This document shows positions 1-55,449 of a stretch of DNA of 55,449 bases, in pieces. The stretch is from assembly GCF_002980555.1 (NCBI RefSeq), contig NZ_PVBT01000012.1, positions 1 to 55,449 on the forward strand. Direction: 5' to 3'. The translations under genes were made by a program, and so were the position numbers. The stretch is from Phyllobacterium myrsinacearum. GTDB taxonomy: Bacteria > Pseudomonadota > Alphaproteobacteria > Rhizobiales > Rhizobiaceae. A model generated the notes under the pieces. The model had not been told where the DNA came from, did no database searches, and was given only the letters and a program-made list of their open reading frames with translations. Each line of letters opens with the position of its first letter. Within the stretch, counting starts at the first letter, position 1.

Positions 1-97
1 CGCCCGAACGGCGTCGTGAATGCATTCCCCGACTGCATCGTCTTCTACCTTTCAATAGGCAAAAGAAATCCATCCGCCCAAACGACGCCAATTCTGC

Positions 98-126
98 TTG
101 ACACTGATTCCCGGAAATGCGATTCT
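98..126 (+). promoter_or_regulatory. Candidate promoter of the repABC counter-transcribed RNA
   Basis: A perfect -35 hexamer TTGACA (98-103) is followed after 17 bases by a weak -10, GATTCT (121-126). Transcription would start near 131-134 and run opposite to repA/repB, ending at the terminator at 151-186. The predicted transcript of about 55-60 nt matches the size known for repABC ctRNAs. The position, between repB and the expected repC, is where this promoter normally lies. Confidence 0.5.
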
Positions 127-130
127 CGAC

Positions 131-190
131 CTGCTAAGAATACGAGAGAGGCCTTCCCAGACAGAGATGTTTAGGTGGGCTTTTTTCTTG
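131..190 (+). ncRNA. Candidate antisense ctRNA (incompatibility RNA) of the repABC locus
   Basis: In repABC replicons a short RNA antisense to the repB-repC spacer limits RepC synthesis and acts as an incompatibility factor. Here the spacer after repB carries, on the opposite strand, a TTGACA promoter, about 60 nt of sequence, and an imperfect stem (GCCTTCCCA at 151-159 with TAGGTGGGC at 172-180) followed by six T residues (181-186), which reads as an intrinsic terminator. Size, strand and location all fit the family. repC itself is outside the window, so the target leader can only be seen in part. The exact ends are inferred. Confidence 0.55.
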
Positions 191-211
191 TGCGGTTTCT
201 AGTCTCCGTTT

Positions 212-1192
212 CTACTTCCTTGACTGTTTGAACGTCTCATACAGACGATCCAAATTGTTCGAAATCCATTCACCGAATGGTTTCGCTTCCTTATCTGTCA
301 GGTCGAGCGAGAAACCCTTAGGTCTTGGCTTACTCGTCACGCTGACCAACTTGTCATCAGGAATCCAGATCCCTTGATCAACCACACGCTTGGGCGTTTT
401 CTGCTTTTTTGATGCCTTGATGTGATTGAGAAGGAGGTTAAAGCCCTCTTGGGTGCCGACTTTGAAGTCCTTGGATCCAATAAACTCGATTGCCTTGGCT
501 GCATTGCCTGTAATCTGTACGAGCTTCTTCAGCTCCTCCCAGCGGTCCCGACCGACGCCCTTTGCGGCACCTACGGCTTCCAAGACAATCGCTGGCACTG
601 TGTCGACGACAGAGATCATTCTGGATAGAAGGGTGTCATCAATAGTCAGAGCGGACTTGACCGTCTCCTTTGTCATCCCACTATCCATGAGTTTGCGCGC
701 AAATAATGCTTTCTCGATGAAGGAAAGGTCTGCTCTCGCGGTATTTTCCTGGCCTTGTGCGAGCACATGTTCGATATCAGCCAGCGGCTTTATGATCGCA
801 CGAACTTTGAATCCGAGCTCTCTTGCAACTTTTGCCCGTCTGTGACCGAACACGATCATATACCGTCTGGGATCATCCGGATGAGGACGCACCAGAATAG
901 GCGTGGACTGTCCCGAGTGGCGAATTGCTTCCCTCAATTCCAGATATGCATCATCGTCCTCCCCAATTCGATCGGCGATGAAGGAACCATCGAGGTCGCT
1001 GGGATCAAGGGAAACGACAGTTTCGCCGTCCAGCATCCGAATAGAATTTTCAGCAAGTTCATCAAGTGACTGCATCATTGAGCGGGACGCGCCACGCTTG
1101 GCATATTCGGATCGGGCCCCCGATGGTGAATGCGCCTGTTGGTCCTCGGCCAAGGAGGCGGTTATGCTTGCTAAAAGGTCCTTTCTAGCCAT
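212..1192 (-). CDS. repB: Plasmid partitioning protein RepB (ParB family)
   Basis: This 326-residue protein is the ParB-type centromere-binding partner of RepA and should segregate the replicon by binding parS. It has the RepB layout: an N-terminus beginning M-A-R-K-D-L-L, a ParB/Srx-like domain with the VFGHRR box, then a helix-turn-helix region around TKETVKSALTIDDTLLSRM and a C-terminal dimerisation part. Length is normal for RepB. The ORF opens at a GTG (1204), but GGAGG stands five bases before the second of two adjacent ATGs, so 1192 is chosen. It lies 75 bases after repA on the same strand and is followed by the ctRNA spacer, as expected for repABC. Confidence 0.9.
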   Translation of the reverse strand: MARKDLLASITASLAEDQQAHSPSGARSEYAKRGASRSMMQSLDELAENSIRMLDGETVVSLDPSDLDGSFIADRIGEDDDAYLELREAIRHSGQSTPILVRPHPDDPRRYMIVFGHRRAKVARELGFKVRAIIKPLADIEHVLAQGQENTARADLSFIEKALFARKLMDSGMTKETVKSALTIDDTLLSRMISVVDTVPAIVLEAVGAAKGVGRDRWEELKKLVQITGNAAKAIEFIGSKDFKVGTQEGFNLLLNHIKASKKQKTPKRVVDQGIWIPDDKLVSVTSKPRPKGFSLDLTDKEAKPFGEWISNNLDRLYETFKQSRK

Positions 1193-1245
1193 CATTACCT
1201 CCACAAATCGACCCTAGCGTCTTGAAATAACGTGCAAAATTGACG

Positions 1246-1262
1246 TTCTGCACGGCTGTCAA
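1246..1262 (-). repeat. 17-bp direct repeat, copy 1, in the repA-repB spacer (candidate parS or operator)
   Basis: On the minus strand this reads TTGACAGCCGTGCAGAA and is identical to the copy at 2701-2717. It contains a -35-like TTGACA. It partly fits the repABC parS pattern GTTnnCnGCnGnnAAC, with mismatches at both ends. It lies immediately upstream of repB. Confidence 0.5.
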
Positions 1263-1267
1263 AATCA

Positions 1268-2473
1268 TCACTTGCGCCCCCATGCCTTGTGAACCAGGGA
1301 AACGATCTCGGAATTGACCAGATTCAGGCTTTCTATTGCGCGCTCGTAGGTTGAACGCGTGAACTGGCTCTTTTCGACTTCATAAAGGGTCTGCTTGGTA
1401 ATCCCCGCATCCGCAACGGCGGTGGACTTCAGCATTTGGCTTTTGAGCATCCGTTTGTTGAAAAGGGCCTGCAGAAAACCAACCATCTGGGCCTGCGGCC
1501 CGTCTGTTGGCTCATAGCGGGTCACAAGATAGCGAAACCATTTCAGCCTAACGGCAGCGCCCGCGCCCTTGATTGACTGAAGTATTCCGCCCAGCATCAA
1601 CAGAAACTGCGACATTGACATCACGTCAAGCATCTGAGGGTGCACGGTGATCAAAACAGAAGTTGACGCCGTAAGCGATGTCAGCGTCAGATATCCGAGC
1701 TGCGGTGGGCAATCAATGACAACGACATCATAGCGATCATCAACCTCTTTCAACGCCGAAGAAATGCGGGTGAAAAAAAGCCTTCCCTCCGGTGAACTCT
1801 TATTTGAGGCCGCCAGAGGAGTCTCATATTCATACTCCTGCAATTCCAGATTTGCTGGAACGATATCCAAGCCCGGAAAATTGGTAGGTCGAATGATGTC
1901 CCGGATCGATTTTCTATGTTCGTCGTAGCGCAGTGCTTCGTACAATGACGGATTTTTATCCAGTTCAGGTTGTATCCCATGCAAAGCTGATAATGACGCT
2001 TGCGGATCAAGGTCGATTGCCAAGACACGGTGTCCGGTCAATGCGAGATACTGAGCGAGATGCGCAGCGGTGGTGGTTTTGCCGGAACCACCTTTGAAAT
2101 TCACCACCGAAATCACCTGAAGCGCTTCGCCGTGCCGACGATACGGGACATAGCGTTTAAAGTCCGAGCGGCCATGCTTGTCGAGATACTGCCTCAGCTC
2201 AAGCATCTGCTGGGCTGTATACGAGCGCCGGCCAGACCCGGACACTTCAGGAGCGGGGCCCTTCCCCTCCAAATGCAGTTTCTTGATATGGTTTTGTGTT
2301 ACACCAAGAAATTCAGCAACTTCTGCAGAAGAAAATTGTCGTAGGCTTTTAAGCGCATTAGGAGGATACTGCTCCAGACGCAACATGTTCAATTTATCCG
2401 AGATGAGCTCTCCTTGTTCGAGAATCTCCTCATCAAAATCGAATTGAATTTCGTGATCTGGCTGCAAGTTCAT
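1268..2473 (-). CDS. repA: Plasmid partitioning protein RepA (ParA family ATPase)
   Basis: RepA is the ParA-type ATPase of repABC replicons; it moves plasmid copies with RepB and autorepresses the operon. The 401-residue product has an N-terminal helix-turn-helix (FSSAEVAEFLGVTQNHIKKL), the deviant Walker A motif KGGSGKTTTA near residue 127, a D-L-D-P-Q-A motif, and the VVVIDCPPQLG Walker B region. An upstream TTG (2506) could extend it by 11 residues, but the ATG at 2473 starts the normal MNLQPD-like N-terminus. The Shine-Dalgarno is weak. A long untranslated leader of about 230 bases separates it from the repeat and promoter-like TTGACA at 2701-2717. Confidence 0.92.
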   Translation of the reverse strand: MNLQPDHEIQFDFDEEILEQGELISDKLNMLRLEQYPPNALKSLRQFSSAEVAEFLGVTQNHIKKLHLEGKGPAPEVSGSGRRSYTAQQMLELRQYLDKHGRSDFKRYVPYRRHGEALQVISVVNFKGGSGKTTTAAHLAQYLALTGHRVLAIDLDPQASLSALHGIQPELDKNPSLYEALRYDEHRKSIRDIIRPTNFPGLDIVPANLELQEYEYETPLAASNKSSPEGRLFFTRISSALKEVDDRYDVVVIDCPPQLGYLTLTSLTASTSVLITVHPQMLDVMSMSQFLLMLGGILQSIKGAGAAVRLKWFRYLVTRYEPTDGPQAQMVGFLQALFNKRMLKSQMLKSTAVADAGITKQTLYEVEKSQFTRSTYERAIESLNLVNSEIVSLVHKAWGRK

Positions 2474-2700
2474 ATTTGGTAGTTTCCGGAATAACGCTTT
2501 TCTCAAGCGATGTGCTCATGAAGTGTGATTAATGCCCGATTCGGAAATAACAGCAAGATTTTTTTGGTTAACAATACCTTAACAATCATATTGCGTTATT
2601 TGATTATGCTGCGCGTCACCTCATCAAATCGAATGAAACATCGGCGGCTCCACCCATTTGATCCTCCCTTAACACATTGGTACAGTTTGATTTTTTCACA
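2474..2700 (-). promoter_or_regulatory. AT-rich leader of repA with 11-bp-phased repeats
   Basis: No gene is visible here. The segment is markedly AT-rich compared with its surroundings. TTAACAAT occurs at 2568-2575 and again at 2579-2586, exactly 11 bases apart, so both copies face the same side of the helix. RepA of this family represses its own promoter, and this is a plausible operator, but that is inference. Confidence 0.35.
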
Positions 2701-2717
2701 TTCTGCACGGCTGTCAA
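2701..2717 (-). repeat. 17-bp direct repeat, copy 2, upstream of repA (candidate parS, operator or promoter)
   Basis: This copy is identical to the one at 1246-1262 (minus strand TTGACAGCCGTGCAGAA). Its TTGACA could be the -35 box of the repA promoter. The same block standing before both repA and repB suggests binding by a Rep protein. Confidence 0.5.
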
Positions 2718-3198
2718 TTTCCGTGCTCGACTTCATCACATCTCATGGCATCGAGCCCGGATTCAATTGAACAACCGAAAAGCTTGAACGGCCGGCATTG
2801 AGAAATACTATTTGCACCGGCTCCATGCGACGACCGGAAACCGCAACAAGATCATAGCTCCCTTGCTCGACTGTCGGCCATGCCGAATACAGTGGATCGG
2901 TGAAGATGATGAGAACGTCTTCCCCATCCCCAATATCGTTTGATGATGACAACCAGGTTTGAATGCAAACTCCCAACGGCCAGCTCGTATTGAGCACAAC
3001 CCGCAAAGGGCTGCGAGCACCCCAATTGGATCATCACCACGCATTGGCCCATTGTTCGCAATGGACGCCCCGCAATTGTGAGAGACGCAGTGCAATCCAG
3101 ACGATCCGTCCTGGAGACACAAGCACCACAAACATTGTGCGTGATGCACTCGCTGACGTCGCAACACAATGTGAAAGCCCTCTCCACCAGGATGCAGG
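2718..3198 (+). other. Non-coding spacer between the rep promoter and the relaxase gene
   Basis: About 480 bases separate the two leftward-reading transcription units. Several overlapping small ORFs occur on both strands, but none has a plausible ribosome-binding site or protein-like composition. I see no clear gene, repeat or terminator here. Confidence 0.4.
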
Positions 3199-5256
3199 TC
3201 ACCGCATGCGGCTCCTTTCCTTTGCGATCATCCGACCGTGATCCTTGTCGGGCACCATGCCTTTGAGATTTTCACCCGCATTAAATCGCTCCGACTTTGC
3301 TTTTACGTCCACGACACGGCCAATCTTCTTTGCAACGGTGTTGAGGCCTTGAAGTTCAGTGGGAAGCGCACGATGCCCGGGTAGGGTGCCAGGATCATCG
3401 CAAATCACCGATCTTCGCTCAGCTGTTCGCGCTACAGCGACTTCATTGATCCGGGCGTCCAACTGAAGGCGCGCCAATCGATTGATGACTTCTCCGGCAT
3501 TGGTAAAGATCGGCCGGTCAACCGGATCCTGAATCAAAGCTGCCGTGGCGGTAATCCTTCTCGCAATGTGCTCCTTGGCGCTATCGGCCTGAGAACGAGA
3601 GAGATATACTGTCCTGGTTTCGTGGATCGCATTTCTTTCCAAGATAGGATTACGGCGGTCGTGCAGTGTGCACTCCAATCGCTGATATTCGCGTGAAAGC
3701 CCATCATGCAGTTCTTTACTCAGTTCGCGTGCGGTGCTGGGGCCATTGCGGTCTCTGCTCAATTCATCAAGCAATTCAATCACACGGATCAGATTTCTTC
3801 GCGTCGTCTCGAACCTTACCCTTGCCGCAGCAAGCCGAGGTGCCGTCGGCCGGTCAAACAACTTCATGCAGACCTTTTGCGCAAGCGTCGGCGGAGCTGC
3901 CATGCCTAGACGGCGGAATAGTTCCCATTCCCATCGCTTTATCGCCGGAGGCGCAGCGCGGTCCGTGCGCTTTTGCGGCTCCAGTTTGATGCCATGTTCG
4001 CGGGCCTTTTCGGCAAAGCAAACCCGCCAATTCGAAAAATCACGGATATTGGGATCGAGGCGTTTTCCGTGACCATCATTCATGGCAACGATGACATGAA
4101 GATGCGGATGCCGTCGCGCTTCGTTGCGGTTGTGAATTGCGTAAGCGTACCGGTGGCCGGCAAATTGGGTCTGCAGAAAAGCTGCACCTGCTTTGATGAA
4201 ATTGTCGCGATCGGTGTCTGCCGGTGCCGAAATCAAAAGATGCATGAAGTCACGGCTTTGTTGACTACTCATCAAAGAGGCAATGACCGCGCTTTCCCGG
4301 CTGATCTCTCTGTGATTGTTTGTGACGACTGTACGCCGCTGAGAACCGCGTTCATACTCACCGATCTTGCCTTCTCGATATTTGATGTATGTCTTGGTCG
4401 AGATTGTAACAGCCGCCCCACGTCGTCCCATCGAACGGAGCGCGGCGCTCAGGCCCTTCCGCCCGGTGGTTGTTTCGAAACCTTTCCGCAATGCCACCAC
4501 AATCCCTTCGCCACCCAGATAGCGTTCAATGTTGCGATGAATCCTTTCGCGCGCGTCTTCCGTGGGCTTCAATCTACCTTCTTTGTGCCTATCGGCCCGA
4601 TCATGCTTTTCAGGGGCGATAATTATGGCAAGCGTCAACAGCATCTGGTCGCACGCCGCCGGCTCGGCGCTATATGCCAATGATCGCTCCGTATCCTGGT
4701 CATCATGTAGTCCTTCATTGCCAATGCGCATCATGGCTTTGCTGATCCTGTCGCCACTCGCATTGGTCAGTAGATAACGTAGAATGAGGATATCTTTCGA
4801 GCCGGCCCGCCCCTTGAATTCCTGGCTCCATTCTTCGATCGTTCTGTTTACGTCGGCAACTTCGTGGCCATGTTGATCGACAGCCCGCTCCTCCTTTGCC
4901 AAATAGGCAAGAACATTGCGCGCAGATCTAACACCAGCACCATAGCTGAGAACTTTCAGTACAACCGCATTGTTGCCGCGCGCACGGCTAAATGCTGTCG
5001 CCACGCCGAATCTGCGCGCCGCACGCAAGGACGACAACCCGGATACCACAAAGGGCAGGGGACGCTTGGGCGGACTGCCCCGATCATCATCCTTTTCGAT
5101 ATTCTCAAAATATGTCGGCAGTGCCCGATGGTCATTCAATACGGGCAAGCCGTCGGCAGATGATTTGTGTGGCATGACACTTGGCATCCTGATCTTTAAC
5201 CAACGATCGCTGTGATCAACCGGTTCGAATCTGCTTGCCCACCGATCGAGTCTCAC
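3199..5256 (-). CDS. Conjugative relaxase, VirD2/MOBP-like superfamily
   Basis: The 685-residue protein should nick one strand at oriT, stay bound to the 5' end and pilot it to the VirB/VirD4 channel. The VirD2-superfamily signature is visible at about residues 337-387: F-M-H-L-L-I-S-A-P, then H375 and the metal-binding histidine cluster HPHLHV (H383, H385, H387). A candidate catalytic-tyrosine region, VLAYLAKEE, lies near residues 115-123. The C-terminal 270 residues are charged and probably helical. The gene opens with GTG, sharing GTGA with the end of the small upstream ORF; an ATG at 5187 is an alternative. The candidate oriT lies about 430 bases upstream. Assignment to MOBP rests on the nic-like site as much as on the protein. 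Confidence 0.8.
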   Translation of the reverse strand: MRLDRWASRFEPVDHSDRWLKIRMPSVMPHKSSADGLPVLNDHRALPTYFENIEKDDDRGSPPKRPLPFVVSGLSSLRAARRFGVATAFSRARGNNAVVLKVLSYGAGVRSARNVLAYLAKEERAVDQHGHEVADVNRTIEEWSQEFKGRAGSKDILILRYLLTNASGDRISKAMMRIGNEGLHDDQDTERSLAYSAEPAACDQMLLTLAIIIAPEKHDRADRHKEGRLKPTEDARERIHRNIERYLGGEGIVVALRKGFETTTGRKGLSAALRSMGRRGAAVTISTKTYIKYREGKIGEYERGSQRRTVVTNNHREISRESAVIASLMSSQQSRDFMHLLISAPADTDRDNFIKAGAAFLQTQFAGHRYAYAIHNRNEARRHPHLHVIVAMNDGHGKRLDPNIRDFSNWRVCFAEKAREHGIKLEPQKRTDRAAPPAIKRWEWELFRRLGMAAPPTLAQKVCMKLFDRPTAPRLAAARVRFETTRRNLIRVIELLDELSRDRNGPSTARELSKELHDGLSREYQRLECTLHDRRNPILERNAIHETRTVYLSRSQADSAKEHIARRITATAALIQDPVDRPIFTNAGEVINRLARLQLDARINEVAVARTAERRSVICDDPGTLPGHRALPTELQGLNTVAKKIGRVVDVKAKSERFNAGENLKGMVPDKDHGRMIAKERSRMR

Positions 5257-5582
5257 CTGAGAGCATTCACAGCTCTCACTCTTTGATCCGTTTCCAATGA
5301 TCGCACCGCCAGATCGAGATGCGAAAAACTCGGATTTCCCTGCCTGGCCGAACCCGCTTCTTGAAAGTTCGCACCATGGGACTGCATCAGAAATGAGATC
5401 CAGCCCACGAGCAATAAGCGATCATCAGCCGGGAAGGTTTCAGCTTCGATGAGGCGCATAACAAAAAGCCAACTAGAGTTATATTTTATTTTTGGAGAAC
5501 TGCAAGCGAAATCCATCTTGTTCATACTTTTGGATCGGCACGACCGCTGAAAACATTGTCCTGCGTTCCATCTGTCAATCAC
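5253..5582 (-). CDS. Small hypothetical protein coupled to the relaxase gene
   Basis: This ORF of up to 109 residues ends inside the relaxase start codon (GTGA), a sign of translational coupling, and its C-terminal 70 residues have a protein-like composition. In comparable plasmids this position is held by a relaxase accessory DNA-binding protein, but I recognise no ribbon-helix-helix pattern. The start is uncertain: ATGs at 5525 and 5459 are possible and none has a good Shine-Dalgarno. The ACTAGAGT box at 5471-5480 lies within the ORF if a long form is used and just before the 5459 ATG otherwise. Confidence 0.45.
   Translation of the reverse strand: MIDRWNAGQCFQRSCRSKSMNKMDFACSSPKIKYNSSWLFVMRLIEAETFPADDRLLLVGWISFLMQSHGANFQEAGSARQGNPSFSHLDLAVRSLETDQRVRAVNALR
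5471..5480 (+). promoter_or_regulatory. ACTAGAGT box 1 (AACTAGAGTT)
   Basis: This interrupted palindrome AACT-AG-AGTT is followed on the plus strand by an AT-rich run resembling a -10 region. It is one of five copies in the window and sits between the relaxase gene and the candidate oriT. Confidence 0.5.
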
Positions 5583-5612
5583 ATGATCCCCGGCAAATGA
5601 GCCTGAGAAGAA

Positions 5613-5697
5613 GCATCCCGCAGGCCAGAGATCAGCCGGGATGCAGGCAATCGCCCCGCGGGCGAAACGGGCTTCTCAACGAGAAGTCCTATCCTGC
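5613..5697 (+). other. Candidate origin of transfer (oriT) with RP4-type nic sequence
   Basis: A 9-bp inverted repeat with one G.T pair (GGGCTTCTC at 5669-5677, loop AAC, GAGAAGTCC at 5681-5689) directly abuts TATCCTG/C at 5690-5697. The consensus nic of MOBP relaxases such as TraI of RP4 is YATCCTG/Y, next to an inverted-repeat arm, so the architecture agrees. A second perfect 8-bp inverted repeat, GCATCCCG (5613-5620) with CGGGATGC (5637-5644), lies just upstream. The relaxase gene is about 430 bases away and would enter the recipient last, as is usual. The nick would fall between G5696 and C5697. Confidence 0.65.
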
Positions 5698-6053
5698 CAA
5701 ACCAAAACAAGCTGCCAACTCTCAGCACCGCTTGCAACGCACGCCGCCGACAATTCGTCAGTGCCAGAGGAGGGGAGGGGAGGGGACAACCGTGAATGTC
5801 AGGCCAATGTGCTATAGATCGTAAAACGCTGACAAGAGCACAGTCACTCAAAACCGGCCCCGTCTTCAACCGCATTGTTGAGCCCGATGTGCCAGTGGAT
5901 CAGTGGCAGACCACAGCCCCAGAAACTGCCGCTTCTGCCATGGGCAGCCTCGCCGCAATGGACAACGCAGATCATCATGATCTGCGCACTCTCGTGCCCT
6001 GGGTGTGATGCAGGCCCGACGGCGACCCATCATGACAGAGCGGATACAAATCC
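5698..6053 (+). other. Non-coding spacer between oriT and the XRE gene
   Basis: No gene is supported in this stretch of about 350 bases. It contains a purine tract with three GGGG runs (5768-5786). The rest holds only short unlikely ORFs. The XRE promoter lies at its right end. Confidence 0.4.
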
Positions 6054-6074
6054 CACTAGAGTGTATGCTATACT
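6054..6074 (+). promoter_or_regulatory. Promoter of the XRE gene with ACTAGAGT box 2
   Basis: CACTAGAGTG (6054-6063) is immediately followed by TATGC and a good extended -10, TATACT (6069-6074). No convincing -35 stands at the correct distance, so the box overlaps the region where polymerase would need help or would be blocked. The start codon is 32 bases downstream, suggesting autoregulation by the encoded protein. Confidence 0.6.
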
Positions 6075-6105
6075 CAGCCAGCAACAGTGATTTGAGGAAA
6101 AATGA

Positions 6106-6429
6106 ATGCCAAAATACAGTGCCCCGCTCGAGGAAAGCGTAGAGCTGGGTATTTTTCAATTGCGGCTGGCAGCATCGCTCGCAACGCTGCGCAAACGCGA
6201 GCGTTTCAAATTGCATGAACTGGCCAGCAGGGTTGGCGTGTCCAACACCTATATGACACGTATCATGCGCGGCCGCGCTAATGTTTCCCTGGGCCTGCTT
6301 TATGCTCTATGCCGGGAGCTCGACGTACCGGTCACCGAATTGATTGGTACATGGGCGGACATGACGGTGGACAATCCGCACAGTGCGGCGACCGACGGCC
6401 ATTCCGTTGCAGAAGGGAAAAAGCCATAG
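6106..6429 (+). CDS. XRE-family helix-turn-helix regulator
   Basis: A 107-residue protein with one Cro/C1-type helix-turn-helix at about residues 22-75 (recognition region GVSNTYMTRIMRGRANVS, then the LLYALCRELDVP helix). It should bind DNA as a dimer and act in the cytoplasm. The ATG is preceded by GAGGAA. The gene stands alone between oriT and the accessory island, and its promoter carries one of the five ACTAGAGT boxes, so it is the best candidate for a regulator of the transfer genes. That link is inferred from shared sites, not from homology to a characterised regulator. Confidence 0.8.
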   Translation: MPKYSAPLEESVELGIFQLRLAASLATLRKRERFKLHELASRVGVSNTYMTRIMRGRANVSLGLLYALCRELDVPVTELIGTWADMTVDNPHSAATDGHSVAEGKKP

Positions 6430-6525
6430 GTTTGCCCGCGTTTTGTCAGCTCCGACACGGGAAACAAGTGCTGGGATGAACCGAACGATCGCAACCGCCC
6501 GGCAATGATCGCAAACGACCGTTGT

Positions 6526-6765
6526 CTAGCCTGCATCTGAGCCAGCCGCCGCGCCGGTTTCCGCGCGAAGGCGTTCAAAGATACCAAACCAGAACCGATA
6601 GTCGGCCCTTCGACCATCGCAGCGCGCCGCAAGCGCATACCAGGCTGCTGCAACGCTGGCTCTCTTGCCGTACAGCAACCGCGTGGCTGCAATTGCCTTT
6701 TCAATGTCCCGTTCGTTCCAGATCGCCAGTTCAGGATCGGAACGCGAAGTATCGTCTTTAAGCAT
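6526..6765 (-). CDS. Small hypothetical protein
   Basis: A 79-residue ORF with balanced, protein-like composition, rich in Ala and Arg, with a likely helical core (ERDIEKAIAATRLLYGKRA) and a conserved-looking aromatic segment (YRFWFGIFERLR). I do not recognise a family. The ATG at 6765 has only a weak GGGAA before it. It reads toward the XRE gene and opposite to its neighbours. It resembles small conserved rhizobial hypotheticals in style but may be spurious. Confidence 0.5.
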   Translation of the reverse strand: MLKDDTSRSDPELAIWNERDIEKAIAATRLLYGKRASVAAAWYALAARCDGRRADYRFWFGIFERLRAETGAAAGSDAG

Positions 6766-7086
6766 GGCATGTTCCCAGGTGAAGCCGGCGGGGTCAGTGT
6801 CAATTGCCGGACGTTCGTCCTCACGGACACGTGAGACACATCAGGAAAATCCCGATCTTCGTGTCGTCCCTGGCAATTGATGCACGCAACTGGCCCCATG
6901 CTTCAGCAGCACATTTCCATACTTTCATGCCTAAACATCCAAATGCTGCTCGTCAGCACAAGCAAAAGCCCCCAAGCATGGATGATATGTCCTAGCTCAA
7001 AACGACGGGCAAACGGCGGCTTTCCTTTCTCCCCCGCAACATGCGAGCAGCAAAATATAACTTCTCTTCTCACATTTGTTGTCATA
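6766..7086 (+). other. Non-coding spacer before the first receiver-type regulator
   Basis: About 320 bases with no supported gene. GC falls toward the right end, where the operator-like palindrome at 7087-7102 and the promoter of the next gene must lie. Confidence 0.4.
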
Positions 7087-7102
7087 TTTTGTTGCAACAA
7101 AA
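7087..7102 (+). promoter_or_regulatory. Perfect 16-bp palindrome, candidate GntR operator
   Basis: TTTTGTTGCAACAAAA is a perfect palindrome, and the match extends to TCAT/ATGA flanks with a one-base offset. Its core TGTTGCAACA recurs at 16457-16466 and 16486-16495. GntR-family operators are typically palindromes of the form GT-n-AC, which GTTGCAAC fits. It lies 59 bases before the start codon at 7161. Confidence 0.65.
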
Positions 7103-7160
7103 ATGACCCGCCTGTCATAAACTGCTCTGGTGAACACTGCAACCCACAAAGGAACGGAAG

Positions 7161-7883
7161 ATGGCACCTGTAATTGTGATCTGTTCGCACGATGCCGAGT
7201 TCTTCCTCATGCTGCAGCATATATTCGAGGCAGAAGGGTTCCGCAGCGAGATTGCCCAAACGGTCGATGAGGCTGTGCGCCTGGAAGAGGCCGGCAATGT
7301 TGCTGCCATCATTCTTGACTGCGAGCAGGATTTTAAATTCGCCGCGGAAATCTGTGCAAAGTTTCGCTCCGGACAGACCGGAGGCAAAGTACCAATCATC
7401 GCCCGCGTTGTGTCCGGTTGCGACAAATCCTATATCGGCCTGCTCAAGGCCGGTGTTGATCAGGTGTTTGCACGGCCAGTTGCGCCGCAGTGGTTCTTGT
7501 CCAGCCTCCGGACCATCGTCGGTCCCGGGCGCGATTGCAATCGCCCGGGCGAGAGCAAATCACGGCTTTCCGTTGGCGGCCTGACCATATTGCCTGATAA
7601 GTTCCGCGTCCACCGGCATGATGGCAAGAGCATTCATCTCAGCCCGATTGAATTCAAGATACTTTGCGTTGTGGCGCAGTTTCCCGGCAAGATTTTCAGT
7701 CGCGAAGAATTGGTCCGCGCGGCGTGGCCGGAAAACGTCCATGTCGAACCACGCACTGTCGACGTTCATATCGGCCGGTTGCGGCGATTGCTGAAACGAG
7801 AAACCGGTATGAACCTCATCCGTACCATTCGCTCGATAGGGTATGCCTTTGTCAATGACGAAGCCTCGCGCGCGCAATCGTGA
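7161..7883 (+). CDS. OmpR/PhoB-like DNA-binding regulator with degenerate receiver domain (copy 1)
   Basis: The 240-residue protein has a receiver-like domain (about 1-120) and a winged helix (about 130-232; SPIEFKILCVVAQFP, then TVDVHIGRLRRLL and the GYAF wing). A phosphoacceptor-like Asp is kept (D53 in AIILDC), but the acidic pair that binds magnesium is replaced by S-H at 9-10 and the invariant Lys is Arg (FARPV). This suggests a pseudo-receiver that may not respond to ordinary phosphorylation. No histidine kinase is nearby. The ATG follows AAGGAA. A paralogue closes the island at 20435. The palindrome at 7087 suggests control by the GntR protein. Confidence 0.8.
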   Translation: MAPVIVICSHDAEFFLMLQHIFEAEGFRSEIAQTVDEAVRLEEAGNVAAIILDCEQDFKFAAEICAKFRSGQTGGKVPIIARVVSGCDKSYIGLLKAGVDQVFARPVAPQWFLSSLRTIVGPGRDCNRPGESKSRLSVGGLTILPDKFRVHRHDGKSIHLSPIEFKILCVVAQFPGKIFSREELVRAAWPENVHVEPRTVDVHIGRLRRLLKRETGMNLIRTIRSIGYAFVNDEASRAQS

Positions 7884-8034
7884 AAATGACGGGGCCTTGT
7901 TCACAATGGGCAGATTTGCAAAAATATTGACCTATACGCAAAGAATACACCTAAAAACTTCCTTTACGTGACGATATATTCTTGTAATTTCTCATAATAT
8001 TTACCTATTTCCCTCTGAAATAATGTAATACTTC

Positions 8035-8056
8035 AGAATAACTATAGAATAACTGT
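8035..8056 (+). promoter_or_regulatory. Tandem 11-bp repeats upstream of the synthase gene
   Basis: AGAATAACT occurs at 8035-8043 and 8046-8054, exactly 11 bases apart, inside a very AT-rich 231-base spacer (7884-8114). A looser GAAT follows at 8057. PhoB/OmpR-type regulators bind tandem direct repeats with 11-bp spacing, so this is a natural target for the regulator encoded just upstream. Confidence 0.45.
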
Positions 8057-8114
8057 GAATCTACCGTATTGAGCGACTAATATTCATTCCAAACAGCGAT
8101 TTTGAGGGATCGGC

Positions 8115-9371
8115 ATGATTGACCAGACAACCACCGCGCGCGGCGTAGGTGCGCACCGTCGCAACACGCAGAAGCTCATTGAGCATGCCGCGCCGCATTT
8201 TGCCGCCGCGCATCTTCAGGGACTGATGGCCCTTTATGCCCATCCGCGCGGCGGCCGGAGCGTCGAATTGCTCAATGCCGATAAAATGCCCTGCCGCATC
8301 GTCGATTTCGTGCGCTGCTCCTACCTTGGGCTGGACAACCATCCGCAGATCATCGCGGGCGCGGTGCGCGCGCTCGAGCAATGCGGTACGCTGCACTGGT
8401 CCTGTGCCCGCACACGTCTCAATTTTGCGCTGCTAGGGCAGTTGGAAGAAGGACTATCCGACCTCTTTTCCGCCCATGTGATTGCCTATTCGAGCGTTCT
8501 TGCGGCCAATATGGGCGCCTTGCCGCTTCTCGCGTCCGGTCATCTGACCCAGGGCATAAAACCCGTCATGGTGTTCGACCGTCTGGCGCATGCCACATTG
8601 GCGTTTCACAAAGGCACCCTGGCCGAGGAGGCGGAAGTACACACCATCGAACACAATGACCTCGACAGGCTGGACGCGATCTGTCGCCGGAACCGGTGCG
8701 TTGCCTATATATGCGATGGCATTTATTCAATGGGAGGCGCAGCGCCAATCGGTGATTTGCTCGATCTGCAAGCGCGGCAAAACCTCTTCCTATATATTGA
8801 CGACGCTCACGGCATTTCACTGTTCGGCAAAGCGGGAGAAGGCTATGCCCGCTCACATATCTCCGGACCGCTCGGTGATCGGACCATCATCGCCGCGTCG
8901 CTTGGCAAGGGATTTGGAGCATCGGGCGGGATTCTGATGCTTGGTACCGCGCATCAATCCGATCTTTTCCGGCGATTTTCAGTCTCGCACGCGTTTTCCG
9001 CCTCGCCCAATCTGGCCGCCATTGGCGCTGCTCTGGCGTCGGAAGCGGTGCACAGAACTGCGGAATTGGCCGTGCTGCAAAAAAGCCAGCAGGAGCGATT
9101 GATCCAGTTCGACCAGCTCTGCCCCACGCCACTCTCCGGCACTGCCTTTCCGATCAGAACCATGATCATCGGCGACGAGCTTGCAACGATTGGCGCTGCC
9201 CGATCCATTCTCGATCAGGGCATCTACGTCTCGGCCATTTTCTTTCCAACCGTTGCCAAAGGATGCGCTGGACTGCGCATCTGTCCGACTGCCGGGCACA
9301 CGCCAGCGGAAATCACGGCACTCTGCCGGTCGCTTGCCGAGGTGTGCGGCCGGCCCGCGACCGGCGCATGA
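8115..9371 (+). CDS. PLP-dependent alpha-oxoamine synthase-like enzyme
   Basis: The 418-residue protein belongs to the fold I PLP enzymes that condense an amino acid with an acyl-CoA (5-aminolevulinate synthase, KBL, BioF, serine palmitoyltransferase, and the CqsA/LqsA autoinducer synthases). Visible features are CSYLGLDNHP near residue 69, the PLP-contacting YIDDAHG, and the Schiff-base lysine in SLGKGFGASGG. The usual active-site FSTSLPP is FSASPN here, and the N-terminus is not that of biotin or heme enzymes. The substrate cannot be predicted. GAGGGA precedes the ATG. Its position directly behind a receiver-type regulator allows a signalling role as well as a metabolic one. Confidence 0.75.
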   Translation: MIDQTTTARGVGAHRRNTQKLIEHAAPHFAAAHLQGLMALYAHPRGGRSVELLNADKMPCRIVDFVRCSYLGLDNHPQIIAGAVRALEQCGTLHWSCARTRLNFALLGQLEEGLSDLFSAHVIAYSSVLAANMGALPLLASGHLTQGIKPVMVFDRLAHATLAFHKGTLAEEAEVHTIEHNDLDRLDAICRRNRCVAYICDGIYSMGGAAPIGDLLDLQARQNLFLYIDDAHGISLFGKAGEGYARSHISGPLGDRTIIAASLGKGFGASGGILMLGTAHQSDLFRRFSVSHAFSASPNLAAIGAALASEAVHRTAELAVLQKSQQERLIQFDQLCPTPLSGTAFPIRTMIIGDELATIGAARSILDQGIYVSAIFFPTVAKGCAGLRICPTAGHTPAEITALCRSLAEVCGRPATGA

Positions 9372-9402
9372 CAGACTGGGCGTACCCAGCGCAGGTTGAC
9401 AC

Positions 9403-9957
9403 ATGACCCAGCCGCATCGTCCGGGACGGGACATTCCGCTGCTTGAAACACAACGCCTCTACATGCGGCCCGTGCGGATATCCGATGCGTCGACGCTCTA
9501 TCGTCTGCACACCGATCCCCTTGTGGTTGAACTGACATCCGCCGGAACCGCCATGACACGGGCGCAATCCGACGAACGTCTGCGCCTTTATCTGAGGGAA
9601 TGGCAGGAGTATGGATTTGGCTTTTTCATCGTCTACGAGAAGCAGGCAAATGGTGATCTGGTATTTGCCGGGCGCTGTGGACTGCGTAGCCTTGACCGGG
9701 ACGATGTCGAACTGGGCTACTGTTTTACCATGGCCGCGTCGGGCAGGGGACTGGCGACCGAGGCAGCGCAACAGCTCGTGGATTTTGCCTTCTTTGCCTG
9801 CGGGATGAGGAGACTGGTCGGCCTTGTCCGCCCGGCCAACGCCCCATCGGTCCGCGTGTTGCACAAGATCGGCTTTGCCTATCACAGCACGGGCACCTAT
9901 CGTGACGCGGTCTATCGGCGCTATGAACTGGCTGCACCACTCCCGCGCCCCTCATGA
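9403..9957 (+). CDS. GNAT-family N-acetyltransferase (RimJ/RimL type)
   Basis: A 184-residue acetyltransferase of the RimJ/RimL/Acetyltransf_3 type: L-x-T-x-R-L at the start (LLETQRLYMRPV), the acetyl-CoA-binding segment around ELGYCFTMAASGRGLATEA with the degenerate Q/R-x-x-G-x-G/A motif, and the terminal N-x-x-S-x-R-V-L-x-K-x-G-F motif (NAPSVRVLHKIGF). It probably acetylates a small amine or a protein N-terminus, possibly the product of the synthase 31 bases upstream, with which it appears co-transcribed. Its last 6 bases overlap the end of the convergent metallopeptidase gene. Confidence 0.85.
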   Translation: MTQPHRPGRDIPLLETQRLYMRPVRISDASTLYRLHTDPLVVELTSAGTAMTRAQSDERLRLYLREWQEYGFGFFIVYEKQANGDLVFAGRCGLRSLDRDDVELGYCFTMAASGRGLATEAAQQLVDFAFFACGMRRLVGLVRPANAPSVRVLHKIGFAYHSTGTYRDAVYRRYELAAPLPRPS

Positions 9958-11487
9958 GGGTACATCCATCGGCGTGGCCAACGGAGCGTTTCTCGTAAAT
10001 ATTTGTGGCGTGACGACCGGTGGAGGAACATCATGCTCAGGCCAGAAAATCGCCTGGCGGTAGACGAGGGAACCCCTGGTGTAATAGCCAAGGCCCGGCG
10101 TGCGGACGAGCACAGGCTTTGCCAGTGCGGCAAAGTTCAGTTTGAAATGATATCCTGATTTCACAACGACAAAATCCTGCGCCCCGATCACCACACCCTG
10201 ACTGGTGAAGACCGCAGGATCATGACTGAAGGCGGGTTTGCTGGTGACAACTAGGGAAAGACGCCCGTCGACCAGCAGCGTGGCTGTCGGACCCATTGCG
10301 CTGGGTTCGCCCCCCTGAAACGGTCCCGCAAGCACGAAGTTTCCGTCGCTGAGGTGAATGACCCTGGCGCGCACGGAAAGGGGCCGGAAACCCGGGGTTA
10401 TTTTTCCGCCCAGATGCAGGGATAACTCGCTGTCGCGACCTGCGGCAAATGCCTGTGCGACAGCCTCAGGATCGGTAATGGGAATGGCGCCGCGCAACCG
10501 GCAGGGTGCATGAAGTGCGGCCGCCAATATGGCCGTACTGTCCCCCGGTGCACCGGCAAGGACGCGGTCGCCCATATCGGCAAGAACAAGGGGCCGTGCA
10601 TCCGGCCGCGCTGCCGCCATCGTCAGCGCGTCACCGATGGCAACCAGTTCGTCTTGAAACCGCATGCGCTTGTGCCAGAAGGCGGCGGCCAGCGGAGCAG
10701 CGGCCCGTTCGGCGCTTGCCGGATTATTGTTGGTCAGCACCAGCGCCGCCTGACCGATGCCGTGATCATCCGCGTAACGGAACACGTTGAACAGGGAAAT
10801 ATCCCAGATCGCCGGATCCGCCTTGGCCAGTCTCCTGGCCTCATCGTGAATCTCGAGCAGCGGCCCTGCCGCCGTTTCTGCCGCACCAGGCAGGACCATC
10901 GGCACTTTGGCCATGGCCGTTACCGGCCGCAATTCGCCCCGCAGCACAGCCAGAAGGCAGACCGCAACCTTGCTCCCGCATTCAACGACATCCGAATGTG
11001 GATTTTCCTTGCAGGCAATACACAGGTCCACCGCAGCGAGCATCTGTTGCGTCACATGGGCATGCAGATCAAGACCAATGGCGATGGTGGTGTGTTTGCC
11101 GGCCGCTTGGCGCAGGGCGGCCAGCAGATCGCCCTCCGCATCGGCAAGCTGCGTTGTGCCCATGGCGCCGTGCAATTCCAATGCAATGGCATCGGGCTTG
11201 AGACGCTGTATGTCGGCGACGAATCTGGCCTTGATCTGTTCGAAAAAGTCGTGATCGACAAGTCCGCCGGGGGCGGCGATGGCGGACAGGCTCGGCAGGA
11301 TCTGCACCGCGTGCCGTTGCAGCGCCGCAATGATCCCCGCCAATGTGGTTGAGGATGAACGGGCCTGCGCGATCAGTGTTTCGCCCTCCGCCAGCTGGAA
11401 ATCGCTGCCCTGGGTGAAATGCGGATTGAAGCCGTTGGATTCGTGCCAGAAGCGGCCGACCATGATGCGCGGGGATTTGTCGTTCAT
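9952..11487 (-). CDS. M81 family metallopeptidase (MlrC-like)
   Basis: The 511-residue product has the two parts of the microcystin-degradation MlrC family: an N-terminal DUF1485-type zinc domain (GRFWHESNGFNP, ELHGAMGT, LDLHAHVT) and a C-terminal MlrC domain (LADMGDRVLAGAPGDST). Family members are zinc hydrolases, usually found near amino-acid or peptide uptake genes. The ATG at 11487 is chosen because it starts the conserved N-terminus; the ORF extends 42 codons further with a non-protein-like sequence that overlaps the upstream gene. It is the last gene of a leftward operon with the ABC transporter, 31 bases after the binding protein, so it may act on the imported substrate. Confidence 0.85.
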   Translation of the reverse strand: MNDKSPRIMVGRFWHESNGFNPHFTQGSDFQLAEGETLIAQARSSSTTLAGIIAALQRHAVQILPSLSAIAAPGGLVDHDFFEQIKARFVADIQRLKPDAIALELHGAMGTTQLADAEGDLLAALRQAAGKHTTIAIGLDLHAHVTQQMLAAVDLCIACKENPHSDVVECGSKVAVCLLAVLRGELRPVTAMAKVPMVLPGAAETAAGPLLEIHDEARRLAKADPAIWDISLFNVFRYADDHGIGQAALVLTNNNPASAERAAAPLAAAFWHKRMRFQDELVAIGDALTMAAARPDARPLVLADMGDRVLAGAPGDSTAILAAALHAPCRLRGAIPITDPEAVAQAFAAGRDSELSLHLGGKITPGFRPLSVRARVIHLSDGNFVLAGPFQGGEPSAMGPTATLLVDGRLSLVVTSKPAFSHDPAVFTSQGVVIGAQDFVVVKSGYHFKLNFAALAKPVLVRTPGLGYYTRGSLVYRQAIFWPEHDVPPPVVTPQIFTRNAPLATPMDVPS

Positions 11488-11518
11488 TGTCGCGATGTCC
11501 CGTGTTGTGCCGCAGCCC

Positions 11519-12586
11519 TCAGCGAATCCAGGCATTCCACCGCTCCAGCATTCTTGCCGCATGGGCATTGATCCATTGGCTATCCGGCACCACCAGATAG
11601 GTCTTGACGTCATCGGAACTGGGCATGGTGGCGCGCGCCTGCGGCGACATCAACGCGATCGCCGCCGCCGAAGGCGGTGTGCAGGACAAAGCCTCGCAGA
11701 CCTTTGCCTGCGCTTCCGGCGAATTGAGCCAAAAGGCCGCCAGTTTGAGTGCATTCTCGCGGTTGGGCGCCTGTTTGAGAAGGGCGATGCGGTCGGAGAC
11801 AAGAAACGATGCCTTGTAGCTCCATGCCACCGGCAGCCCCTCATTCTTCAACGCCTGCGCCCGGGAAAGCCATATCTGCCCGATGGAATAGTCACCATTG
11901 CGCATCCCCTGCACGCTTTGATCGCCCGTCTTCCACCACAGAGAAACGGCAGGGCGGATCTGATCAAGCTTGGCCAGCGCACGGTCGATATCCAGGGGAA
12001 AGAGGGCGCTGCGCGGCACGCCATCGGCAAGAAGCGCAGCGGCCATGACACGCCAGGGATCATCGAAATTGGGAAAGGCGCGCCCGCCGGGGAACCTTTG
12101 TGTGTCCCACATATCCGCCCAGGTCTCCGGCGTTGCTCCCTTGAAGGCATCGCTGCGAAAACTCAAGAGCGTGGCATTGGACAGAAGGCGAACCCCGGCG
12201 GGCGTGCACGTATCGCCCGGCAGGTCGGCACGCCCGGCAAACTGCCGGCAGAAATCGCTCAGATCCTGCGCCACCTGGCGATGTTGATCGGAACTTGCCT
12301 GAATTTCGCCCTGCATGAACAGGTCCCAGGTGACATTGTCTGCGGCAACCATGGCCGCGGCCTTGGATCGCATCTGGCTGTTGGAGCCGGCCACCGTGAC
12401 AATGCGGATGCCGGTCTGCCGCGTGAAGGGATCAAACCATGCTTCGCGCAGCGCCTTTTCATAGGCGCCGCCCGTTGTCGCAACCACCACCTCATTGGCC
12501 AGGGCAGCACCGCCTGTCACGCCCAATAGCAGGCAGGCTGCCAGATTGCTGACGACGCGCCTCCTATATTTTGTTCCTGTTCGCAT
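11519..12586 (-). CDS. ABC transporter substrate-binding protein (PotD/Fe-type family 1)
   Basis: A 355-residue periplasmic binding protein with a signal peptide (basic RRR, hydrophobic core, likely cleavage after GGAALA). The mature start EVVVATTGGAYEKALREA and later NFDDPWRV and SLWWKTGDQ segments are typical of binding proteins for polyamines, putrescine-like amines and opines. Several Cys residues (FCRQ, DTC, VCEALSC) may form a disulphide. It is encoded with two permeases and an ATPase, so a complete importer is present. The ligand cannot be read from the sequence. Confidence 0.88.
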   Translation of the reverse strand: MRTGTKYRRRVVSNLAACLLLGVTGGAALANEVVVATTGGAYEKALREAWFDPFTRQTGIRIVTVAGSNSQMRSKAAAMVAADNVTWDLFMQGEIQASSDQHRQVAQDLSDFCRQFAGRADLPGDTCTPAGVRLLSNATLLSFRSDAFKGATPETWADMWDTQRFPGGRAFPNFDDPWRVMAAALLADGVPRSALFPLDIDRALAKLDQIRPAVSLWWKTGDQSVQGMRNGDYSIGQIWLSRAQALKNEGLPVAWSYKASFLVSDRIALLKQAPNRENALKLAAFWLNSPEAQAKVCEALSCTPPSAAAIALMSPQARATMPSSDDVKTYLVVPDSQWINAHAARMLERWNAWIR

Positions 12587-12644
12587 GGATTGTGTCTCCC
12601 GTTGATGTTTGTCTGGATACGCGGCCGATTGCCCTGCGCGGCGG

Positions 12645-13499
12645 TCAGCGGCGCCGCACCTGGTGGATGAGCCCCATCAGCAGGAACGAGACCCCCATCA
12701 GCATGGTTGAAATGGCGGCAATGACCGGCGTCAGGTTAAAATCGATATCCTCGAACATCTTGCTAGTGACGGTTTTTCCGCCGACATCGGACAGAAAGAA
12801 GGCCACCGTTGCCTCATCGAAGGAGGACAGGAAGGCAAAGCCGGCGCTGGCGACGACCGCTGGCAGAATGTTGGGCAAAACGACGTGGATGAAGGCCTGC
12901 GCCCGGTTGGCGCCGCAGCTGAGCGCGGCCCGTTCCAGCGCAAAATCGAAGCGTTGCAGGGCGGCGGAAACATTGATGACCACATAGGGTACCGCCAGCA
13001 CCGTATGGGCAATGAGAAAGCCGGCGAAGTTCCCGGTCAAGTGTATTGGCGCAAAGACAAGATAGAGCGCGACACCCAAGACAATATGGGGAATGATGAG
13101 CGGACCAAGTACCAAAGCCTCGATGATGGCCAGGCCAGGCAGCCTGCCGCGCACCAGACCGATGGCCGCCAGCGTTCCGGCAAGGGTTGATGCGAATGTC
13201 GTTGCCACAGCGATTTTGAGACTGAAAACGGTGGCGGCCATCCAGGCGGGATCGTTGAAATAGGCCTCATACCAGCGCAGACTCAGGCCATGCAGCGGAA
13301 ACTCCATATGCGATGCGTTGCCGAACGATAGGGCGGCAACAATCAGCGTTGGGACCACGAGGAACAGCAAGATGAGCCCGACCGCAAGGTTGCAGCCGAG
13401 CGCTACCGGCAATTGATATCGCCGCCGGCCGGACCCCAGATCGGCAAGCAGCATCGTTTTTCCGGCGGTCGGCGGGCATGCGGCTTGTTCAGTGGACAT
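12645..13499 (-). CDS. ABC transporter permease (PotC-like)
   Basis: A 284-residue inner-membrane permease with about six hydrophobic segments and the EAA loop (ERAALSCGANRAQAFIHVVLP), which contacts the ATPase. The ATG at 13499 overlaps the end of the upstream permease gene by 11 bases; a longer ORF back to 13592 would begin with a cysteine-rich, unlikely sequence. The order of the second permease and then the binding protein is that of PotABCD-type operons. Confidence 0.9.
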   Translation of the reverse strand: MSTEQAACPPTAGKTMLLADLGSGRRRYQLPVALGCNLAVGLILLFLVVPTLIVAALSFGNASHMEFPLHGLSLRWYEAYFNDPAWMAATVFSLKIAVATTFASTLAGTLAAIGLVRGRLPGLAIIEALVLGPLIIPHIVLGVALYLVFAPIHLTGNFAGFLIAHTVLAVPYVVINVSAALQRFDFALERAALSCGANRAQAFIHVVLPNILPAVVASAGFAFLSSFDEATVAFFLSDVGGKTVTSKMFEDIDFNLTPVIAAISTMLMGVSFLLMGLIHQVRRR

Positions 13500-14400
13500 G
13501 GTCAAATCCCCGGCTGGTTGCGAGCACCTTGCGGAACATGAGGACGAGCAACAAAGTGGACAGGAGCAGCACCGTTGCCAGCGCTGCGGCAAAGGGCCAG
13601 TCGAGAAGGACGGTGACCTGCTGGCCGATGAGGGTGGCTGCCATCAGGCTGCCGGGGCCGCCGACGAGCGCCGGCGTAATGTAAAAGCCGAGGGCGAGAA
13701 TGAAGCAGATGACACAACCGGCAAAGACGCCCGGCAAACTCAGCGGCAGCGTTATACGAAGAAAGGCGGCAACCGGTCCGGCGCCCAGATTGCGCGCGGC
13801 CTGACCGTAATGGTGCGGGATGGCGCGCAGGGCAACGAAGATCGGCAGAATCATGAATGGCAGGAGAATATGCGTCATGGCCAGAATAACCGCCCCTTCG
13901 GTATAGATCATGCGCAAGCCCGTCGCGCTCAATCCCGTCTGATGCAAAAGGGTGTTAATGAGACCGTTGCGCTGGAGAAGCACGATAAAGGCGTAGGAGC
14001 GGACCAGGACGGGAGACCAGAGGGCGATCAGCACACATCCCCCGGCAAGCAGTGACAGGCGCCGCCGTTTTCCCGCCATGACCAGCGCGATCGGATAGCC
14101 CAGGAGAAAGCTCAGTCCCATGACCGCGACCGCGATTTTGACCGTTCGCACCATGACGTCGATATAGAGAGGATCGCTGAAAAGCCGGCGATAATGTGCC
14201 GTGTCAAATTGCGGGACCAACAGGCTGAGCTTGACGAGATAGGCGATCGGATAGACAAAGCCGAGCAGCAAAAGCACAAGCAGCGGCGCCAGCAGGAGCA
14301 CGGTCAGTGCGGGTCCGAATGACCGGGCCGAATGCACCCGGCATGCCTCTTTCCGGACAGGGAGGGGTTCGGCAAGCTCACGCTTGGCCTGGCCGGTCAT
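13489..14400 (-). CDS. ABC transporter permease (PotB-like)
   Basis: A 303-residue permease with a cytoplasmic N-terminus, about six membrane spans and the EAA loop (QAARNLGAGPVAAFLRITLP). It pairs with the second permease to form the import channel. The gene starts in a 4-base ATGA overlap with the ATPase stop (14397-14400), showing tight translational coupling. Confidence 0.9.
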   Translation of the reverse strand: MTGQAKRELAEPLPVRKEACRVHSARSFGPALTVLLLAPLLVLLLLGFVYPIAYLVKLSLLVPQFDTAHYRRLFSDPLYIDVMVRTVKIAVAVMGLSFLLGYPIALVMAGKRRRLSLLAGGCVLIALWSPVLVRSYAFIVLLQRNGLINTLLHQTGLSATGLRMIYTEGAVILAMTHILLPFMILPIFVALRAIPHHYGQAARNLGAGPVAAFLRITLPLSLPGVFAGCVICFILALGFYITPALVGGPGSLMAATLIGQQVTVLLDWPFAAALATVLLLSTLLLVLMFRKVLATSRGFDHVH

Positions 14401-15512
14401 TGCAGGCCACCGTCTGCGACAGCAAACAATTGCGCGGCGCCCTCATCGGGAATGAGAGCGACCGCAGCGCCGGGCTGGGCAAAGGGCAGGGGAACGGATG
14501 CTGCCACCTGAATCTGGATTATGGGATTTCCCATGGCGGTGATCTCGACCAGAACGATGCGAAAGGCGCCGACGAAAATGCTTGTGCGCACATGGCCGAA
14601 AACGGCGGCATGCGGCTCGCCTGGTGGTGCAATCGTCAGGCGTTCGGGGCGCACGGCAAGTTGGACCCGCACGCCGCGCCGGAAAGTTTGGTGACCGATA
14701 CAGTTGGACAGCGGGACTGCCAGGCTCGACGTCCCGGACAGACGCACAACAACCGAATCAGCCTCAATGCCGAGACATTCGCAATCGATCAGATTCATCT
14801 TGCCGATGAACTGGGCGATAAAGGCCGAGCGTGGCTGCGTATAGAGTTGGACCGGCGTGCCGATCTGCGCCAGCGTGCCGTTGAGCATGACGGCAACACG
14901 ATCCGACATGCTCAGCGCTTCATCCTGATCGTGCGTGACATAGACAACGGTCGCTCCGAGTTCCTTGTGCAATGATTTGATCTCAAGCTGCATCGCCTCG
15001 CGCAGATTCTTGTCGAGCGCCCCCAGCGGCTCGTCCATCAAGAGCAGGGGCGGCTCGAACACCAGCGCCCTTGCTAGCGCAACCCGCTGCTGCTGCCCCC
15101 CCGACAATTGGTGTGGATAACGCAGTCCCAGCATGTCCAGATGCACGAGCCGCAGCGCCCTGTGCACACGGTGGACGATATCGGGCCTCGGCAGACGGCG
15201 CATGCGCAGGGCAAAGCCGACATTGTCCTCGACGGTCATGTGCGGAAAGAGTGCGTATTTCTGAAACACCATTCCGATGTTGCGCCGGTTGGGCGCCAGC
15301 CCCGTCACGTCGCGGCCGCCGATGAGGACGGAGCCGGCATCGGGTGTTTCAAACCCCGCAATCATCGTCAGAAGCGTCGACTTTCCCGAACCGGAGGGGC
15401 CAAGGATCGACAGGAATTCACCGGGTTCGACCTGGCACGAAACATCGGCAACGGCCAAAGCGTCCTCATAGCGTTTGCGCACTCCATTGAGCATGAGCGA
15501 CTGCCCGATCAT
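14397..15512 (-). CDS. ABC transporter ATP-binding protein (PotA-like)
   Basis: The 371-residue ATPase has Walker A GPSGSGKST near residue 40, the signature LSGGQQQRVALARAL, Walker B LLLMDEPLGALD and a C-terminal TOBE-like domain, as in spermidine/putrescine and opine transporters. The start at 15512 is chosen because GGGAGAGGGAA directly precedes it; an upstream start at 15557 has no such site. It is the first gene of the leftward transporter-peptidase operon, divergent from gntR, so the shared 229-base spacer probably contains the operators. Confidence 0.93.
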   Translation of the reverse strand: MIGQSLMLNGVRKRYEDALAVADVSCQVEPGEFLSILGPSGSGKSTLLTMIAGFETPDAGSVLIGGRDVTGLAPNRRNIGMVFQKYALFPHMTVEDNVGFALRMRRLPRPDIVHRVHRALRLVHLDMLGLRYPHQLSGGQQQRVALARALVFEPPLLLMDEPLGALDKNLREAMQLEIKSLHKELGATVVYVTHDQDEALSMSDRVAVMLNGTLAQIGTPVQLYTQPRSAFIAQFIGKMNLIDCECLGIEADSVVVRLSGTSSLAVPLSNCIGHQTFRRGVRVQLAVRPERLTIAPPGEPHAAVFGHVRTSIFVGAFRIVLVEITAMGNPIIQIQVAASVPLPFAQPGAAVALIPDEGAAQLFAVADGGLQ

Positions 15513-15589
15513 TTCCCTCTCCCTGACAATATGCGTGATGACGAAACTGCGCTTCATGCCCCTTGCGGGGGTAATGGTGCGACATCGTT

Positions 15590-15605
15590 TGCGAAGGCCT
15601 TCGCA
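15590..15605 (+). promoter_or_regulatory. Perfect 16-bp palindrome in the transporter-gntR spacer
   Basis: TGCGAAGGCCTTCGCA is fully self-complementary and lies 78 bases before the transporter operon start. It differs from the TGTTGCAACA motif, so it may be a second operator type or a hairpin in the leader. Confidence 0.4.
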
Positions 15606-15695
15606 CTATTTTGCGATTGACCGCGGGACGGTGCCGTCAGAAAATGCTATGACACGGTGATGTCACACACTGTTCGCATTAACATCACACAACTA

Positions 15696-15720
15696 TTTTG
15701 ATGCAACACAATAGTTGCAA
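15696..15720 (+). promoter_or_regulatory. Variant GntR operator before gntR
   Basis: TTTTGATGCAACA (15696-15708) differs at one base from the 13 bases shared by the other sites, and AGTTGCAA (15713-15720) is a further half-site. It stands 21 bases before the gntR start codon, consistent with autoregulation. Confidence 0.5.
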
Positions 15721-15741
15721 AGTCAACGATGGGAAAATAAA

Positions 15742-16434
15742 ATGCCTGAGTCTTCAGTGGCCGAAGCAGCAGCGCCGGCCAGGCCACCCGTGCGCCTGGG
15801 TGATATTGCCTATGAGAAATTGAAGGAAAGCCTGATCCGCGGCACCTATAGGCCGGGGCACAAATTGACGGTTCGCGCCGCCGCCGATGCGCTTGGCGTC
15901 AGTTCGACCCCCGCACGCGATGCGATCAACCGCCTGGTCCTTGAAGGGGCACTTGTCTATACCGGGCCAAAGACGGTCATCGTGCCGCACCTTGATAGCC
16001 AAATCCTTGAAGAGATTACCCTCATCCGCCTTGCACTGGAGGGACTTGCCGCCGAGCGGGCCGGGTCTGAGGGGACGCAAACCATTGTTGCCGAGCTGGA
16101 GGCCATCCAGGCGCTGATCGACGCCGCGCTCGATGAAGCGCGCTATGCGGATGCACTCTGGCACAATAAGGAATTCCATTTCTTCATTTACCGCCTGGCC
16201 GGATTGCCGCACCTTCTTGGCATGATCGAGCCGCTATGGCTGCGCATCGGCGCCTCGTTCAACGATCTCTATCCCGAGTTTGCCCTGGCAAAATATGGCG
16301 TCCACAATCACCGGGCGGCGATCGAAGCCATCGGTGAACGCGACGGCTCCAGCCTGCGGGCGGCCATTGAAAGCGACATACGCGACGGCTTCCGTCAACT
16401 GAAAAGAGCCAAAACCGCCGATCATCAGCCGTAA
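15742..16434 (+). CDS. GntR family transcriptional regulator, FCD subfamily
   Basis: A 230-residue regulator with an N-terminal winged helix (AYEKLKESLIRGTYRPG, then VSSTPARDAINRL) and a C-terminal FCD domain of about 150 residues with likely metal-binding His (WHNKEFHFFIY, GVHNHRAAIEA). FCD proteins sense small carboxylates or amino acids and usually repress a neighbouring catabolic operon. The ATG at 15742 follows GGGA. The gene is divergent from the transporter operon and precedes the aminotransferase operon, and TGTTGCAACA-type sites lie in both relevant promoters, so it is probably the repressor of the island. Confidence 0.9.
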   Translation: MPESSVAEAAAPARPPVRLGDIAYEKLKESLIRGTYRPGHKLTVRAAADALGVSSTPARDAINRLVLEGALVYTGPKTVIVPHLDSQILEEITLIRLALEGLAAERAGSEGTQTIVAELEAIQALIDAALDEARYADALWHNKEFHFFIYRLAGLPHLLGMIEPLWLRIGASFNDLYPEFALAKYGVHNHRAAIEAIGERDGSSLRAAIESDIRDGFRQLKRAKTADHQP

Positions 16435-16453
16435 AATCACCGCCGCGTGACAT

Positions 16454-16498
16454 TTTTGTTGCAACATTTTCATAACTGTGATTTTTGTTGCAACATAA
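16454..16498 (+). promoter_or_regulatory. Two tandem GntR-type operators before the aminotransferase gene
   Basis: TGTTGCAACA occurs at 16457-16466 and 16486-16495, each preceded by a T run and a GTGA, so a block of about 20 bases is repeated with 29-base spacing. Both are perfect 10-bp palindromes. They lie 31-69 bases before the start codon. Confidence 0.65.
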
Positions 16499-16525
16499 TG
16501 AAGCGCGGCAGCGAGGATATTGCAC

Positions 16526-17893
16526 ATGGACGGAGATGATGTTCGGGGCGCCGCCGATCCCGGCGGCTTGAGCCAATCGCAGCGATTGTACCGGCGCGGA
16601 TGGCGGGTCTTTCCCGATGGAACAACGCGTGTCACCGTCGAAAGGCAACCGGAGCCCATCTATATCGTGCGCGGGGAGGGGGCCCATCTCATCGATGCCG
16701 ATGGCCGGCGTTTTCTTGATCTGAACAATAATTTCACCACGCTCATTCATGGCCACGGCTTTGCGCCCATGGTTGAAGCGGTGGCAACGGCCCTTAGCAA
16801 TGGCACGTGTTTTGCCAATCCGACCGAAAGTGAAATCGCTCTGGCCGAACTGATAGCCGGGCGGATTCCATCCGTGGAGCGGATCCGTTTTGTCAACAGC
16901 GGCACGGAGGCTGTGATGTTTGCCATCAAGGCGGCGCGCGCCTTTACCGGCAGACCGGCGATTGCCCGCTTCGAAGGCGCTTATCACGGCGCCTATGACT
17001 GGGCGGAGGCGGGTCAGGCCAATGGTCCGGCGCAGTGGGGCGTGGCGCAGATGCCGCGGGCGGCACCGACCTATCGGGGCATGCCGCAATGCGTGGCCGA
17101 CAATGTGGTTCTGTGCCGTTTCAATGACCTTGCCGAGACCGAACGACAATTGAGCGCCGCGGCGGGCAGGCTTGCCTGCGTCCTTATCGATCCGATGCCG
17201 AGCCGGGCAGGGCTGCTGCATCCCGACGAACGGTTTCTCGGCATGCTCGCAGGCCTTGCCGACAAGCACGGCATTCTCATCGTGGCCGACGAAGTCTTGA
17301 ATTTGCGCCAGGGCTATCACGGCGCCTGTGCACGCTACGGCATGACGCCGGATGTGATCGCCATGGGCAAGATCATCGGCGGCGGCTTTGCCATCGGCGC
17401 CGTCGGCGGACGGGCGGATGTGATGCGCGTTTTCAGCGCCAATGGCGGCAAGCCCGCCCTGCCGCAGGGCGGAACCTTCTCGGCCAATCCGATTTCCATG
17501 ATCGCCGGTCGGGTGGCCATGGAGGCCATGACACGCGATCAATTCGACCGGCTTGAGACAATGGGAGATGCAGTGCGGCAAGGATTGCACGGGGCCATTG
17601 CCCATCACCGTGCCCGTTTCAGCGTCAGCGGCGTGGCCTCGCTGTTCCGCATCCATCCACGCCCACGCATTCCCACCGACTACCGGCAGGCCTATCTGGG
17701 CGAAGCCGACAAGGCGCTGATGGAGCGGCTGAACCGGCACTTTCTGCAGGCTGGCATTATCCTGCCGAAGGGGGCGGCGGCCTGTCTTTCGACGGCCATG
17801 ACACCGGAAGACATTGCACACATCATCGAAACCTTTGCGGCGTTTCTGGCTGCCAGTGCCTGCACGCATGGAGAAAACGACAATGGCCGGTGA
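16526..17893 (+). CDS. Class III PLP-dependent aminotransferase (glutamate-1-semialdehyde aminomutase-like)
   Basis: A 455-residue fold I enzyme with the class III pattern: GGEGAHLIDADG-like start of the core, NSGTEAVMFAIKAARAFTGR for phosphate binding, YHGAYD, the VADEVLNLRQG aspartate that contacts the pyridine nitrogen, and the Schiff-base lysine in AMGKIIGGG. It resembles glutamate-1-semialdehyde aminomutases, but many such homologues are catabolic transaminases. The ATG follows GAGG. It overlaps the next gene by 11 bases, and two operators precede it. It likely removes or moves the amino group of the imported compound. Confidence 0.88.
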   Translation: MDGDDVRGAADPGGLSQSQRLYRRGWRVFPDGTTRVTVERQPEPIYIVRGEGAHLIDADGRRFLDLNNNFTTLIHGHGFAPMVEAVATALSNGTCFANPTESEIALAELIAGRIPSVERIRFVNSGTEAVMFAIKAARAFTGRPAIARFEGAYHGAYDWAEAGQANGPAQWGVAQMPRAAPTYRGMPQCVADNVVLCRFNDLAETERQLSAAAGRLACVLIDPMPSRAGLLHPDERFLGMLAGLADKHGILIVADEVLNLRQGYHGACARYGMTPDVIAMGKIIGGGFAIGAVGGRADVMRVFSANGGKPALPQGGTFSANPISMIAGRVAMEAMTRDQFDRLETMGDAVRQGLHGAIAHHRARFSVSGVASLFRIHPRPRIPTDYRQAYLGEADKALMERLNRHFLQAGIILPKGAAACLSTAMTPEDIAHIIETFAAFLAASACTHGENDNGR

Positions 17894-19601
17894 CGCATCC
17901 CGCAGCGTGGCGCAGTGCATCGCGCTTGCCCTGAGGCGGCACGGCGTTTCGCATGTTTTTGCCCAGAGCCTGCCCTCGGCGGTCATTCTGGCCGCCGAAG
18001 CGCTAGGTATCCGGCAAATCGCCTATCGCCAGGAAAATATGGGGGGCGCCATGGCGGACGGCTATGCGCGCTGTTCCGGCAGGATCGGCGTGGTTGCCGC
18101 GCAAAACGGGCCGGCGGCAGCCTTGCTGGTGCCGCCACTGGCCGAGGCCCTGAAAGCCAGCATTCCGGTGGTTGCCCTGGTTCAGGACGTTGAACGCGGC
18201 CACACCGATCGCAATGCGTTCCAGGACCTTGATCAGATCGCTTTGTTTCAGTCCTGTACGAAATGGGTGCGCAGGCTCGCCGCCGCGGACCGGGTTGACG
18301 ACTATGTCGACACGGCCTTTGCCATGGCCGGATCCGGCCGTCCCGGTCCGGTGGCGCTGCTTCTTCCGGCCGATCTCTTGCGCGACATTGCACCGGAACC
18401 TGTATTTCCGCGCACGGCTCAGCTTGGCGTTTGGCCGCTGGACCGGCCGCGCCCGCCGGAGTGCCTGATCAGTGAAGCCGCATCGATCCTGGCGCAGGCG
18501 CATGCGCCCATCATTCTTGCCGGCGGCGGCATTCATGCCAGTCAGGCCGCCGATGCACTGGCTGCACTGCAGCAGGACTGCAGCATTCCCGTGCTGACGA
18601 CGAATATGGGCAAGGGTGCCGTCGACGAAGGTCATCCCTTGTCGGCCGGGGTTCTGGGCTCCCTGGTGGGACCGGGCTCGCTTGGCCAATACACCGCCGC
18701 GCTGATCGGGGAGGCCGATGTTGTCGTGCTTGCCGGCACACGCACCAATCAGAACGGCACCGACAACTGGCGCCAGATCACAGGGGATAGCAAAGTCATT
18801 CACATCGACATCGATCCTGCCGAGATCGGGCGAACCTACGAGGCCTTGCGCCTTGTGGGGGATGTGCGCGAGACATTGGCGGATTTGCGCGAAGCGCTCC
18901 TGCGCGATACGAATCTGGACCGCCGCACGCTGGCGCGGCCGAATATTGCAAGCAGGATCGCCGCATGCTGGGACAGGTTCGACAAAGACCGGCAGGCCAG
19001 GGCACATTGCGCCGCCGCGCCGATCCGGCCGGAGCGGGTGATGCACGAATTGCAGGCCTTGCTGACACCGCAAACCATCATTGTTGCCGATGCCAGCTAT
19101 GCGTCCATGTGGGTAGCGGGGCAATTGCGCGCACTGTCGGCAGGCATGCGTTTCGTGACGCCGCGCGGGCTGGCAGGGCTCGGCTGGGGTCTGCCGCTTG
19201 CTCTCGGCGCCAAGGCGGCCAGACCGGATGATGCAGTTGTGTGTATCGTCGGCGATGGCGGCTTTGCCCATGCCTGGGCGGAAATGGAAACCATGATCCG
19301 CTCGCGCCTGCCGGTTACCATCGTCGTGCTCAACAATGGAATTCTTGGCTTTCAAAGGGATGCGGAGACCGTCAAGTTTGGCCACTATACAAGCGCCTGC
19401 CATCTTGGCGATGTTGATCACGGCCTCATTGCACAGGCATGCGGATGCCCGTGGGTGCGCATCGGCGATCCACTGGAACTGCGTGAGCAATTGCAACGGG
19501 GACTGCATGGTCGGGAAGCCTTGCTTATCGAGGTCATGACGGATCCGCAGGCGCACCCGCCCTTGTCGCTGTTTGCGGCCATGGACAGGAGCGTCCGATG
19601 A
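17883..19601 (+). CDS. Thiamine diphosphate-dependent enzyme (acetolactate synthase-like)
   Basis: A 572-residue ThDP enzyme with three domains: an N-terminal PYR domain with the catalytic Glu (RQENMGGAMADGYA, residue about 52), a central domain (IILAGGGIHAS), and a C-terminal PP domain with the GDGGFAHAWAEMETM...NNG motif that binds magnesium and ThDP. The family includes acetolactate synthase, 2-keto-acid decarboxylases and sulfoacetaldehyde acetyltransferase. The reaction here is unknown; a keto acid made by the aminotransferase is a reasonable substrate. The ATG at 17883 lies in the end of the aminotransferase gene with GGAG upstream; 17868 is an alternative start. Confidence 0.88.
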   Translation: MAGDASRSVAQCIALALRRHGVSHVFAQSLPSAVILAAEALGIRQIAYRQENMGGAMADGYARCSGRIGVVAAQNGPAAALLVPPLAEALKASIPVVALVQDVERGHTDRNAFQDLDQIALFQSCTKWVRRLAAADRVDDYVDTAFAMAGSGRPGPVALLLPADLLRDIAPEPVFPRTAQLGVWPLDRPRPPECLISEAASILAQAHAPIILAGGGIHASQAADALAALQQDCSIPVLTTNMGKGAVDEGHPLSAGVLGSLVGPGSLGQYTAALIGEADVVVLAGTRTNQNGTDNWRQITGDSKVIHIDIDPAEIGRTYEALRLVGDVRETLADLREALLRDTNLDRRTLARPNIASRIAACWDRFDKDRQARAHCAAAPIRPERVMHELQALLTPQTIIVADASYASMWVAGQLRALSAGMRFVTPRGLAGLGWGLPLALGAKAARPDDAVVCIVGDGGFAHAWAEMETMIRSRLPVTIVVLNNGILGFQRDAETVKFGHYTSACHLGDVDHGLIAQACGCPWVRIGDPLELREQLQRGLHGREALLIEVMTDPQAHPPLSLFAAMDRSVR

Positions 19602-20371
19602 GAGATGATCATTTGCGGGTGGCGGTTGTGACGGGGGGAACGACGGGGATCGGCCTTGCCACGGCCCGGGCGCTGCTGCAGTCGCGGCATCGTGTTGCCG
19701 TTTTCAGTCAGAATGACGACAAGGTGCGCGTGGCCGCGGCCGAACTGCAAAAGGTCCATGGACCTGACAGGGTGCTCGCCCGGACCGTCGATCTGGCGCA
19801 TGCAGCGGCCATTCAGGCCTTCTTTGCCGCAGTGACGGCGGCCTGGGAGGCGCCGGCGGTGCTTGTCTGCAATGCGGGCATTTCGCCCAAGGGGCCCGAT
19901 GGCGCGGTGCCATTTGGCGCGATGACCCTGCGGCAATGGAACGAGGTGATGGCCATCAATCTGACCGGCGCGATGCTGTGCTGCCAGGCTGCCCTGCCGG
20001 GCATGGTCAAAAACGGCTTCGGGCGCATCGTGCTGGTCGGCTCCATCGCTGCACGAGCCCGGCCGAGGATTGCCGGTGCCAGTTATGTCACCTCGAAGGC
20101 AGGCCTTGCCGGGCTAACACGGGCATTGGTGGAGCCCTATTCCCGCGCCGGCATCACCGTCAATCTCGTGGCGCCCGGGCGGATATTGACGGATATGTCC
20201 GGGCGCGCCGACAGTCCGGCCAATCTTGATGCGCTCGGCCGCATTCCGTGCGGACGCTTCGGCCGCCCGGACGAGGTGGCGGCGCTTGTCGCCTTTCTGG
20301 CAAAGGAAACCTCAGGCTTTATCAATGGCGCGACAATCGACATCAATGGCGGCGAATTTGTCGCCCCTTGA
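19598..20371 (+). CDS. Short-chain dehydrogenase/reductase (SDR)
   Basis: A 257-residue classical SDR: TGGTTGIG nucleotide-binding motif near residue 11, N-A-G-I, the catalytic Ser (VGSIAAR), and Tyr-x3-Lys (SYVTSKAG), followed by a C-terminal FINGATIDINGG. It should reduce or oxidise a carbonyl/alcohol with NAD(P)H, probably the last step of the pathway encoded upstream. The start overlaps the ThDP gene stop in ATGA, so the two are translationally coupled. Confidence 0.92.
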   Translation: MRDDHLRVAVVTGGTTGIGLATARALLQSRHRVAVFSQNDDKVRVAAAELQKVHGPDRVLARTVDLAHAAAIQAFFAAVTAAWEAPAVLVCNAGISPKGPDGAVPFGAMTLRQWNEVMAINLTGAMLCCQAALPGMVKNGFGRIVLVGSIAARARPRIAGASYVTSKAGLAGLTRALVEPYSRAGITVNLVAPGRILTDMSGRADSPANLDALGRIPCGRFGRPDEVAALVAFLAKETSGFINGATIDINGGEFVAP

Positions 20372-20434
20372 CGGGTGGCAAACCCGGCGGCGCTTGCGCC
20401 GATGATCTGATCCTGGACTGCACAAGAGGCGGGC

Positions 20435-21136
20435 ATGGCTGCAAAACCTGTGATCGCGATCTGTTCTGACGATACCGAGCTCTGTCTGCTGTTGCGACAC
20501 ATTGTGGAGGCTGAAGGCTATGCCAGCGTTCTGGCCAGTTCACCAGCCGAAATGCTGGCGGTCCTGGAGAACGAGATGCCCCAGGCGATTGTCGCCGATA
20601 CGGCGTGTGAGGGCTGCGGCCTGTCCGCGTTAACCCAGCAGATCAAATCCAGGAACAGTGGTACGGTCATCCCGATGGCGGCCCTGATCAGGGCCGACCG
20701 ATCGCGCGAATTGATGCGTGTGCCCTCCGGAAGCATGGATGAAGGGTTTCTCCGGCCTTTGATCCCTGATCGGCTGTTGCGCTTCCTCGCCAGAACGGTG
20801 TCCGCGGCGCGTGCGCCTCGATCGGAGGAGCAGGTCCTGCGTCAAGGCGATGTGGCGATCAATGTGCCGGGGCATGTGGCCACCTGCAACGGCCGGCGAC
20901 TGGACCTGCCGCCGATCGAATTTCGCCTGCTGTACCATTTGCTGCGTTATCCCGATCGCGTTCACAGCCGGCAGGCGCTCATTCCGGTCCTGTGGGATGA
21001 CGCGGCACGGGTCAATCCGCGATCGGTGGACATCCATGTCAGTCGCTTGCGCCGGATTCTGCGCAACGGCAACACCGGCACGCCGATCAAGACCGTTCGC
21101 GCCTGCGGCTATATCTTTGACACCTGCGGTCTGTGA
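20435..21136 (+). CDS. OmpR/PhoB-like DNA-binding regulator with degenerate receiver domain (copy 2)
   Basis: This 233-residue protein is a clear paralogue of the product of 7161-7883: both start with VIxICSxDxEL/F and have the same domain order. D55 could accept a phosphate, but the first acidic residue is Ser (S11) and the usual Lys is Arg (FLRPL). The winged helix is complete (LPPIEFRLLYHLL, SVDIHVSRLRRIL, GYIF). It is 63 bases after the SDR gene and probably in the same operon; a small hairpin (CGGCG-CTTG-CGCCG) lies between. No cognate kinase is present. It may work with, or antagonise, copy 1. Confidence 0.8.
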   Translation: MAAKPVIAICSDDTELCLLLRHIVEAEGYASVLASSPAEMLAVLENEMPQAIVADTACEGCGLSALTQQIKSRNSGTVIPMAALIRADRSRELMRVPSGSMDEGFLRPLIPDRLLRFLARTVSAARAPRSEEQVLRQGDVAINVPGHVATCNGRRLDLPPIEFRLLYHLLRYPDRVHSRQALIPVLWDDAARVNPRSVDIHVSRLRRILRNGNTGTPIKTVRACGYIFDTCGL

Positions 21137-21261
21137 CCGCCCGCAACCGAAGGAGCAAAGGGATGAAGCGGTCCGTTTGGCCCCGAGCGTGCTTGACATG
21201 TCCGCGCTGCATCTGTTGTCTGCGCCAATTGCCGACGTGCTGCCCCGCGCCGACCGCCTAT

Positions 21262-21606
21262 TCAATCCGCATCCGGGTGCTCAAACAGGTCTTCATCGAT
21301 ATGAAACCGTCTTGCCGTCCCCCGGCCGAGGCTGTTTCTCTCCATCGTTTCGGCAAGGATATGCCGTGCGAGCAGTTGATCGACGGTCTCGGCCACGCCG
21401 GAGCGCGTCAGGCCGGTTTGTCCGATAATCGTGGTCAGCGTCAGCGGAATATGGCTGATGTGCATGTGATAAAGAACGCTCATCATGCCGACTTGCTTCA
21501 GGCGGGACTGGGCCGTCTCGTTGCTGCGTGGATTGTCCATGATGCGCCGCAGCACCCGGGATGAAAATGCAAGGCTTTTCCGCTGGGCGGCAAGGGGGCT
21601 TGGCAT
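21262..21606 (-). CDS. MarR-like winged-helix regulator, short
   Basis: A 114-residue protein whose middle (MMSVLYHMHISHIPLTLTTI, then GLTRSGVAETVDQLLARHIL and a wing around RNSLGRGTARRF) looks like a MarR-type DNA-binding domain without the long outer dimerisation helices. It reads opposite to the island genes. An inverted repeat TTTAACT/AGTTAAA at 21610-21637 covers its promoter, suggesting autorepression. Its target may also include the small gene to the right. Confidence 0.7.
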   Translation of the reverse strand: MPSPLAAQRKSLAFSSRVLRRIMDNPRSNETAQSRLKQVGMMSVLYHMHISHIPLTLTTIIGQTGLTRSGVAETVDQLLARHILAETMERNSLGRGTARRFHIDEDLFEHPDAD

Positions 21607-21609
21607 TGA

Positions 21610-21637
21610 TTTAACTATTCTGTATAAGTGAGTTAAA
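21610..21637 (-). promoter_or_regulatory. Inverted repeat over the MarR-like gene promoter
   Basis: TTTAACT (21610-21616) and AGTTAAA (21631-21637) form a perfect 7-bp inverted repeat around TATTCTGTATAAGTG-like AT-rich sequence, 4 bases from the start codon. This is the usual arrangement of an autoregulatory operator. Confidence 0.5.
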
Positions 21638-21819
21638 TGGCACGAGAGGAACCATCCCTATAGCACGGCCTGCGCTCCGATGAAATGCGGCAAGCCTGAG
21701 CGCAAGGATGGTGTGTTGTTCGCCCGGGCAGATCAACCATCGCTGCCCATGGCGCGTGCCGCCGCACTTGATCACGGCCGGTCTGCATCGTCTGCCGGCA
21801 GCCTTGGGAACCAGAAGCC

Positions 21820-22146
21820 ATGCAATCCGGAATACCCTGGCCTGAGCCCGATCAATCTGAGGAAATGGTGCTCGAAACGGCCATTGAACGGCACAGGACA
21901 GCAAGGCTGGAGATAGATGGGCTGTTTGGCCTGCTGGCGCAGGGTGATGCAGACGGGCGGCCGCTGGACGAGCGCCTGGAGATGGCCTGCGCGGCGGCAG
22001 AGGCGGCCTGGCTGGCATTTCTGCCCTATCCGGTCGCAAGCCTTGCTGGCATCCGAAAGAAGATCGCTTACGTTCGATCGATTTTGGCGCAAGGCGATGA
22101 ACTCAGCACAGGCGAGCTTGAGCTCTTGCTGCGCTCGATCCTCTGA
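21820..22146 (+). CDS. Small hypothetical protein
   Basis: A 108-residue acidic protein without membrane segments, mostly helical by composition, with a conserved-looking C-terminal half (VASLAGIRKKIAYVRSIL followed by ELSTGELELLLRSIL). Similar small proteins of unknown role occur in rhizobial genomes, but I cannot name a family. It has no strong Shine-Dalgarno. It runs convergently with the DUF736 gene. Confidence 0.6.
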   Translation: MQSGIPWPEPDQSEEMVLETAIERHRTARLEIDGLFGLLAQGDADGRPLDERLEMACAAAEAAWLAFLPYPVASLAGIRKKIAYVRSILAQGDELSTGELELLLRSIL

Positions 22147-22346
22147 CTTGCCCTGTTGAGCGATGTGTCCAGGCGATCAGCGCATTTGGCATTGTGCCGG
22201 CATTGGGCTGTTGCAAGACGGAGCAGCAGTCATCGGGATGCGGTGGCATCGGCCCCGGCGGCGCGCAGCGTCTTGCACCGTTGCCGCCGCCGCATTGCAA
22301 GACCGCGGCGCTCCGGGTGGAGTGCCGCGGCCGGCGATTGGTGGCC

Positions 22347-22643
22347 TTAACGCGACCAGATGAGCGCATAGCCGTCATCATTTGCGACGAGGCTGGCATA
22401 GATCGGAGCGGGGAAGCTCGGATCGTCGAGCCTGATCGAGTGATAGTCGCGTCCGGTCTCCTTTGCGATCTTCTTCCAGCCGGCGCCAATCTCGATGGTA
22501 CCCGCGAAGGCACGCAGGTCGGGTGACCTGTCACTTTCCTTCTCGGCCGGAACAAAGCGGGCCTTGATGTTAAGGTTGAGGGTCTTGATCACGCCGGCGA
22601 AAGAGCCGTCATCGTTGCGGGTGAAAGTGCCGATCTGAGCCAT
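22347..22643 (-). CDS. DUF736 family protein
   Basis: A 98-residue protein starting MAQIGTFTRNDDGSFAGVI, the hallmark of DUF736, a family common on alphaproteobacterial conjugative plasmids and integrative elements and of unknown function. The middle carries DLRAFAGTIEIGAGWKK and the end FPAPIYASLVANDDGY, both typical. GGAGAAG precedes the ATG at 22643; the ORF extension beyond it is not protein-like. It is the last member of the leftward block DUF932, ParB-like, Toprim, DUF2493, DUF736. Confidence 0.92.
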   Translation of the reverse strand: MAQIGTFTRNDDGSFAGVIKTLNLNIKARFVPAEKESDRSPDLRAFAGTIEIGAGWKKIAKETGRDYHSIRLDDPSFPAPIYASLVANDDGYALIWSR

Positions 22644-23121
22644 TTGTCTTCTCCGTTGCTGTATCAGGACGCGACCACCGCGGCCTTGATGGCGATCGCA
22701 GAACACCGGGCGACCGGCACGCACCCGAAGGGCAGAAATGCAATGGAGGGCTGCGCGGGGAAGAACTTCTTGGCGCGCGAGGAAGCCACGCCGGCATCAG
22801 CCGAGCAGGGCGGGGAAGAAGGTCAGCATCGCGCGGTTGCGGGATCATGGTCGGCGGCACAGCAAGCAAACCCGGTGTAAGACAAGCCAGCAAGAAAGGT
22901 CGTGGCGAGCAGTTTCGGACAGCGTCATGGGGAGAAGACGCCCGGCATGGCGGAGAAAGCCAGCCGGTGACGATGCACTCATCGTCAGGAGTTCTGGGAG
23001 TAAAGACCCTAACGCTGACACAGTAACACCGCACAAATTTGGGGCAACATATTAACTATGCAAATTATCCCATAGCGGTGCTTGATGGACGGTGCATCAG
23101 TCTGGCATGCAACATGTGTTT
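22644..23121 (-). other. Spacer upstream of the DUF736 gene
   Basis: About 480 bases with no supported gene. It should contain the DUF736 promoter. A small perfect hairpin, GACGATG-CACT-CATCGTC, lies at 22969-22986, and the right half is AT-richer. Nothing else stands out. Confidence 0.4.
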
Positions 23122-23472
23122 TCATTGCAGAAGGTTGGCTATTCTATTGGTCCACGCCGTATCCAACCCGGCACTATATCTGTCAGCGGCATTTCCAGCC
23201 AAAAGCGCGGCAAGTGCTGCTTTCGATATGGGCTCTGGGATGGGCAGTTCATCATATCCCACAGCGGAAAGCCTTTGCGCATAGGAGGGGTGGCCAGTGC
23301 TGTCGTCAGATGGCAACTGCCATGCCTTGTCCATGTAATCTGCCAGCGCAATGGGATCAGCCAGTTGACCAGCCATTTCCACCATGCAAACACGGGGCGG
23401 ACCAAGCTGTTCCCGGCTGCCGTTCACCCCAAACGAGACAGCAAGCTCCCCGCTCCTGACAGCAGGGAGCAC
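23122..23472 (-). CDS. Hypothetical protein following the DUF2493 gene
   Basis: An ORF of up to 116 residues beginning at a GTG, 15 bases after the DUF2493 gene. Composition is protein-like, with an acidic middle (PSDDSTGHPSYAQRL) and an alanine-rich helix (ISKAALAALLAGNAADRY). No family is recognised and no good ribosome-binding site is visible; an internal ATG near 23382 is an alternative start. It could be a remnant of a larger gene. Confidence 0.4.
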   Translation of the reverse strand: MLPAVRSGELAVSFGVNGSREQLGPPRVCMVEMAGQLADPIALADYMDKAWQLPSDDSTGHPSYAQRLSAVGYDELPIPEPISKAALAALLAGNAADRYSAGLDTAWTNRIANLLQ

Positions 23473-23487
23473 AATGGCGGGAGGTGC

Positions 23488-24423
23488 CTATAGGCCGCCT
23501 TGTTTGCGTCGGCAGTCGAAGACGGGAATGCCGAGTTTGCGTGCCTTGTCGGCCAGATTGTCCTGTATGCCCGTGCCGGGAAAGACAATGACACCGATCG
23601 GCAATACCTCCAGCATGACATCGTTGCGCTTGAACGGTGCGGCCTTGGCGTGTCGCGCCCAGTCGGGAACAAAACCGATCTGCGGCACCTGGCGATGATC
23701 GGCCCAGCACGCGGCGATCCTTTCGGCGCCTTTCGGTGACTTGCCGTGCAGCAACACCATGTCAGGATGCTTGGCGTGAACCTGGTCGAGCGTCGACCAG
23801 ATCAGGCGGTGATCATTGAAATCGAGCCCGCCGCTAAAGGCGATTTTCGGTCCGGCTGGCAGAAGTACCTCTTGCGCAGCGCGTTTTCTTGCCTGGAGGA
23901 AATCGCGGCTGTCGATCATGGCGGAGGTCAGAGCCCTGTGATTGACCATGGATCCGGCGCGTGGATGCCATGCAGAGCCTGTGTGGCGCTCATAATGTGC
24001 GGCGGCTTCATCGCGCATCAGCTCAAAGGCATCCTGGCGTTCAATCAGTGTCTGCCCTTCGGCCGTCAGACGTTCCAGTTCAACCGACTTCACCTCGCTG
24101 CCATCCTGCTCGCGCTGGTTGCGGCGCTGGCTCTGTTCGTTGCTGTCGAGCTCACGCACGATCCGTTCCGTGGCGCGGTGAAAGAGGTTGACAGCCGACC
24201 AGAGCAAGACATCAAGGTCGGGTTCAAGGCGTGTGTCGGCGAGCGTGGCGATCAGCGCGTCAAAGATGTCGGCCACGGCGCCCGCCACTCTGGCGCCTTC
24301 TGGAAGCGGACGGGGATCAGGTTCGTCGGCAAAGGGACGATAGCCGTAAAGCTGAAGTTCGGTCAGGAGATGGTCGGTGGACGATGCCAGATGATGCAAC
24401 TCATGGTCGTTATGCGCGTGCAT
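23488..24423 (-). CDS. DUF2493 (SLOG-superfamily) protein
   Basis: A 311-residue protein. The last 130 residues carry the DUF2493/YspA-like domain of the SLOG nucleotide-binding superfamily: IAFSGGLDFNDHRLIW, MVLLHGKSPKGAERIAACWA and the PxGVIVFPGTGIQDNLADKA segment. The N-terminal half is helical and rich in Glu and Arg. Such proteins are usual in alphaproteobacterial plasmid transfer regions, role unknown; SLOG proteins may sense nucleotides or handle phage and plasmid defence. GGGAGG precedes the ATG at 24423, and the longer ORF is spurious. Confidence 0.9.
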   Translation of the reverse strand: MHAHNDHELHHLASSTDHLLTELQLYGYRPFADEPDPRPLPEGARVAGAVADIFDALIATLADTRLEPDLDVLLWSAVNLFHRATERIVRELDSNEQSQRRNQREQDGSEVKSVELERLTAEGQTLIERQDAFELMRDEAAAHYERHTGSAWHPRAGSMVNHRALTSAMIDSRDFLQARKRAAQEVLLPAGPKIAFSGGLDFNDHRLIWSTLDQVHAKHPDMVLLHGKSPKGAERIAACWADHRQVPQIGFVPDWARHAKAAPFKRNDVMLEVLPIGVIVFPGTGIQDNLADKARKLGIPVFDCRRKQGGL

Positions 24424-24548
24424 GGGAACCTCCCTTGGCTGGACCGCGACCGCGCGGCCTTCATGGCGAGACAAGCGGGCGGGCGGACTGGACCTGCACC
24501 CGCAGCCATGCGAAGGGCCGCAGCGCGAGCGCAGGATGGCGAAGGGCG

Positions 24549-24597
24549 GCGATTTTGCCTCGCGATGGAAAGCGCGCTGAGCGCGCCGGAAAATCGC
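24549..24597 (-). promoter_or_regulatory. Nested stem structure upstream of the DUF2493 gene
   Basis: An outer perfect 8-bp repeat GCGATTTT (24549-24556) with AAAATCGC (24590-24597) encloses an inner hairpin GCGCGC-TGA-GCGCGC (24572-24586). It lies in the 289-base spacer between the Toprim and DUF2493 genes, which otherwise holds no gene. It could be a leader structure or a folded single-strand element. Confidence 0.4.
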
Positions 24598-24712
24598 TGG
24601 CCGCAGCCGTTGCGGGGCCCGGCCGTCTGCCGGCCGATCGCCCTGGAGAAGGCCGGGGCGCGCTTGCCGGAAAAGGGTCGTACAAGGGATGCTGCGAACC
24701 CTCCAGGCGGCA

Positions 24713-25765
24713 TTACCGGCCGGGCAATGGCGGCGGTGACAGGAACCGAGCAACATCCTGCGCGATGAGCTGCCTGCGCAGGCCTGCGGCAAGCGCCTCG
24801 ATCCCGGCGCGGCGCAGATCCTCGTTGAAGTCCTCAAGCGCCGGAGACAGTACAATCGCCTCGATCCCAGCCGCAGCCGCGCGCGCAAGCAGGGTGTCAC
24901 GCGCAGCGTCGCCGGCAGGATCGGCATCCTGCGCGATATAGAGCCGGCAGAGCGTGGCCGGAAACAGGAGTGCGGCCAGATGGGCGGACGAAAGCGCAGC
25001 GGCCATGCTCATATGCGGCAGGGCACAGCGCAATGACAGCATTGTCTCGATGCCTTCGCCCACGGCCAGGACTTCGCCCGACCATCCAAAGCGGACCGCA
25101 TGCCCCAGCAGCTTGCCCATGGCGCGCCGCGGCGTATCGATGGGCGCCTTGCCATGCCCGAAAGGATCAAGCCAGGTCCGGTGCGCACCGGTCTGATGAC
25201 CGGCAAGGTCGGTGACACAGGCAATCATCGCGGGCCAGGTCTCGGTGGGCGAGTGCGCATCCGGGCGATAGTAGCAGCGCGGATGGAACCGCAGGCTCGC
25301 GGTTCCATGGAGATTGGTAATGCCGCGCCCGTGCAGATATTTTTCAGCAAGCGTGCCGGCAAGGGGGTGTGCCAGTGCAAACAGGCGCCGCGCCGCGTCC
25401 GGCGTTCCGGATGCGCGTTGGCCGGCATCCGATTGGCGAGAGACGCGTTCGGGCTGGGCGTGCGACCCGTCGAGGAAGCGCAGGGCCTCGGCGGCAATGT
25501 CCGTAAAGCGGGTCAGGCCACGCGCCTTGGCAATGATGTCGAGAAGATCGCCATACTCGCCGGTGGCCGCGTCCATCCACCTGCCTGGGGTGCCCCTTTC
25601 GCATTCTCCGCGGTCCAGTCGAACGAACATCGACCGTCCGGGCGTGTTGCGCACGTCGCCAACGCACCAGTAGCGCCCCTCGCGATGGCCGTTGAAAAGA
25701 TAATGGCGGCACACGGCCTCGGCCTGGTCGGCCAGTCGCCGTGCAAGCTCGGCAGCAGGAATCAT
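24713..25765 (-). CDS. Toprim domain-containing primase-like protein
   Basis: A 350-residue protein with an N-terminal CHC2-like or DUF7146-type region (CRHYLFNGHREGRYWCVGDV, then GDLLDIIAKARGL) and a C-terminal Toprim domain (VLAVGEGIETMLSL with the catalytic Glu, and LYIAQDADPAGDAARD with the D-x-D motif). Proteins of this type are plasmid-encoded primase or helicase relatives thought to prime the transferred strand in the recipient. AGGAGG stands six bases before the ATG at 25765. It follows the ParB-like gene by 73 bases. Confidence 0.9.
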   Translation of the reverse strand: MIPAAELARRLADQAEAVCRHYLFNGHREGRYWCVGDVRNTPGRSMFVRLDRGECERGTPGRWMDAATGEYGDLLDIIAKARGLTRFTDIAAEALRFLDGSHAQPERVSRQSDAGQRASGTPDAARRLFALAHPLAGTLAEKYLHGRGITNLHGTASLRFHPRCYYRPDAHSPTETWPAMIACVTDLAGHQTGAHRTWLDPFGHGKAPIDTPRRAMGKLLGHAVRFGWSGEVLAVGEGIETMLSLRCALPHMSMAAALSSAHLAALLFPATLCRLYIAQDADPAGDAARDTLLARAAAAGIEAIVLSPALEDFNEDLRRAGIEALAAGLRRQLIAQDVARFLSPPPLPGR

Positions 25766-25784
25766 GATGGCCTCCTTGACAAAT

Positions 25785-25808
25785 GGGGCCGCCTTGGCGG
25801 GCAGCCCC
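25785..25808 (-). promoter_or_regulatory. GC-rich hairpin just before the Toprim gene
   Basis: GGGGC/GCCCC arms enclose an inner CGCC-AA-GGCG stem. The structure ends 8 bases before the AGGAGG ribosome-binding site of the Toprim gene, so it could affect its translation. Confidence 0.35.
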
Positions 25809-25838
25809 GGATGCGGCGTGAATATTTGGTCTGGCGTT

Positions 25839-27872
25839 CTACGCGGGGGTGCCCCCTTGCTTGGCCGTTTCCGCCGGTTCATCTGCGCGATCGCCGGCGG
25901 CGGAGACGGGATCTGCGGGGGCAAGGATGGTGCAGCCTGGCGTGCGCAGCGCTTGCGGCAGCCAACCGGTACCGGCAAGAAGCTCCTGCGCCTGCTCGGC
26001 CATATCGCCTCGTTTGAGATGGGCGATGCGATCGCTGGCCTGCGCTCCCCTTGCTTCACGAACCGACGCCAGGATATGCGCCTTGGTCACGCGGCCGAGA
26101 TAGGAGGCAACGGTAGGCTCCCATCCGGCTGCGGCCATATCGAGCGCAAGCGTCATGGCCAGTTGATCGGCATGGGCAAGGGCGCGCGGCGGGCGCGTAT
26201 AGGCATCCACCATTGCGTTCACCGACAGTGACACGCAATGTGCAAACAGGGTCAGACGGCTGTCACTGTCAAAACCTTGCAGCGCCTCCCACAGCATGCC
26301 CGGCTCGTGCGGAAGCCTTGCGAGCCAAGCCTGATGGCGGCCATGCACGGCACCAGCCCATGGGCTGTCATTGAAGCCGGGCGCCTGTGCACCAAAGCCG
26401 GCGCTCTTCAGCTCCAATGCCATGCAGCTTTCGCTTGCATGGGGATAAAATGCACGCAGCGTCAAGGCATGCAGCGCGGCAAGAAAAGCCGTATCGGGCT
26501 GCGCACCCAGTGCATGGCGCAGCGCCAGCGTGCGATGCGCCGTCAACTCGGCCAGCAGACGATCAGAGATCGGCCCGGCGCCTTCTTCATCTTCAACGTT
26601 TTGTGCGCAAGATGGAGCGGCACTGCGATCCTGTTCCGTCTGATCGCGAGCATCCGCTTCAGCCGGCAGATCGGCATCCGCTTCAACGAGGGTCTCATCA
26701 TCGGGGCGCACATAGCCGCGTTCGACCCTGACCTTACCCGAGCCGTCGATGCTGACGAAGGCACCGGCGTGGCCCGTCTCGTCCGGATTGAACAGGACGG
26801 GCCTGTCGTCGAGTTCAACCAGCGCCATCCCGATCGCGTCAAACCGTTCGCTGATGTCGGCGGGAAGGCTGTCGGCGCAGGCATAGATGTCCTCCAATCC
26901 ATCCAATTCAGCCTGAAGCGCGGCGCGGCTGGCCGATTCCTCCTGGGTCAGAGCCGCCGGCTCGCCGCGAAGCTGGCGCAGGCCAAAGGTATGACCATAC
27001 GGAAAATCCGGCGCAACCTCGATCCATTTCCAGCCTTCGGCAGCGATGAGCGCCGCGTGCGCGCGCAATTTCTCCGCCGCCAGTCTGTCGAGAAGGCCGG
27101 CATCCTGCAGCCAGCCGCCATCATCGCCCTGAAACAGATCGCGCATGATGGCCCCACCGGCGGCGGCATAGGTGTTGACGCCGACGAACTGCGCCCGCTT
27201 ATCGGTGATGCGAACCGCGCCCTCCGTCAGCATGCGGCGTATGAAATGCGGTTCCCTGGCATAGCTGCTTTGTGCGAGCTGTTCAAACACCTGTTCCTGT
27301 CGCGCATGGTCGCCATTGACCGTAAATGCCATGAGTTGATCAAGGGACATGCCGTCATCGGCATAGACCTCAAGCAATCTAGGCGATACCGACGCAAGGC
27401 GCAGGCGCTGCCTGACGACAGCCACCGAAACGAACTGATGGGCGGCGATCTCCTCTTCGGACATGCCTTTCTCGCGAAAGACGAGGAAGGCGCGGAACTG
27501 ATCGAGCGGATGGAGAGGTGCCCGCTGCATGTTTTCGGCAAGCGAATCCTCCTCGGCGAAGCCGTCTTCGCGAAGGATGCAGGGTATTGGCGCATCCTTG
27601 GCAAGGCGCTTCTGTTTGACCAGCCGTTCAAGCGCCCGGTAGCGGCGCCCGCCGGCCGGAATTTCGAACATGCCGGTCTCGCGACCGTCGGCATCACGCA
27701 GCGGCCGAACCGTGATGCTCTGCAGGAGGGTTCGTCTGGCGATATCTTCCGCCAATTGCTCGATCGACACGCCGGCCTTGATCCGCCGCACATTGGCCTT
27801 CGACATGACAAGCCGGTCGAAGGGGATGTCGCGCGAGGACGACAGGGTAATTTTCCGGGATGATTTTACCAT
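25839..27872 (-). CDS. Large ParB/Spo0J-type nuclease domain protein
   Basis: A 677-residue protein. Residues about 15-130 form a ParB N-terminal domain (ANVRRIKAGVSIEQLAEDI, GRRYRALERLVKQKRL, and the ENMQRAPLHPLDQFRAF box), followed by a helix-turn-helix (AAHQFVSVAVVRQRLRLA) and a long unique C-terminus. This is not the partition ParB of the replicon but a type common on alphaproteobacterial conjugative elements, upstream of or next to DUF932 genes. The ATG at 27872 is preferred: GGAG lies nine bases before it, and comparison with the DUF932 leader shows that the earlier ATG (27887) is part of the leader. Confidence 0.88.
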   Translation of the reverse strand: MVKSSRKITLSSSRDIPFDRLVMSKANVRRIKAGVSIEQLAEDIARRTLLQSITVRPLRDADGRETGMFEIPAGGRRYRALERLVKQKRLAKDAPIPCILREDGFAEEDSLAENMQRAPLHPLDQFRAFLVFREKGMSEEEIAAHQFVSVAVVRQRLRLASVSPRLLEVYADDGMSLDQLMAFTVNGDHARQEQVFEQLAQSSYAREPHFIRRMLTEGAVRITDKRAQFVGVNTYAAAGGAIMRDLFQGDDGGWLQDAGLLDRLAAEKLRAHAALIAAEGWKWIEVAPDFPYGHTFGLRQLRGEPAALTQEESASRAALQAELDGLEDIYACADSLPADISERFDAIGMALVELDDRPVLFNPDETGHAGAFVSIDGSGKVRVERGYVRPDDETLVEADADLPAEADARDQTEQDRSAAPSCAQNVEDEEGAGPISDRLLAELTAHRTLALRHALGAQPDTAFLAALHALTLRAFYPHASESCMALELKSAGFGAQAPGFNDSPWAGAVHGRHQAWLARLPHEPGMLWEALQGFDSDSRLTLFAHCVSLSVNAMVDAYTRPPRALAHADQLAMTLALDMAAAGWEPTVASYLGRVTKAHILASVREARGAQASDRIAHLKRGDMAEQAQELLAGTGWLPQALRTPGCTILAPADPVSAAGDRADEPAETAKQGGTPA

Positions 27873-27887
27873 CGCAGTACACTCCAT

Positions 27888-27928
27888 GACGGGCGACTGG
27901 GAGCCTCTCTCTCAGCCTCCAACCCGTC
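27888..27928 (-). promoter_or_regulatory. Structured leader of the ParB-like gene
   Basis: On the minus strand an outer stem GACGGG/CCCGTC encloses an inner stem GGAG/CTCC with a 13-base loop ending GAGAGAGG. The element ends directly before the GGAG ribosome-binding site. A related element with the same layout precedes the DUF932 gene (29200-29239), where the inner stem is GAAG/CTTC, a compensatory change. Confidence 0.6.
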
Positions 27929-27989
27929 ACGAAGTGCCGGCCTACCCCTTGCTTTGAGAGGGCGGCCGGCACATCATCCTGCGCCCAGA

Positions 27990-29186
27990 TCAGGCGGCCC
28001 GATCCAGCAGATACTTCGTCTTGGCTTCCAGTGCGAGACGCGCATCCTGATGTGTCTGGTCACGCGCCGCGGCGGCGATGCCTTGAACGAAATCAAAGAG
28101 GCTTGCCGGTTTGCGGTCTTCCTCGGCCAGCACTGACGCGATGATCCTTGCGGTTTCAGTCGCGCTGAAGCCACAGTTGCGCAGAAAGCCCGCACGCTCC
28201 TCGTCCGTGGCGGCGACGGTCCGCTGACGCGCGGCCTTGATGGTTCTGACAAAGGACGCAGCGCTGGAATCGGCAAACCGCGCAAGCGCCGGTGCGGCCT
28301 CATGGGCAAAGCGAGCGGCGACGTGCTTGGAATGCCGGATGGTGATTTCCTGGAAGTCCTCCACGCCCCAGAGATTGCGGTTCTGGCACACGGCGCGCAG
28401 ATAAAAACAGGCTATGCCGAGACTTCTGGCGCCAACCTCCGAGTTCCAGCAATAAAAGCCGCGAAAGAAGAGATCCGGCGACCCATCGGGCAGATGTCCC
28501 GCCTCGACCGGATTGAGGTCATCGACCAGGAAAAGGAAGATGTCGCGGTCGCTGGCATAGAGCGTCGTGGTCGCCTTGGTGACCTCGACGCGCGGCCTGT
28601 AGATGCTGGTTGACCAGTCGAGCGTGCCTGGCACCTTCCAGCGCGTGTCACCGGTGCCATTGCCCGCGATCCGCCGGACGGCATCGACCAGTTCATGGTC
28701 AAAGACGCGGCCGTAACCGGGTCCGGTCACCGCACGCAGTTCACAATGGCCATTGCGTGTCGCAAGGGTCCTGACCGGTGCGGTCCGGTTCGAGGCCAGG
28801 CCATGCTGCAGATTGAGGCCGGCGATCGATGCGGGAAGCTGGCGCAGATAGGCAGCAGGGGCGCCGGCAAGGCTCGCAAGCTGGCCAAAACTCCAATGCG
28901 TCGGCACCAGTGGTTCGGCCACACCGGGACAGACGAGGGACAGGCTCTGCGCATCGGAGCGGTGTGCCTCAACGCGGATCGCTGCACTGTCGACCAGACG
29001 GTGCCAGCTGCGGAGACTGCGATCGTGCACCTTGTCGAAGAGTTCCGGCAGGGAGAGGAAACGCTCATCGTCGGGGCGCGAAAACCATTCCGAGGACACG
29101 CGGCCGATCCGCTCACCCCGGCCGATATCGACCTTGTAGCCAACCTTTGCATGGCCTGCGGCATTCATGATGTCCGAATTGTTCAT
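27990..29186 (-). CDS. DUF932 family protein
   Basis: A 398-residue protein of the DUF932 (phage/plasmid-like) family, recognised by VPTHWSFGQLASLAGAPAAYL near the N-terminus, FLFLVDDLNP in the middle and FRGFYCWNSEVGARSLGIA. DUF932 proteins are common on conjugative elements and phages; some have been proposed to act against restriction or in DNA metabolism, which is not established here. GGAGAA precedes the ATG at 29186. The longer ORF back to 29912 is a read-through shadow of the virD4 region. Confidence 0.9.
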   Translation of the reverse strand: MNNSDIMNAAGHAKVGYKVDIGRGERIGRVSSEWFSRPDDERFLSLPELFDKVHDRSLRSWHRLVDSAAIRVEAHRSDAQSLSLVCPGVAEPLVPTHWSFGQLASLAGAPAAYLRQLPASIAGLNLQHGLASNRTAPVRTLATRNGHCELRAVTGPGYGRVFDHELVDAVRRIAGNGTGDTRWKVPGTLDWSTSIYRPRVEVTKATTTLYASDRDIFLFLVDDLNPVEAGHLPDGSPDLFFRGFYCWNSEVGARSLGIACFYLRAVCQNRNLWGVEDFQEITIRHSKHVAARFAHEAAPALARFADSSAASFVRTIKAARQRTVAATDEERAGFLRNCGFSATETARIIASVLAEEDRKPASLFDFVQGIAAAARDQTHQDARLALEAKTKYLLDRAA

Positions 29187-29199
29187 GGCTGTTCTCCAA

Positions 29200-29239
29200 G
29201 ACGGGTGCCGGAAGCCTCTCTCCCGATCTTCAAACCGTC
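29200..29239 (-). promoter_or_regulatory. Structured leader of the DUF932 gene
   Basis: On the minus strand an outer stem GACGG/CCGTC encloses GAAG/CTTC with a 13-base loop ending GAGAGAGG. It lies 13 bases before the start codon and directly before GGAG. It is the partner of the element at 27888-27928. Confidence 0.6.
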
Positions 29240-29463
29240 GCGGCGCAGCCCGCAGCCCTCTCACTCTCAGCGCGGCCAGCCCGAGCGCAACAGAGCAAGC
29301 CGTCCGGGAAGGAACGACCGCGCGCAACGCGCTGCCGGACCGGGCACGGCGGCAGCGCCTGGTATGGAACGCGGATTCTGATGCCCTCGACGGCCGCCTG
29401 CGCAGACCGGCAAGCATCATCGTTGCCCCCAAGGGGCAATCCCGGACTGAGGAAATTGACCGG

Positions 29464-31914
29464 TCACATTGCCTTGTCATCGTCATCCTGCAAGGGGTTG
29501 GACACGGCTTCTTCAAGCGTTCTGAAGGCCTCTGCCGCCTGCGGCGGTATGGATGGGCGGACCTCGTCGAGCAGGGCGAGGAGCGCCGCCTCGATCGCGG
29601 CTGGATCGGCAAAAGGCAACCCATCAGGCCAGTGATCAGAAGCGGCCCAATGATCCGCAACCGCTTGTCGAAAGCCTGCCTTCGCGCCACTTTCAGCCTC
29701 GCCGCGCGCTGAACTTGACCGGTGGACGACAGCCGTTTGGTTGCCGAACAGTTCGCCCTGTCCGCCGCCGGGCCGATGCGGCCATCCGCCGTCTGTGCCC
29801 AAAAGCGGCGATTGAAGCCCGAGCCGCAGCCGCAAGCCGTCCAGGTTGGACAGATAGACCAAAGCGCCATGCGGATGACTGGCACTTTTGCGCGCCATGT
29901 CGCGTGTTTCAACGATGGTCATGCGCGGCCGGGAAACAGCGGGGTATCTGGCACAGTCGCAAAAGCGCGGATCATTGCCGCCATCGATCTTGTTCAGTTT
30001 GAAGATCGGCGCGCCGGCCACATGCAAGATTGCCTCTTCCGGTTTCAACAGCATCAGATCGGCAACCGACAGGAGTTCCCGTTGCACCGGCAGCATTGAC
30101 ACCTGGCGGTCGCGCCGGCCATGCCGGTAACTGTATGACGACGTCGGCAGCCAGTCGGTGGTCTTGCCGGCGATGGCAGCAACATGAAGGGCATCGCGCG
30201 GATTCTGGAAGTTCATGTAAAGGGTGAGCGTCGATGCCCCGGCGATAATCTCCCGGCCGGGTTTCTGATACAAGCGTTCCAGTTGCGCACTGTCCTGCAG
30301 GGTCAGGACAAAGCGAATGCCGTATTTGCGCATCAGCGGGGCCTGGGTAAGGATCGTATCAAGGCGCCCGGCATTGCCGAACTCATCGAGCATCACCATG
30401 ACATCATGCTGGCCGTCGCGCAGCGGGCCCTGCCGGACGAGCACGTCCATGGTGGTTTCGATGATAAGGGACACAAACCGCTCGAACACCCGCACCGTCT
30501 GCATATCGACATCCAGGAAGATGGCCATTTTCCGGTTGCGGATGGCCGCAAGCGGAACCGTTGTCGCCGCAAACATTGCCTCGAGATTCCGGTTCTGCAG
30601 CACATCGATCTTGGCGGCGATTTCGGCGGCGATGCCTTCCGCAAGCTTGTCATGGCGCCCGCAGAATTTCTCAAGCTGCATGCAGGTCGCGTCGCTGAGC
30701 TGATGACGGTATTTTTTCAAAAGCTGGGCAACGACCACATGTTCCTCCGGCATGGCGCCCAGAATGCGGTGCAGTTCACCCAGGGATTTGCGCGTATCCG
30801 GGCATTCGATGACGAAGGCCATCAGGGCGGTCAGGAGGATGCGGGCGCTTTCTTCCCAAAAGTCCGATGCATCGGAGCGGATGCGTTCGGGCATGATCAT
30901 CATGGCGAGCTTCTGCAGATCGGTGATGCGCTGCACCGGATCAGAACTGACGAAGTCAAACGGATTGAAACAGTCCGTCTCGATCTTTCCCGGTGCAATG
31001 ACGTAGATCCGATAGCCGTTCGCGCCCAGCCAGCCGCTCATCTCCCGATGCAGTTCGCCGCCGAAATCAAGAATGAACATGGATCCGCCGAAGCGCATGA
31101 TCGAAGGGATGACAAGGCTGCGCGATTTGCCCTGACCGGGCGAGCCGATCACCAGCACATGTCTGTCGCTGTCGTCGATGAGAAGCCGGCCGCGCTGACG
31201 GCCGAGCACCACGCCGCGCCGGCGGCGCAGTCCGAAATCGGCAGCATCGGTCAATGTTGCCAAGCGGGCATTGCCGTAGATGAGGCGCCGGCGCCGGTAG
31301 ACGGCAAGGCCGATGGGAATGCACAGGCTGGCAAGGGCTGAAAGACCTGCCAGAAGGGTTGCCTTCCGGACAGACGGACTGGCGGCCATGCGGGAAGCAA
31401 ATGGCAGGGTTGCCATGGCAAGCGGCCGTGCGGAAAGATAGCGCGCCAGTTCAACCCGCCGCTCGAACATCGTTGCCGCGCAATAGAAGGTGACGAAATA
31501 GACGGCGACCGCCGTCAGGCTGAGACATTGCGCGATTGCCACGCACTGGACCAGCCGGCGCGTGGAACGAATATGCATGTGATAAAGCAGAGAACGGGAG
31601 ATCGTGCGGCCGCGCATGAGCATCCACTGGGTCAGAACGGCGAACATCAGCGGTGCGGCGAGAATCAGGGAAAGCACAAGCAGGCCCAACGACTCGCGCC
31701 GCGCCGCCAGGGTCAGGAAGCGGCGGGCATCGCCGGCCGATGGCGGCATGGCGATATCCCGGAGCACGGCAAAGATACCGAGCCAGAGCGCGACGGCGGC
31801 AAGAAGCGCCAGTATCAGCGTTGCGGCCGGCGATTTCCACCACCGGTCTGATCGCACCGGCCGGCGGGCGCCCGAATGGTTGCGGCGCGAGTCAGGCGTG
31901 TTTGCGTTTGCCAT
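29464..31914 (-). CDS. virD4: Type IV secretion coupling protein VirD4/TraG
   Basis: An 816-residue inner-membrane ATPase that brings the relaxosome to the VirB channel. Hydrophobic segments lie in the first 200 residues, then Walker A GSPGQGKS (about 256-263), ILDFGGELH, and Walker B VMVMLDEFGN (about 503-512). The C-terminal 150 residues are variable and acidic, ending D-D-D-D-K. The ATG at 31914 overlaps the virB11 end by 23 bases with GAGG upstream. It is the last gene of the VirB block; a 277-base spacer without a gene (29187-29463), apart from the DUF932 leader, follows. Confidence 0.95.
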   Translation of the reverse strand: MANANTPDSRRNHSGARRPVRSDRWWKSPAATLILALLAAVALWLGIFAVLRDIAMPPSAGDARRFLTLAARRESLGLLVLSLILAAPLMFAVLTQWMLMRGRTISRSLLYHMHIRSTRRLVQCVAIAQCLSLTAVAVYFVTFYCAATMFERRVELARYLSARPLAMATLPFASRMAASPSVRKATLLAGLSALASLCIPIGLAVYRRRRLIYGNARLATLTDAADFGLRRRRGVVLGRQRGRLLIDDSDRHVLVIGSPGQGKSRSLVIPSIMRFGGSMFILDFGGELHREMSGWLGANGYRIYVIAPGKIETDCFNPFDFVSSDPVQRITDLQKLAMMIMPERIRSDASDFWEESARILLTALMAFVIECPDTRKSLGELHRILGAMPEEHVVVAQLLKKYRHQLSDATCMQLEKFCGRHDKLAEGIAAEIAAKIDVLQNRNLEAMFAATTVPLAAIRNRKMAIFLDVDMQTVRVFERFVSLIIETTMDVLVRQGPLRDGQHDVMVMLDEFGNAGRLDTILTQAPLMRKYGIRFVLTLQDSAQLERLYQKPGREIIAGASTLTLYMNFQNPRDALHVAAIAGKTTDWLPTSSYSYRHGRRDRQVSMLPVQRELLSVADLMLLKPEEAILHVAGAPIFKLNKIDGGNDPRFCDCARYPAVSRPRMTIVETRDMARKSASHPHGALVYLSNLDGLRLRLGLQSPLLGTDGGWPHRPGGGQGELFGNQTAVVHRSSSARGEAESGAKAGFRQAVADHWAASDHWPDGLPFADPAAIEAALLALLDEVRPSIPPQAAEAFRTLEEAVSNPLQDDDDKAM

Positions 31915-32932
31915 GGCAGTCGACCTCATCGGCAAAAAAGATCTCGCTCACGCCGCGCGCGCCGTGTTCGCCGCCTTTTGTCAGTTGCACGACGATCGGA
32001 ACAATGGACCGGATGTACCCGATGATATCGGCCCGATCCATGCGGATGCCGCTGTTGAGGACCAGGGTCGAAAGCCGGTCAAAGGCATGGCGCGGCGAGT
32101 TGGCGTGAATGGTTGTCATGGAGCCCGGATGCCCGGTATTGATGGCATTGAGAAAATCAAAGGCTTCTTCTCCGCGGATCTCGCCCATGAAGATTCTGTC
32201 CGGCCGCAGCCGCAAGGCGGCGGCCAAAAGACTGGTCATCGTCACCCGGGCGCTGCCCTGGCCACCTTTTGATGCGGTGAGCAGAACGACGTTTTCCTGG
32301 GATGGTTCAAGTTCAAGCGTATCCTGCAGAATGACGAAGCGCTCATGCGGTGCAATGGCCGATAGCATGGCGTTAAGGAACGTGGTCTTGCCCGTCGACG
32401 TCCCGCCGCTGATGATCATGCTGCGGCCATGGCGCGCGGCGCATTCGAGGAATGGCCGGATGCGGCTGTTGCGCAAAAGGCGCGACAGCTCGACGTCAAC
32501 CGCGTCGGTGAATGCGTTTGTGGCCACGCGTGTGGAGCGGAAGGCACCGAGGGCATCATAGTCGGCAAGCGTCAGACGGCGACGGTTCTGCTTGCGGATA
32601 GCAAAGCAGTGACCGGTGGCCGAGGTCGGATGAAGCACAAACTGCGCGCGTTCACCGCCGGGCAGGGTGACGGACAAAAGCGGCTGTTCGGCGCTGATCA
32701 TCTGATTGGAATGCGCCGCGGCGCGTTCGGCCATCAGGGCGATGGCCGCCCCATCCAATGCATCGACCCGGTGTCTGACCATGTCATGCCGCCCCGCCTG
32801 CTCGATCCACACCTCGCCTGGTCTCTGGCAGGCGATTTCCCCAATGGCGGCATCGTCGAGAAAGTGGCGAATGGGGACCAGAGCCTCGTCCAGGAAATAG
32901 CGCGCCGGACTGACGGGAAGGGCCTGAGTCAT
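31892..32932 (-). CDS. virB11: VirB11 family secretion ATPase
   Basis: A 346-residue hexameric ATPase of the cytoplasmic face of the channel. Walker A is GGTSTGKTT near residue 178, followed by the Asp box (FVILQDTLELEP), the Walker B-like region (LRPDRIFMGEIRGEEAFDFL) and the His box (TGHPGSMTTIHANS), all diagnostic for VirB11. It starts in an ATGA overlap with virB10 and has the usual length. Confidence 0.96.
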   Translation of the reverse strand: MTQALPVSPARYFLDEALVPIRHFLDDAAIGEIACQRPGEVWIEQAGRHDMVRHRVDALDGAAIALMAERAAAHSNQMISAEQPLLSVTLPGGERAQFVLHPTSATGHCFAIRKQNRRRLTLADYDALGAFRSTRVATNAFTDAVDVELSRLLRNSRIRPFLECAARHGRSMIISGGTSTGKTTFLNAMLSAIAPHERFVILQDTLELEPSQENVVLLTASKGGQGSARVTMTSLLAAALRLRPDRIFMGEIRGEEAFDFLNAINTGHPGSMTTIHANSPRHAFDRLSTLVLNSGIRMDRADIIGYIRSIVPIVVQLTKGGEHGARGVSEIFFADEVDCHGKRKHA

Positions 32933-34239
32933 CTGTGCCCCCGCGCCTGGCGCATGCGGTCAAACTCCTGGCGGACCGGATCGGGATAAAGCCCGGAAAA
33001 ATCGAGATCGCGGGTCACGAAGACCTGAACTTCGCTGCCCTGATCGATGCGGATCGTCGGCTGGATGGCGCTGGTATCCTTGAATGCTTCCGCAGCCAGT
33101 TGCTGGATACCGGCCGCAAGCGTTTGTGACGCGATCTGCTGCGGGTTGGCCGTGCTCCCATTGCCGCCGGCCGGAACGGTGATCAGCGTTCCGGTCGCGG
33201 CATCGACGATGGTTGTGTAAGGCTGATTTTGCCGGTTGCCCAGCGCGGCGAGATATTGCGTGGCGCCGCCGATCATGGTCAGGAGGGCAGGGGGCCCCAA
33301 CCGCTCCCAATATTTCCTGTCGACCGACCCGGCAAGGCCGGAGCGTCCGAGTGCATCCGTACCAAAGGAACCAAGCAGGACCGATACACCATCGCCGCGC
33401 AGCATACGGGTCCAGACGATGAACAGGCGCTCCTGGCCGCGGGCCATGCCGTTCTTGTAGTCACCGACCAGAGAGGATCCGGCCGGGATCAGGACGCGGC
33501 GGCCGTCGAAGGAATAGACATCCTTGCGCACGATGGCCTTGACCATGCCGGCCAGATCCGAGTTGATGGCGGTTTCCAATGTGGCGCGGATCAGGGTGCC
33601 CTGAGCAATCCAGGCATCGGTTCTCCTGATTTGCCGGGCCGCGGCGGTTTCGACCTGCGCCGCGCCCATGCGGGCAAGAAAAGCGCGATCGCCATCGGTC
33701 GCGACGGGCTGAGCCGGTGTCCGGTCCGCCTCGCCCGAGGCGGTGGACTGCGCGCCGGCACCCAGCATGTCAGCGGCGGCGCTGTCGACGACCACGATGC
33801 TGGAATGAACCCGTTGCAGCAGTTTGCGTTGCCGGTCCTGTTCGATGCATTCGGGCCGCGCCGAGCGTGCATCGATCACGTCGGCACAATCGGGTTCGGC
33901 CGGAGTGGCGGGCGCAAGATCGGCCTGGGCTGCCTGTTCCTCCATCCCCGACGGCGCCGCCGGTACGACAACGGCCGGAATGGCCGGCGGCGGGGGCGGG
34001 GCAAAGGCTCCTTGCTGGGGCGCCGTCAGCGGCAGAAACTCCTCGCCCTGCGGCAAATCGACGGGTCCGGATGGCGGCCCATCATTGCCGGCAATGACAT
34101 AGGCGATGGCGGCGAGGCCGAGCACGGCAAAAAGCAGCGCCAGGACCCGGCCGCGCCGCGTAGTGCGCCTTCTGACCGCCGTTCCCGGCGCGCTGTCCCT
34201 CCATTGATAGTCCGGCGCGGGCATGGGTGAACCTGTCAT
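32929..34239 (-). CDS. virB10: VirB10/TrbI family channel protein
   Basis: A 436-residue protein with a cytoplasmic N-terminus rich in Arg, one membrane span near residues 30-50 (VLALLFAVLGLAAIAYVIAG), a proline-rich periplasmic part (PPPPPAIPAVVVPAAPS) and the conserved beta-barrel domain (LIRATLETAINSDLAG, VLIPAGSSLVGDYK). It spans both membranes and links the ATPases to the outer core. Its ATG at 34239 forms an ATGA with the virB9 stop; earlier starts lie within virB9. Confidence 0.95.
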   Translation of the reverse strand: MTGSPMPAPDYQWRDSAPGTAVRRRTTRRGRVLALLFAVLGLAAIAYVIAGNDGPPSGPVDLPQGEEFLPLTAPQQGAFAPPPPPAIPAVVVPAAPSGMEEQAAQADLAPATPAEPDCADVIDARSARPECIEQDRQRKLLQRVHSSIVVVDSAAADMLGAGAQSTASGEADRTPAQPVATDGDRAFLARMGAAQVETAAARQIRRTDAWIAQGTLIRATLETAINSDLAGMVKAIVRKDVYSFDGRRVLIPAGSSLVGDYKNGMARGQERLFIVWTRMLRGDGVSVLLGSFGTDALGRSGLAGSVDRKYWERLGPPALLTMIGGATQYLAALGNRQNQPYTTIVDAATGTLITVPAGGNGSTANPQQIASQTLAAGIQQLAAEAFKDTSAIQPTIRIDQGSEVQVFVTRDLDFSGLYPDPVRQEFDRMRQARGHR

Positions 34240-35072
34240 TGCCTGGCCGCCGTGCTTGCGGGAAACGACACGAACCCGCCCAGGCGGCGCGGTGGCACGG
34301 CGCCCGGGACGGGCGCGGGCAGGTCCGCCGGACCGGCCCGCAGGTTGAACAGGCAGGTCTCCGTGTCGCCGCCGGAGCGCAGCGACCATTGGCGTGATAC
34401 GGCGTCGATGACGATATAATCGTCCTCGCGCCGGTAATTGACGAGGCTTTCGCGCCGCCTGTCATCAACGGCAAGGATGGCAGGCACATCGCCGGTGAAT
34501 TGCATGAAGGTTTTCACCCCGTCGTCAAACACCCAGCTTGGCCGCGCCCTATCGCTGCCCTTGAAGCCGTATTCGAAATTCAAGCGGTCGCGGCGCAGGT
34601 TTTTCAGATTGGGGTTTTTCGTCGCCGCCTCGGCCTGGCGCCACATTTCGGCCGTTCCCCGCGGCCCCGCAGCTTCCGGATAGACGAAACGCACCTTGAA
34701 GGTCTGCTCGCGTGCGGCGCTCGCCGTGTTGATCCGCAGCTCGAATGCATAGCTGCGTCTGGATGTTATCACCGACATGTTGGTCGGGGCGTCCTTCTCG
34801 ACCGGCTTGAGGCTCAAAGCCTTCCTGTTGGCGGCAACAACAATCTGCCAGGAGAGTGTGTCGCCGGCCGCCACGGTGAGGATATCCTCGTCCGCGCCGA
34901 AGAGAATGGTGGTGATGAGCCCATAGGTTGCGGTCACAACGACCACCTGATCGGCCGAATAGGCAACGCTGCGCACGCGCGGATCGGCGCGCCCCGGCTG
35001 GGCAACCAGTTCGGCCGACGCGCCGCCAAGTGTCACGGCCAGGTACAGACAGGCAAGCAGCATGCGTTTCAT
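34236..35072 (-). CDS. virB9: VirB9/TrbG family channel protein
   Basis: A 278-residue periplasmic and outer-membrane core protein with a signal peptide (cleavage after GGASA likely), an N-terminal domain (DPRVRSVAYSADQVVVVTA) and the C-terminal VirB7/VirB10-binding domain (FDDGVKTFMQF, near residue 180). Start and stop both lie in ATGA overlaps with virB8 and virB10. Confidence 0.95.
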   Translation of the reverse strand: MKRMLLACLYLAVTLGGASAELVAQPGRADPRVRSVAYSADQVVVVTATYGLITTILFGADEDILTVAAGDTLSWQIVVAANRKALSLKPVEKDAPTNMSVITSRRSYAFELRINTASAAREQTFKVRFVYPEAAGPRGTAEMWRQAEAATKNPNLKNLRRDRLNFEYGFKGSDRARPSWVFDDGVKTFMQFTGDVPAILAVDDRRRESLVNYRREDDYIVIDAVSRQWSLRSGGDTETCLFNLRAGPADLPAPVPGAVPPRRLGGFVSFPASTAARQ

Positions 35073-35767
35073 GGCGTGAGCCCACCCGGCATGTTTTCCG
35101 GCACGCGGACGTAATCGGTCACGACAAAGCCCAAGGGATTGAACAGCCTGACACGGTTGGAGGCGGGCAATTGCACCTGCCTGTAGCGGACGGTTGCCGA
35201 CCAGCGGTTGACGACATTGCCGCCCTTTATTCTTTCGCGCGTTTCAAAGCGGACATTCATGGTGCCGGCATTCAACGGATTGACCGAGAGGATTTCGGGA
35301 CGGATGTCTCCATCCGTCCCGATCACGGAGACAGGCCCGCGCGGGTTGGCGGGGTTCATCCAGGCCTCATAGGTTTTGAAGGCATCGCCGCGCGGATCCG
35401 ACCACAGCCCGATCATGTCGTAATTGTCAGCCACATAGCGCGGATCATAGGTCTCGCGCCGCAGGACATAATTGCCGACAAAGGCCGCACGCACCGCCTG
35501 CAGCTGCGTGACCTTTTCACCATCCCGGGCAAGGGTGGTCACCGTTTCCATATAGCCGGTGTTTCTGTCGACGATGAGCGGCACGAGTTCCGACCGGATC
35601 AGCGGAAACATCTGCGACAGGGTGAAGGCCAGAATGCCGGCCAGGGTCCAGCCGGCAGCGGCAGCGCCCAGAAGAAGCAGCGACATCATCGTCTGCAACC
35701 GGCCCGTGCGCCCTTGCCAGGTTTCGCCCTCGCGGTAGAGGCTTTCCCATTCGCCATTGCCAGCCAT
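35069..35767 (-). CDS. virB8: VirB8/TrbF family channel protein
   Basis: A 232-residue bitopic inner-membrane protein with a short cytoplasmic N-terminus, one membrane span (MMSLLLLGAAAAGWTLAGIL, about residues 27-46) and a periplasmic VirB8 fold (VAVNRNTGYMET-like region, YVLRRETYDPRYVADNYD). It nucleates the channel. AGGG precedes the ATG. The 140-base spacer upstream carries an ACTAGAGT box, so virB8 may start a separate transcript. Confidence 0.93.
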   Translation of the reverse strand: MAGNGEWESLYREGETWQGRTGRLQTMMSLLLLGAAAAGWTLAGILAFTLSQMFPLIRSELVPLIVDRNTGYMETVTTLARDGEKVTQLQAVRAAFVGNYVLRRETYDPRYVADNYDMIGLWSDPRGDAFKTYEAWMNPANPRGPVSVIGTDGDIRPEILSVNPLNAGTMNVRFETRERIKGGNVVNRWSATVRYRQVQLPASNRVRLFNPLGFVVTDYVRVPENMPGGLTP

Positions 35768-35836
35768 GCGATCACCCTGACATCGCGTCCGATGCGCCCG
35801 CGGCGATCGGACCGGTTGCTGAAGTCCATAAAATCA

Positions 35837-35846
35837 AACTCTAGTT
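35837..35846 (-). promoter_or_regulatory. ACTAGAGT box 3 in the virB6-virB8 spacer
   Basis: Minus strand AACTAGAGTT followed by an AT-rich TGATTTTAT that could be a -10 region, 70 bases before virB8. It is the only non-coding gap of more than about 35 bases within the virB operon. Confidence 0.55.
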
Positions 35847-35907
35847 TTAAAACACTGTCTTTTCAACCGGATTTGCGCGCCGACCGACGGACTCATCCGG
35901 GTTCTGC

Positions 35908-36942
35908 TTACCTATTTCTGCCGCGCAGACGCGCGGTGAGCTGCCGGGAAAAAAGACTGATGCCGGGGCGCGGGCCGAAGGCGCCCCGGCTGCCGCTTGC
36001 CGACCGCGCGGCTGCGACGGCTTCGCCCTTAAGGATCAGTGCCGTTGCAAGGGTGCCCATGGCGACATGCCGGGCGCCGCCGCCGCCCATGCCCTGAAAG
36101 GCAAGACCGGTGCCGAAGGCGAAGGTCTGGGCAAAATCGGGGACCTTGCAGACAAAATAGCAGATCAGCAGCAGATAGCAGGCAAGGGCGACAACCTTGG
36201 CCACCACGCCGGTATTGTCGAAATCGGTGGTGCCGATGGCGGCCATGATCTGGTCGAGGAAGGAAAAGGACAGGCCCAGAATGATGAAGGTGAAGAGCAG
36301 CATGCAAAAGCCGAAGGCCAGGCCCTTCAGCCATGCTTCAAACAGGAAACGCGCCTGTTTGAAGAAATAGGCCATGATGGCGAAAGGGCCGATGGCGAGC
36401 ATGATGGCAATGATGAACTTACCGAACAGGGTAACCCCCGTCAGGATCAGAAGGAGCGGTATCAGTCCGACAAGAACAATGGACATGGCAAGAAGTCCGA
36501 CGATGTTGAGCGATACCCATGAATCATTGGCGCGCATGACAGCGGAGGCGAAATTGTAGCTCCTGACCGCGACATTGCGGACAAGATCGGCCATCCCCTC
36601 GGTACCGACGGCAACGCCGCCCATTTTGGCGGCAAGGGCAGCACCGATCTGTTCGGGGCCGTGCAGCAGAATCTGGCCGGCAAGCGCGTTGAAATCCGGC
36701 CATGACATGATGAAGGCATAGGCGATGACCACCTTGAGCCCGGTGACGGCGGCATCCTGAAGACTGCCGCGGCTGTAGCCCAGAGCCACGCTCAAGCAGT
36801 AGAGGATGACGAAGAGGGTAAAGAGCAGACTCACCAGAGACCGGTTTTCCGCCAGAACGCTCCAGGCGCGGCCGATGCTCTCGCCATTGACCTTGTCGAA
36901 GAAGCGCATGGCATCACCATAGAAGGTAACGAGCAGGTTCAT
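35908..36942 (-). CDS. virB6: VirB6/TrbL family polytopic membrane protein
   Basis: A 344-residue inner-membrane protein with about six or seven spans (for example LFTLFVILYCLSVALGY, LLAMSIVLVGLIPLLLIL, CMLLFTFIILGLSFSFL) and the conserved FGKFIIAIMLAIGPFAIMAYFF segment. It forms part of the translocation path. A Gly-rich turn and basic C-terminus complete it. The start overlaps the virB7 stop in ATGA. Confidence 0.93.
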   Translation of the reverse strand: MNLLVTFYGDAMRFFDKVNGESIGRAWSVLAENRSLVSLLFTLFVILYCLSVALGYSRGSLQDAAVTGLKVVIAYAFIMSWPDFNALAGQILLHGPEQIGAALAAKMGGVAVGTEGMADLVRNVAVRSYNFASAVMRANDSWVSLNIVGLLAMSIVLVGLIPLLLILTGVTLFGKFIIAIMLAIGPFAIMAYFFKQARFLFEAWLKGLAFGFCMLLFTFIILGLSFSFLDQIMAAIGTTDFDNTGVVAKVVALACYLLLICYFVCKVPDFAQTFAFGTGLAFQGMGGGGARHVAMGTLATALILKGEAVAAARSASGSRGAFGPRPGISLFSRQLTARLRGRNR

Positions 36943-37187
36943 GGTGCAGTGCGCCGCGGCGCAGAGACGAAGCGGAGCGGATTGACCGGCCGCATCGGGC
37001 CGCAGCCGTCACCGGTCAGACGTCCGGGCTGCAGCGCGAACGGCGCACCGGCGGGCGGCAGCGGCTGAAGATAGGCGTTCGCTGCGATCGGATTGTCGCG
37101 TGACGAACATTTTGCCAGTCTTTCCGACCGCGCCGCGCAGGCCGATGCCAGCGCACCGGCTATCAGAATGACGATCCCCGTTTTCAT
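36939..37187 (-). CDS. VirB7-like lipoprotein
   Basis: An 82-residue protein with a short signal sequence and lipobox A-S-A-C at Cys17, so it should be a lipidated outer-membrane protein. VirB7 lipoproteins stabilise VirB9, and the gene sits directly between virB5 and virB6 with ATGA overlaps on both sides. It is longer than typical VirB7 (about 45-60 residues) and has a Pro/Ala-rich tail, as in TrbH-like versions. Confidence 0.8.
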   Translation of the reverse strand: MKTGIVILIAGALASACAARSERLAKCSSRDNPIAANAYLQPLPPAGAPFALQPGRLTGDGCGPMRPVNPLRFVSAPRRTAP

Positions 37188-37969
37188 GGCCGGCTTCGCT
37201 TCTCCTGCTGCAGTGCCTGCAGGCGGGCGCGGATATCGCCATAGGCGCTGCCTCTTGCATCGCTAACGGCAATCGGTGCCAGAGCCCTGTTGCGCTCGGA
37301 CATGGCGGCGATACCGGCGCGCTGTTGTTCGGACAGCAGATGCACCTGACTGTTCAGCGATCCGACGGCTTCATTGGTCGTCTGGTTGCCCTGCAGCACC
37401 ATCTGCGTGTTCTGCTCCAGAGCCCCTTTCAGATCGCCGGCAGCCCCGACATGCCGCGCCGCATCGTTAAAACCCTCGGAGCGCTGCCTGGCCGCCGCAT
37501 TCATGGCATCGGTCAATGCGGCCATGGTGGTCAGGCTCCGCACCGCCTGATCATAATTCCTGCTGCTTGCCGTGGAACCATTGCCAAACTGATCGGCCAG
37601 CGATTTCACCAGGTTGAGGCCGTTGATAAGTTTTGCAGCGCTGTTCTGGAATGGAGCGCCAATGCCGCCAAACGCGGCCTGATTGGCCTGAAGGACGGCG
37701 GCAAGGTCAGGCGCTCCGGCCATGGAAAAGCCCTGACCCGTCGCCAGTTTCGCAAAAAGCGCGGCATCCTGACCGCGTTCACCGGTGACGGCCTGCAAGG
37801 TTCGGTGCGTATGGTCCTTGACAAGGGACGTGTCGGCCTGGATCTGCCGCGACAATTCCCTGATCTGGCTGGCAAGTCTGATATTCTCGGCGTCTCTCAC
37901 CCGGACCTGCGCCGTGGCGGCGCTCATCGTCAGGATGGAGCAGACCAAAACATAGAACACGGCTTTCAT
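37184..37969 (-). CDS. virB5: VirB5/TrbJ family pilus-associated protein
   Basis: A 261-residue exported protein (signal cleavage after SAATA likely) that is almost all helical and rich in Gln, Ala and Asn, as expected for the minor pilus component VirB5. AAGGAG precedes the ATG at 37969; the ATG at 37987 contains that site and is less likely. It ends in an ATGA overlap with the VirB7-like gene. Confidence 0.85.
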   Translation of the reverse strand: MKAVFYVLVCSILTMSAATAQVRVRDAENIRLASQIRELSRQIQADTSLVKDHTHRTLQAVTGERGQDAALFAKLATGQGFSMAGAPDLAAVLQANQAAFGGIGAPFQNSAAKLINGLNLVKSLADQFGNGSTASSRNYDQAVRSLTTMAALTDAMNAAARQRSEGFNDAARHVGAAGDLKGALEQNTQMVLQGNQTTNEAVGSLNSQVHLLSEQQRAGIAAMSERNRALAPIAVSDARGSAYGDIRARLQALQQEKRSRP

Positions 37970-38002
37970 CGCCTTTCTCCTTTCCATAGAACGGCATGCT
38001 CA

Positions 38003-39121
38003 TCACTGCGGCGCCGCTCTGACGATTGCCAGATATGCACCGGCCTCCCCGTGCATCAGATCCAATGTTGCCTCGCGCTGTGCCCGTCGCTGCAGGGCGG
38101 CAAGCCATGCCCCGACATTGCCGACCGATGGCACGCGATAGCAGCGCGCAGCGCCGGGCGCGCCGATCCCTGCCGGGCACGGCACTTCGCCGGCCATGCT
38201 CCCGTCAGCGCCGCGATGGCGTTCACCGGTATCGGCGGCCCGGCTGGCCGTTGACATGGTGCGCATGGCCTCGAGCGCGGCCGTTGCCGATTGGCGGCCG
38301 GCGGCAAGGCTCCGTGTCAGGAGATCATTGACGATCCGCGCGCGTGCCAATTTGGCCTGGCTGTTGCGGTCGAGAGCCTGTTTGAGCGCTTCGCTGCAGT
38401 CCGATAGAAGCGGCGGCACGGGCGGCGGACCCGCAGATTGCTCCGACCTGGCGGCAGTGAAGGCACGGTAATGGGCCGAGACGCGCCGGACATAGTTGCG
38501 GGTTTCGGCAATAGTCGGAATCTGGCCGTTGCGCAGGCTCGCCCGGTTGGGTCCGGCATTATAGGCGGCAGCGGCAAGATCCATGCGCCCGCCGAACCGG
38601 TCGAGATTGGCCTTCAGATAGCGCATGCCGCCGCGAATATTGCCTTCAAGACTATAAGGATTGACCCCAAGCGCGGCAGCCGTTGCCGGCATCAGCTGCA
38701 TGACGCCGATGGCACCGGCCGCCGAGCGGGCATTCTGGCTGAAATGCGATTCCTGCTGGGCGATGGCAAGAGCAAGGTTCGGATCAATGCCCTCTTGCTT
38801 TGCCATGCGCCGGACCATGGCAGCGACGGTCTCCCGGCCGGCTGCAATGGCGGCGCTGCCCGGCACGGCCGCAGCATCGCCGGCGGTACAGGGACCGGAG
38901 GCCGCATCCTGCGGGGGGACAGCGCTCTGCACCATGCCGCCCGTTGCATTTTTGATGACACGCATGTGCCCGCCAGAGCGCTTCATCCGCGATCCGGTCT
39001 CGCCCTGCGCCTCCGCACGCGCGGCATCATTGACGAGTACCTCGGCCCTGCCGGCACCCGGCGCGGGAACGAGCGCGACCAGCGTCAGCAAAACCGCATG
39101 GCTATGGCGCGGCATGGTCAT
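38003..39121 (-). CDS. Lytic transglycosylase, second copy in the virB operon
   Basis: A 372-residue exported SLT-type peptidoglycan hydrolase. The catalytic domain is clear: LALAIAQQESHFSQNARSAA (catalytic Glu), GAIGVMQLMPATA, and AAAYNAGPNR. A signal peptide precedes an N-terminal region with a CSGPC-like Cys, and the C-terminus has a further 150-residue helical, Cys-containing part unlike standard VirB1. AAGGAG precedes the ATG at 39121, overlapping virB4 by 20 bases. The operon also encodes another transglycosylase at 42272. Confidence 0.88.
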   Translation of the reverse strand: MTMPRHSHAVLLTLVALVPAPGAGRAEVLVNDAARAEAQGETGSRMKRSGGHMRVIKNATGGMVQSAVPPQDAASGPCTAGDAAAVPGSAAIAAGRETVAAMVRRMAKQEGIDPNLALAIAQQESHFSQNARSAAGAIGVMQLMPATAAALGVNPYSLEGNIRGGMRYLKANLDRFGGRMDLAAAAYNAGPNRASLRNGQIPTIAETRNYVRRVSAHYRAFTAARSEQSAGPPPVPPLLSDCSEALKQALDRNSQAKLARARIVNDLLTRSLAAGRQSATAALEAMRTMSTASRAADTGERHRGADGSMAGEVPCPAGIGAPGAARCYRVPSVGNVGAWLAALQRRAQREATLDLMHGEAGAYLAIVRAAPQ

Positions 39122-41609
39122 GATTTTCTCCTTCCTGTGGCGGCCAGCCGCAGAAGGCGGGCAGCCAGGCACTGGGGTCATCGCCATATTTCTGCCGCAG
39201 CGCCTCGCATTCGCGCACCGTTGTCTCGCGGCCGCTGAGCACCTTGACGAAATCCATCATGTGCGACAGGTCAAGGCGGGCAATGACGGAAGCCTTTGCG
39301 TGCTTGATCAACATGAAATGGCTGGCCGGATCGGCGTTCTTCACCCAATCGAATTCGGCGCGCGAGAGGCTGAAATGCCGGCGGTATGAGGGGATGTCCG
39401 CCTTGGCATTGGCGAAGAAAATATTGGTGGATGTCTGTTCGATGATGGTCCGCGCCACCTTTGATTCCACCACGTCGGAGGCGGACTGCGTGCCGAAGAT
39501 CACCATGCCGTTGCGCTTGCGGATGGTCTTGAAATAATCCTTCAAGAAATCGATGAAGACATCATCGTCGAGAAGCCGCCAGGCCTCATCCATGAGATTG
39601 ATGACCGGCGCGCCGTCATAGATTTCGTCCAGGCGGTGAAACATGTACAAGAGCGCTGCGGTGCGCAGCGCAGGCGTATCAAGGATGCGCGTCATGTCAA
39701 AGCCGATACAGTTTGACCTGAGATCCATTGCATCGCGCTCATTGTCGAACAGCCAGGCATGGGGACCATGCCCGATCCATTTGTCAAGACGGGCCGACAG
39801 GCCGCCATCGCTGTGCTGCCTGCCGTCGAAAAGGGTCTTGAGCGAGGATAGACGGCGCATGGCAATATCGCGGGTTGTCAGGATCGTTGCCAATGCGCTG
39901 GCGATGATGGCTTCCTCTTGCGCGGAAAGGCTTGTTCCGTTGTCCGGTTTGAGCATGTAGCCGACAAGCCGCAGCAGAAAGGCACGGTTGCGCGCCGTAT
40001 CGGGCAAAAGCAGCGGATTCCAACCCGACGGCCTGCCCGGATCCAGGGTCAGATAGGTACCGCCCACGGCGCGCACCATCGGGTCCAGACCGCGGTCCTT
40101 GTCAAAGATGACGGTTTTCAGGCGGCGGTCCACCCGGTGCGCCTCAAGGACGAGGAATGCCATGACCACCGTCTTACCGGAGCCCGTCGGGCCGAAGACG
40201 GTGGTGTGGCCGACGTCCCGTTCATGGAAATTGAAGAAGAAGGGCGTGCCCGACGTGGTTTCGAAGATGGTGATCGCCGGGCCCCAATGATTGCCGTCCG
40301 GGCGGCCATAGGGGTAGGCATGGAAGGAGGCAAAACCGGCAAAATTGAGCGTCGATATGACGGCGCGCCGGGCAATATAGGCATGATTGCCCGGCAGTTG
40401 CGCCCAGTAGCAGGGTTCGCAGTTGAAATCCTCGCGCACATAGGAAGCACCGATTGCGCCGAGCTGGGCGCCGATGTCGGCGACCGCGTCGTCGAGCGCA
40501 GCCGTCGAGGCGGCGATCGGCATGAGCGTCAGATGATGTTCGGCAAAGGCAACCTCCTTGCGGGCCAACTGGTCGCGCGCAAGCGCCAGATCGTCCTGCA
40601 GGCTCGATCCCGCTTCGTCGGCCTTGGCAAGCTGGCGGTCCAGCCGGTCGATCCGGCCGCGGGCGACGAGGTCATCGAGAAAGGACAGGGACTGCGTGAG
40701 GATCATTTCGTGCGGAAGCTGCAGCACATAGTCCAGCATGCCGGCGCCGGTTTCGGCCGGATAGTCCTTGAGGGATACCAGTGCGGCGAAGCGCGCATGA
40801 TCCGGCACCGGTCCCTCCAGATGGATGCAGCGGTTGCCGATCGAAATGCGCTGGCCCGGCAGAAGCTGGTCGAGCGGCGAGGCGCCGAGGCGGACGGGCC
40901 GCATCCGGCCCGCATTGAGGAGAGCGTGGAGGAACTCGGCCTGTTCGCAAAACCAGGCGGTCTTGCCGTCCTGCGGCAGGGGGCGGCCGGGGATTCGATC
41001 CTGATAGAAATAGGACCCATCCGGACGCGTGATCGTGTACCGTTCAACATCCCGCAGCGGTTTGGGGCCATAGGCATCGAGCGTCTTGACGAGGGCGCTG
41101 ATCCCCTCAGCGAGCCTGTCGCACAACTCCTGCCGGATGCGCCGGCCGGCGTCCCGGCCGCGCGGCAGCAGCCGTGACAGGGCGGTGTCATGGGCAAAGA
41201 GCGGCCGAATGACAAGGGTGAGGTAAAGGTCATTGACGAACATTTCATGGCGCGCGATGTGGCGCTGATACTGCGCGTCAAGCCGGGTAATGAAAGGGTT
41301 GCCCGTATCGGCCGGCAGGGTTGGCCGCACCTTGCGGCGAATGGTGTGGCTATAGAGGGAAAAACTGCCAAGCGAGGCTATTGCGCGCAAGGCGGTGTTG
41401 CGGTTTTTCTGCAGAAGATTGATCTCATCAATATCGGCGGTTTCAAAGGAAAACCCGTTCAGCCGGATGGTCGACAGAAGGCACCCGGTTTTGGTGCCGA
41501 TGACGCCATTTGCGACCGGGCGCAAATAGGGGATATGGCTGCCGATGGACCGATCGGCAAAAATCCGCCAGCCATGCACGAGAGAGGATTTGAGCCCGGT
41601 CGCAACCAT
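39102..41609 (-). CDS. virB4: VirB4/TrbE family secretion ATPase
   Basis: An 835-residue ATPase that powers pilus assembly and transfer. The N-terminal CagE/TrbE domain is followed by Walker A GPTGSGKT (about residue 471) and Walker B INLMDEAWRLL (about 670), then a GTQSASDVVESKVARTI segment typical of the family. The ATG at 41609 lies one base after the virB3 stop with GGAG six bases upstream, so the longer ORF is not used. Confidence 0.96.
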   Translation of the reverse strand: MVATGLKSSLVHGWRIFADRSIGSHIPYLRPVANGVIGTKTGCLLSTIRLNGFSFETADIDEINLLQKNRNTALRAIASLGSFSLYSHTIRRKVRPTLPADTGNPFITRLDAQYQRHIARHEMFVNDLYLTLVIRPLFAHDTALSRLLPRGRDAGRRIRQELCDRLAEGISALVKTLDAYGPKPLRDVERYTITRPDGSYFYQDRIPGRPLPQDGKTAWFCEQAEFLHALLNAGRMRPVRLGASPLDQLLPGQRISIGNRCIHLEGPVPDHARFAALVSLKDYPAETGAGMLDYVLQLPHEMILTQSLSFLDDLVARGRIDRLDRQLAKADEAGSSLQDDLALARDQLARKEVAFAEHHLTLMPIAASTAALDDAVADIGAQLGAIGASYVREDFNCEPCYWAQLPGNHAYIARRAVISTLNFAGFASFHAYPYGRPDGNHWGPAITIFETTSGTPFFFNFHERDVGHTTVFGPTGSGKTVVMAFLVLEAHRVDRRLKTVIFDKDRGLDPMVRAVGGTYLTLDPGRPSGWNPLLLPDTARNRAFLLRLVGYMLKPDNGTSLSAQEEAIIASALATILTTRDIAMRRLSSLKTLFDGRQHSDGGLSARLDKWIGHGPHAWLFDNERDAMDLRSNCIGFDMTRILDTPALRTAALLYMFHRLDEIYDGAPVINLMDEAWRLLDDDVFIDFLKDYFKTIRKRNGMVIFGTQSASDVVESKVARTIIEQTSTNIFFANAKADIPSYRRHFSLSRAEFDWVKNADPASHFMLIKHAKASVIARLDLSHMMDFVKVLSGRETTVRECEALRQKYGDDPSAWLPAFCGWPPQEGENHDHAAP

Positions 41610-41610
41610 A

Positions 41611-41937
41611 TCAGGCTCCATAGGTGCGCACACCGCCAAGCGAGCGACCGACCGGATTGCGGCCGCAGGCGGATTGCCGGAAAAGAATCTCGAAGAACCA
41701 CAGATCGCCTTTCACACACAGCACATAGAGCGCCACATGGCAGACGCAGAGGGCAAGCGGCAGCCACAGGATCGATCCGAGAATGAGATAGACCATCATC
41801 GAGATGAAGGCTTCGACACAGACATAGAGATAGGGAACGCCCAGAATGGTCGGGGGCCGCGTCAGGGCAAGGATGACGGGAAAGGTAGCGACATGATCGT
41901 CACCGTGCTCGTGATCATTGTGATAGCCAAAATCCAT
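41611..41937 (-). CDS. virB3: VirB3/TrbD family membrane protein
   Basis: A 108-residue inner-membrane protein with two or three hydrophobic segments (EAFISMMVYLILGSILWLPL, then LALCVCHVALYVLCV) and the conserved LTRPPTILGVPY motif at the N-terminus. It works with VirB4 in pilus biogenesis. The His/Asp-rich first 20 residues are unusual. An AGGGGG stands before the ATG at 41937. Confidence 0.88.
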   Translation of the reverse strand: MDFGYHNDHEHGDDHVATFPVILALTRPPTILGVPYLYVCVEAFISMMVYLILGSILWLPLALCVCHVALYVLCVKGDLWFFEILFRQSACGRNPVGRSLGGVRTYGA

Positions 41938-41951
41938 GTCGGCGGGCCCCC

Positions 41952-42275
41952 TCAATTACCGGCCAGGAAGCCGACGAGCTCGGCGGCGGCAAACATGCCG
42001 GCCAAGGCGCCGCCGACCCGCAGCAAGGCACCCCAGGACCAGAAGCCAAAGGCCGCGGCAAGGAACATGCCGATAAAGGCCATTGCCCCGACGGAACGCC
42101 CGAATTTTCCGGTGAAAAACTGGACGAGACGGTCGGCGGCGTTTTCCAGTTTCTGCAGACTCTGGGCAGCGGCGGAATCCGTCCGGAACAGCATCAGCAT
42201 CCCGATGCACAGGCCAAGTATCACGCCATGCAACACCAGCCTGCGCTGGAGCGTGGATCGCAGCGGCCGCATCAT
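41952..42275 (-). CDS. virB2: VirB2/TrbC family pilin
   Basis: A 107-residue prepilin with a long signal sequence (cleavage after DSAAA likely) and two hydrophobic helices (VGAMAFIGMFLAAAFGFW and LAGMFAAAELVGFLAG) joined by a short loop, as in the conjugative major pilin. AAGGAG precedes the ATG at 42275, which overlaps the upstream transglycosylase stop in ATGA. Longer in-frame starts are inside that gene. Confidence 0.9.
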   Translation of the reverse strand: MMRPLRSTLQRRLVLHGVILGLCIGMLMLFRTDSAAAQSLQKLENAADRLVQFFTGKFGRSVGAMAFIGMFLAAAFGFWSWGALLRVGGALAGMFAAAELVGFLAGN

Positions 42276-43072
42276 GGCTTCTCCTTCAACATGCGTGCAG
42301 GCAGTCCAGCTGATCCTGCCGGCAGCGCCGGTTGAGGCTCCGGCATCACGGGCCCGCCATCGGAATAGATGAGCATCAACGACGATATCCGGTCGCGCCG
42401 GGGCGAGCCTCCGCGCGGCGCCGCGGCGTGCCACGGCGCGCTGCGGATGTCCCGCTGCGCTTGATTTGTGCCGGTGTAAAGCCCGATGACCCTCGTGACA
42501 TAGGCGGCGGTTTCGCGGATGAGGGGCAGGGAGGCGCGCGCGTCGACCCGCGGTTCACCGGCATGATAGGCGCTGGCGATGAGAACGGGGTTGCGATATT
42601 TTTCGGCCAGGATGTGCAGGAACCGCGCGGCGGCGCGGATGTTTTGAGCGGGCACCGTCAGATCAGCGGCACCCAATGCACGGCCGGTGGCGGGCATGAG
42701 CTGCATCAGGCCGACGGCCCCCGCGGGACTGATAGCGGCCGGATCGAAGGCCGCATTTTCGCTGTGCAGGATTGCCAGCATCAGATTGATGTCCACGCGC
42801 TCATGGCGTGCCGCGTCGATGAGGATACGGGCATAGTCCTCCGGCACCGGCGCCAGAAGGTCCGGGCGGGGCGGCGCATCCACCCCCAACGAGATGACCG
42901 GCGATCCGCCGGGGCCCGCCGCAAGCGGCAGGGCGACATCCGTAAGAGGCAATGATGGGCCGCGCTCTTGGCCGGCTGCAACCGACAACATCGACACGAG
43001 AAGGACGGCGCCGCAGGGCAGGGCAGCGGCGCTGAAATTCGGGCAACCGAAGGTTCGAAGGCGCATTTTCAT
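42272..43072 (-). CDS. virB1: VirB1-like lytic transglycosylase, first gene of the virB operon
   Basis: A 266-residue exported peptidoglycan hydrolase. The catalytic region LMLAILHSENAAFDPAAISP has Glu in the expected place, followed by GAVGLMQLMPATGRALG and ASAYHAGEPRVD. It should open the cell wall for channel assembly. It is the first gene of the operon and is followed by virB2 in an ATGA overlap. Its upstream region is the long AT-rich spacer with two ACTAGAGT boxes. Confidence 0.9.
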   Translation of the reverse strand: MKMRLRTFGCPNFSAAALPCGAVLLVSMLSVAAGQERGPSLPLTDVALPLAAGPGGSPVISLGVDAPPRPDLLAPVPEDYARILIDAARHERVDINLMLAILHSENAAFDPAAISPAGAVGLMQLMPATGRALGAADLTVPAQNIRAAARFLHILAEKYRNPVLIASAYHAGEPRVDARASLPLIRETAAYVTRVIGLYTGTNQAQRDIRSAPWHAAAPRGGSPRRDRISSLMLIYSDGGPVMPEPQPALPAGSAGLPARMLKEKP

Positions 43073-43280
43073 GGCAAGAAAATCTCCATCTCGCCATTAT
43101 ACACAATATTTCTAGTATTTCAACAATTTATTTTTCATTATAACTTTAATGCATAATATTTATATTACAAATCTCGTAAAATATATTCGCAACTTATGTA
43201 AGTAATAAAAACTATATTTCTTTTATACGCTTTCGTATCCTGCGTTATTCGAAGTCCTTCCATGAATTACCTATAAATAC

Positions 43281-43290
43281 AACTCTAGTT
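43281..43290 (-). promoter_or_regulatory. ACTAGAGT box 4, facing the virB operon
   Basis: Minus strand AACTAGAGTT followed by GTATTTATAG, a plausible -10 region. It is 209 bases before virB1, so the transcript would have a long AT-rich leader. Confidence 0.55.
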
Positions 43291-43355
43291 TTACTTTTCG
43301 ATCTGCTGAACCCACCCGAAGGCCGGGCGGCCCGCTGCCAGCTTCACAAGAATAA

Positions 43356-43365
43356 CACTAGAGTT
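43356..43365 (+). promoter_or_regulatory. ACTAGAGT box 5, facing rightward
   Basis: Plus strand CACTAGAGTT followed by TTATTTTTAAG. It is about 200 bases before the DUF1344 gene at 43565 and is a mirror of box 4. Confidence 0.5.
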
Positions 43366-43564
43366 TTATTTTTAAGCGTCTTGCCAGTCGGCCCAGCGCG
43401 CGGATCGGCACCCGCACGGATAGCCAAGAGCGGACGGGCGCAGCTTGCGGGGGATAACGGCCACGGCTCCACCGTTCCTACACAAAAGATGCATGAATTC
43501 TCGATTGAGGCATTCGAGAAAGCGACTTTCCCGCACAGTCTGCCGCAATGAGGATCCGTGACAC

Positions 43565-43816
43565 ATGCGCAAATTGCTCTTCCTTGGCGTCCCGATGGCC
43601 GCGCTTCTGGCAGGCGCGGCCGCCGCCATTACCCTTTCCAGCGAAATCAAGGCCATCGATGCAAAGCTGGGGATCATTATCCTCAGCAATGGCGCAACCT
43701 ATGAACTGGCCCCGGGCGTGGACGCGGGCAAGCTCAGGCCCGGCGATAAGGTCACCATCGACTATGAGCAAATCGGCGCGCATTCCGTGATCTCAAACAT
43801 CAAAAAGGTGAAATAG
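43565..43816 (+). CDS. DUF1344 family small exported protein (copy 1)
   Basis: An 83-residue protein with a cleavable signal peptide (likely after GAAAA) and a small beta-rich domain with LSSEIKAIDAKLGIIILSNGATYEL and a final KVTIDYEQIG motif, the DUF1344 pattern of rhizobia and Brucella-like bacteria. Function is unknown and the location should be the periplasm. Its paralogue at 48422 has the same length and orientation. Confidence 0.85.
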   Translation: MRKLLFLGVPMAALLAGAAAAITLSSEIKAIDAKLGIIILSNGATYELAPGVDAGKLRPGDKVTIDYEQIGAHSVISNIKKVK

Positions 43817-43970
43817 CAGCGCCTGCGCCGGCGCAAGCGGCGCGGCAATCCTTGCGCTGCGCGTCATCCGCACGCTGCCTTGCTGCGGCGGTCAGGGCCG
43901 CAGCGACATTGCCAGCGGGACGCTGCAATTCAGCCGTCAAAGCACCAACACACCAACTGAGGAGTGAAGC

Positions 43971-44534
43971 ATGTCTACAGGCCACGGCCATCTTGATGCA
44001 TCGAACAAGAGGATTGCGCTGCTCATTGCGGTGCTTGCTCTGTTTCTCGCCTTGAGCGAGACATTGGGAAAGAACGCCCAGACCGGAGCGCTCAGCCACA
44101 ATGTCGATGCGTCCAATCTCTGGGCCTTCTTTCAGGCCAAGAGCATTCGGCAGACTGTCGTGCGCACAGCCGCCGAGGGGATGGAAGTCGGCCGGACGAG
44201 CGCCTCCCCGGAGACGGCCGCGACAATTGCCGCCACGCTGGAGCGCTGGAACAAGAATGTCGGGCGCTGGGAGAGCGAACCGGAAACGCAGGAGGGCCGC
44301 AAGGAGATCGCCTTGCGCGCCAAGGCGGCCGAGACGGCGCGCGATCTGTCCCTGGCGCGCTACCATCATTATGAACTTGCCTCCGCCGCGATACAGATTG
44401 CCATCGTCCTGGCTTCGGCAGCGGTTGTCACCGGCATTGCGGCTTTGATCTGGTTCACGGGCGCGCTGGGTTGCATCGGGCTCCTCTTCACAGCGCTCGG
44501 CTTGTGGGCGCCGCACAGTCTTCATCTGCTTTAA
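43971..44534 (+). CDS. DUF4337 family membrane protein
   Basis: A 187-residue protein with an N-terminal span (RIALLIAVLALFLALSETL), a helical soluble middle (WNKNVGRWESEPETQEGRKE, YHHYELASA) and two C-terminal spans, the layout of DUF4337. GAGGAG precedes the ATG. Function is unknown. Confidence 0.85.
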   Translation: MSTGHGHLDASNKRIALLIAVLALFLALSETLGKNAQTGALSHNVDASNLWAFFQAKSIRQTVVRTAAEGMEVGRTSASPETAATIAATLERWNKNVGRWESEPETQEGRKEIALRAKAAETARDLSLARYHHYELASAAIQIAIVLASAAVVTGIAALIWFTGALGCIGLLFTALGLWAPHSLHLL

Positions 44535-44580
44535 GACACCGGCGCAGCACGTGTCTTGCGCGCACCAAGAGGGGGAATCG

Positions 44581-44820
44581 ATGCGCCTGTTCTGCCGCAC
44601 GCTCGAGGCGGATTCCAAACGGCTTGCCTTCGCCATCGAGATCACGACGGAGCGGGTGTCACCGGCCACCGTGCGGGAGCGCGCATGCAGGCAGCCATTG
44701 GCATGGATGGCGTTCCCGCCCGCCTTGACGAAGGTATCCGTTATCGGTTGGACCCCAGACGGTCGCCATGCCTGTGTCTTGTCGCACGGCGGATCCGTTT
44801 GGGATCGGTTCCGTTTGTGA
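44581..44820 (+). CDS. Possible small ORF
   Basis: A 79-residue ORF with a strong AGAGGGGG before its ATG, but a composition that could be chance (SPATVRERACRQPLAWMAF). It shows no recognisable domain. The following 226 bases up to 45046 contain nothing else that I can support. Confidence 0.3.
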   Translation: MRLFCRTLEADSKRLAFAIEITTERVSPATVRERACRQPLAWMAFPPALTKVSVIGWTPDGRHACVLSHGGSVWDRFRL

Positions 44821-45046
44821 CCGCCTCCCACCGTCACGGCCCGGTCACCGCAGAACGACGTCGGTTCGGTATGATCAGCGGGCGGCTATGCATTGCGGCG
44901 ATGGGCAATCGCTCATCCCAATGGGTTCAAACACAGCGGGCCGCAGATTGGTCTCGACACAACCTCCACGCGGCAAGCAGGAAATCTCCACAAGGAAAGA
45001 CGACGCTGGTGCTGCATCCGTTCAAGGCGCGAGCATGGAGATTGAC

Positions 45047-45418
45047 ATGGCCACTTTACGCAAATTAACCGCGCTTTTGCTTGCAGCACCCTTGGTGCTC
45101 GGCATTGGCCCCGCGCAAGCCGATGATTGGGCTGATTATGGGGAGGGGTATAGTGATGGCTACAGCGACGGCTATCATTCGGGCTACGGCAACGCCTATT
45201 CCGACTACGAACCCCGCTACAGGAGTTCGCGCAGCGATGTCGGTGGAGCGCTTGCGCTCGGGGTGATCGGCGGTGTGGCGCTTGGTGCGATTGCAACGTC
45301 GCGGGCTCCCACGCCAGTGATCGTGCACGAGGATTCCGGCTGTTACCGCACCTGGGAAAGGGCATGGAACCGATATTCCGGCACGTATCAGCGCAAGCGC
45401 GTTCTGATCTGCAACTGA
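45047..45418 (+). CDS. Tyr/Gly-repeat exported protein, hypothetical
   Basis: A 123-residue protein with a signal peptide (cleavage after GPAQA likely), a repeat region of Y-x-x-G units (YGEGYSDGYSDGYHSGYG), a hydrophobic GALALGVIGGVALGAIA segment that may insert in a membrane, and a C-terminal domain with two Cys (SGCYRTWERAW and LIC) that may form a disulphide. Such proteins are common surface or periplasmic proteins of Rhizobiales without known function. The ATG at 45047 has GGAG eight bases upstream. Confidence 0.7.
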   Translation: MATLRKLTALLLAAPLVLGIGPAQADDWADYGEGYSDGYSDGYHSGYGNAYSDYEPRYRSSRSDVGGALALGVIGGVALGAIATSRAPTPVIVHEDSGCYRTWERAWNRYSGTYQRKRVLICN

Positions 45419-45707
45419 TCTCATCGCCTGTCGGACAAGCCGGGCGCTGGAAAGGATTCTTTCGACAGATTGCGCACAGACGCTGACGCAGGGTTGCTGC
45501 ATGGTCGACAGCGATCAATCGCGCGCCTCATGCGGCCGTCGCGGAGAGACAATGGTCAAAACCTGACTTGAGGCTATGATTTATGCAAGAAGAGACCCGG
45601 CAGTTGCCTTCATCCCCCCCTGCCAGGTCTCAAGCGGCACCTCAGTGCAGCCGTTTGGCTTATGATCGACGCGGTGGTAACGGTCAAATCACGAATGTTG
45701 TTGCCGA
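45419..45707 (+). other. Spacer without supported gene
   Basis: About 290 bases after the Tyr/Gly-rich protein gene. The short ORFs in it have no coherent composition. I see no repeat or hairpin. Confidence 0.35.
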
Positions 45708-46013
45708 TCATCTGTTCCGGGTAAGCAGGAGCCTGCGCAAACGCCGTTGCGACCGGCGCAATGAGCTGTTTGCATCACGGTTTCGAACCATGGCATCAGA
45801 TCGCTGGGCCCTGATGATGATGGTCTTTGTTCGCTTATCCGCGTTGATAAATGACACTTTGACCTGCACGACACGTCCTTTCTGTGAACGTCTCATGACA
45901 ATGTAGTCTGACTTGCTTTCAAATGGCTGAACGGCAGCGGAAGCATTGAGGCTTTGCAACGCGTTCGTCGAGGCAGCCTTCTCGTCGAGGGCGATTATCC
46001 AATTGCCGCTCAT
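45708..46013 (-). CDS. Hypothetical protein with basic C-terminus
   Basis: A 101-residue ORF. SGNWIIALDEKAASTNALQS and the beta-like DYIVMRRSQKGRVVQVKVSF look protein-like; the last 20 residues are strongly basic (SLRRSQRRLRRLLLTRNR), as in substrates of VirB/VirD4 systems, though basic tails are also common otherwise. No ribosome-binding site is obvious at 46013. It may form an operon with the gene at 46117-46353. Confidence 0.4.
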   Translation of the reverse strand: MSGNWIIALDEKAASTNALQSLNASAAVQPFESKSDYIVMRRSQKGRVVQVKVSFINADKRTKTIIIRAQRSDAMVRNRDANSSLRRSQRRLRRLLLTRNR

Positions 46014-46116
46014 CAACACCGATGGGCGCGCAACCGTTTTCGGTTGCGCTGGTTTGAACCAACAAGAGCGCCGGGACTGCATTGATCTCGCTCGGCCTGG
46101 CTGTCCCGGATTTGCG

Positions 46117-46353
46117 TCATTTCGTTTGCCGCAATTTCGACAGGCGCATTTCAACATCTGTCTTTCCCCTGGTATCCAGGGCAAGGGCGGTGATGTCGAC
46201 AAGCGAGGCGAGCGCGGCCAAGACTTCTTCATGGTGCCATCCGGCGCGGGTCGCTTCGACAACCAGTTGAACAAACACTTCTTCTATGGCCGTCTGGCAA
46301 TCCTCGAAACGATCAGGATAATTGCCCGTTTTTGTGGGAGACGTGATGTTCAT
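46117..46353 (-). CDS. Small hypothetical protein
   Basis: A 78-residue helical protein (DRFEDCQTAIEEVFVQLVVE, then AGWHHEEVLAALASLVDITA), a pattern seen in many small rhizobial hypotheticals. The ATG at 46353 is preferred to the long ORF back to 46653 because the extension is not protein-like. No functional call is possible. Confidence 0.6.
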   Translation of the reverse strand: MNITSPTKTGNYPDRFEDCQTAIEEVFVQLVVEATRAGWHHEEVLAALASLVDITALALDTRGKTDVEMRLSKLRQTK

Positions 46354-46585
46354 TGACCTGCCCTGATTGTGCAAAACCATCAAGTTCACCTGAGGCAGGC
46401 GCCCTTGACGCGTGCTATGCCGACGCCTCTTGACGGTTTCAGGCCGCCGGTTGCCGATCCGGTCGCAAGTGAAACACATTATTGCTTCAAGCGGTGGCCC
46501 GCGCGCGATAATGTGTCCAATCATGCGCCTGTACAAGGGCCATTCAATGGCCGTGCACGAGAATTGAAGTGAAGGGGAACCGGGG

Positions 46586-47434
46586 ATGGCAGAGGAAGAA
46601 AGACCGAGCAAACGCTTTCGCCTGCCGCCTGAACGGATCGCGCAGATCGCCACACTTCTGGTCAGGGATGATATGGGAGAGAGCGCAGGCGATCTCGGTC
46701 ATCTGGCGGCAACCTCACGTTATATCCGCAAAGTCGTTGCCGGCCCGCCGCGGTCAGAGACCGTTGGACGTACCGATGATGCTGGCGGCGGATCGCCGGA
46801 ATTGAAACGCGTGCGAGCACGCATCGATGGTCTACGAACCTTTGCAAAAACCATCTATGAAACGGCTCTGGCGCAAACACTGCCGCCGTTCGACGACCGG
46901 TTCAGGAAAAGCGAGCCTTCAAATGCGCAGCACCCGGTGTTTGCCTATGAAACGCGTGCAGGCCGAACCGCTGAAACTGCGCTCTGCAGCCGTTGCGCAT
47001 CACGTGGAGACGGTGGAGGCCATTCTCCATCTTCTTTCCCATGATGAACCGGTCCGATTTTGTCACCAAAATCCTCGACAATCATGATCCTTTGGACAAA
47101 TCCGAGGCGCTTCATCAAATGGCGGACTATCTCGGCGCCCTGTCCAGGAATGATGGCTCACGCCTCATCGGGCGGGCGTCCGATGCGGATTTGGCCATGC
47201 TGAGCAAAACATTCAAGCAAAACTATTCGGTGGACCCGGCATTGCGGGGGGATGAGCGTATCCATGCCGAAATTGACAGAAGAGACGGTCTGCGGGCGAT
47301 CACCGCGTCGTGGTCGAGGCATCGACCATGTTGCGACGGGGATCGACATTGCCGCGGCAAGACCTGGCAGGCAGCAAGATGCCATTGCGGCCCAACAGGC
47401 AGAGAAGCATCCGGGTCCGAAACGCCGGCCTTGA
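46586..47434 (+). pseudogene. Frameshifted gene with an F-box-like N-terminus
   Basis: The intact first part (46586-about 46940) begins MAEEERPSKRFRLPPERIAQ; residues 12-50 (L-P-P-E-R-I-A-Q-I, then a Leu- and Ala-rich helix ending LAATSRYIRKVV) resemble an F-box. Protein-like sequence then continues in the next frame (from 46945: RVQAEPLKLRSAAVAHHV, AILHLLSHDEP) and again in the third (from 47041: SDFVTKILDNHDP to RRDGLRAITA), and perhaps returns to frame one, ending in the basic GPKRRP at 47434. Two or three shifts imply a decayed gene, unless the sequence has errors. VirF of Agrobacterium is an F-box protein delivered by a VirB/VirD4 system, so a former effector is possible. Confidence 0.45.
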
Positions 47435-47442
47435 CACCGCTC

Positions 47443-47688
47443 TTAATGGCGGCAGCGCTCGAATGCAAAGCCGGGCAAATTCTGCAGGCACGGCGTCCTG
47501 TTGTCCTTCGGCTGCTCTGTCTGCTGCGGGGTTAGCACCACCGTCAGGATCAAGGGTCCGAAGAAGAAGGCAAAGATGACGGTCAGGCCGAGGAGCGATC
47601 GGGCGAGCGAACGAATCCCGATCCCCCTTGGCAACAAGAGCCTGTTGCGCAAGAACACGGCCCTGCGCTGAGTTGACTGTCTATTCAT
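47443..47688 (-). CDS. Possible small membrane protein
   Basis: An 81-residue ORF with a basic N-terminus and one convincing membrane span (LLGLTVIFAFFFGPLILTVV), then a polar tail with two Cys. The start codon at 47688 has no clear ribosome-binding site. No family is recognised. Confidence 0.4.
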   Translation of the reverse strand: MNRQSTQRRAVFLRNRLLLPRGIGIRSLARSLLGLTVIFAFFFGPLILTVVLTPQQTEQPKDNRTPCLQNLPGFAFERCRH

Positions 47689-48421
47689 CTGACTTCGTTC
47701 AGATCGAGGGTCATTGGCCGCAACATGCTCCTATCCCGTGCAAATTCGATGGAGATCCTGTGCAGGCACCACCCAGACGGAGCGCGTGTAAAGCGCCTGT
47801 CGCGCATCACCTTTCGGGCCGCCGCGCCCGATCCTTGATACGGTGCGGCGGCGCGCTGGCCATGGTCCGGACGCAGCCGAACGGACGGCGCGAATTCCAT
47901 GGCGGCGATCGAGCAATTCTGGGCGCGCAAAGAACGGAAAGCCGTGACCATGATGAAGGAGGATCCGATCACCTTCACCTCATCTCCATATGATCTTCGC
48001 ATTGTCTGAACAGAGTGGCGATCCTGTACCCGAAAGGGTCAAGATGCTCGCACAACGTTTCACCATCCTCCTCTGCATCTTCGCCGTAGCCTTCGCAATC
48101 CTGCTCTGTCTGCTTGCCGGTGACCTGCGCATCAATATCCGGCTGCACGGCGTCGCGGGCATGGACTGCGGGCGGCAGATCGCCGGGCTTCGCACTGCCG
48201 GGGACCACCGAGACCTCCATGGGTTGTGACAACCCCATGGTTTGAAGGTGTGCCTGCGTTAAAACCCATGTCGACGTGGCTGTCCCAGTGCCGCACCAGC
48301 GATGGTCACCTTGGGCACCTGCACCATAATCCACGGTCTCTTCGCATAGCCTCGACAGAGTCTGGTCAGAGAAGATTGACAAGCAGCATGTTTGGACAAT
48401 TCCAGCTAGGAGTACTCGAGA
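47689..48421 (+). other. Low-density stretch, probably decayed
   Basis: About 730 bases where no ORF can be trusted. A plus-strand ORF at 47990-48229 contains a possible membrane span (FTILLCIFAVAFAILLCLL), and fragments in other frames look weakly coding, so this may be the remains of several small genes. AGGAGT stands at the end, before the next start. Confidence 0.35.
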
Positions 48422-48673
48422 ATGAAGAGACTGTTTCTCACCATCGCAACTGTCGCCGCCTTGCTTTCGGGGGCTGCGAGCGCGGCGACGCTTTCAAGTG
48501 AAATCAAATCGATCGACACAAAGCTGCAGACACTCACACTCACGGATGGGAAAGTGTACCAATTGGCCAGGGGCGTTTCCGTCAACAAGCTCAAAATCGG
48601 CGACAAGGTCTCCGTCAGCTATGATCAGAGTGGAACCAAACTGGTGGTTACCAAGATCGAGAAGATCAAATAG
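48422..48673 (+). CDS. DUF1344 family small exported protein (copy 2)
   Basis: An 83-residue paralogue of the protein at 43565, with signal peptide (cleavage after GAASA likely), LSSEIKSIDTKLQTLTLTDG and a lysine-rich end. About half of the residues are identical by eye, so the pair arose by an old duplication. AGGAGT precedes the ATG. Function is unknown. Confidence 0.88.
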   Translation: MKRLFLTIATVAALLSGAASAATLSSEIKSIDTKLQTLTLTDGKVYQLARGVSVNKLKIGDKVSVSYDQSGTKLVVTKIEKIK

Positions 48674-48823
48674 GTCCGCCGGCGCGGCGGCTCTAGCCGT
48701 CGCGCCACGGCCCGGGACGCGCAATAGGCCTGCATTGCCGCTTTCCCCGATGGCGGGAATCTCCGACCACTGTGAACGGACCAAAACCGGCACCACCGCC
48801 CTTGCCGATGTCCCACGGACCTT

Positions 48824-48870
48824 GCCCAAGCCTCCCTTTGCGGCCCTCTGCCGCAAAGGGAGGCTTGGGC
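48824..48870 (+). terminator. Perfect 20-bp stem-loop between convergent genes
   Basis: The arms GCCCAAGCCTCCCTTTGCGG (48824-48843) and its exact complement (48851-48870) flank a 7-base loop. The structure lies between the DUF1344 gene and the end of the leftward efflux operon, where a two-way terminator is expected. No T run follows on either strand, so it may instead protect RNA ends. The other bases of the 390-base gap (48674-49063) hold no gene. Confidence 0.5.
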
Positions 48871-49063
48871 ATCCCGGCGATGTCTCTGGCGGACATGCCG
48901 CATTCCTGCGATGCCGCAGCTGCTCCATGAGCGTGTGAACAGGCGCAGCCCGGTTCAGCGTCAGCTGCCGGCGGTTTCGATACGCTCACCGGCATGGTCT
49001 GGCCCTCCTGCTGCAACGTTTCAAAGCGTCGGGCAGAGCTGCGCCTGCCTGCCCCATTCCGGC

Positions 49064-50521
49064 TCAGGGCGCGGCATCGGCAGTGCCGCTCCAGCCGCCG
49101 CCCAGTGCCTTGTTGAGGGCGATATAGGCCGCTGTGATCGCCAGCTGGCTGTTGATGAGCGCAGTTTCGGAGCCGTAGAGAGCCCGCTGACTATCCAGAA
49201 GGTTCAAATATTCGCTCGCACCGGATGCATATTGAATGCGTGCGGCATTGGCAGCTTTGCGGTAGGCTCTGACCGCAGCGGCAAGTTTCGTATGGCGGTC
49301 CTGTTGCCGCGTCAGGGAGATGATCGCATTCTCCACTTCGCCCATGGCGGTCAGAACTGCGGATTGATAGGTCAGCAAAGCCTGATCGCGCCGGGCGTTG
49401 GCGCCATCGACCGCCGCCTGCAGCTGGCCACCGCGCAACAGTGGAAGGGTCAGGCTTGGTCCGATCGCCCAGCCGATTGTCGATTTCTGCGCCAGATCGC
49501 TGATCCCCATGGCCTGGGTCGTGATGTTGCCGGTCAAGCTGATCGATGGATAGCGGGCGGCTTCGGCAACGCCGATGCGGGCGGTCGCCTGGGCAAGCTG
49601 GCGCTCGGCCATCCTCAGATCCGGCCGATTGGAAAAGATATCCGCCGGCACGCCGAGCGGCAACGGAAACCGTGGACGGGGAATGGGCGCCCTCTTGGAC
49701 AATTCGCCCGTCAGCGCGGCCGGGGCAAGGCCAAGAAGGATACCCAGGCGGTGGACCGCCAGGCTATGATCGATCTCGAAGGTTGCTCCATCCGCCTGCG
49801 TGGTCGCCGCGACTGCCTCTGCCCGTGCCATATCGGCATTTGCCGCCGACCCTGCATCATATTTGGCTCTGATCAGCGAGGCGGTTTGGCGCTGGGATTG
49901 GGCGGTCCGGCGGGCCAATCCGAGGAGGGCCTGCTGGGCACGCACCTGTGTGTAGTTCAAGACAACGTCGCCGACAAGCACCAACAGGGTGTTGCGCAAA
50001 TCCTCCTCGGATGCGTCAAGACCGTAACGCGCCGCTTCCGCGGCCCGCTGTTTGCCGCCAAACAGGTCGAGCTCCCATCGCGCATCGAACCCGGCCTGGT
50101 GCTGGGTCGAGACGGCATGAGCGCCGTCATTGGCCGCAATACCGGGCGAGCGCGTCCGATTGACCGAGGATGTGCCATTGGCAAGGGGAAAGAGCGCGCC
50201 CGTCTCCTGGCGCAGGGTCGCGCGCGCTTCAAGGATCCGCGCTTTTGCCAGAGCAACATTCAAATTGCCTTGAACGGCCCGCTCGACAAGGGCCGTCAGC
50301 AGCGGATCATTCAATCGCTTCCACCAGTGGGCCAGCCGGGGCGCCGGCTGGCGCATTTTCCGGTCGCCAGTGTTGCTCCAGCGTGCGGGCAGCGGCATGC
50401 CGGGGGTCTGGTGGTTGGGCCCCACCATGCAACCGGCCAGAACAACGGTTGCAAGCAGCGCCGCCAGAGCTTTGCCGGTGCAGTTTTTGCGGGTTACCCG
50501 ATTTCCATTTGTGATACGCAT
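49064..50521 (-). CDS. Outer-membrane efflux lipoprotein, NodT/OprM family
   Basis: A 485-residue TolC-like protein: a lipoprotein signal with lipobox L-A-G-C, MVGPNHQTP, two OEP repeats, and typical RPDLRMAERQLAQATARIGVA and QYASGASEYLNLLDSQRALY segments. It gives the MacAB pump an exit through the outer membrane. The ATG at 50521 is chosen over upstream starts, which would add a non-lipoprotein leader. It is last in the macA-macB-nodT order, 200 bases after macB. Confidence 0.92.
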   Translation of the reverse strand: MRITNGNRVTRKNCTGKALAALLATVVLAGCMVGPNHQTPGMPLPARWSNTGDRKMRQPAPRLAHWWKRLNDPLLTALVERAVQGNLNVALAKARILEARATLRQETGALFPLANGTSSVNRTRSPGIAANDGAHAVSTQHQAGFDARWELDLFGGKQRAAEAARYGLDASEEDLRNTLLVLVGDVVLNYTQVRAQQALLGLARRTAQSQRQTASLIRAKYDAGSAANADMARAEAVAATTQADGATFEIDHSLAVHRLGILLGLAPAALTGELSKRAPIPRPRFPLPLGVPADIFSNRPDLRMAERQLAQATARIGVAEAARYPSISLTGNITTQAMGISDLAQKSTIGWAIGPSLTLPLLRGGQLQAAVDGANARRDQALLTYQSAVLTAMGEVENAIISLTRQQDRHTKLAAAVRAYRKAANAARIQYASGASEYLNLLDSQRALYGSETALINSQLAITAAYIALNKALGGGWSGTADAAP

Positions 50522-50721
50522 GAAATGCCACACTCTCCTTGAGATGCAAAGCTTCTGACCGGACCGCGCCGCGGCATGCACCCCTCTGTGTGCACATGGC
50601 GGGCGGGGGACTGGCCGTCGGTCCCAATTGAGGTTGAGCCTTGCCCGAGGAGCGCAACCAGGAACCCGGCCAGCGGCAAAGAAAAACAAGTCCCGGGGAA
50701 AGGCTCTGATACCCCTCTTTT

Positions 50722-52668
50722 TTACTCACGCGACAGCGCATCAACGGGATCGAGCCGTGCGGCGTTGCGGGCGGGCAGATAACCGAACACAAGACCAACC
50801 GTGATTGCCGAAGCGCTGGCGATCACGATGGAAGCGCCCGTAAAAATCATCGGAAACTCCCCATCTCTCGAGCCAATCCCGCTGCCGGCGGCAAGCGCCA
50901 GGCCGATGCCGAGCGCGGCGCCGGCAAGACAGATTGCCAGGGCTTCGATCTGGAACTGCAGCATGATGTCGATGCGCCGGGCACCGACCGCCATGCGCAA
51001 GCCGATCTCCTTCGTCCGTTCGGTGACGGATACAAGCATGATGTTCATCACCCCGATGCCGCCGACGATCAGGGCAATGGCCGCAACCGAGGTGATGAGC
51101 AGAGTCATGGAGCGCGACGTGTTCTCAAAGGTCTTGCGCAATTGATCGCTGTTGAAGATGAAGAAATCCTTCGTCCCGTGCCGGCGCGTCAGCAGGCTGG
51201 CGACGGCACCCTCCGCAAGCCGGGTATCGACGCTGTCGGAAACCCGGACGGCCAGCCCGTTGAGGCTGGACGCCGGGCCGCTCAGCCGCCCCATCACCGT
51301 CGTATAGGGAAGGAATATCTGCAGGTTGCGGCCGGCTTCACTGGCCCGGCGCGGGGCCAGGATGCCCGAGACCACCATGGGAACCTGCTGAACCAGGATG
51401 ATTTTGCCGATGGGATTGGGGTCATCGGCAAACAGACGCCGCCTGGTGTTGTCGTCAATGACAGCAAGCTGCGATCGTTCCGCGACGCCGTGCCGGTCAA
51501 AAAACCGCCCGCGGCCAAGCTTGAGATTGTTGACCTGGAAATAGCTTTCGCCCACGCCATTGATCTCGGCATTGACAAGCACATTGCCCCGGCGCGCCGT
51601 TCCGGAGGTTGCAAGAACCGGCGATACGCTGTCAATATAGGGCTGCGCCGCAAGTGCCGTCGCATCCTCGGGGGTCAGCGTGTGGATGCGGCTGGCCCGC
51701 TCGTCGCCCCAATCCTGTCCGGGATAGATGCCGATCGTGCTCACACCAAGATCATTGACCTGGGCCAGAACTTTTTGCCTGGATCCTTCCCCCAGTCCAA
51801 CGACGGCCACGACTGCGGCAACCCCGATGATGATTCCCAGCATGGTCAGAAACGTGCGGACACGGTGCGCAGCCATCGAGCGGAACGCCATGGGCAGGGC
51901 CTCGCCGATCCGGTGCCGGAGGCGCGAGACGCCAGCCAAGCGGGTCAGCGACGGCGCGCCAGCCGCCACGGGGCCGTCCATTTGTGCCTTGCGCCGATCG
52001 GCAACGATACGGCCGTCCAGAATCTCGATGATCCGGTCGGCATGGGCGGCGACACTGGCGTCGTGGGTGACAATGATGATGGTATGGCCTTCACGATGCA
52101 GGTCCCGCAGGATCGTCAGCACCGTTTCGCCACTCTTGCTGTCGAGCGCGCCCGTCGGCTCGTCGGCAAGGATGACATGGCCGCCATTCATCAGCGCCCG
52201 GGCGATCGAGACACGCTGCTGCTGCCCGCCCGAGAGCTGGCCTGGACGATGGTGAAGACGATCGGCAAGTCCCAGCCTGTCCAGAAGCGACCGCGCCCGT
52301 TCGCCGCGCGTGCCGGCATTCATCCCGGCATAGATGGCCGGCATCTCCACATTGCCCGCAGCGCTCAGATCTGGCATGAGATGGTAGCGCTGGAAGATGA
52401 AGCCAAAATGGTCCCGCCGCAGGCGCGCCAGTTCATCCGGAGCGAGCCGGGCCGTCTCATGCCCGTCGACACGATAGCTGCCCGAACTCGGCTGATCGAG
52501 ACAGCCGAGAATGTTCATCAGCGTCGATTTGCCCGAACCGCTCGCACCGACGATCGCCACCATCTCGCCCGCAGCGATCGTCAGATCGACCGTGTCAAGC
52601 GCGACAACCGTTTCGTCACCCGATCGGTAGCGGCGCGATACATTGGTGAGTTCAATAAGCGCGGTCAC
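50722..52668 (-). CDS. macB: MacB family ABC exporter, ATPase-permease fusion
   Basis: A 648-residue protein with an N-terminal ATPase (Walker A GASGSGKST, signature LSGGQQQRVSIARAL, Walker B VILADEPTGALD), a membrane span near residue 275, a large periplasmic MacB_PCD domain and three C-terminal spans in the FtsX-like part. It works as a dimer with MacA and a TolC-type protein to expel macrolides, lipids or peptides. It begins with GTG in a GTGA overlap with macA. Confidence 0.95.
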   Translation of the reverse strand: MTALIELTNVSRRYRSGDETVVALDTVDLTIAAGEMVAIVGASGSGKSTLMNILGCLDQPSSGSYRVDGHETARLAPDELARLRRDHFGFIFQRYHLMPDLSAAGNVEMPAIYAGMNAGTRGERARSLLDRLGLADRLHHRPGQLSGGQQQRVSIARALMNGGHVILADEPTGALDSKSGETVLTILRDLHREGHTIIIVTHDASVAAHADRIIEILDGRIVADRRKAQMDGPVAAGAPSLTRLAGVSRLRHRIGEALPMAFRSMAAHRVRTFLTMLGIIIGVAAVVAVVGLGEGSRQKVLAQVNDLGVSTIGIYPGQDWGDERASRIHTLTPEDATALAAQPYIDSVSPVLATSGTARRGNVLVNAEINGVGESYFQVNNLKLGRGRFFDRHGVAERSQLAVIDDNTRRRLFADDPNPIGKIILVQQVPMVVSGILAPRRASEAGRNLQIFLPYTTVMGRLSGPASSLNGLAVRVSDSVDTRLAEGAVASLLTRRHGTKDFFIFNSDQLRKTFENTSRSMTLLITSVAAIALIVGGIGVMNIMLVSVTERTKEIGLRMAVGARRIDIMLQFQIEALAICLAGAALGIGLALAAGSGIGSRDGEFPMIFTGASIVIASASAITVGLVFGYLPARNAARLDPVDALSRE

Positions 52669-53882
52669 AGCATCCCTCCCGTCACCGGCTCGGACAACGG
52701 TCCATCGGCACGCAGCACCACCTCATCTCCGACCGAAAGGCCATCAAGGACCTGTGCCTGCACCTTGTCGGAAAGGCCGATGGTCACGAGGCGCGCTTGC
52801 GATTTGCCGTCCGGCGTCCTGACGCGCACGCGATAACGCCCGTCAGCCTCCGGTTCGGCCAGCGCCGACCAGGGGATCAATGGGGTATCGCTGACCCTGG
52901 CGAGCACGATATTGACCTGCGCCGTCATCAGCGGCCGCAAGGCAGCGACCGGATTGGGCAGTTCCAACAGACCATTATAGTAGATCGCCACCGTGCCTTG
53001 CGGATTTGCCGCGGCCTGGATGCCGGCTTCGCTCGACATGGAGGTCGGGGCGGGCTCGATCTGCGCAAGCACCGCCTCATAACGGGTTTGCCGATCGCCC
53101 AATATCTTGAACCAGACCTTCTGGCCCGGCTTGGCTCTTCCAACATCTGCCTCTGATATTTGAATCTTCATGCGCATCGTGTCGAGCTGGGCCAGGACGA
53201 CGATGGTTGGCACGGTTTGCGCGGAGTTGAGCGTCTGTCCCTGTTTGGTGATCACAGCAATGACGACGCCGTCCATCGGTGCGATGATGCGGGTATATCC
53301 AAGATTGACCCGCGCGGTCTCAACCTCGACACCGGCCTGCACCATCTGCGCCTGCAATGCGGCAACCTCGGCTTCCAGCGTCTTGTAGGCGGCTTCTGCC
53401 GTCTCGACGTCCAGGCGGGAAGCCGCCTTTTGGCTGAGGAGACTGGCCTGGCGGCGATAGACCGTGACGGCCTGGCGAAGCTGGATGGAACGCGCCTTGT
53501 GCTGGGCAGTCACATTGGCAAGCGCGGCCTCGGCGATACGCAGCGCATTGCTCTGCGGCAATGAATCGATTGTGGCAATCAGATCGCCGGCCTTGACCTT
53601 CTGGCCAAGGCTGACATGCAATGCATCGATCTGACCATTGACCTGGGCACCGACATTGACCATGCGCGCCGGCTCCAGGACGCCGTTGGCCAGGACCGTT
53701 TCTTCGATCGAACCGACGACAACCGGTGCGGTCAGCAAACCTGCCTGCTTGTTGTCTTCCAGCATTCCCGTTGCCAAAGCGATCGCAAAGACCACTCCGG
53801 CAAGGGCAAGGGCCCAGACCCATTGTCGCGCCAATCGCTGCGGTAATTTCACGGCATCGCCACCCATGTCACACTTGCTCAT
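52665..53882 (-). CDS. macA: MacA-like periplasmic adaptor of an efflux pump
   Basis: A protein of about 405 residues with an N-terminal membrane anchor (VWALALAGVVFAIALATG), a lipoyl half-motif (VNVGAQVNGQIDALHVSLGQ), a long coiled-coil hairpin (about 100-190, KARSIQLRQAVTVYRRQASL) and a second lipoyl half (GYTRIIAPMDGVVIAVITKQ), the membrane-fusion-protein layout. The start could also be ATG 53867 or a GTG nearby, as none has a clear Shine-Dalgarno. It is the first gene of the efflux operon, divergent from the two-component system. Confidence 0.93.
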   Translation of the reverse strand: MSKCDMGGDAVKLPQRLARQWVWALALAGVVFAIALATGMLEDNKQAGLLTAPVVVGSIEETVLANGVLEPARMVNVGAQVNGQIDALHVSLGQKVKAGDLIATIDSLPQSNALRIAEAALANVTAQHKARSIQLRQAVTVYRRQASLLSQKAASRLDVETAEAAYKTLEAEVAALQAQMVQAGVEVETARVNLGYTRIIAPMDGVVIAVITKQGQTLNSAQTVPTIVVLAQLDTMRMKIQISEADVGRAKPGQKVWFKILGDRQTRYEAVLAQIEPAPTSMSSEAGIQAAANPQGTVAIYYNGLLELPNPVAALRPLMTAQVNIVLARVSDTPLIPWSALAEPEADGRYRVRVRTPDGKSQARLVTIGLSDKVQAQVLDGLSVGDEVVLRADGPLSEPVTGGML

Positions 53883-53895
53883 TCGGCGCCAAATT

Positions 53896-53917
53896 CATCG
53901 CCCGCCTTCAGGCGATG
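53896..53917 (+). promoter_or_regulatory. Inverted repeat in the spacer between macA and the response regulator
   Basis: CATCGCC (53896-53902) and GGCGATG (53911-53917) form a perfect 7-bp inverted repeat within the 137-base divergent spacer. A TTGACG further right (about 53959) could be the -35 of the regulator gene. Binding by the regulator is inferred. Confidence 0.35.
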
Positions 53918-54019
53918 TGAAGGTTGTGTGCAGCTTGTATGGAGATGCCTGTTCCATTCTTGACGTTCACGGTACAAGCGCCTCTTGTGGCACTCATGAT
54001 TGGCAGCGGGAGAAAGGCT

Positions 54020-54715
54020 ATGGAAAATGCATTGATCCTCATTATCGAGGACGAGCCGGAAATCGTGGAGATACTCGAAGTCTATTTCAGCCGCGAAGGT
54101 TTCAGAACCATCAGTGCCAGCGATGGAACGATCGGTCTGGCGCATCACCAGCGCCTCAAGCCGGACCTCATCATTCTGGATGTCAAGCTGCCCGGCCAGG
54201 ATGGCTATGAAGTTCTTGCCGCAATCCGCCGGCGCGGCGATACGCCGGTGATCATGGCGACCGCATTGGCCGAGGACCTCGACAAGCTTCAGGCGCTGCG
54301 GATCGGGGCGGATGACTATGTGGTCAAACCCTATAATCCGCTCGAGGTGGTTGCGCGCGCCAAGGCCGTGTTGCGCAGGGCCACTGGCCGCGACGTCCAG
54401 CAGCCGATGCGCGTGGGGCCATTGACGGTCGATCCGGGTGCCTATCTGGCATCTGTCGAGCACCCGACCGGCCCGGCGGTGCTGGAACTGACACGCACGG
54501 AATTCCGGCTGTTGAGTTACATGGCGCGTTCACCCAATCGCGTGTTCGAGCGCTCGGAGCTTGTCGATGCCTGTTTGCCGGAAGGCGAGGCGCTTGAGCG
54601 CACCGTCGACAGCCATATGAGCAATCTCAGACGTAAGCTTGCCGCCGCCGGGGCTGACCGGCTCCTGTCGGGCGTTCGCGGCGTCGGCTACAGGCTGGCG
54701 GATCATTTTGGCTAA
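54020..54715 (+). CDS. OmpR-family response regulator (BaeR-like)
   Basis: A 231-residue response regulator with an intact receiver: acidic pocket E10/D11, phosphoacceptor D54 (IILDVKLPG), T81 and K103 (VVKPY). The C-terminal winged helix (LTRTEFRLLSYMARSP, TVDSHMSNLRRKL, GVRGVGYRLADHF) is typical. It contrasts with the degenerate receivers at 7161 and 20435. GGGAG precedes the ATG at 54020. It probably controls the divergent efflux operon and forms a pair with the kinase that follows. Confidence 0.93.
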   Translation: MENALILIIEDEPEIVEILEVYFSREGFRTISASDGTIGLAHHQRLKPDLIILDVKLPGQDGYEVLAAIRRRGDTPVIMATALAEDLDKLQALRIGADDYVVKPYNPLEVVARAKAVLRRATGRDVQQPMRVGPLTVDPGAYLASVEHPTGPAVLELTRTEFRLLSYMARSPNRVFERSELVDACLPEGEALERTVDSHMSNLRRKLAAAGADRLLSGVRGVGYRLADHFG

Positions 54716-55449
54716 GAGCCTGATCACAAAACTGGTCATTGCCATGAGCGTTCTGACGCTGTCGGCTCTGGCCTTGCTGGCGTTTGGCTGGTTCATATAT
54801 GCCTATTATGTCTATGACTGGCTCTTTCCGGAGGCGACCTACACTGAATTATGGAGCGCCAGCGATGCAGTGGCGCTTGGTCTCATCCTGGCGCTCGGCC
54901 TGATGGGAGCCATCATCGTCGGCTGGCGGCTCGCCCAAAATGTCGTCCGGCCGCTCAAATCCATCGCCAAGGCCGTCCGTACCATTGCCGGCGGCGACTT
55001 TTCGGCGCGCGCCGAGACGATTCATTCGCCATTTGGCGAGGCCGAGAGCCTGATTGCCGACTTCAATGCCATGGCTGCACGGCTGGAGAATGCCGAGATT
55101 GAACTTCGCTACTCGAATTCCGCCATTGCGCACGAACTGCGAACACCGCTGACGATTTTACGCGGCCGGCTGCAGGGACTGGCCGATGGCGTGTTTACCC
55201 CGGCACCGGAAATCTATCGGCGGCTGCTTGCCCATGTCGAAGACCTTGCCCGTATCGTTGAGGATCTGAGGGTCCTCGGCCTGTCCAATGCGGGTCAGCT
55301 CGAACTCAAGCTCGACAGAGTCGACCTGGCTGAAGAAGTGGACGCAGTGACAGCTTCGGTTGACCAGGATCTTTCAGGGTCAGGCATTATCCTCAAACGC
55401 GATCTTGGCCGTGCGATCACCTTTGCCGACCGGGCCAGAATCCGCCAGG
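54708..55449 (+). CDS. Sensor histidine kinase (BaeS-like), truncated by the window end
   Basis: About 247 residues of an inner-membrane kinase are visible. Two hydrophobic segments (VLTLSALALLAFGWFIYAYY and ALGLILALGLMGAIIVGWRL) flank a short periplasmic part, followed by a HAMP domain (NVVRPLKSIAKAVRTIAGGD) and the H-box A-I-A-H-E-L-R-T-P-L. The catalytic ATPase domain lies beyond the window. A TTG at 54708 overlapping the regulator stop is the likely start; ATG 54744 is the alternative, which would cut into the first span. Confidence 0.88.
   Translation, partial: MAKSLITKLVIAMSVLTLSALALLAFGWFIYAYYVYDWLFPEATYTELWSASDAVALGLILALGLMGAIIVGWRLAQNVVRPLKSIAKAVRTIAGGDFSARAETIHSPFGEAESLIADFNAMAARLENAEIELRYSNSAIAHELRTPLTILRGRLQGLADGVFTPAPEIYRRLLAHVEDLARIVEDLRVLGLSNAGQLELKLDRVDLAEEVDAVTASVDQDLSGSGIILKRDLGRAITFADRARIRQ

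What the first reader, a model, noticed from the sequence alone, without database searches (positions are those of the whole stretch)
27888..29239. Paired structured leaders with covariation before the ParB-like and DUF932 genes
Two elements of 40-41 bases end at the ribosome-binding sites of adjacent genes. Both have an outer GACGG/CCGTC stem, an inner 4-bp stem and a 13-base loop ending GAGAGAGG. The inner stem changes from GGAG/CTCC to GAAG/CTTC, a compensatory pair, which argues for selection on the fold. The purine-rich loop resembles a Shine-Dalgarno. I know of no named RNA motif with this layout.
Basis: partly seen in the sequence, partly recalled or inferred. Interest (0 to 1): 0.74.

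Follow-up and report, generated by a model that had tools for sequence, protein, structure and literature searches.

The report
Shared RNA leader of plasmid-establishment genes
Two neighbouring plasmid genes start with the same folded RNA leader, and the same leader recurs before anti-restriction and related genes on mobile DNA of Alphaproteobacteria, where it probably controls when those genes are translated.

Summary
Both elements lie where stated, on the minus strand, and end at the Shine-Dalgarno (SD) of the DUF932 and ParB-like genes. The outer GACGGG/CCCGTC stem is right. The inner helix is not GGAG/CTCC with a 13-base loop but a shifted helix closing a 5-base AGAGG loop. That fold covaries: in 94 sequences outside the seed (most found with the seed's model), 94.8% of cells pair and 13 of 15 pairs show two-sided changes, reached by 0 of 500 shuffles. 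The element is larger than reported: an AGAGNNAGAG box about 27 nt upstream (157 of 163 sites, 2 of 162 in a control stretch), and a stem extension into the SD (192 of 204 leaders). It matched no Rfam 15 family in the searches made, and every match of known class is alphaproteobacterial. It precedes DUF932, ParB-like, ArdC and other mobile-element genes. Best reading: a cis-acting RNA operator that hides the SD of plasmid-establishment genes under control of an unknown factor. Fold, position and gene set are shown; regulation and factor are inferred. A single-stranded-DNA promoter (Frpo-like) is disfavoured, not excluded.

The parts
27882..27929 (-). core leader element of the ParB-like gene: TGACGGG stem, inner hairpin, loop AGAGG, CCCGTC, SD
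   Evidence: R1 67 bits, E 2.2e-11 (the window's two cores are in the seed of R1); RNAfold
   Evidence: sequence, fold, covariation in A1 and A4
27930..27934 (-). anti-SD CTTCG that extends the stem over the SD (all 5 pairs possible)
   Evidence: sequence; 192 of 204 leaders pair at least 4 of 5
27882..27885 (-). Shine-Dalgarno GGAG of the ParB-like gene
   Evidence: 9 nt before ATG 27872
27946..27955 (-). degenerate upstream box AAAGCAAGGG in the loop of a GTGCCGGCC/GGCCGGCAC hairpin (arms 27964-27972 and 27934-27942)
   Evidence: sequence, position in alignment A2; more than 3 mismatches to AGAGTGAGAG
29194..29240 (-). core leader element of the DUF932 gene, with its SD
   Evidence: R1 59.4 bits, E 7e-10
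   Evidence: sequence, fold
29258..29267 (-). upstream box AGAGTGAGAG, 27 nt before the core
   Evidence: sequence; 157 of 163 sites against 2 of 162 control stretches
29194..29197 (-). Shine-Dalgarno GGAG of DUF932
   Evidence: 7 nt before ATG 29186
27990..29186 (-). DUF932 gene (P0001, 398 aa)
   Evidence: Pfam PF06067 E 2.3e-5
25839..27872 (-). ParB-like gene (P0002, 677 aa), start at 27872 rather than the ATG at 27887 that overlaps the stem and SD
   Evidence: PF02195 26.0 bits against a cut-off of 26.3; start spacing of homologues
24713..26059 (-). downstream DUF7146/Toprim gene of the same module (longest ORF; true start not set)
   Evidence: Pfam
23488..24927 (-). downstream YAcAr (SLOG) gene; genes at this place are annotated DUF2493 in L151 and L202 (longest ORF)
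   Evidence: Pfam PF10686; annotation

Best explanation
It is a cis-acting RNA element of about 75-80 nt in the 5' leader of plasmid-establishment genes. The mRNA folds into a long hairpin (YTTCCG-TGACGGG ... CCCGTC-RYGGAG) whose 3' arm contains the SD, so translation is low by default. Two GA-rich motifs at a fixed distance, the AGAGNNAGAG box and the AGAGG loop of the inner hairpin, form a composite recognition site for a trans-acting factor that sets whether the SD is open. The same operator on several genes would make them one post-transcriptional regulon, for instance a burst of anti-restriction and DNA-handling proteins after entry into a new host, then shut-off. Shown: fold, covariation, position at the SD, upstream box, gene set, distribution in the samples. 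Inferred: that the structure represses, that a factor binds, and which. The only candidate that I can name is the ParB-like protein (autoregulation), because it occurs with both the DUF932-type and the ArdC-type modules; this is a guess.
For: Covariation in 94 sequences outside the seed: 94.8% paired, 13 of 15 pairs with two-sided changes, 0 of 500 shuffles, slid controls at most 50.7% paired. It includes rare changes in near-invariant stem pairs (C-G to A-U in L185, A-U to G-C in L192 and L148). Sense-strand G-U cells outnumber A-C cells 169 to 39 in A1 (shuffled 207 and 81) and 165 to 28 in A4 (shuffled 200 and 81), as expected for RNA. SD pairing extension in 192 of 204 leaders, slid controls 2-87. 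Predicted SD accessibility lower than for 200 control RBSs of the same loci (class medians 0.01-0.11 against 0.25). SD 6-10 nt before the start codon. Box at a fixed distance. Recurs before ParB-like 32, DUF932 17, ArdC 12 and other or broken genes 8 of 69 survey sites. 19 of 20 ParB-like genes above 500 bits in the class sample have it.
Against: No expression or binding data. The SD extension shows no covariation (observed equals shuffled at nearly every pair), because the SD is fixed. Control RBSs in these GC-rich loci are often structured too (85 of 200 below 0.2), and 53 of 203 leaders are not below 0.2. No mutually exclusive fold was identified, so the switching step is unsupported. No neighbour gene other than the module's own was found in all of 58 loci, and neighbour ORF clusters were not annotated. 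Of 13 loci with weaker, partial or broken ParB-like matches (L168, L170-L181) only 1 has a detectable element. At three of eight inner pairs of A1 the A-C cells equal or exceed G-U (25 against 13).
Confidence: 0.55

Rival explanations
1. Single-stranded-DNA promoter (Frpo/ssi-like): the entering strand folds into a hairpin that RNA polymerase reads, so that leading-region genes are expressed before second-strand synthesis.
For: The gene set (ArdC, DUF932, ParB-like, a divergent copy before an Antirestrict gene) and the repetition before several genes resemble Frpo-equipped leading regions as described in PMC11541004 (passages). In the window the module reads toward the relaxase gene, though 18 kb away; in L202 it reads toward a DUF3363 gene, which I take from memory to be a relaxase.
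Against: No -35/-10 pair: scores in 250 nt upstream are not above shuffles (2 of 100 against 5 of 100 DUF932/ArdC leaders), nor in the element itself on either strand (8 or more of 12 matches: 4 of 203 against 20 shuffled, and 9 against 17). Sense-strand wobbles are tolerated, which would be C-A mismatches in a folded template strand. The SD is built into the stem. The main text of PMC11541004 names neither DUF932, ArdC nor Alphaproteobacteria.
Confidence: 0.12
2. A translation-enhancing or mRNA-protecting leader: the hairpin shields the 5' end and the GA-rich loop or box acts as a ribosome standby site.
For: AGAGG loop and AGAGNNAGAG box are SD-like purine runs; the element is present whether the first gene is DUF932 or ArdC.
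Against: The SD itself is inside the extended stem in 192 of 204 leaders and predicted less accessible than controls.
Confidence: 0.18
3. A double-stranded DNA operator: a protein binds the box and the inverted repeat and controls transcription.
For: Fixed spacing of box and inverted repeat (129 of 161 at exactly -27); near-invariant TGACGG and CCGTC.
Against: The inner helix varies in sequence but keeps pairing, with many G-U wobbles; the site abuts the SD, and no promoter signal was found near it.
Confidence: 0.12
4. A leader-peptide (attenuation) system that starts at the NTG at the base of the stem.
For: 221 of 232 leaders have GTG, ATG or TTG there.
Against: 10 of 232 have GCG, among them the window's DUF932 leader; by eye the following frame stops at once in many DUF932/ArdC leaders but runs on in ParB leaders, so no peptide looks conserved; no SD at proper distance.
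Confidence: 0.03

Closest known systems
STAXI motif (Weinberg et al. 2010, PMC2864571; its section read)
   Same: Structured element near SSB, antirestriction and other DNA-handling genes; the authors weigh single-stranded DNA against RNA and favour RNA.
   Different: [quoted passage not shown] here there is one box plus one hairpin that contains the SD, once per gene.
radC RNA motif (RF01754; only its table row seen in PMC2864571)
   Same: Putative cis-regulatory element of Proteobacteria.
   Different: 149-position model; the only match here is 14.1 bits (cut-off 40) inside the DUF932 coding region, not at either element.
Frpo/ssi single-strand promoters (PMC11541004; passages read)
   Same: Hairpin elements upstream of several leading-region genes, anti-defence genes among them, of conjugative elements.
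   Different: Frpo carries -10/-35/UP sequences in a DNA hairpin; none found here, and the SD is in the stem.
SD-occluding translational operators and RNA thermometers in general (recalled)
   Same: Hairpin covering the SD.
   Different: No ligand, protein or temperature response known; stem is long and GC-rich; extra upstream box.

Membership tests
any Rfam 15 family | score at or above gathering threshold | tested here: not met
   Whole window: only the S-element at 36-103; 13 related loci: none; permissive searches of window 27700-29500 and 5 loci: no match at an element
radC motif RF01754 | covariance-model match at the leader | tested here: not met
   14.1 bits, elsewhere in the coding region, E 8
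STAXI motif | tandem pseudoknots, two to three copies | tested here: not met
   One hairpin per gene start, and nested pairs account for the covariation; no STAXI model was at hand to scan
Frpo/ssi promoter | -35 and -10 hexamers in the folded element | tested here: not met
   Element and flanks, both strands, 203 leaders: below shuffles; 250 nt upstream: not above shuffles
Frpo/ssi promoter | transcription from single-stranded DNA | not testable with these tools
   Needs in vitro transcription or early-expression data
Frpo/ssi promoter | lies in the leading region | tested here: inconclusive
   Orientation toward the relaxase in the window and toward a DUF3363 gene in L202; two cases, oriT not mapped
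SD-occluding cis-regulatory leader (a kind, not a family) | conserved fold with covariation ending at the SD | tested here: met
SD-occluding cis-regulatory leader (a kind, not a family) | measured change of translation | not testable with these tools
   No expression data

The most novel reading that the evidence does not exclude
A plasmid-borne post-transcriptional regulon: a shared two-part RNA operator coordinates anti-restriction (ArdC, and a divergent copy before an Antirestrict gene), DUF932, ParB-like, DUF2958, AlpA and PAPS-reductase-like genes across alphaproteobacterial conjugative elements, read by a factor encoded on the element itself, possibly the ParB-like protein binding RNA, giving a burst of expression on entry and shut-off afterwards.
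Probability: 0.3. Interest if true: 0.82.

Novelty: new variant of a known kind. Interest (0 to 1): 0.62.

Why it matters
How conjugative elements of Alphaproteobacteria time their establishment and anti-restriction genes was not described in anything my searches turned up. A single covariance model now marks such genes on plasmids and integrated elements, suggests which uncharacterised genes (DUF932, ParB-like, the families of about 128 and 172 aa) belong to the same programme, and makes the regulator searchable. If it is translational, a mobile-DNA regulon would be controlled at the RNA level rather than by promoters.

Tried and rejected

Upstream hairpin around the box: visible in many ParB leaders but not in others (A2) and not general in DUF932/ArdC leaders (A3); judged by eye, no pair count was made. 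I keep the box as a sequence motif. Base pairing of the box with the inner 3' arm: rejected by eye, since the box stays the same when that arm changes; not computed.

Leader peptide: start-like codon at the stem base, but no conserved frame (by eye). Sigma70-like promoter: none above shuffles; other promoter types were not tested.

Elements in viruses: one strict pattern in viral contigs, 0 matches, and blastn of the DUF932 leader against phages, no match. Both tests are narrow. Papers: judged from listings, titles and abstract beginnings, showed no description of a leader of DUF932, ArdC or ParB-like genes. Some were broad (17,186 papers, 20 listed), the library lacks most subscription journals, and the 2017 survey of 224 candidate RNAs, which I recall, was not found or read.

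Dropped rows: before the survey count of 69 sites I left out two weak matches (L102 at 1945, 31.8 bits; L129 at 97, 20.5 bits), two matches cut by a locus end (L094, L111) and reverse-strand echoes; sites seen in two overlapping loci were counted once. Bias: the seed A1 was found by a pattern that requires the outer arms and SD, so its outer-stem pairing is partly by construction (the inner helix was not in the pattern). Most of A4 are matches to the model, so it leans toward the fold.

Full report
WHAT IS THERE. On the minus strand the ParB-like gene (ATG at 27872) and the DUF932 gene (ATG at 29186) are each preceded by a hairpin that ends at the ribosome-binding site GGAG. A degenerate pattern for the pair is found twice in the window and never twice in 100 shuffles. 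The window is a whole 55,449-base contig of plasmid type: RepA and RepB, a relaxase, VirB-type secretion genes and TraG. DUF932 and the ParB-like gene are followed by a DUF7146/Toprim gene and a YAcAr (SLOG) gene.

THE FOLD. I fetched 80 DUF932 relatives (68-73% identity; the best 80 of 579 confirmed) from species genomes. The covariance search over the window and these 80 loci gave 163 sites, which fall into 81 DUF932, 79 ParB-like and 3 unassigned. RNAalifold left to itself on A1 finds the shifted inner helix but not the outer stem, preferring a small CCG/CGG hairpin at the SD. On 94 further distinct cores that were not in A1 (A4), the corrected fold pairs in 94.8%, 13 of 15 pairs have two-sided changes, and none of 500 shuffles reaches any of the five measures. 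The aligned loop columns read AGAGG in 68 of 94 and 61 of 94 rows; the first A, second-position G and fourth-position G are nearly fixed. A1 was collected with a pattern that fixes the outer arms, and A4 mainly with the model; the inner-helix result in A1 is free of the first bias.

An upstream box like AGAGTGAGAG (at most 3 mismatches) lies 25-28 nt before the core in 161 of 163 sites, at exactly -27 in 129; with at most 2 mismatches it is present in 157 of 163, against 2 of 162 in a control stretch. The two sites without it are L027 and the window's own ParB-like leader, whose box is degenerate (AAAGCAAGGG). Further upstream, to -110, no motif is shared by all classes; part of the DUF932/ArdC leaders have a CCCGCAACGCCCC stretch before the box. 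Five bases just before the core can pair with the SD region: in 192 of 204 non-redundant leaders at least 4 of the 5 pairs form, against 2-87 when slid. This extension does not covary, since the SD hardly varies. Predicted SD accessibility of 203 leaders is below that of 200 control RBSs of the same loci (p 1e-11), but 85 of those 200 are themselves below 0.2.

DISTRIBUTION AND GENES. At E 0.001 the model matches 2 sites in the own genome, 19 of 289 genomes sampled from the class, 24 of 299 from the phylum, all of them listed as same class or nearer (the listing does not say how many of the 299 lie outside the class), and 11 of 60 relatives; the samples share some genomes. Of 69 distinct survey sites, 32 precede ParB-like, 17 DUF932, 12 ArdC and 8 other or broken genes. 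An ArdC product that I scanned has the ArdcN and zincin domains. Further downstream genes are an AlpA regulator, DUF2958, a PAPS-reductase-like protein (named by eye; no Pfam hit above cut-off), and uncharacterised families of about 128 and 172 aa. A divergent copy, recognised by eye and not by the model, lies before an Antirestrict gene in L150. DUF932 or ArdC usually stands before a ParB-like gene. Of 20 ParB-like genes above 500 bits in the class sample, 19 have the element directly upstream; the exception (G093) carries an in-frame stop. Of 13 loci with weaker, partial or broken matches (L168, L170-L181), 1 has it.

WHERE IT IS MISSING. Ten plasmid loci were fetched among 316 records with a DUF932 relative. 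DUF932 carries the element in 2 of 10 (L148, L149) and not in the other 8. ParB-like genes with a readable start in L142, L144, L145, L147 and L148, and a cut one in L151, do carry it. L143 and L146 show no element, and L150 none that the model finds.

RNA OR DNA. Across the pairs of A1 there are 169 sense-strand G-U cells and 39 A-C cells (shuffled 207 and 81), in A4 165 and 28 (shuffled 200 and 81): both are avoided, A-C about twice as much. In A1 four inner pairs (16-36, 17-35, 21-31, 23-29) have 103 G-U against 2 A-C, but three others (15-37, 20-32, 22-30) have 13 against 25. On balance this fits RNA, or the sense strand, better than a folded template strand. No sigma70-like signal exceeds shuffles in 250 nt upstream or in the element on either strand. 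Frpo-type promoters are the serious rival because of gene content: passages of PMC11541004 describe such promoters before anti-defence genes in leading regions. In the window the module reads toward the relaxase, and in L202 toward a DUF3363 gene, recalled to be a relaxase, on a plasmid typed non-mobilizable. This would suit a leading region, but oriT was not mapped.

KNOWN OR NEW. Rfam 15 gave nothing at an element. The nearest concept in print that I read is the STAXI motif (section of PMC2864571), a repeated pseudoknot near antirestriction and SSB genes; the radC motif of the same survey (table row) does not match the elements. Seven searches of the open-access library showed no account of this leader in their listings.

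CONCLUSION. A real, covarying, apparently unnamed RNA leader with an SD-covering stem and a fixed upstream box, spread with mobile-element modules in the Alphaproteobacteria. The mechanism, SD occlusion relieved or enforced by an unknown factor, is the best-supported reading at about 0.55.

Noticed in passing
window 36-103 (-): Rfam S-element (RF00490, 53.5 bits) beside RepB/RepA.
   Followed up: no
window 27870-27887 (-): An ATG at 27887 overlaps the stem and SD, so longest-ORF gene calling starts the ParB-like gene 15 bases early; spacing in homologues supports ATG 27872.
   Followed up: partly
L142, L143, L144, L145, L147, L150, L151, upstream of inner genes (DUF932, DUF6117, hypothetical): Several inner genes of these operons have a GCCCGGC...GCCGGGC-type hairpin followed by a T-rich stretch that runs into the SD, like an intrinsic terminator placed just before the start codon (seen by eye).
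   Followed up: no
L182 146-587, L159 3651-4092, L160 3577-3994: A divergent form of the element (no clear AGAG box, loop region GGAACGG) precedes an uncharacterised gene of 120-128 aa next to the ParB-like gene.
   Followed up: partly
232 leaders, base of the stem: GTG, ATG or TTG at the stem base in 221 of 232 although a C-G pair would do; a constraint beyond pairing is unexplained.
   Followed up: partly
L185 1686-1733 (-): A ParB-like leader whose outer stem reads GAAGGG/CCCTTC instead of GACGGG/CCCGTC, a compensatory change at the most conserved pair.
   Followed up: yes
window 7161-23493: Between the relaxase side and the module lie metabolic genes (TPP enzyme, dehydrogenase, M81 peptidase), probably cargo.
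   Followed up: no
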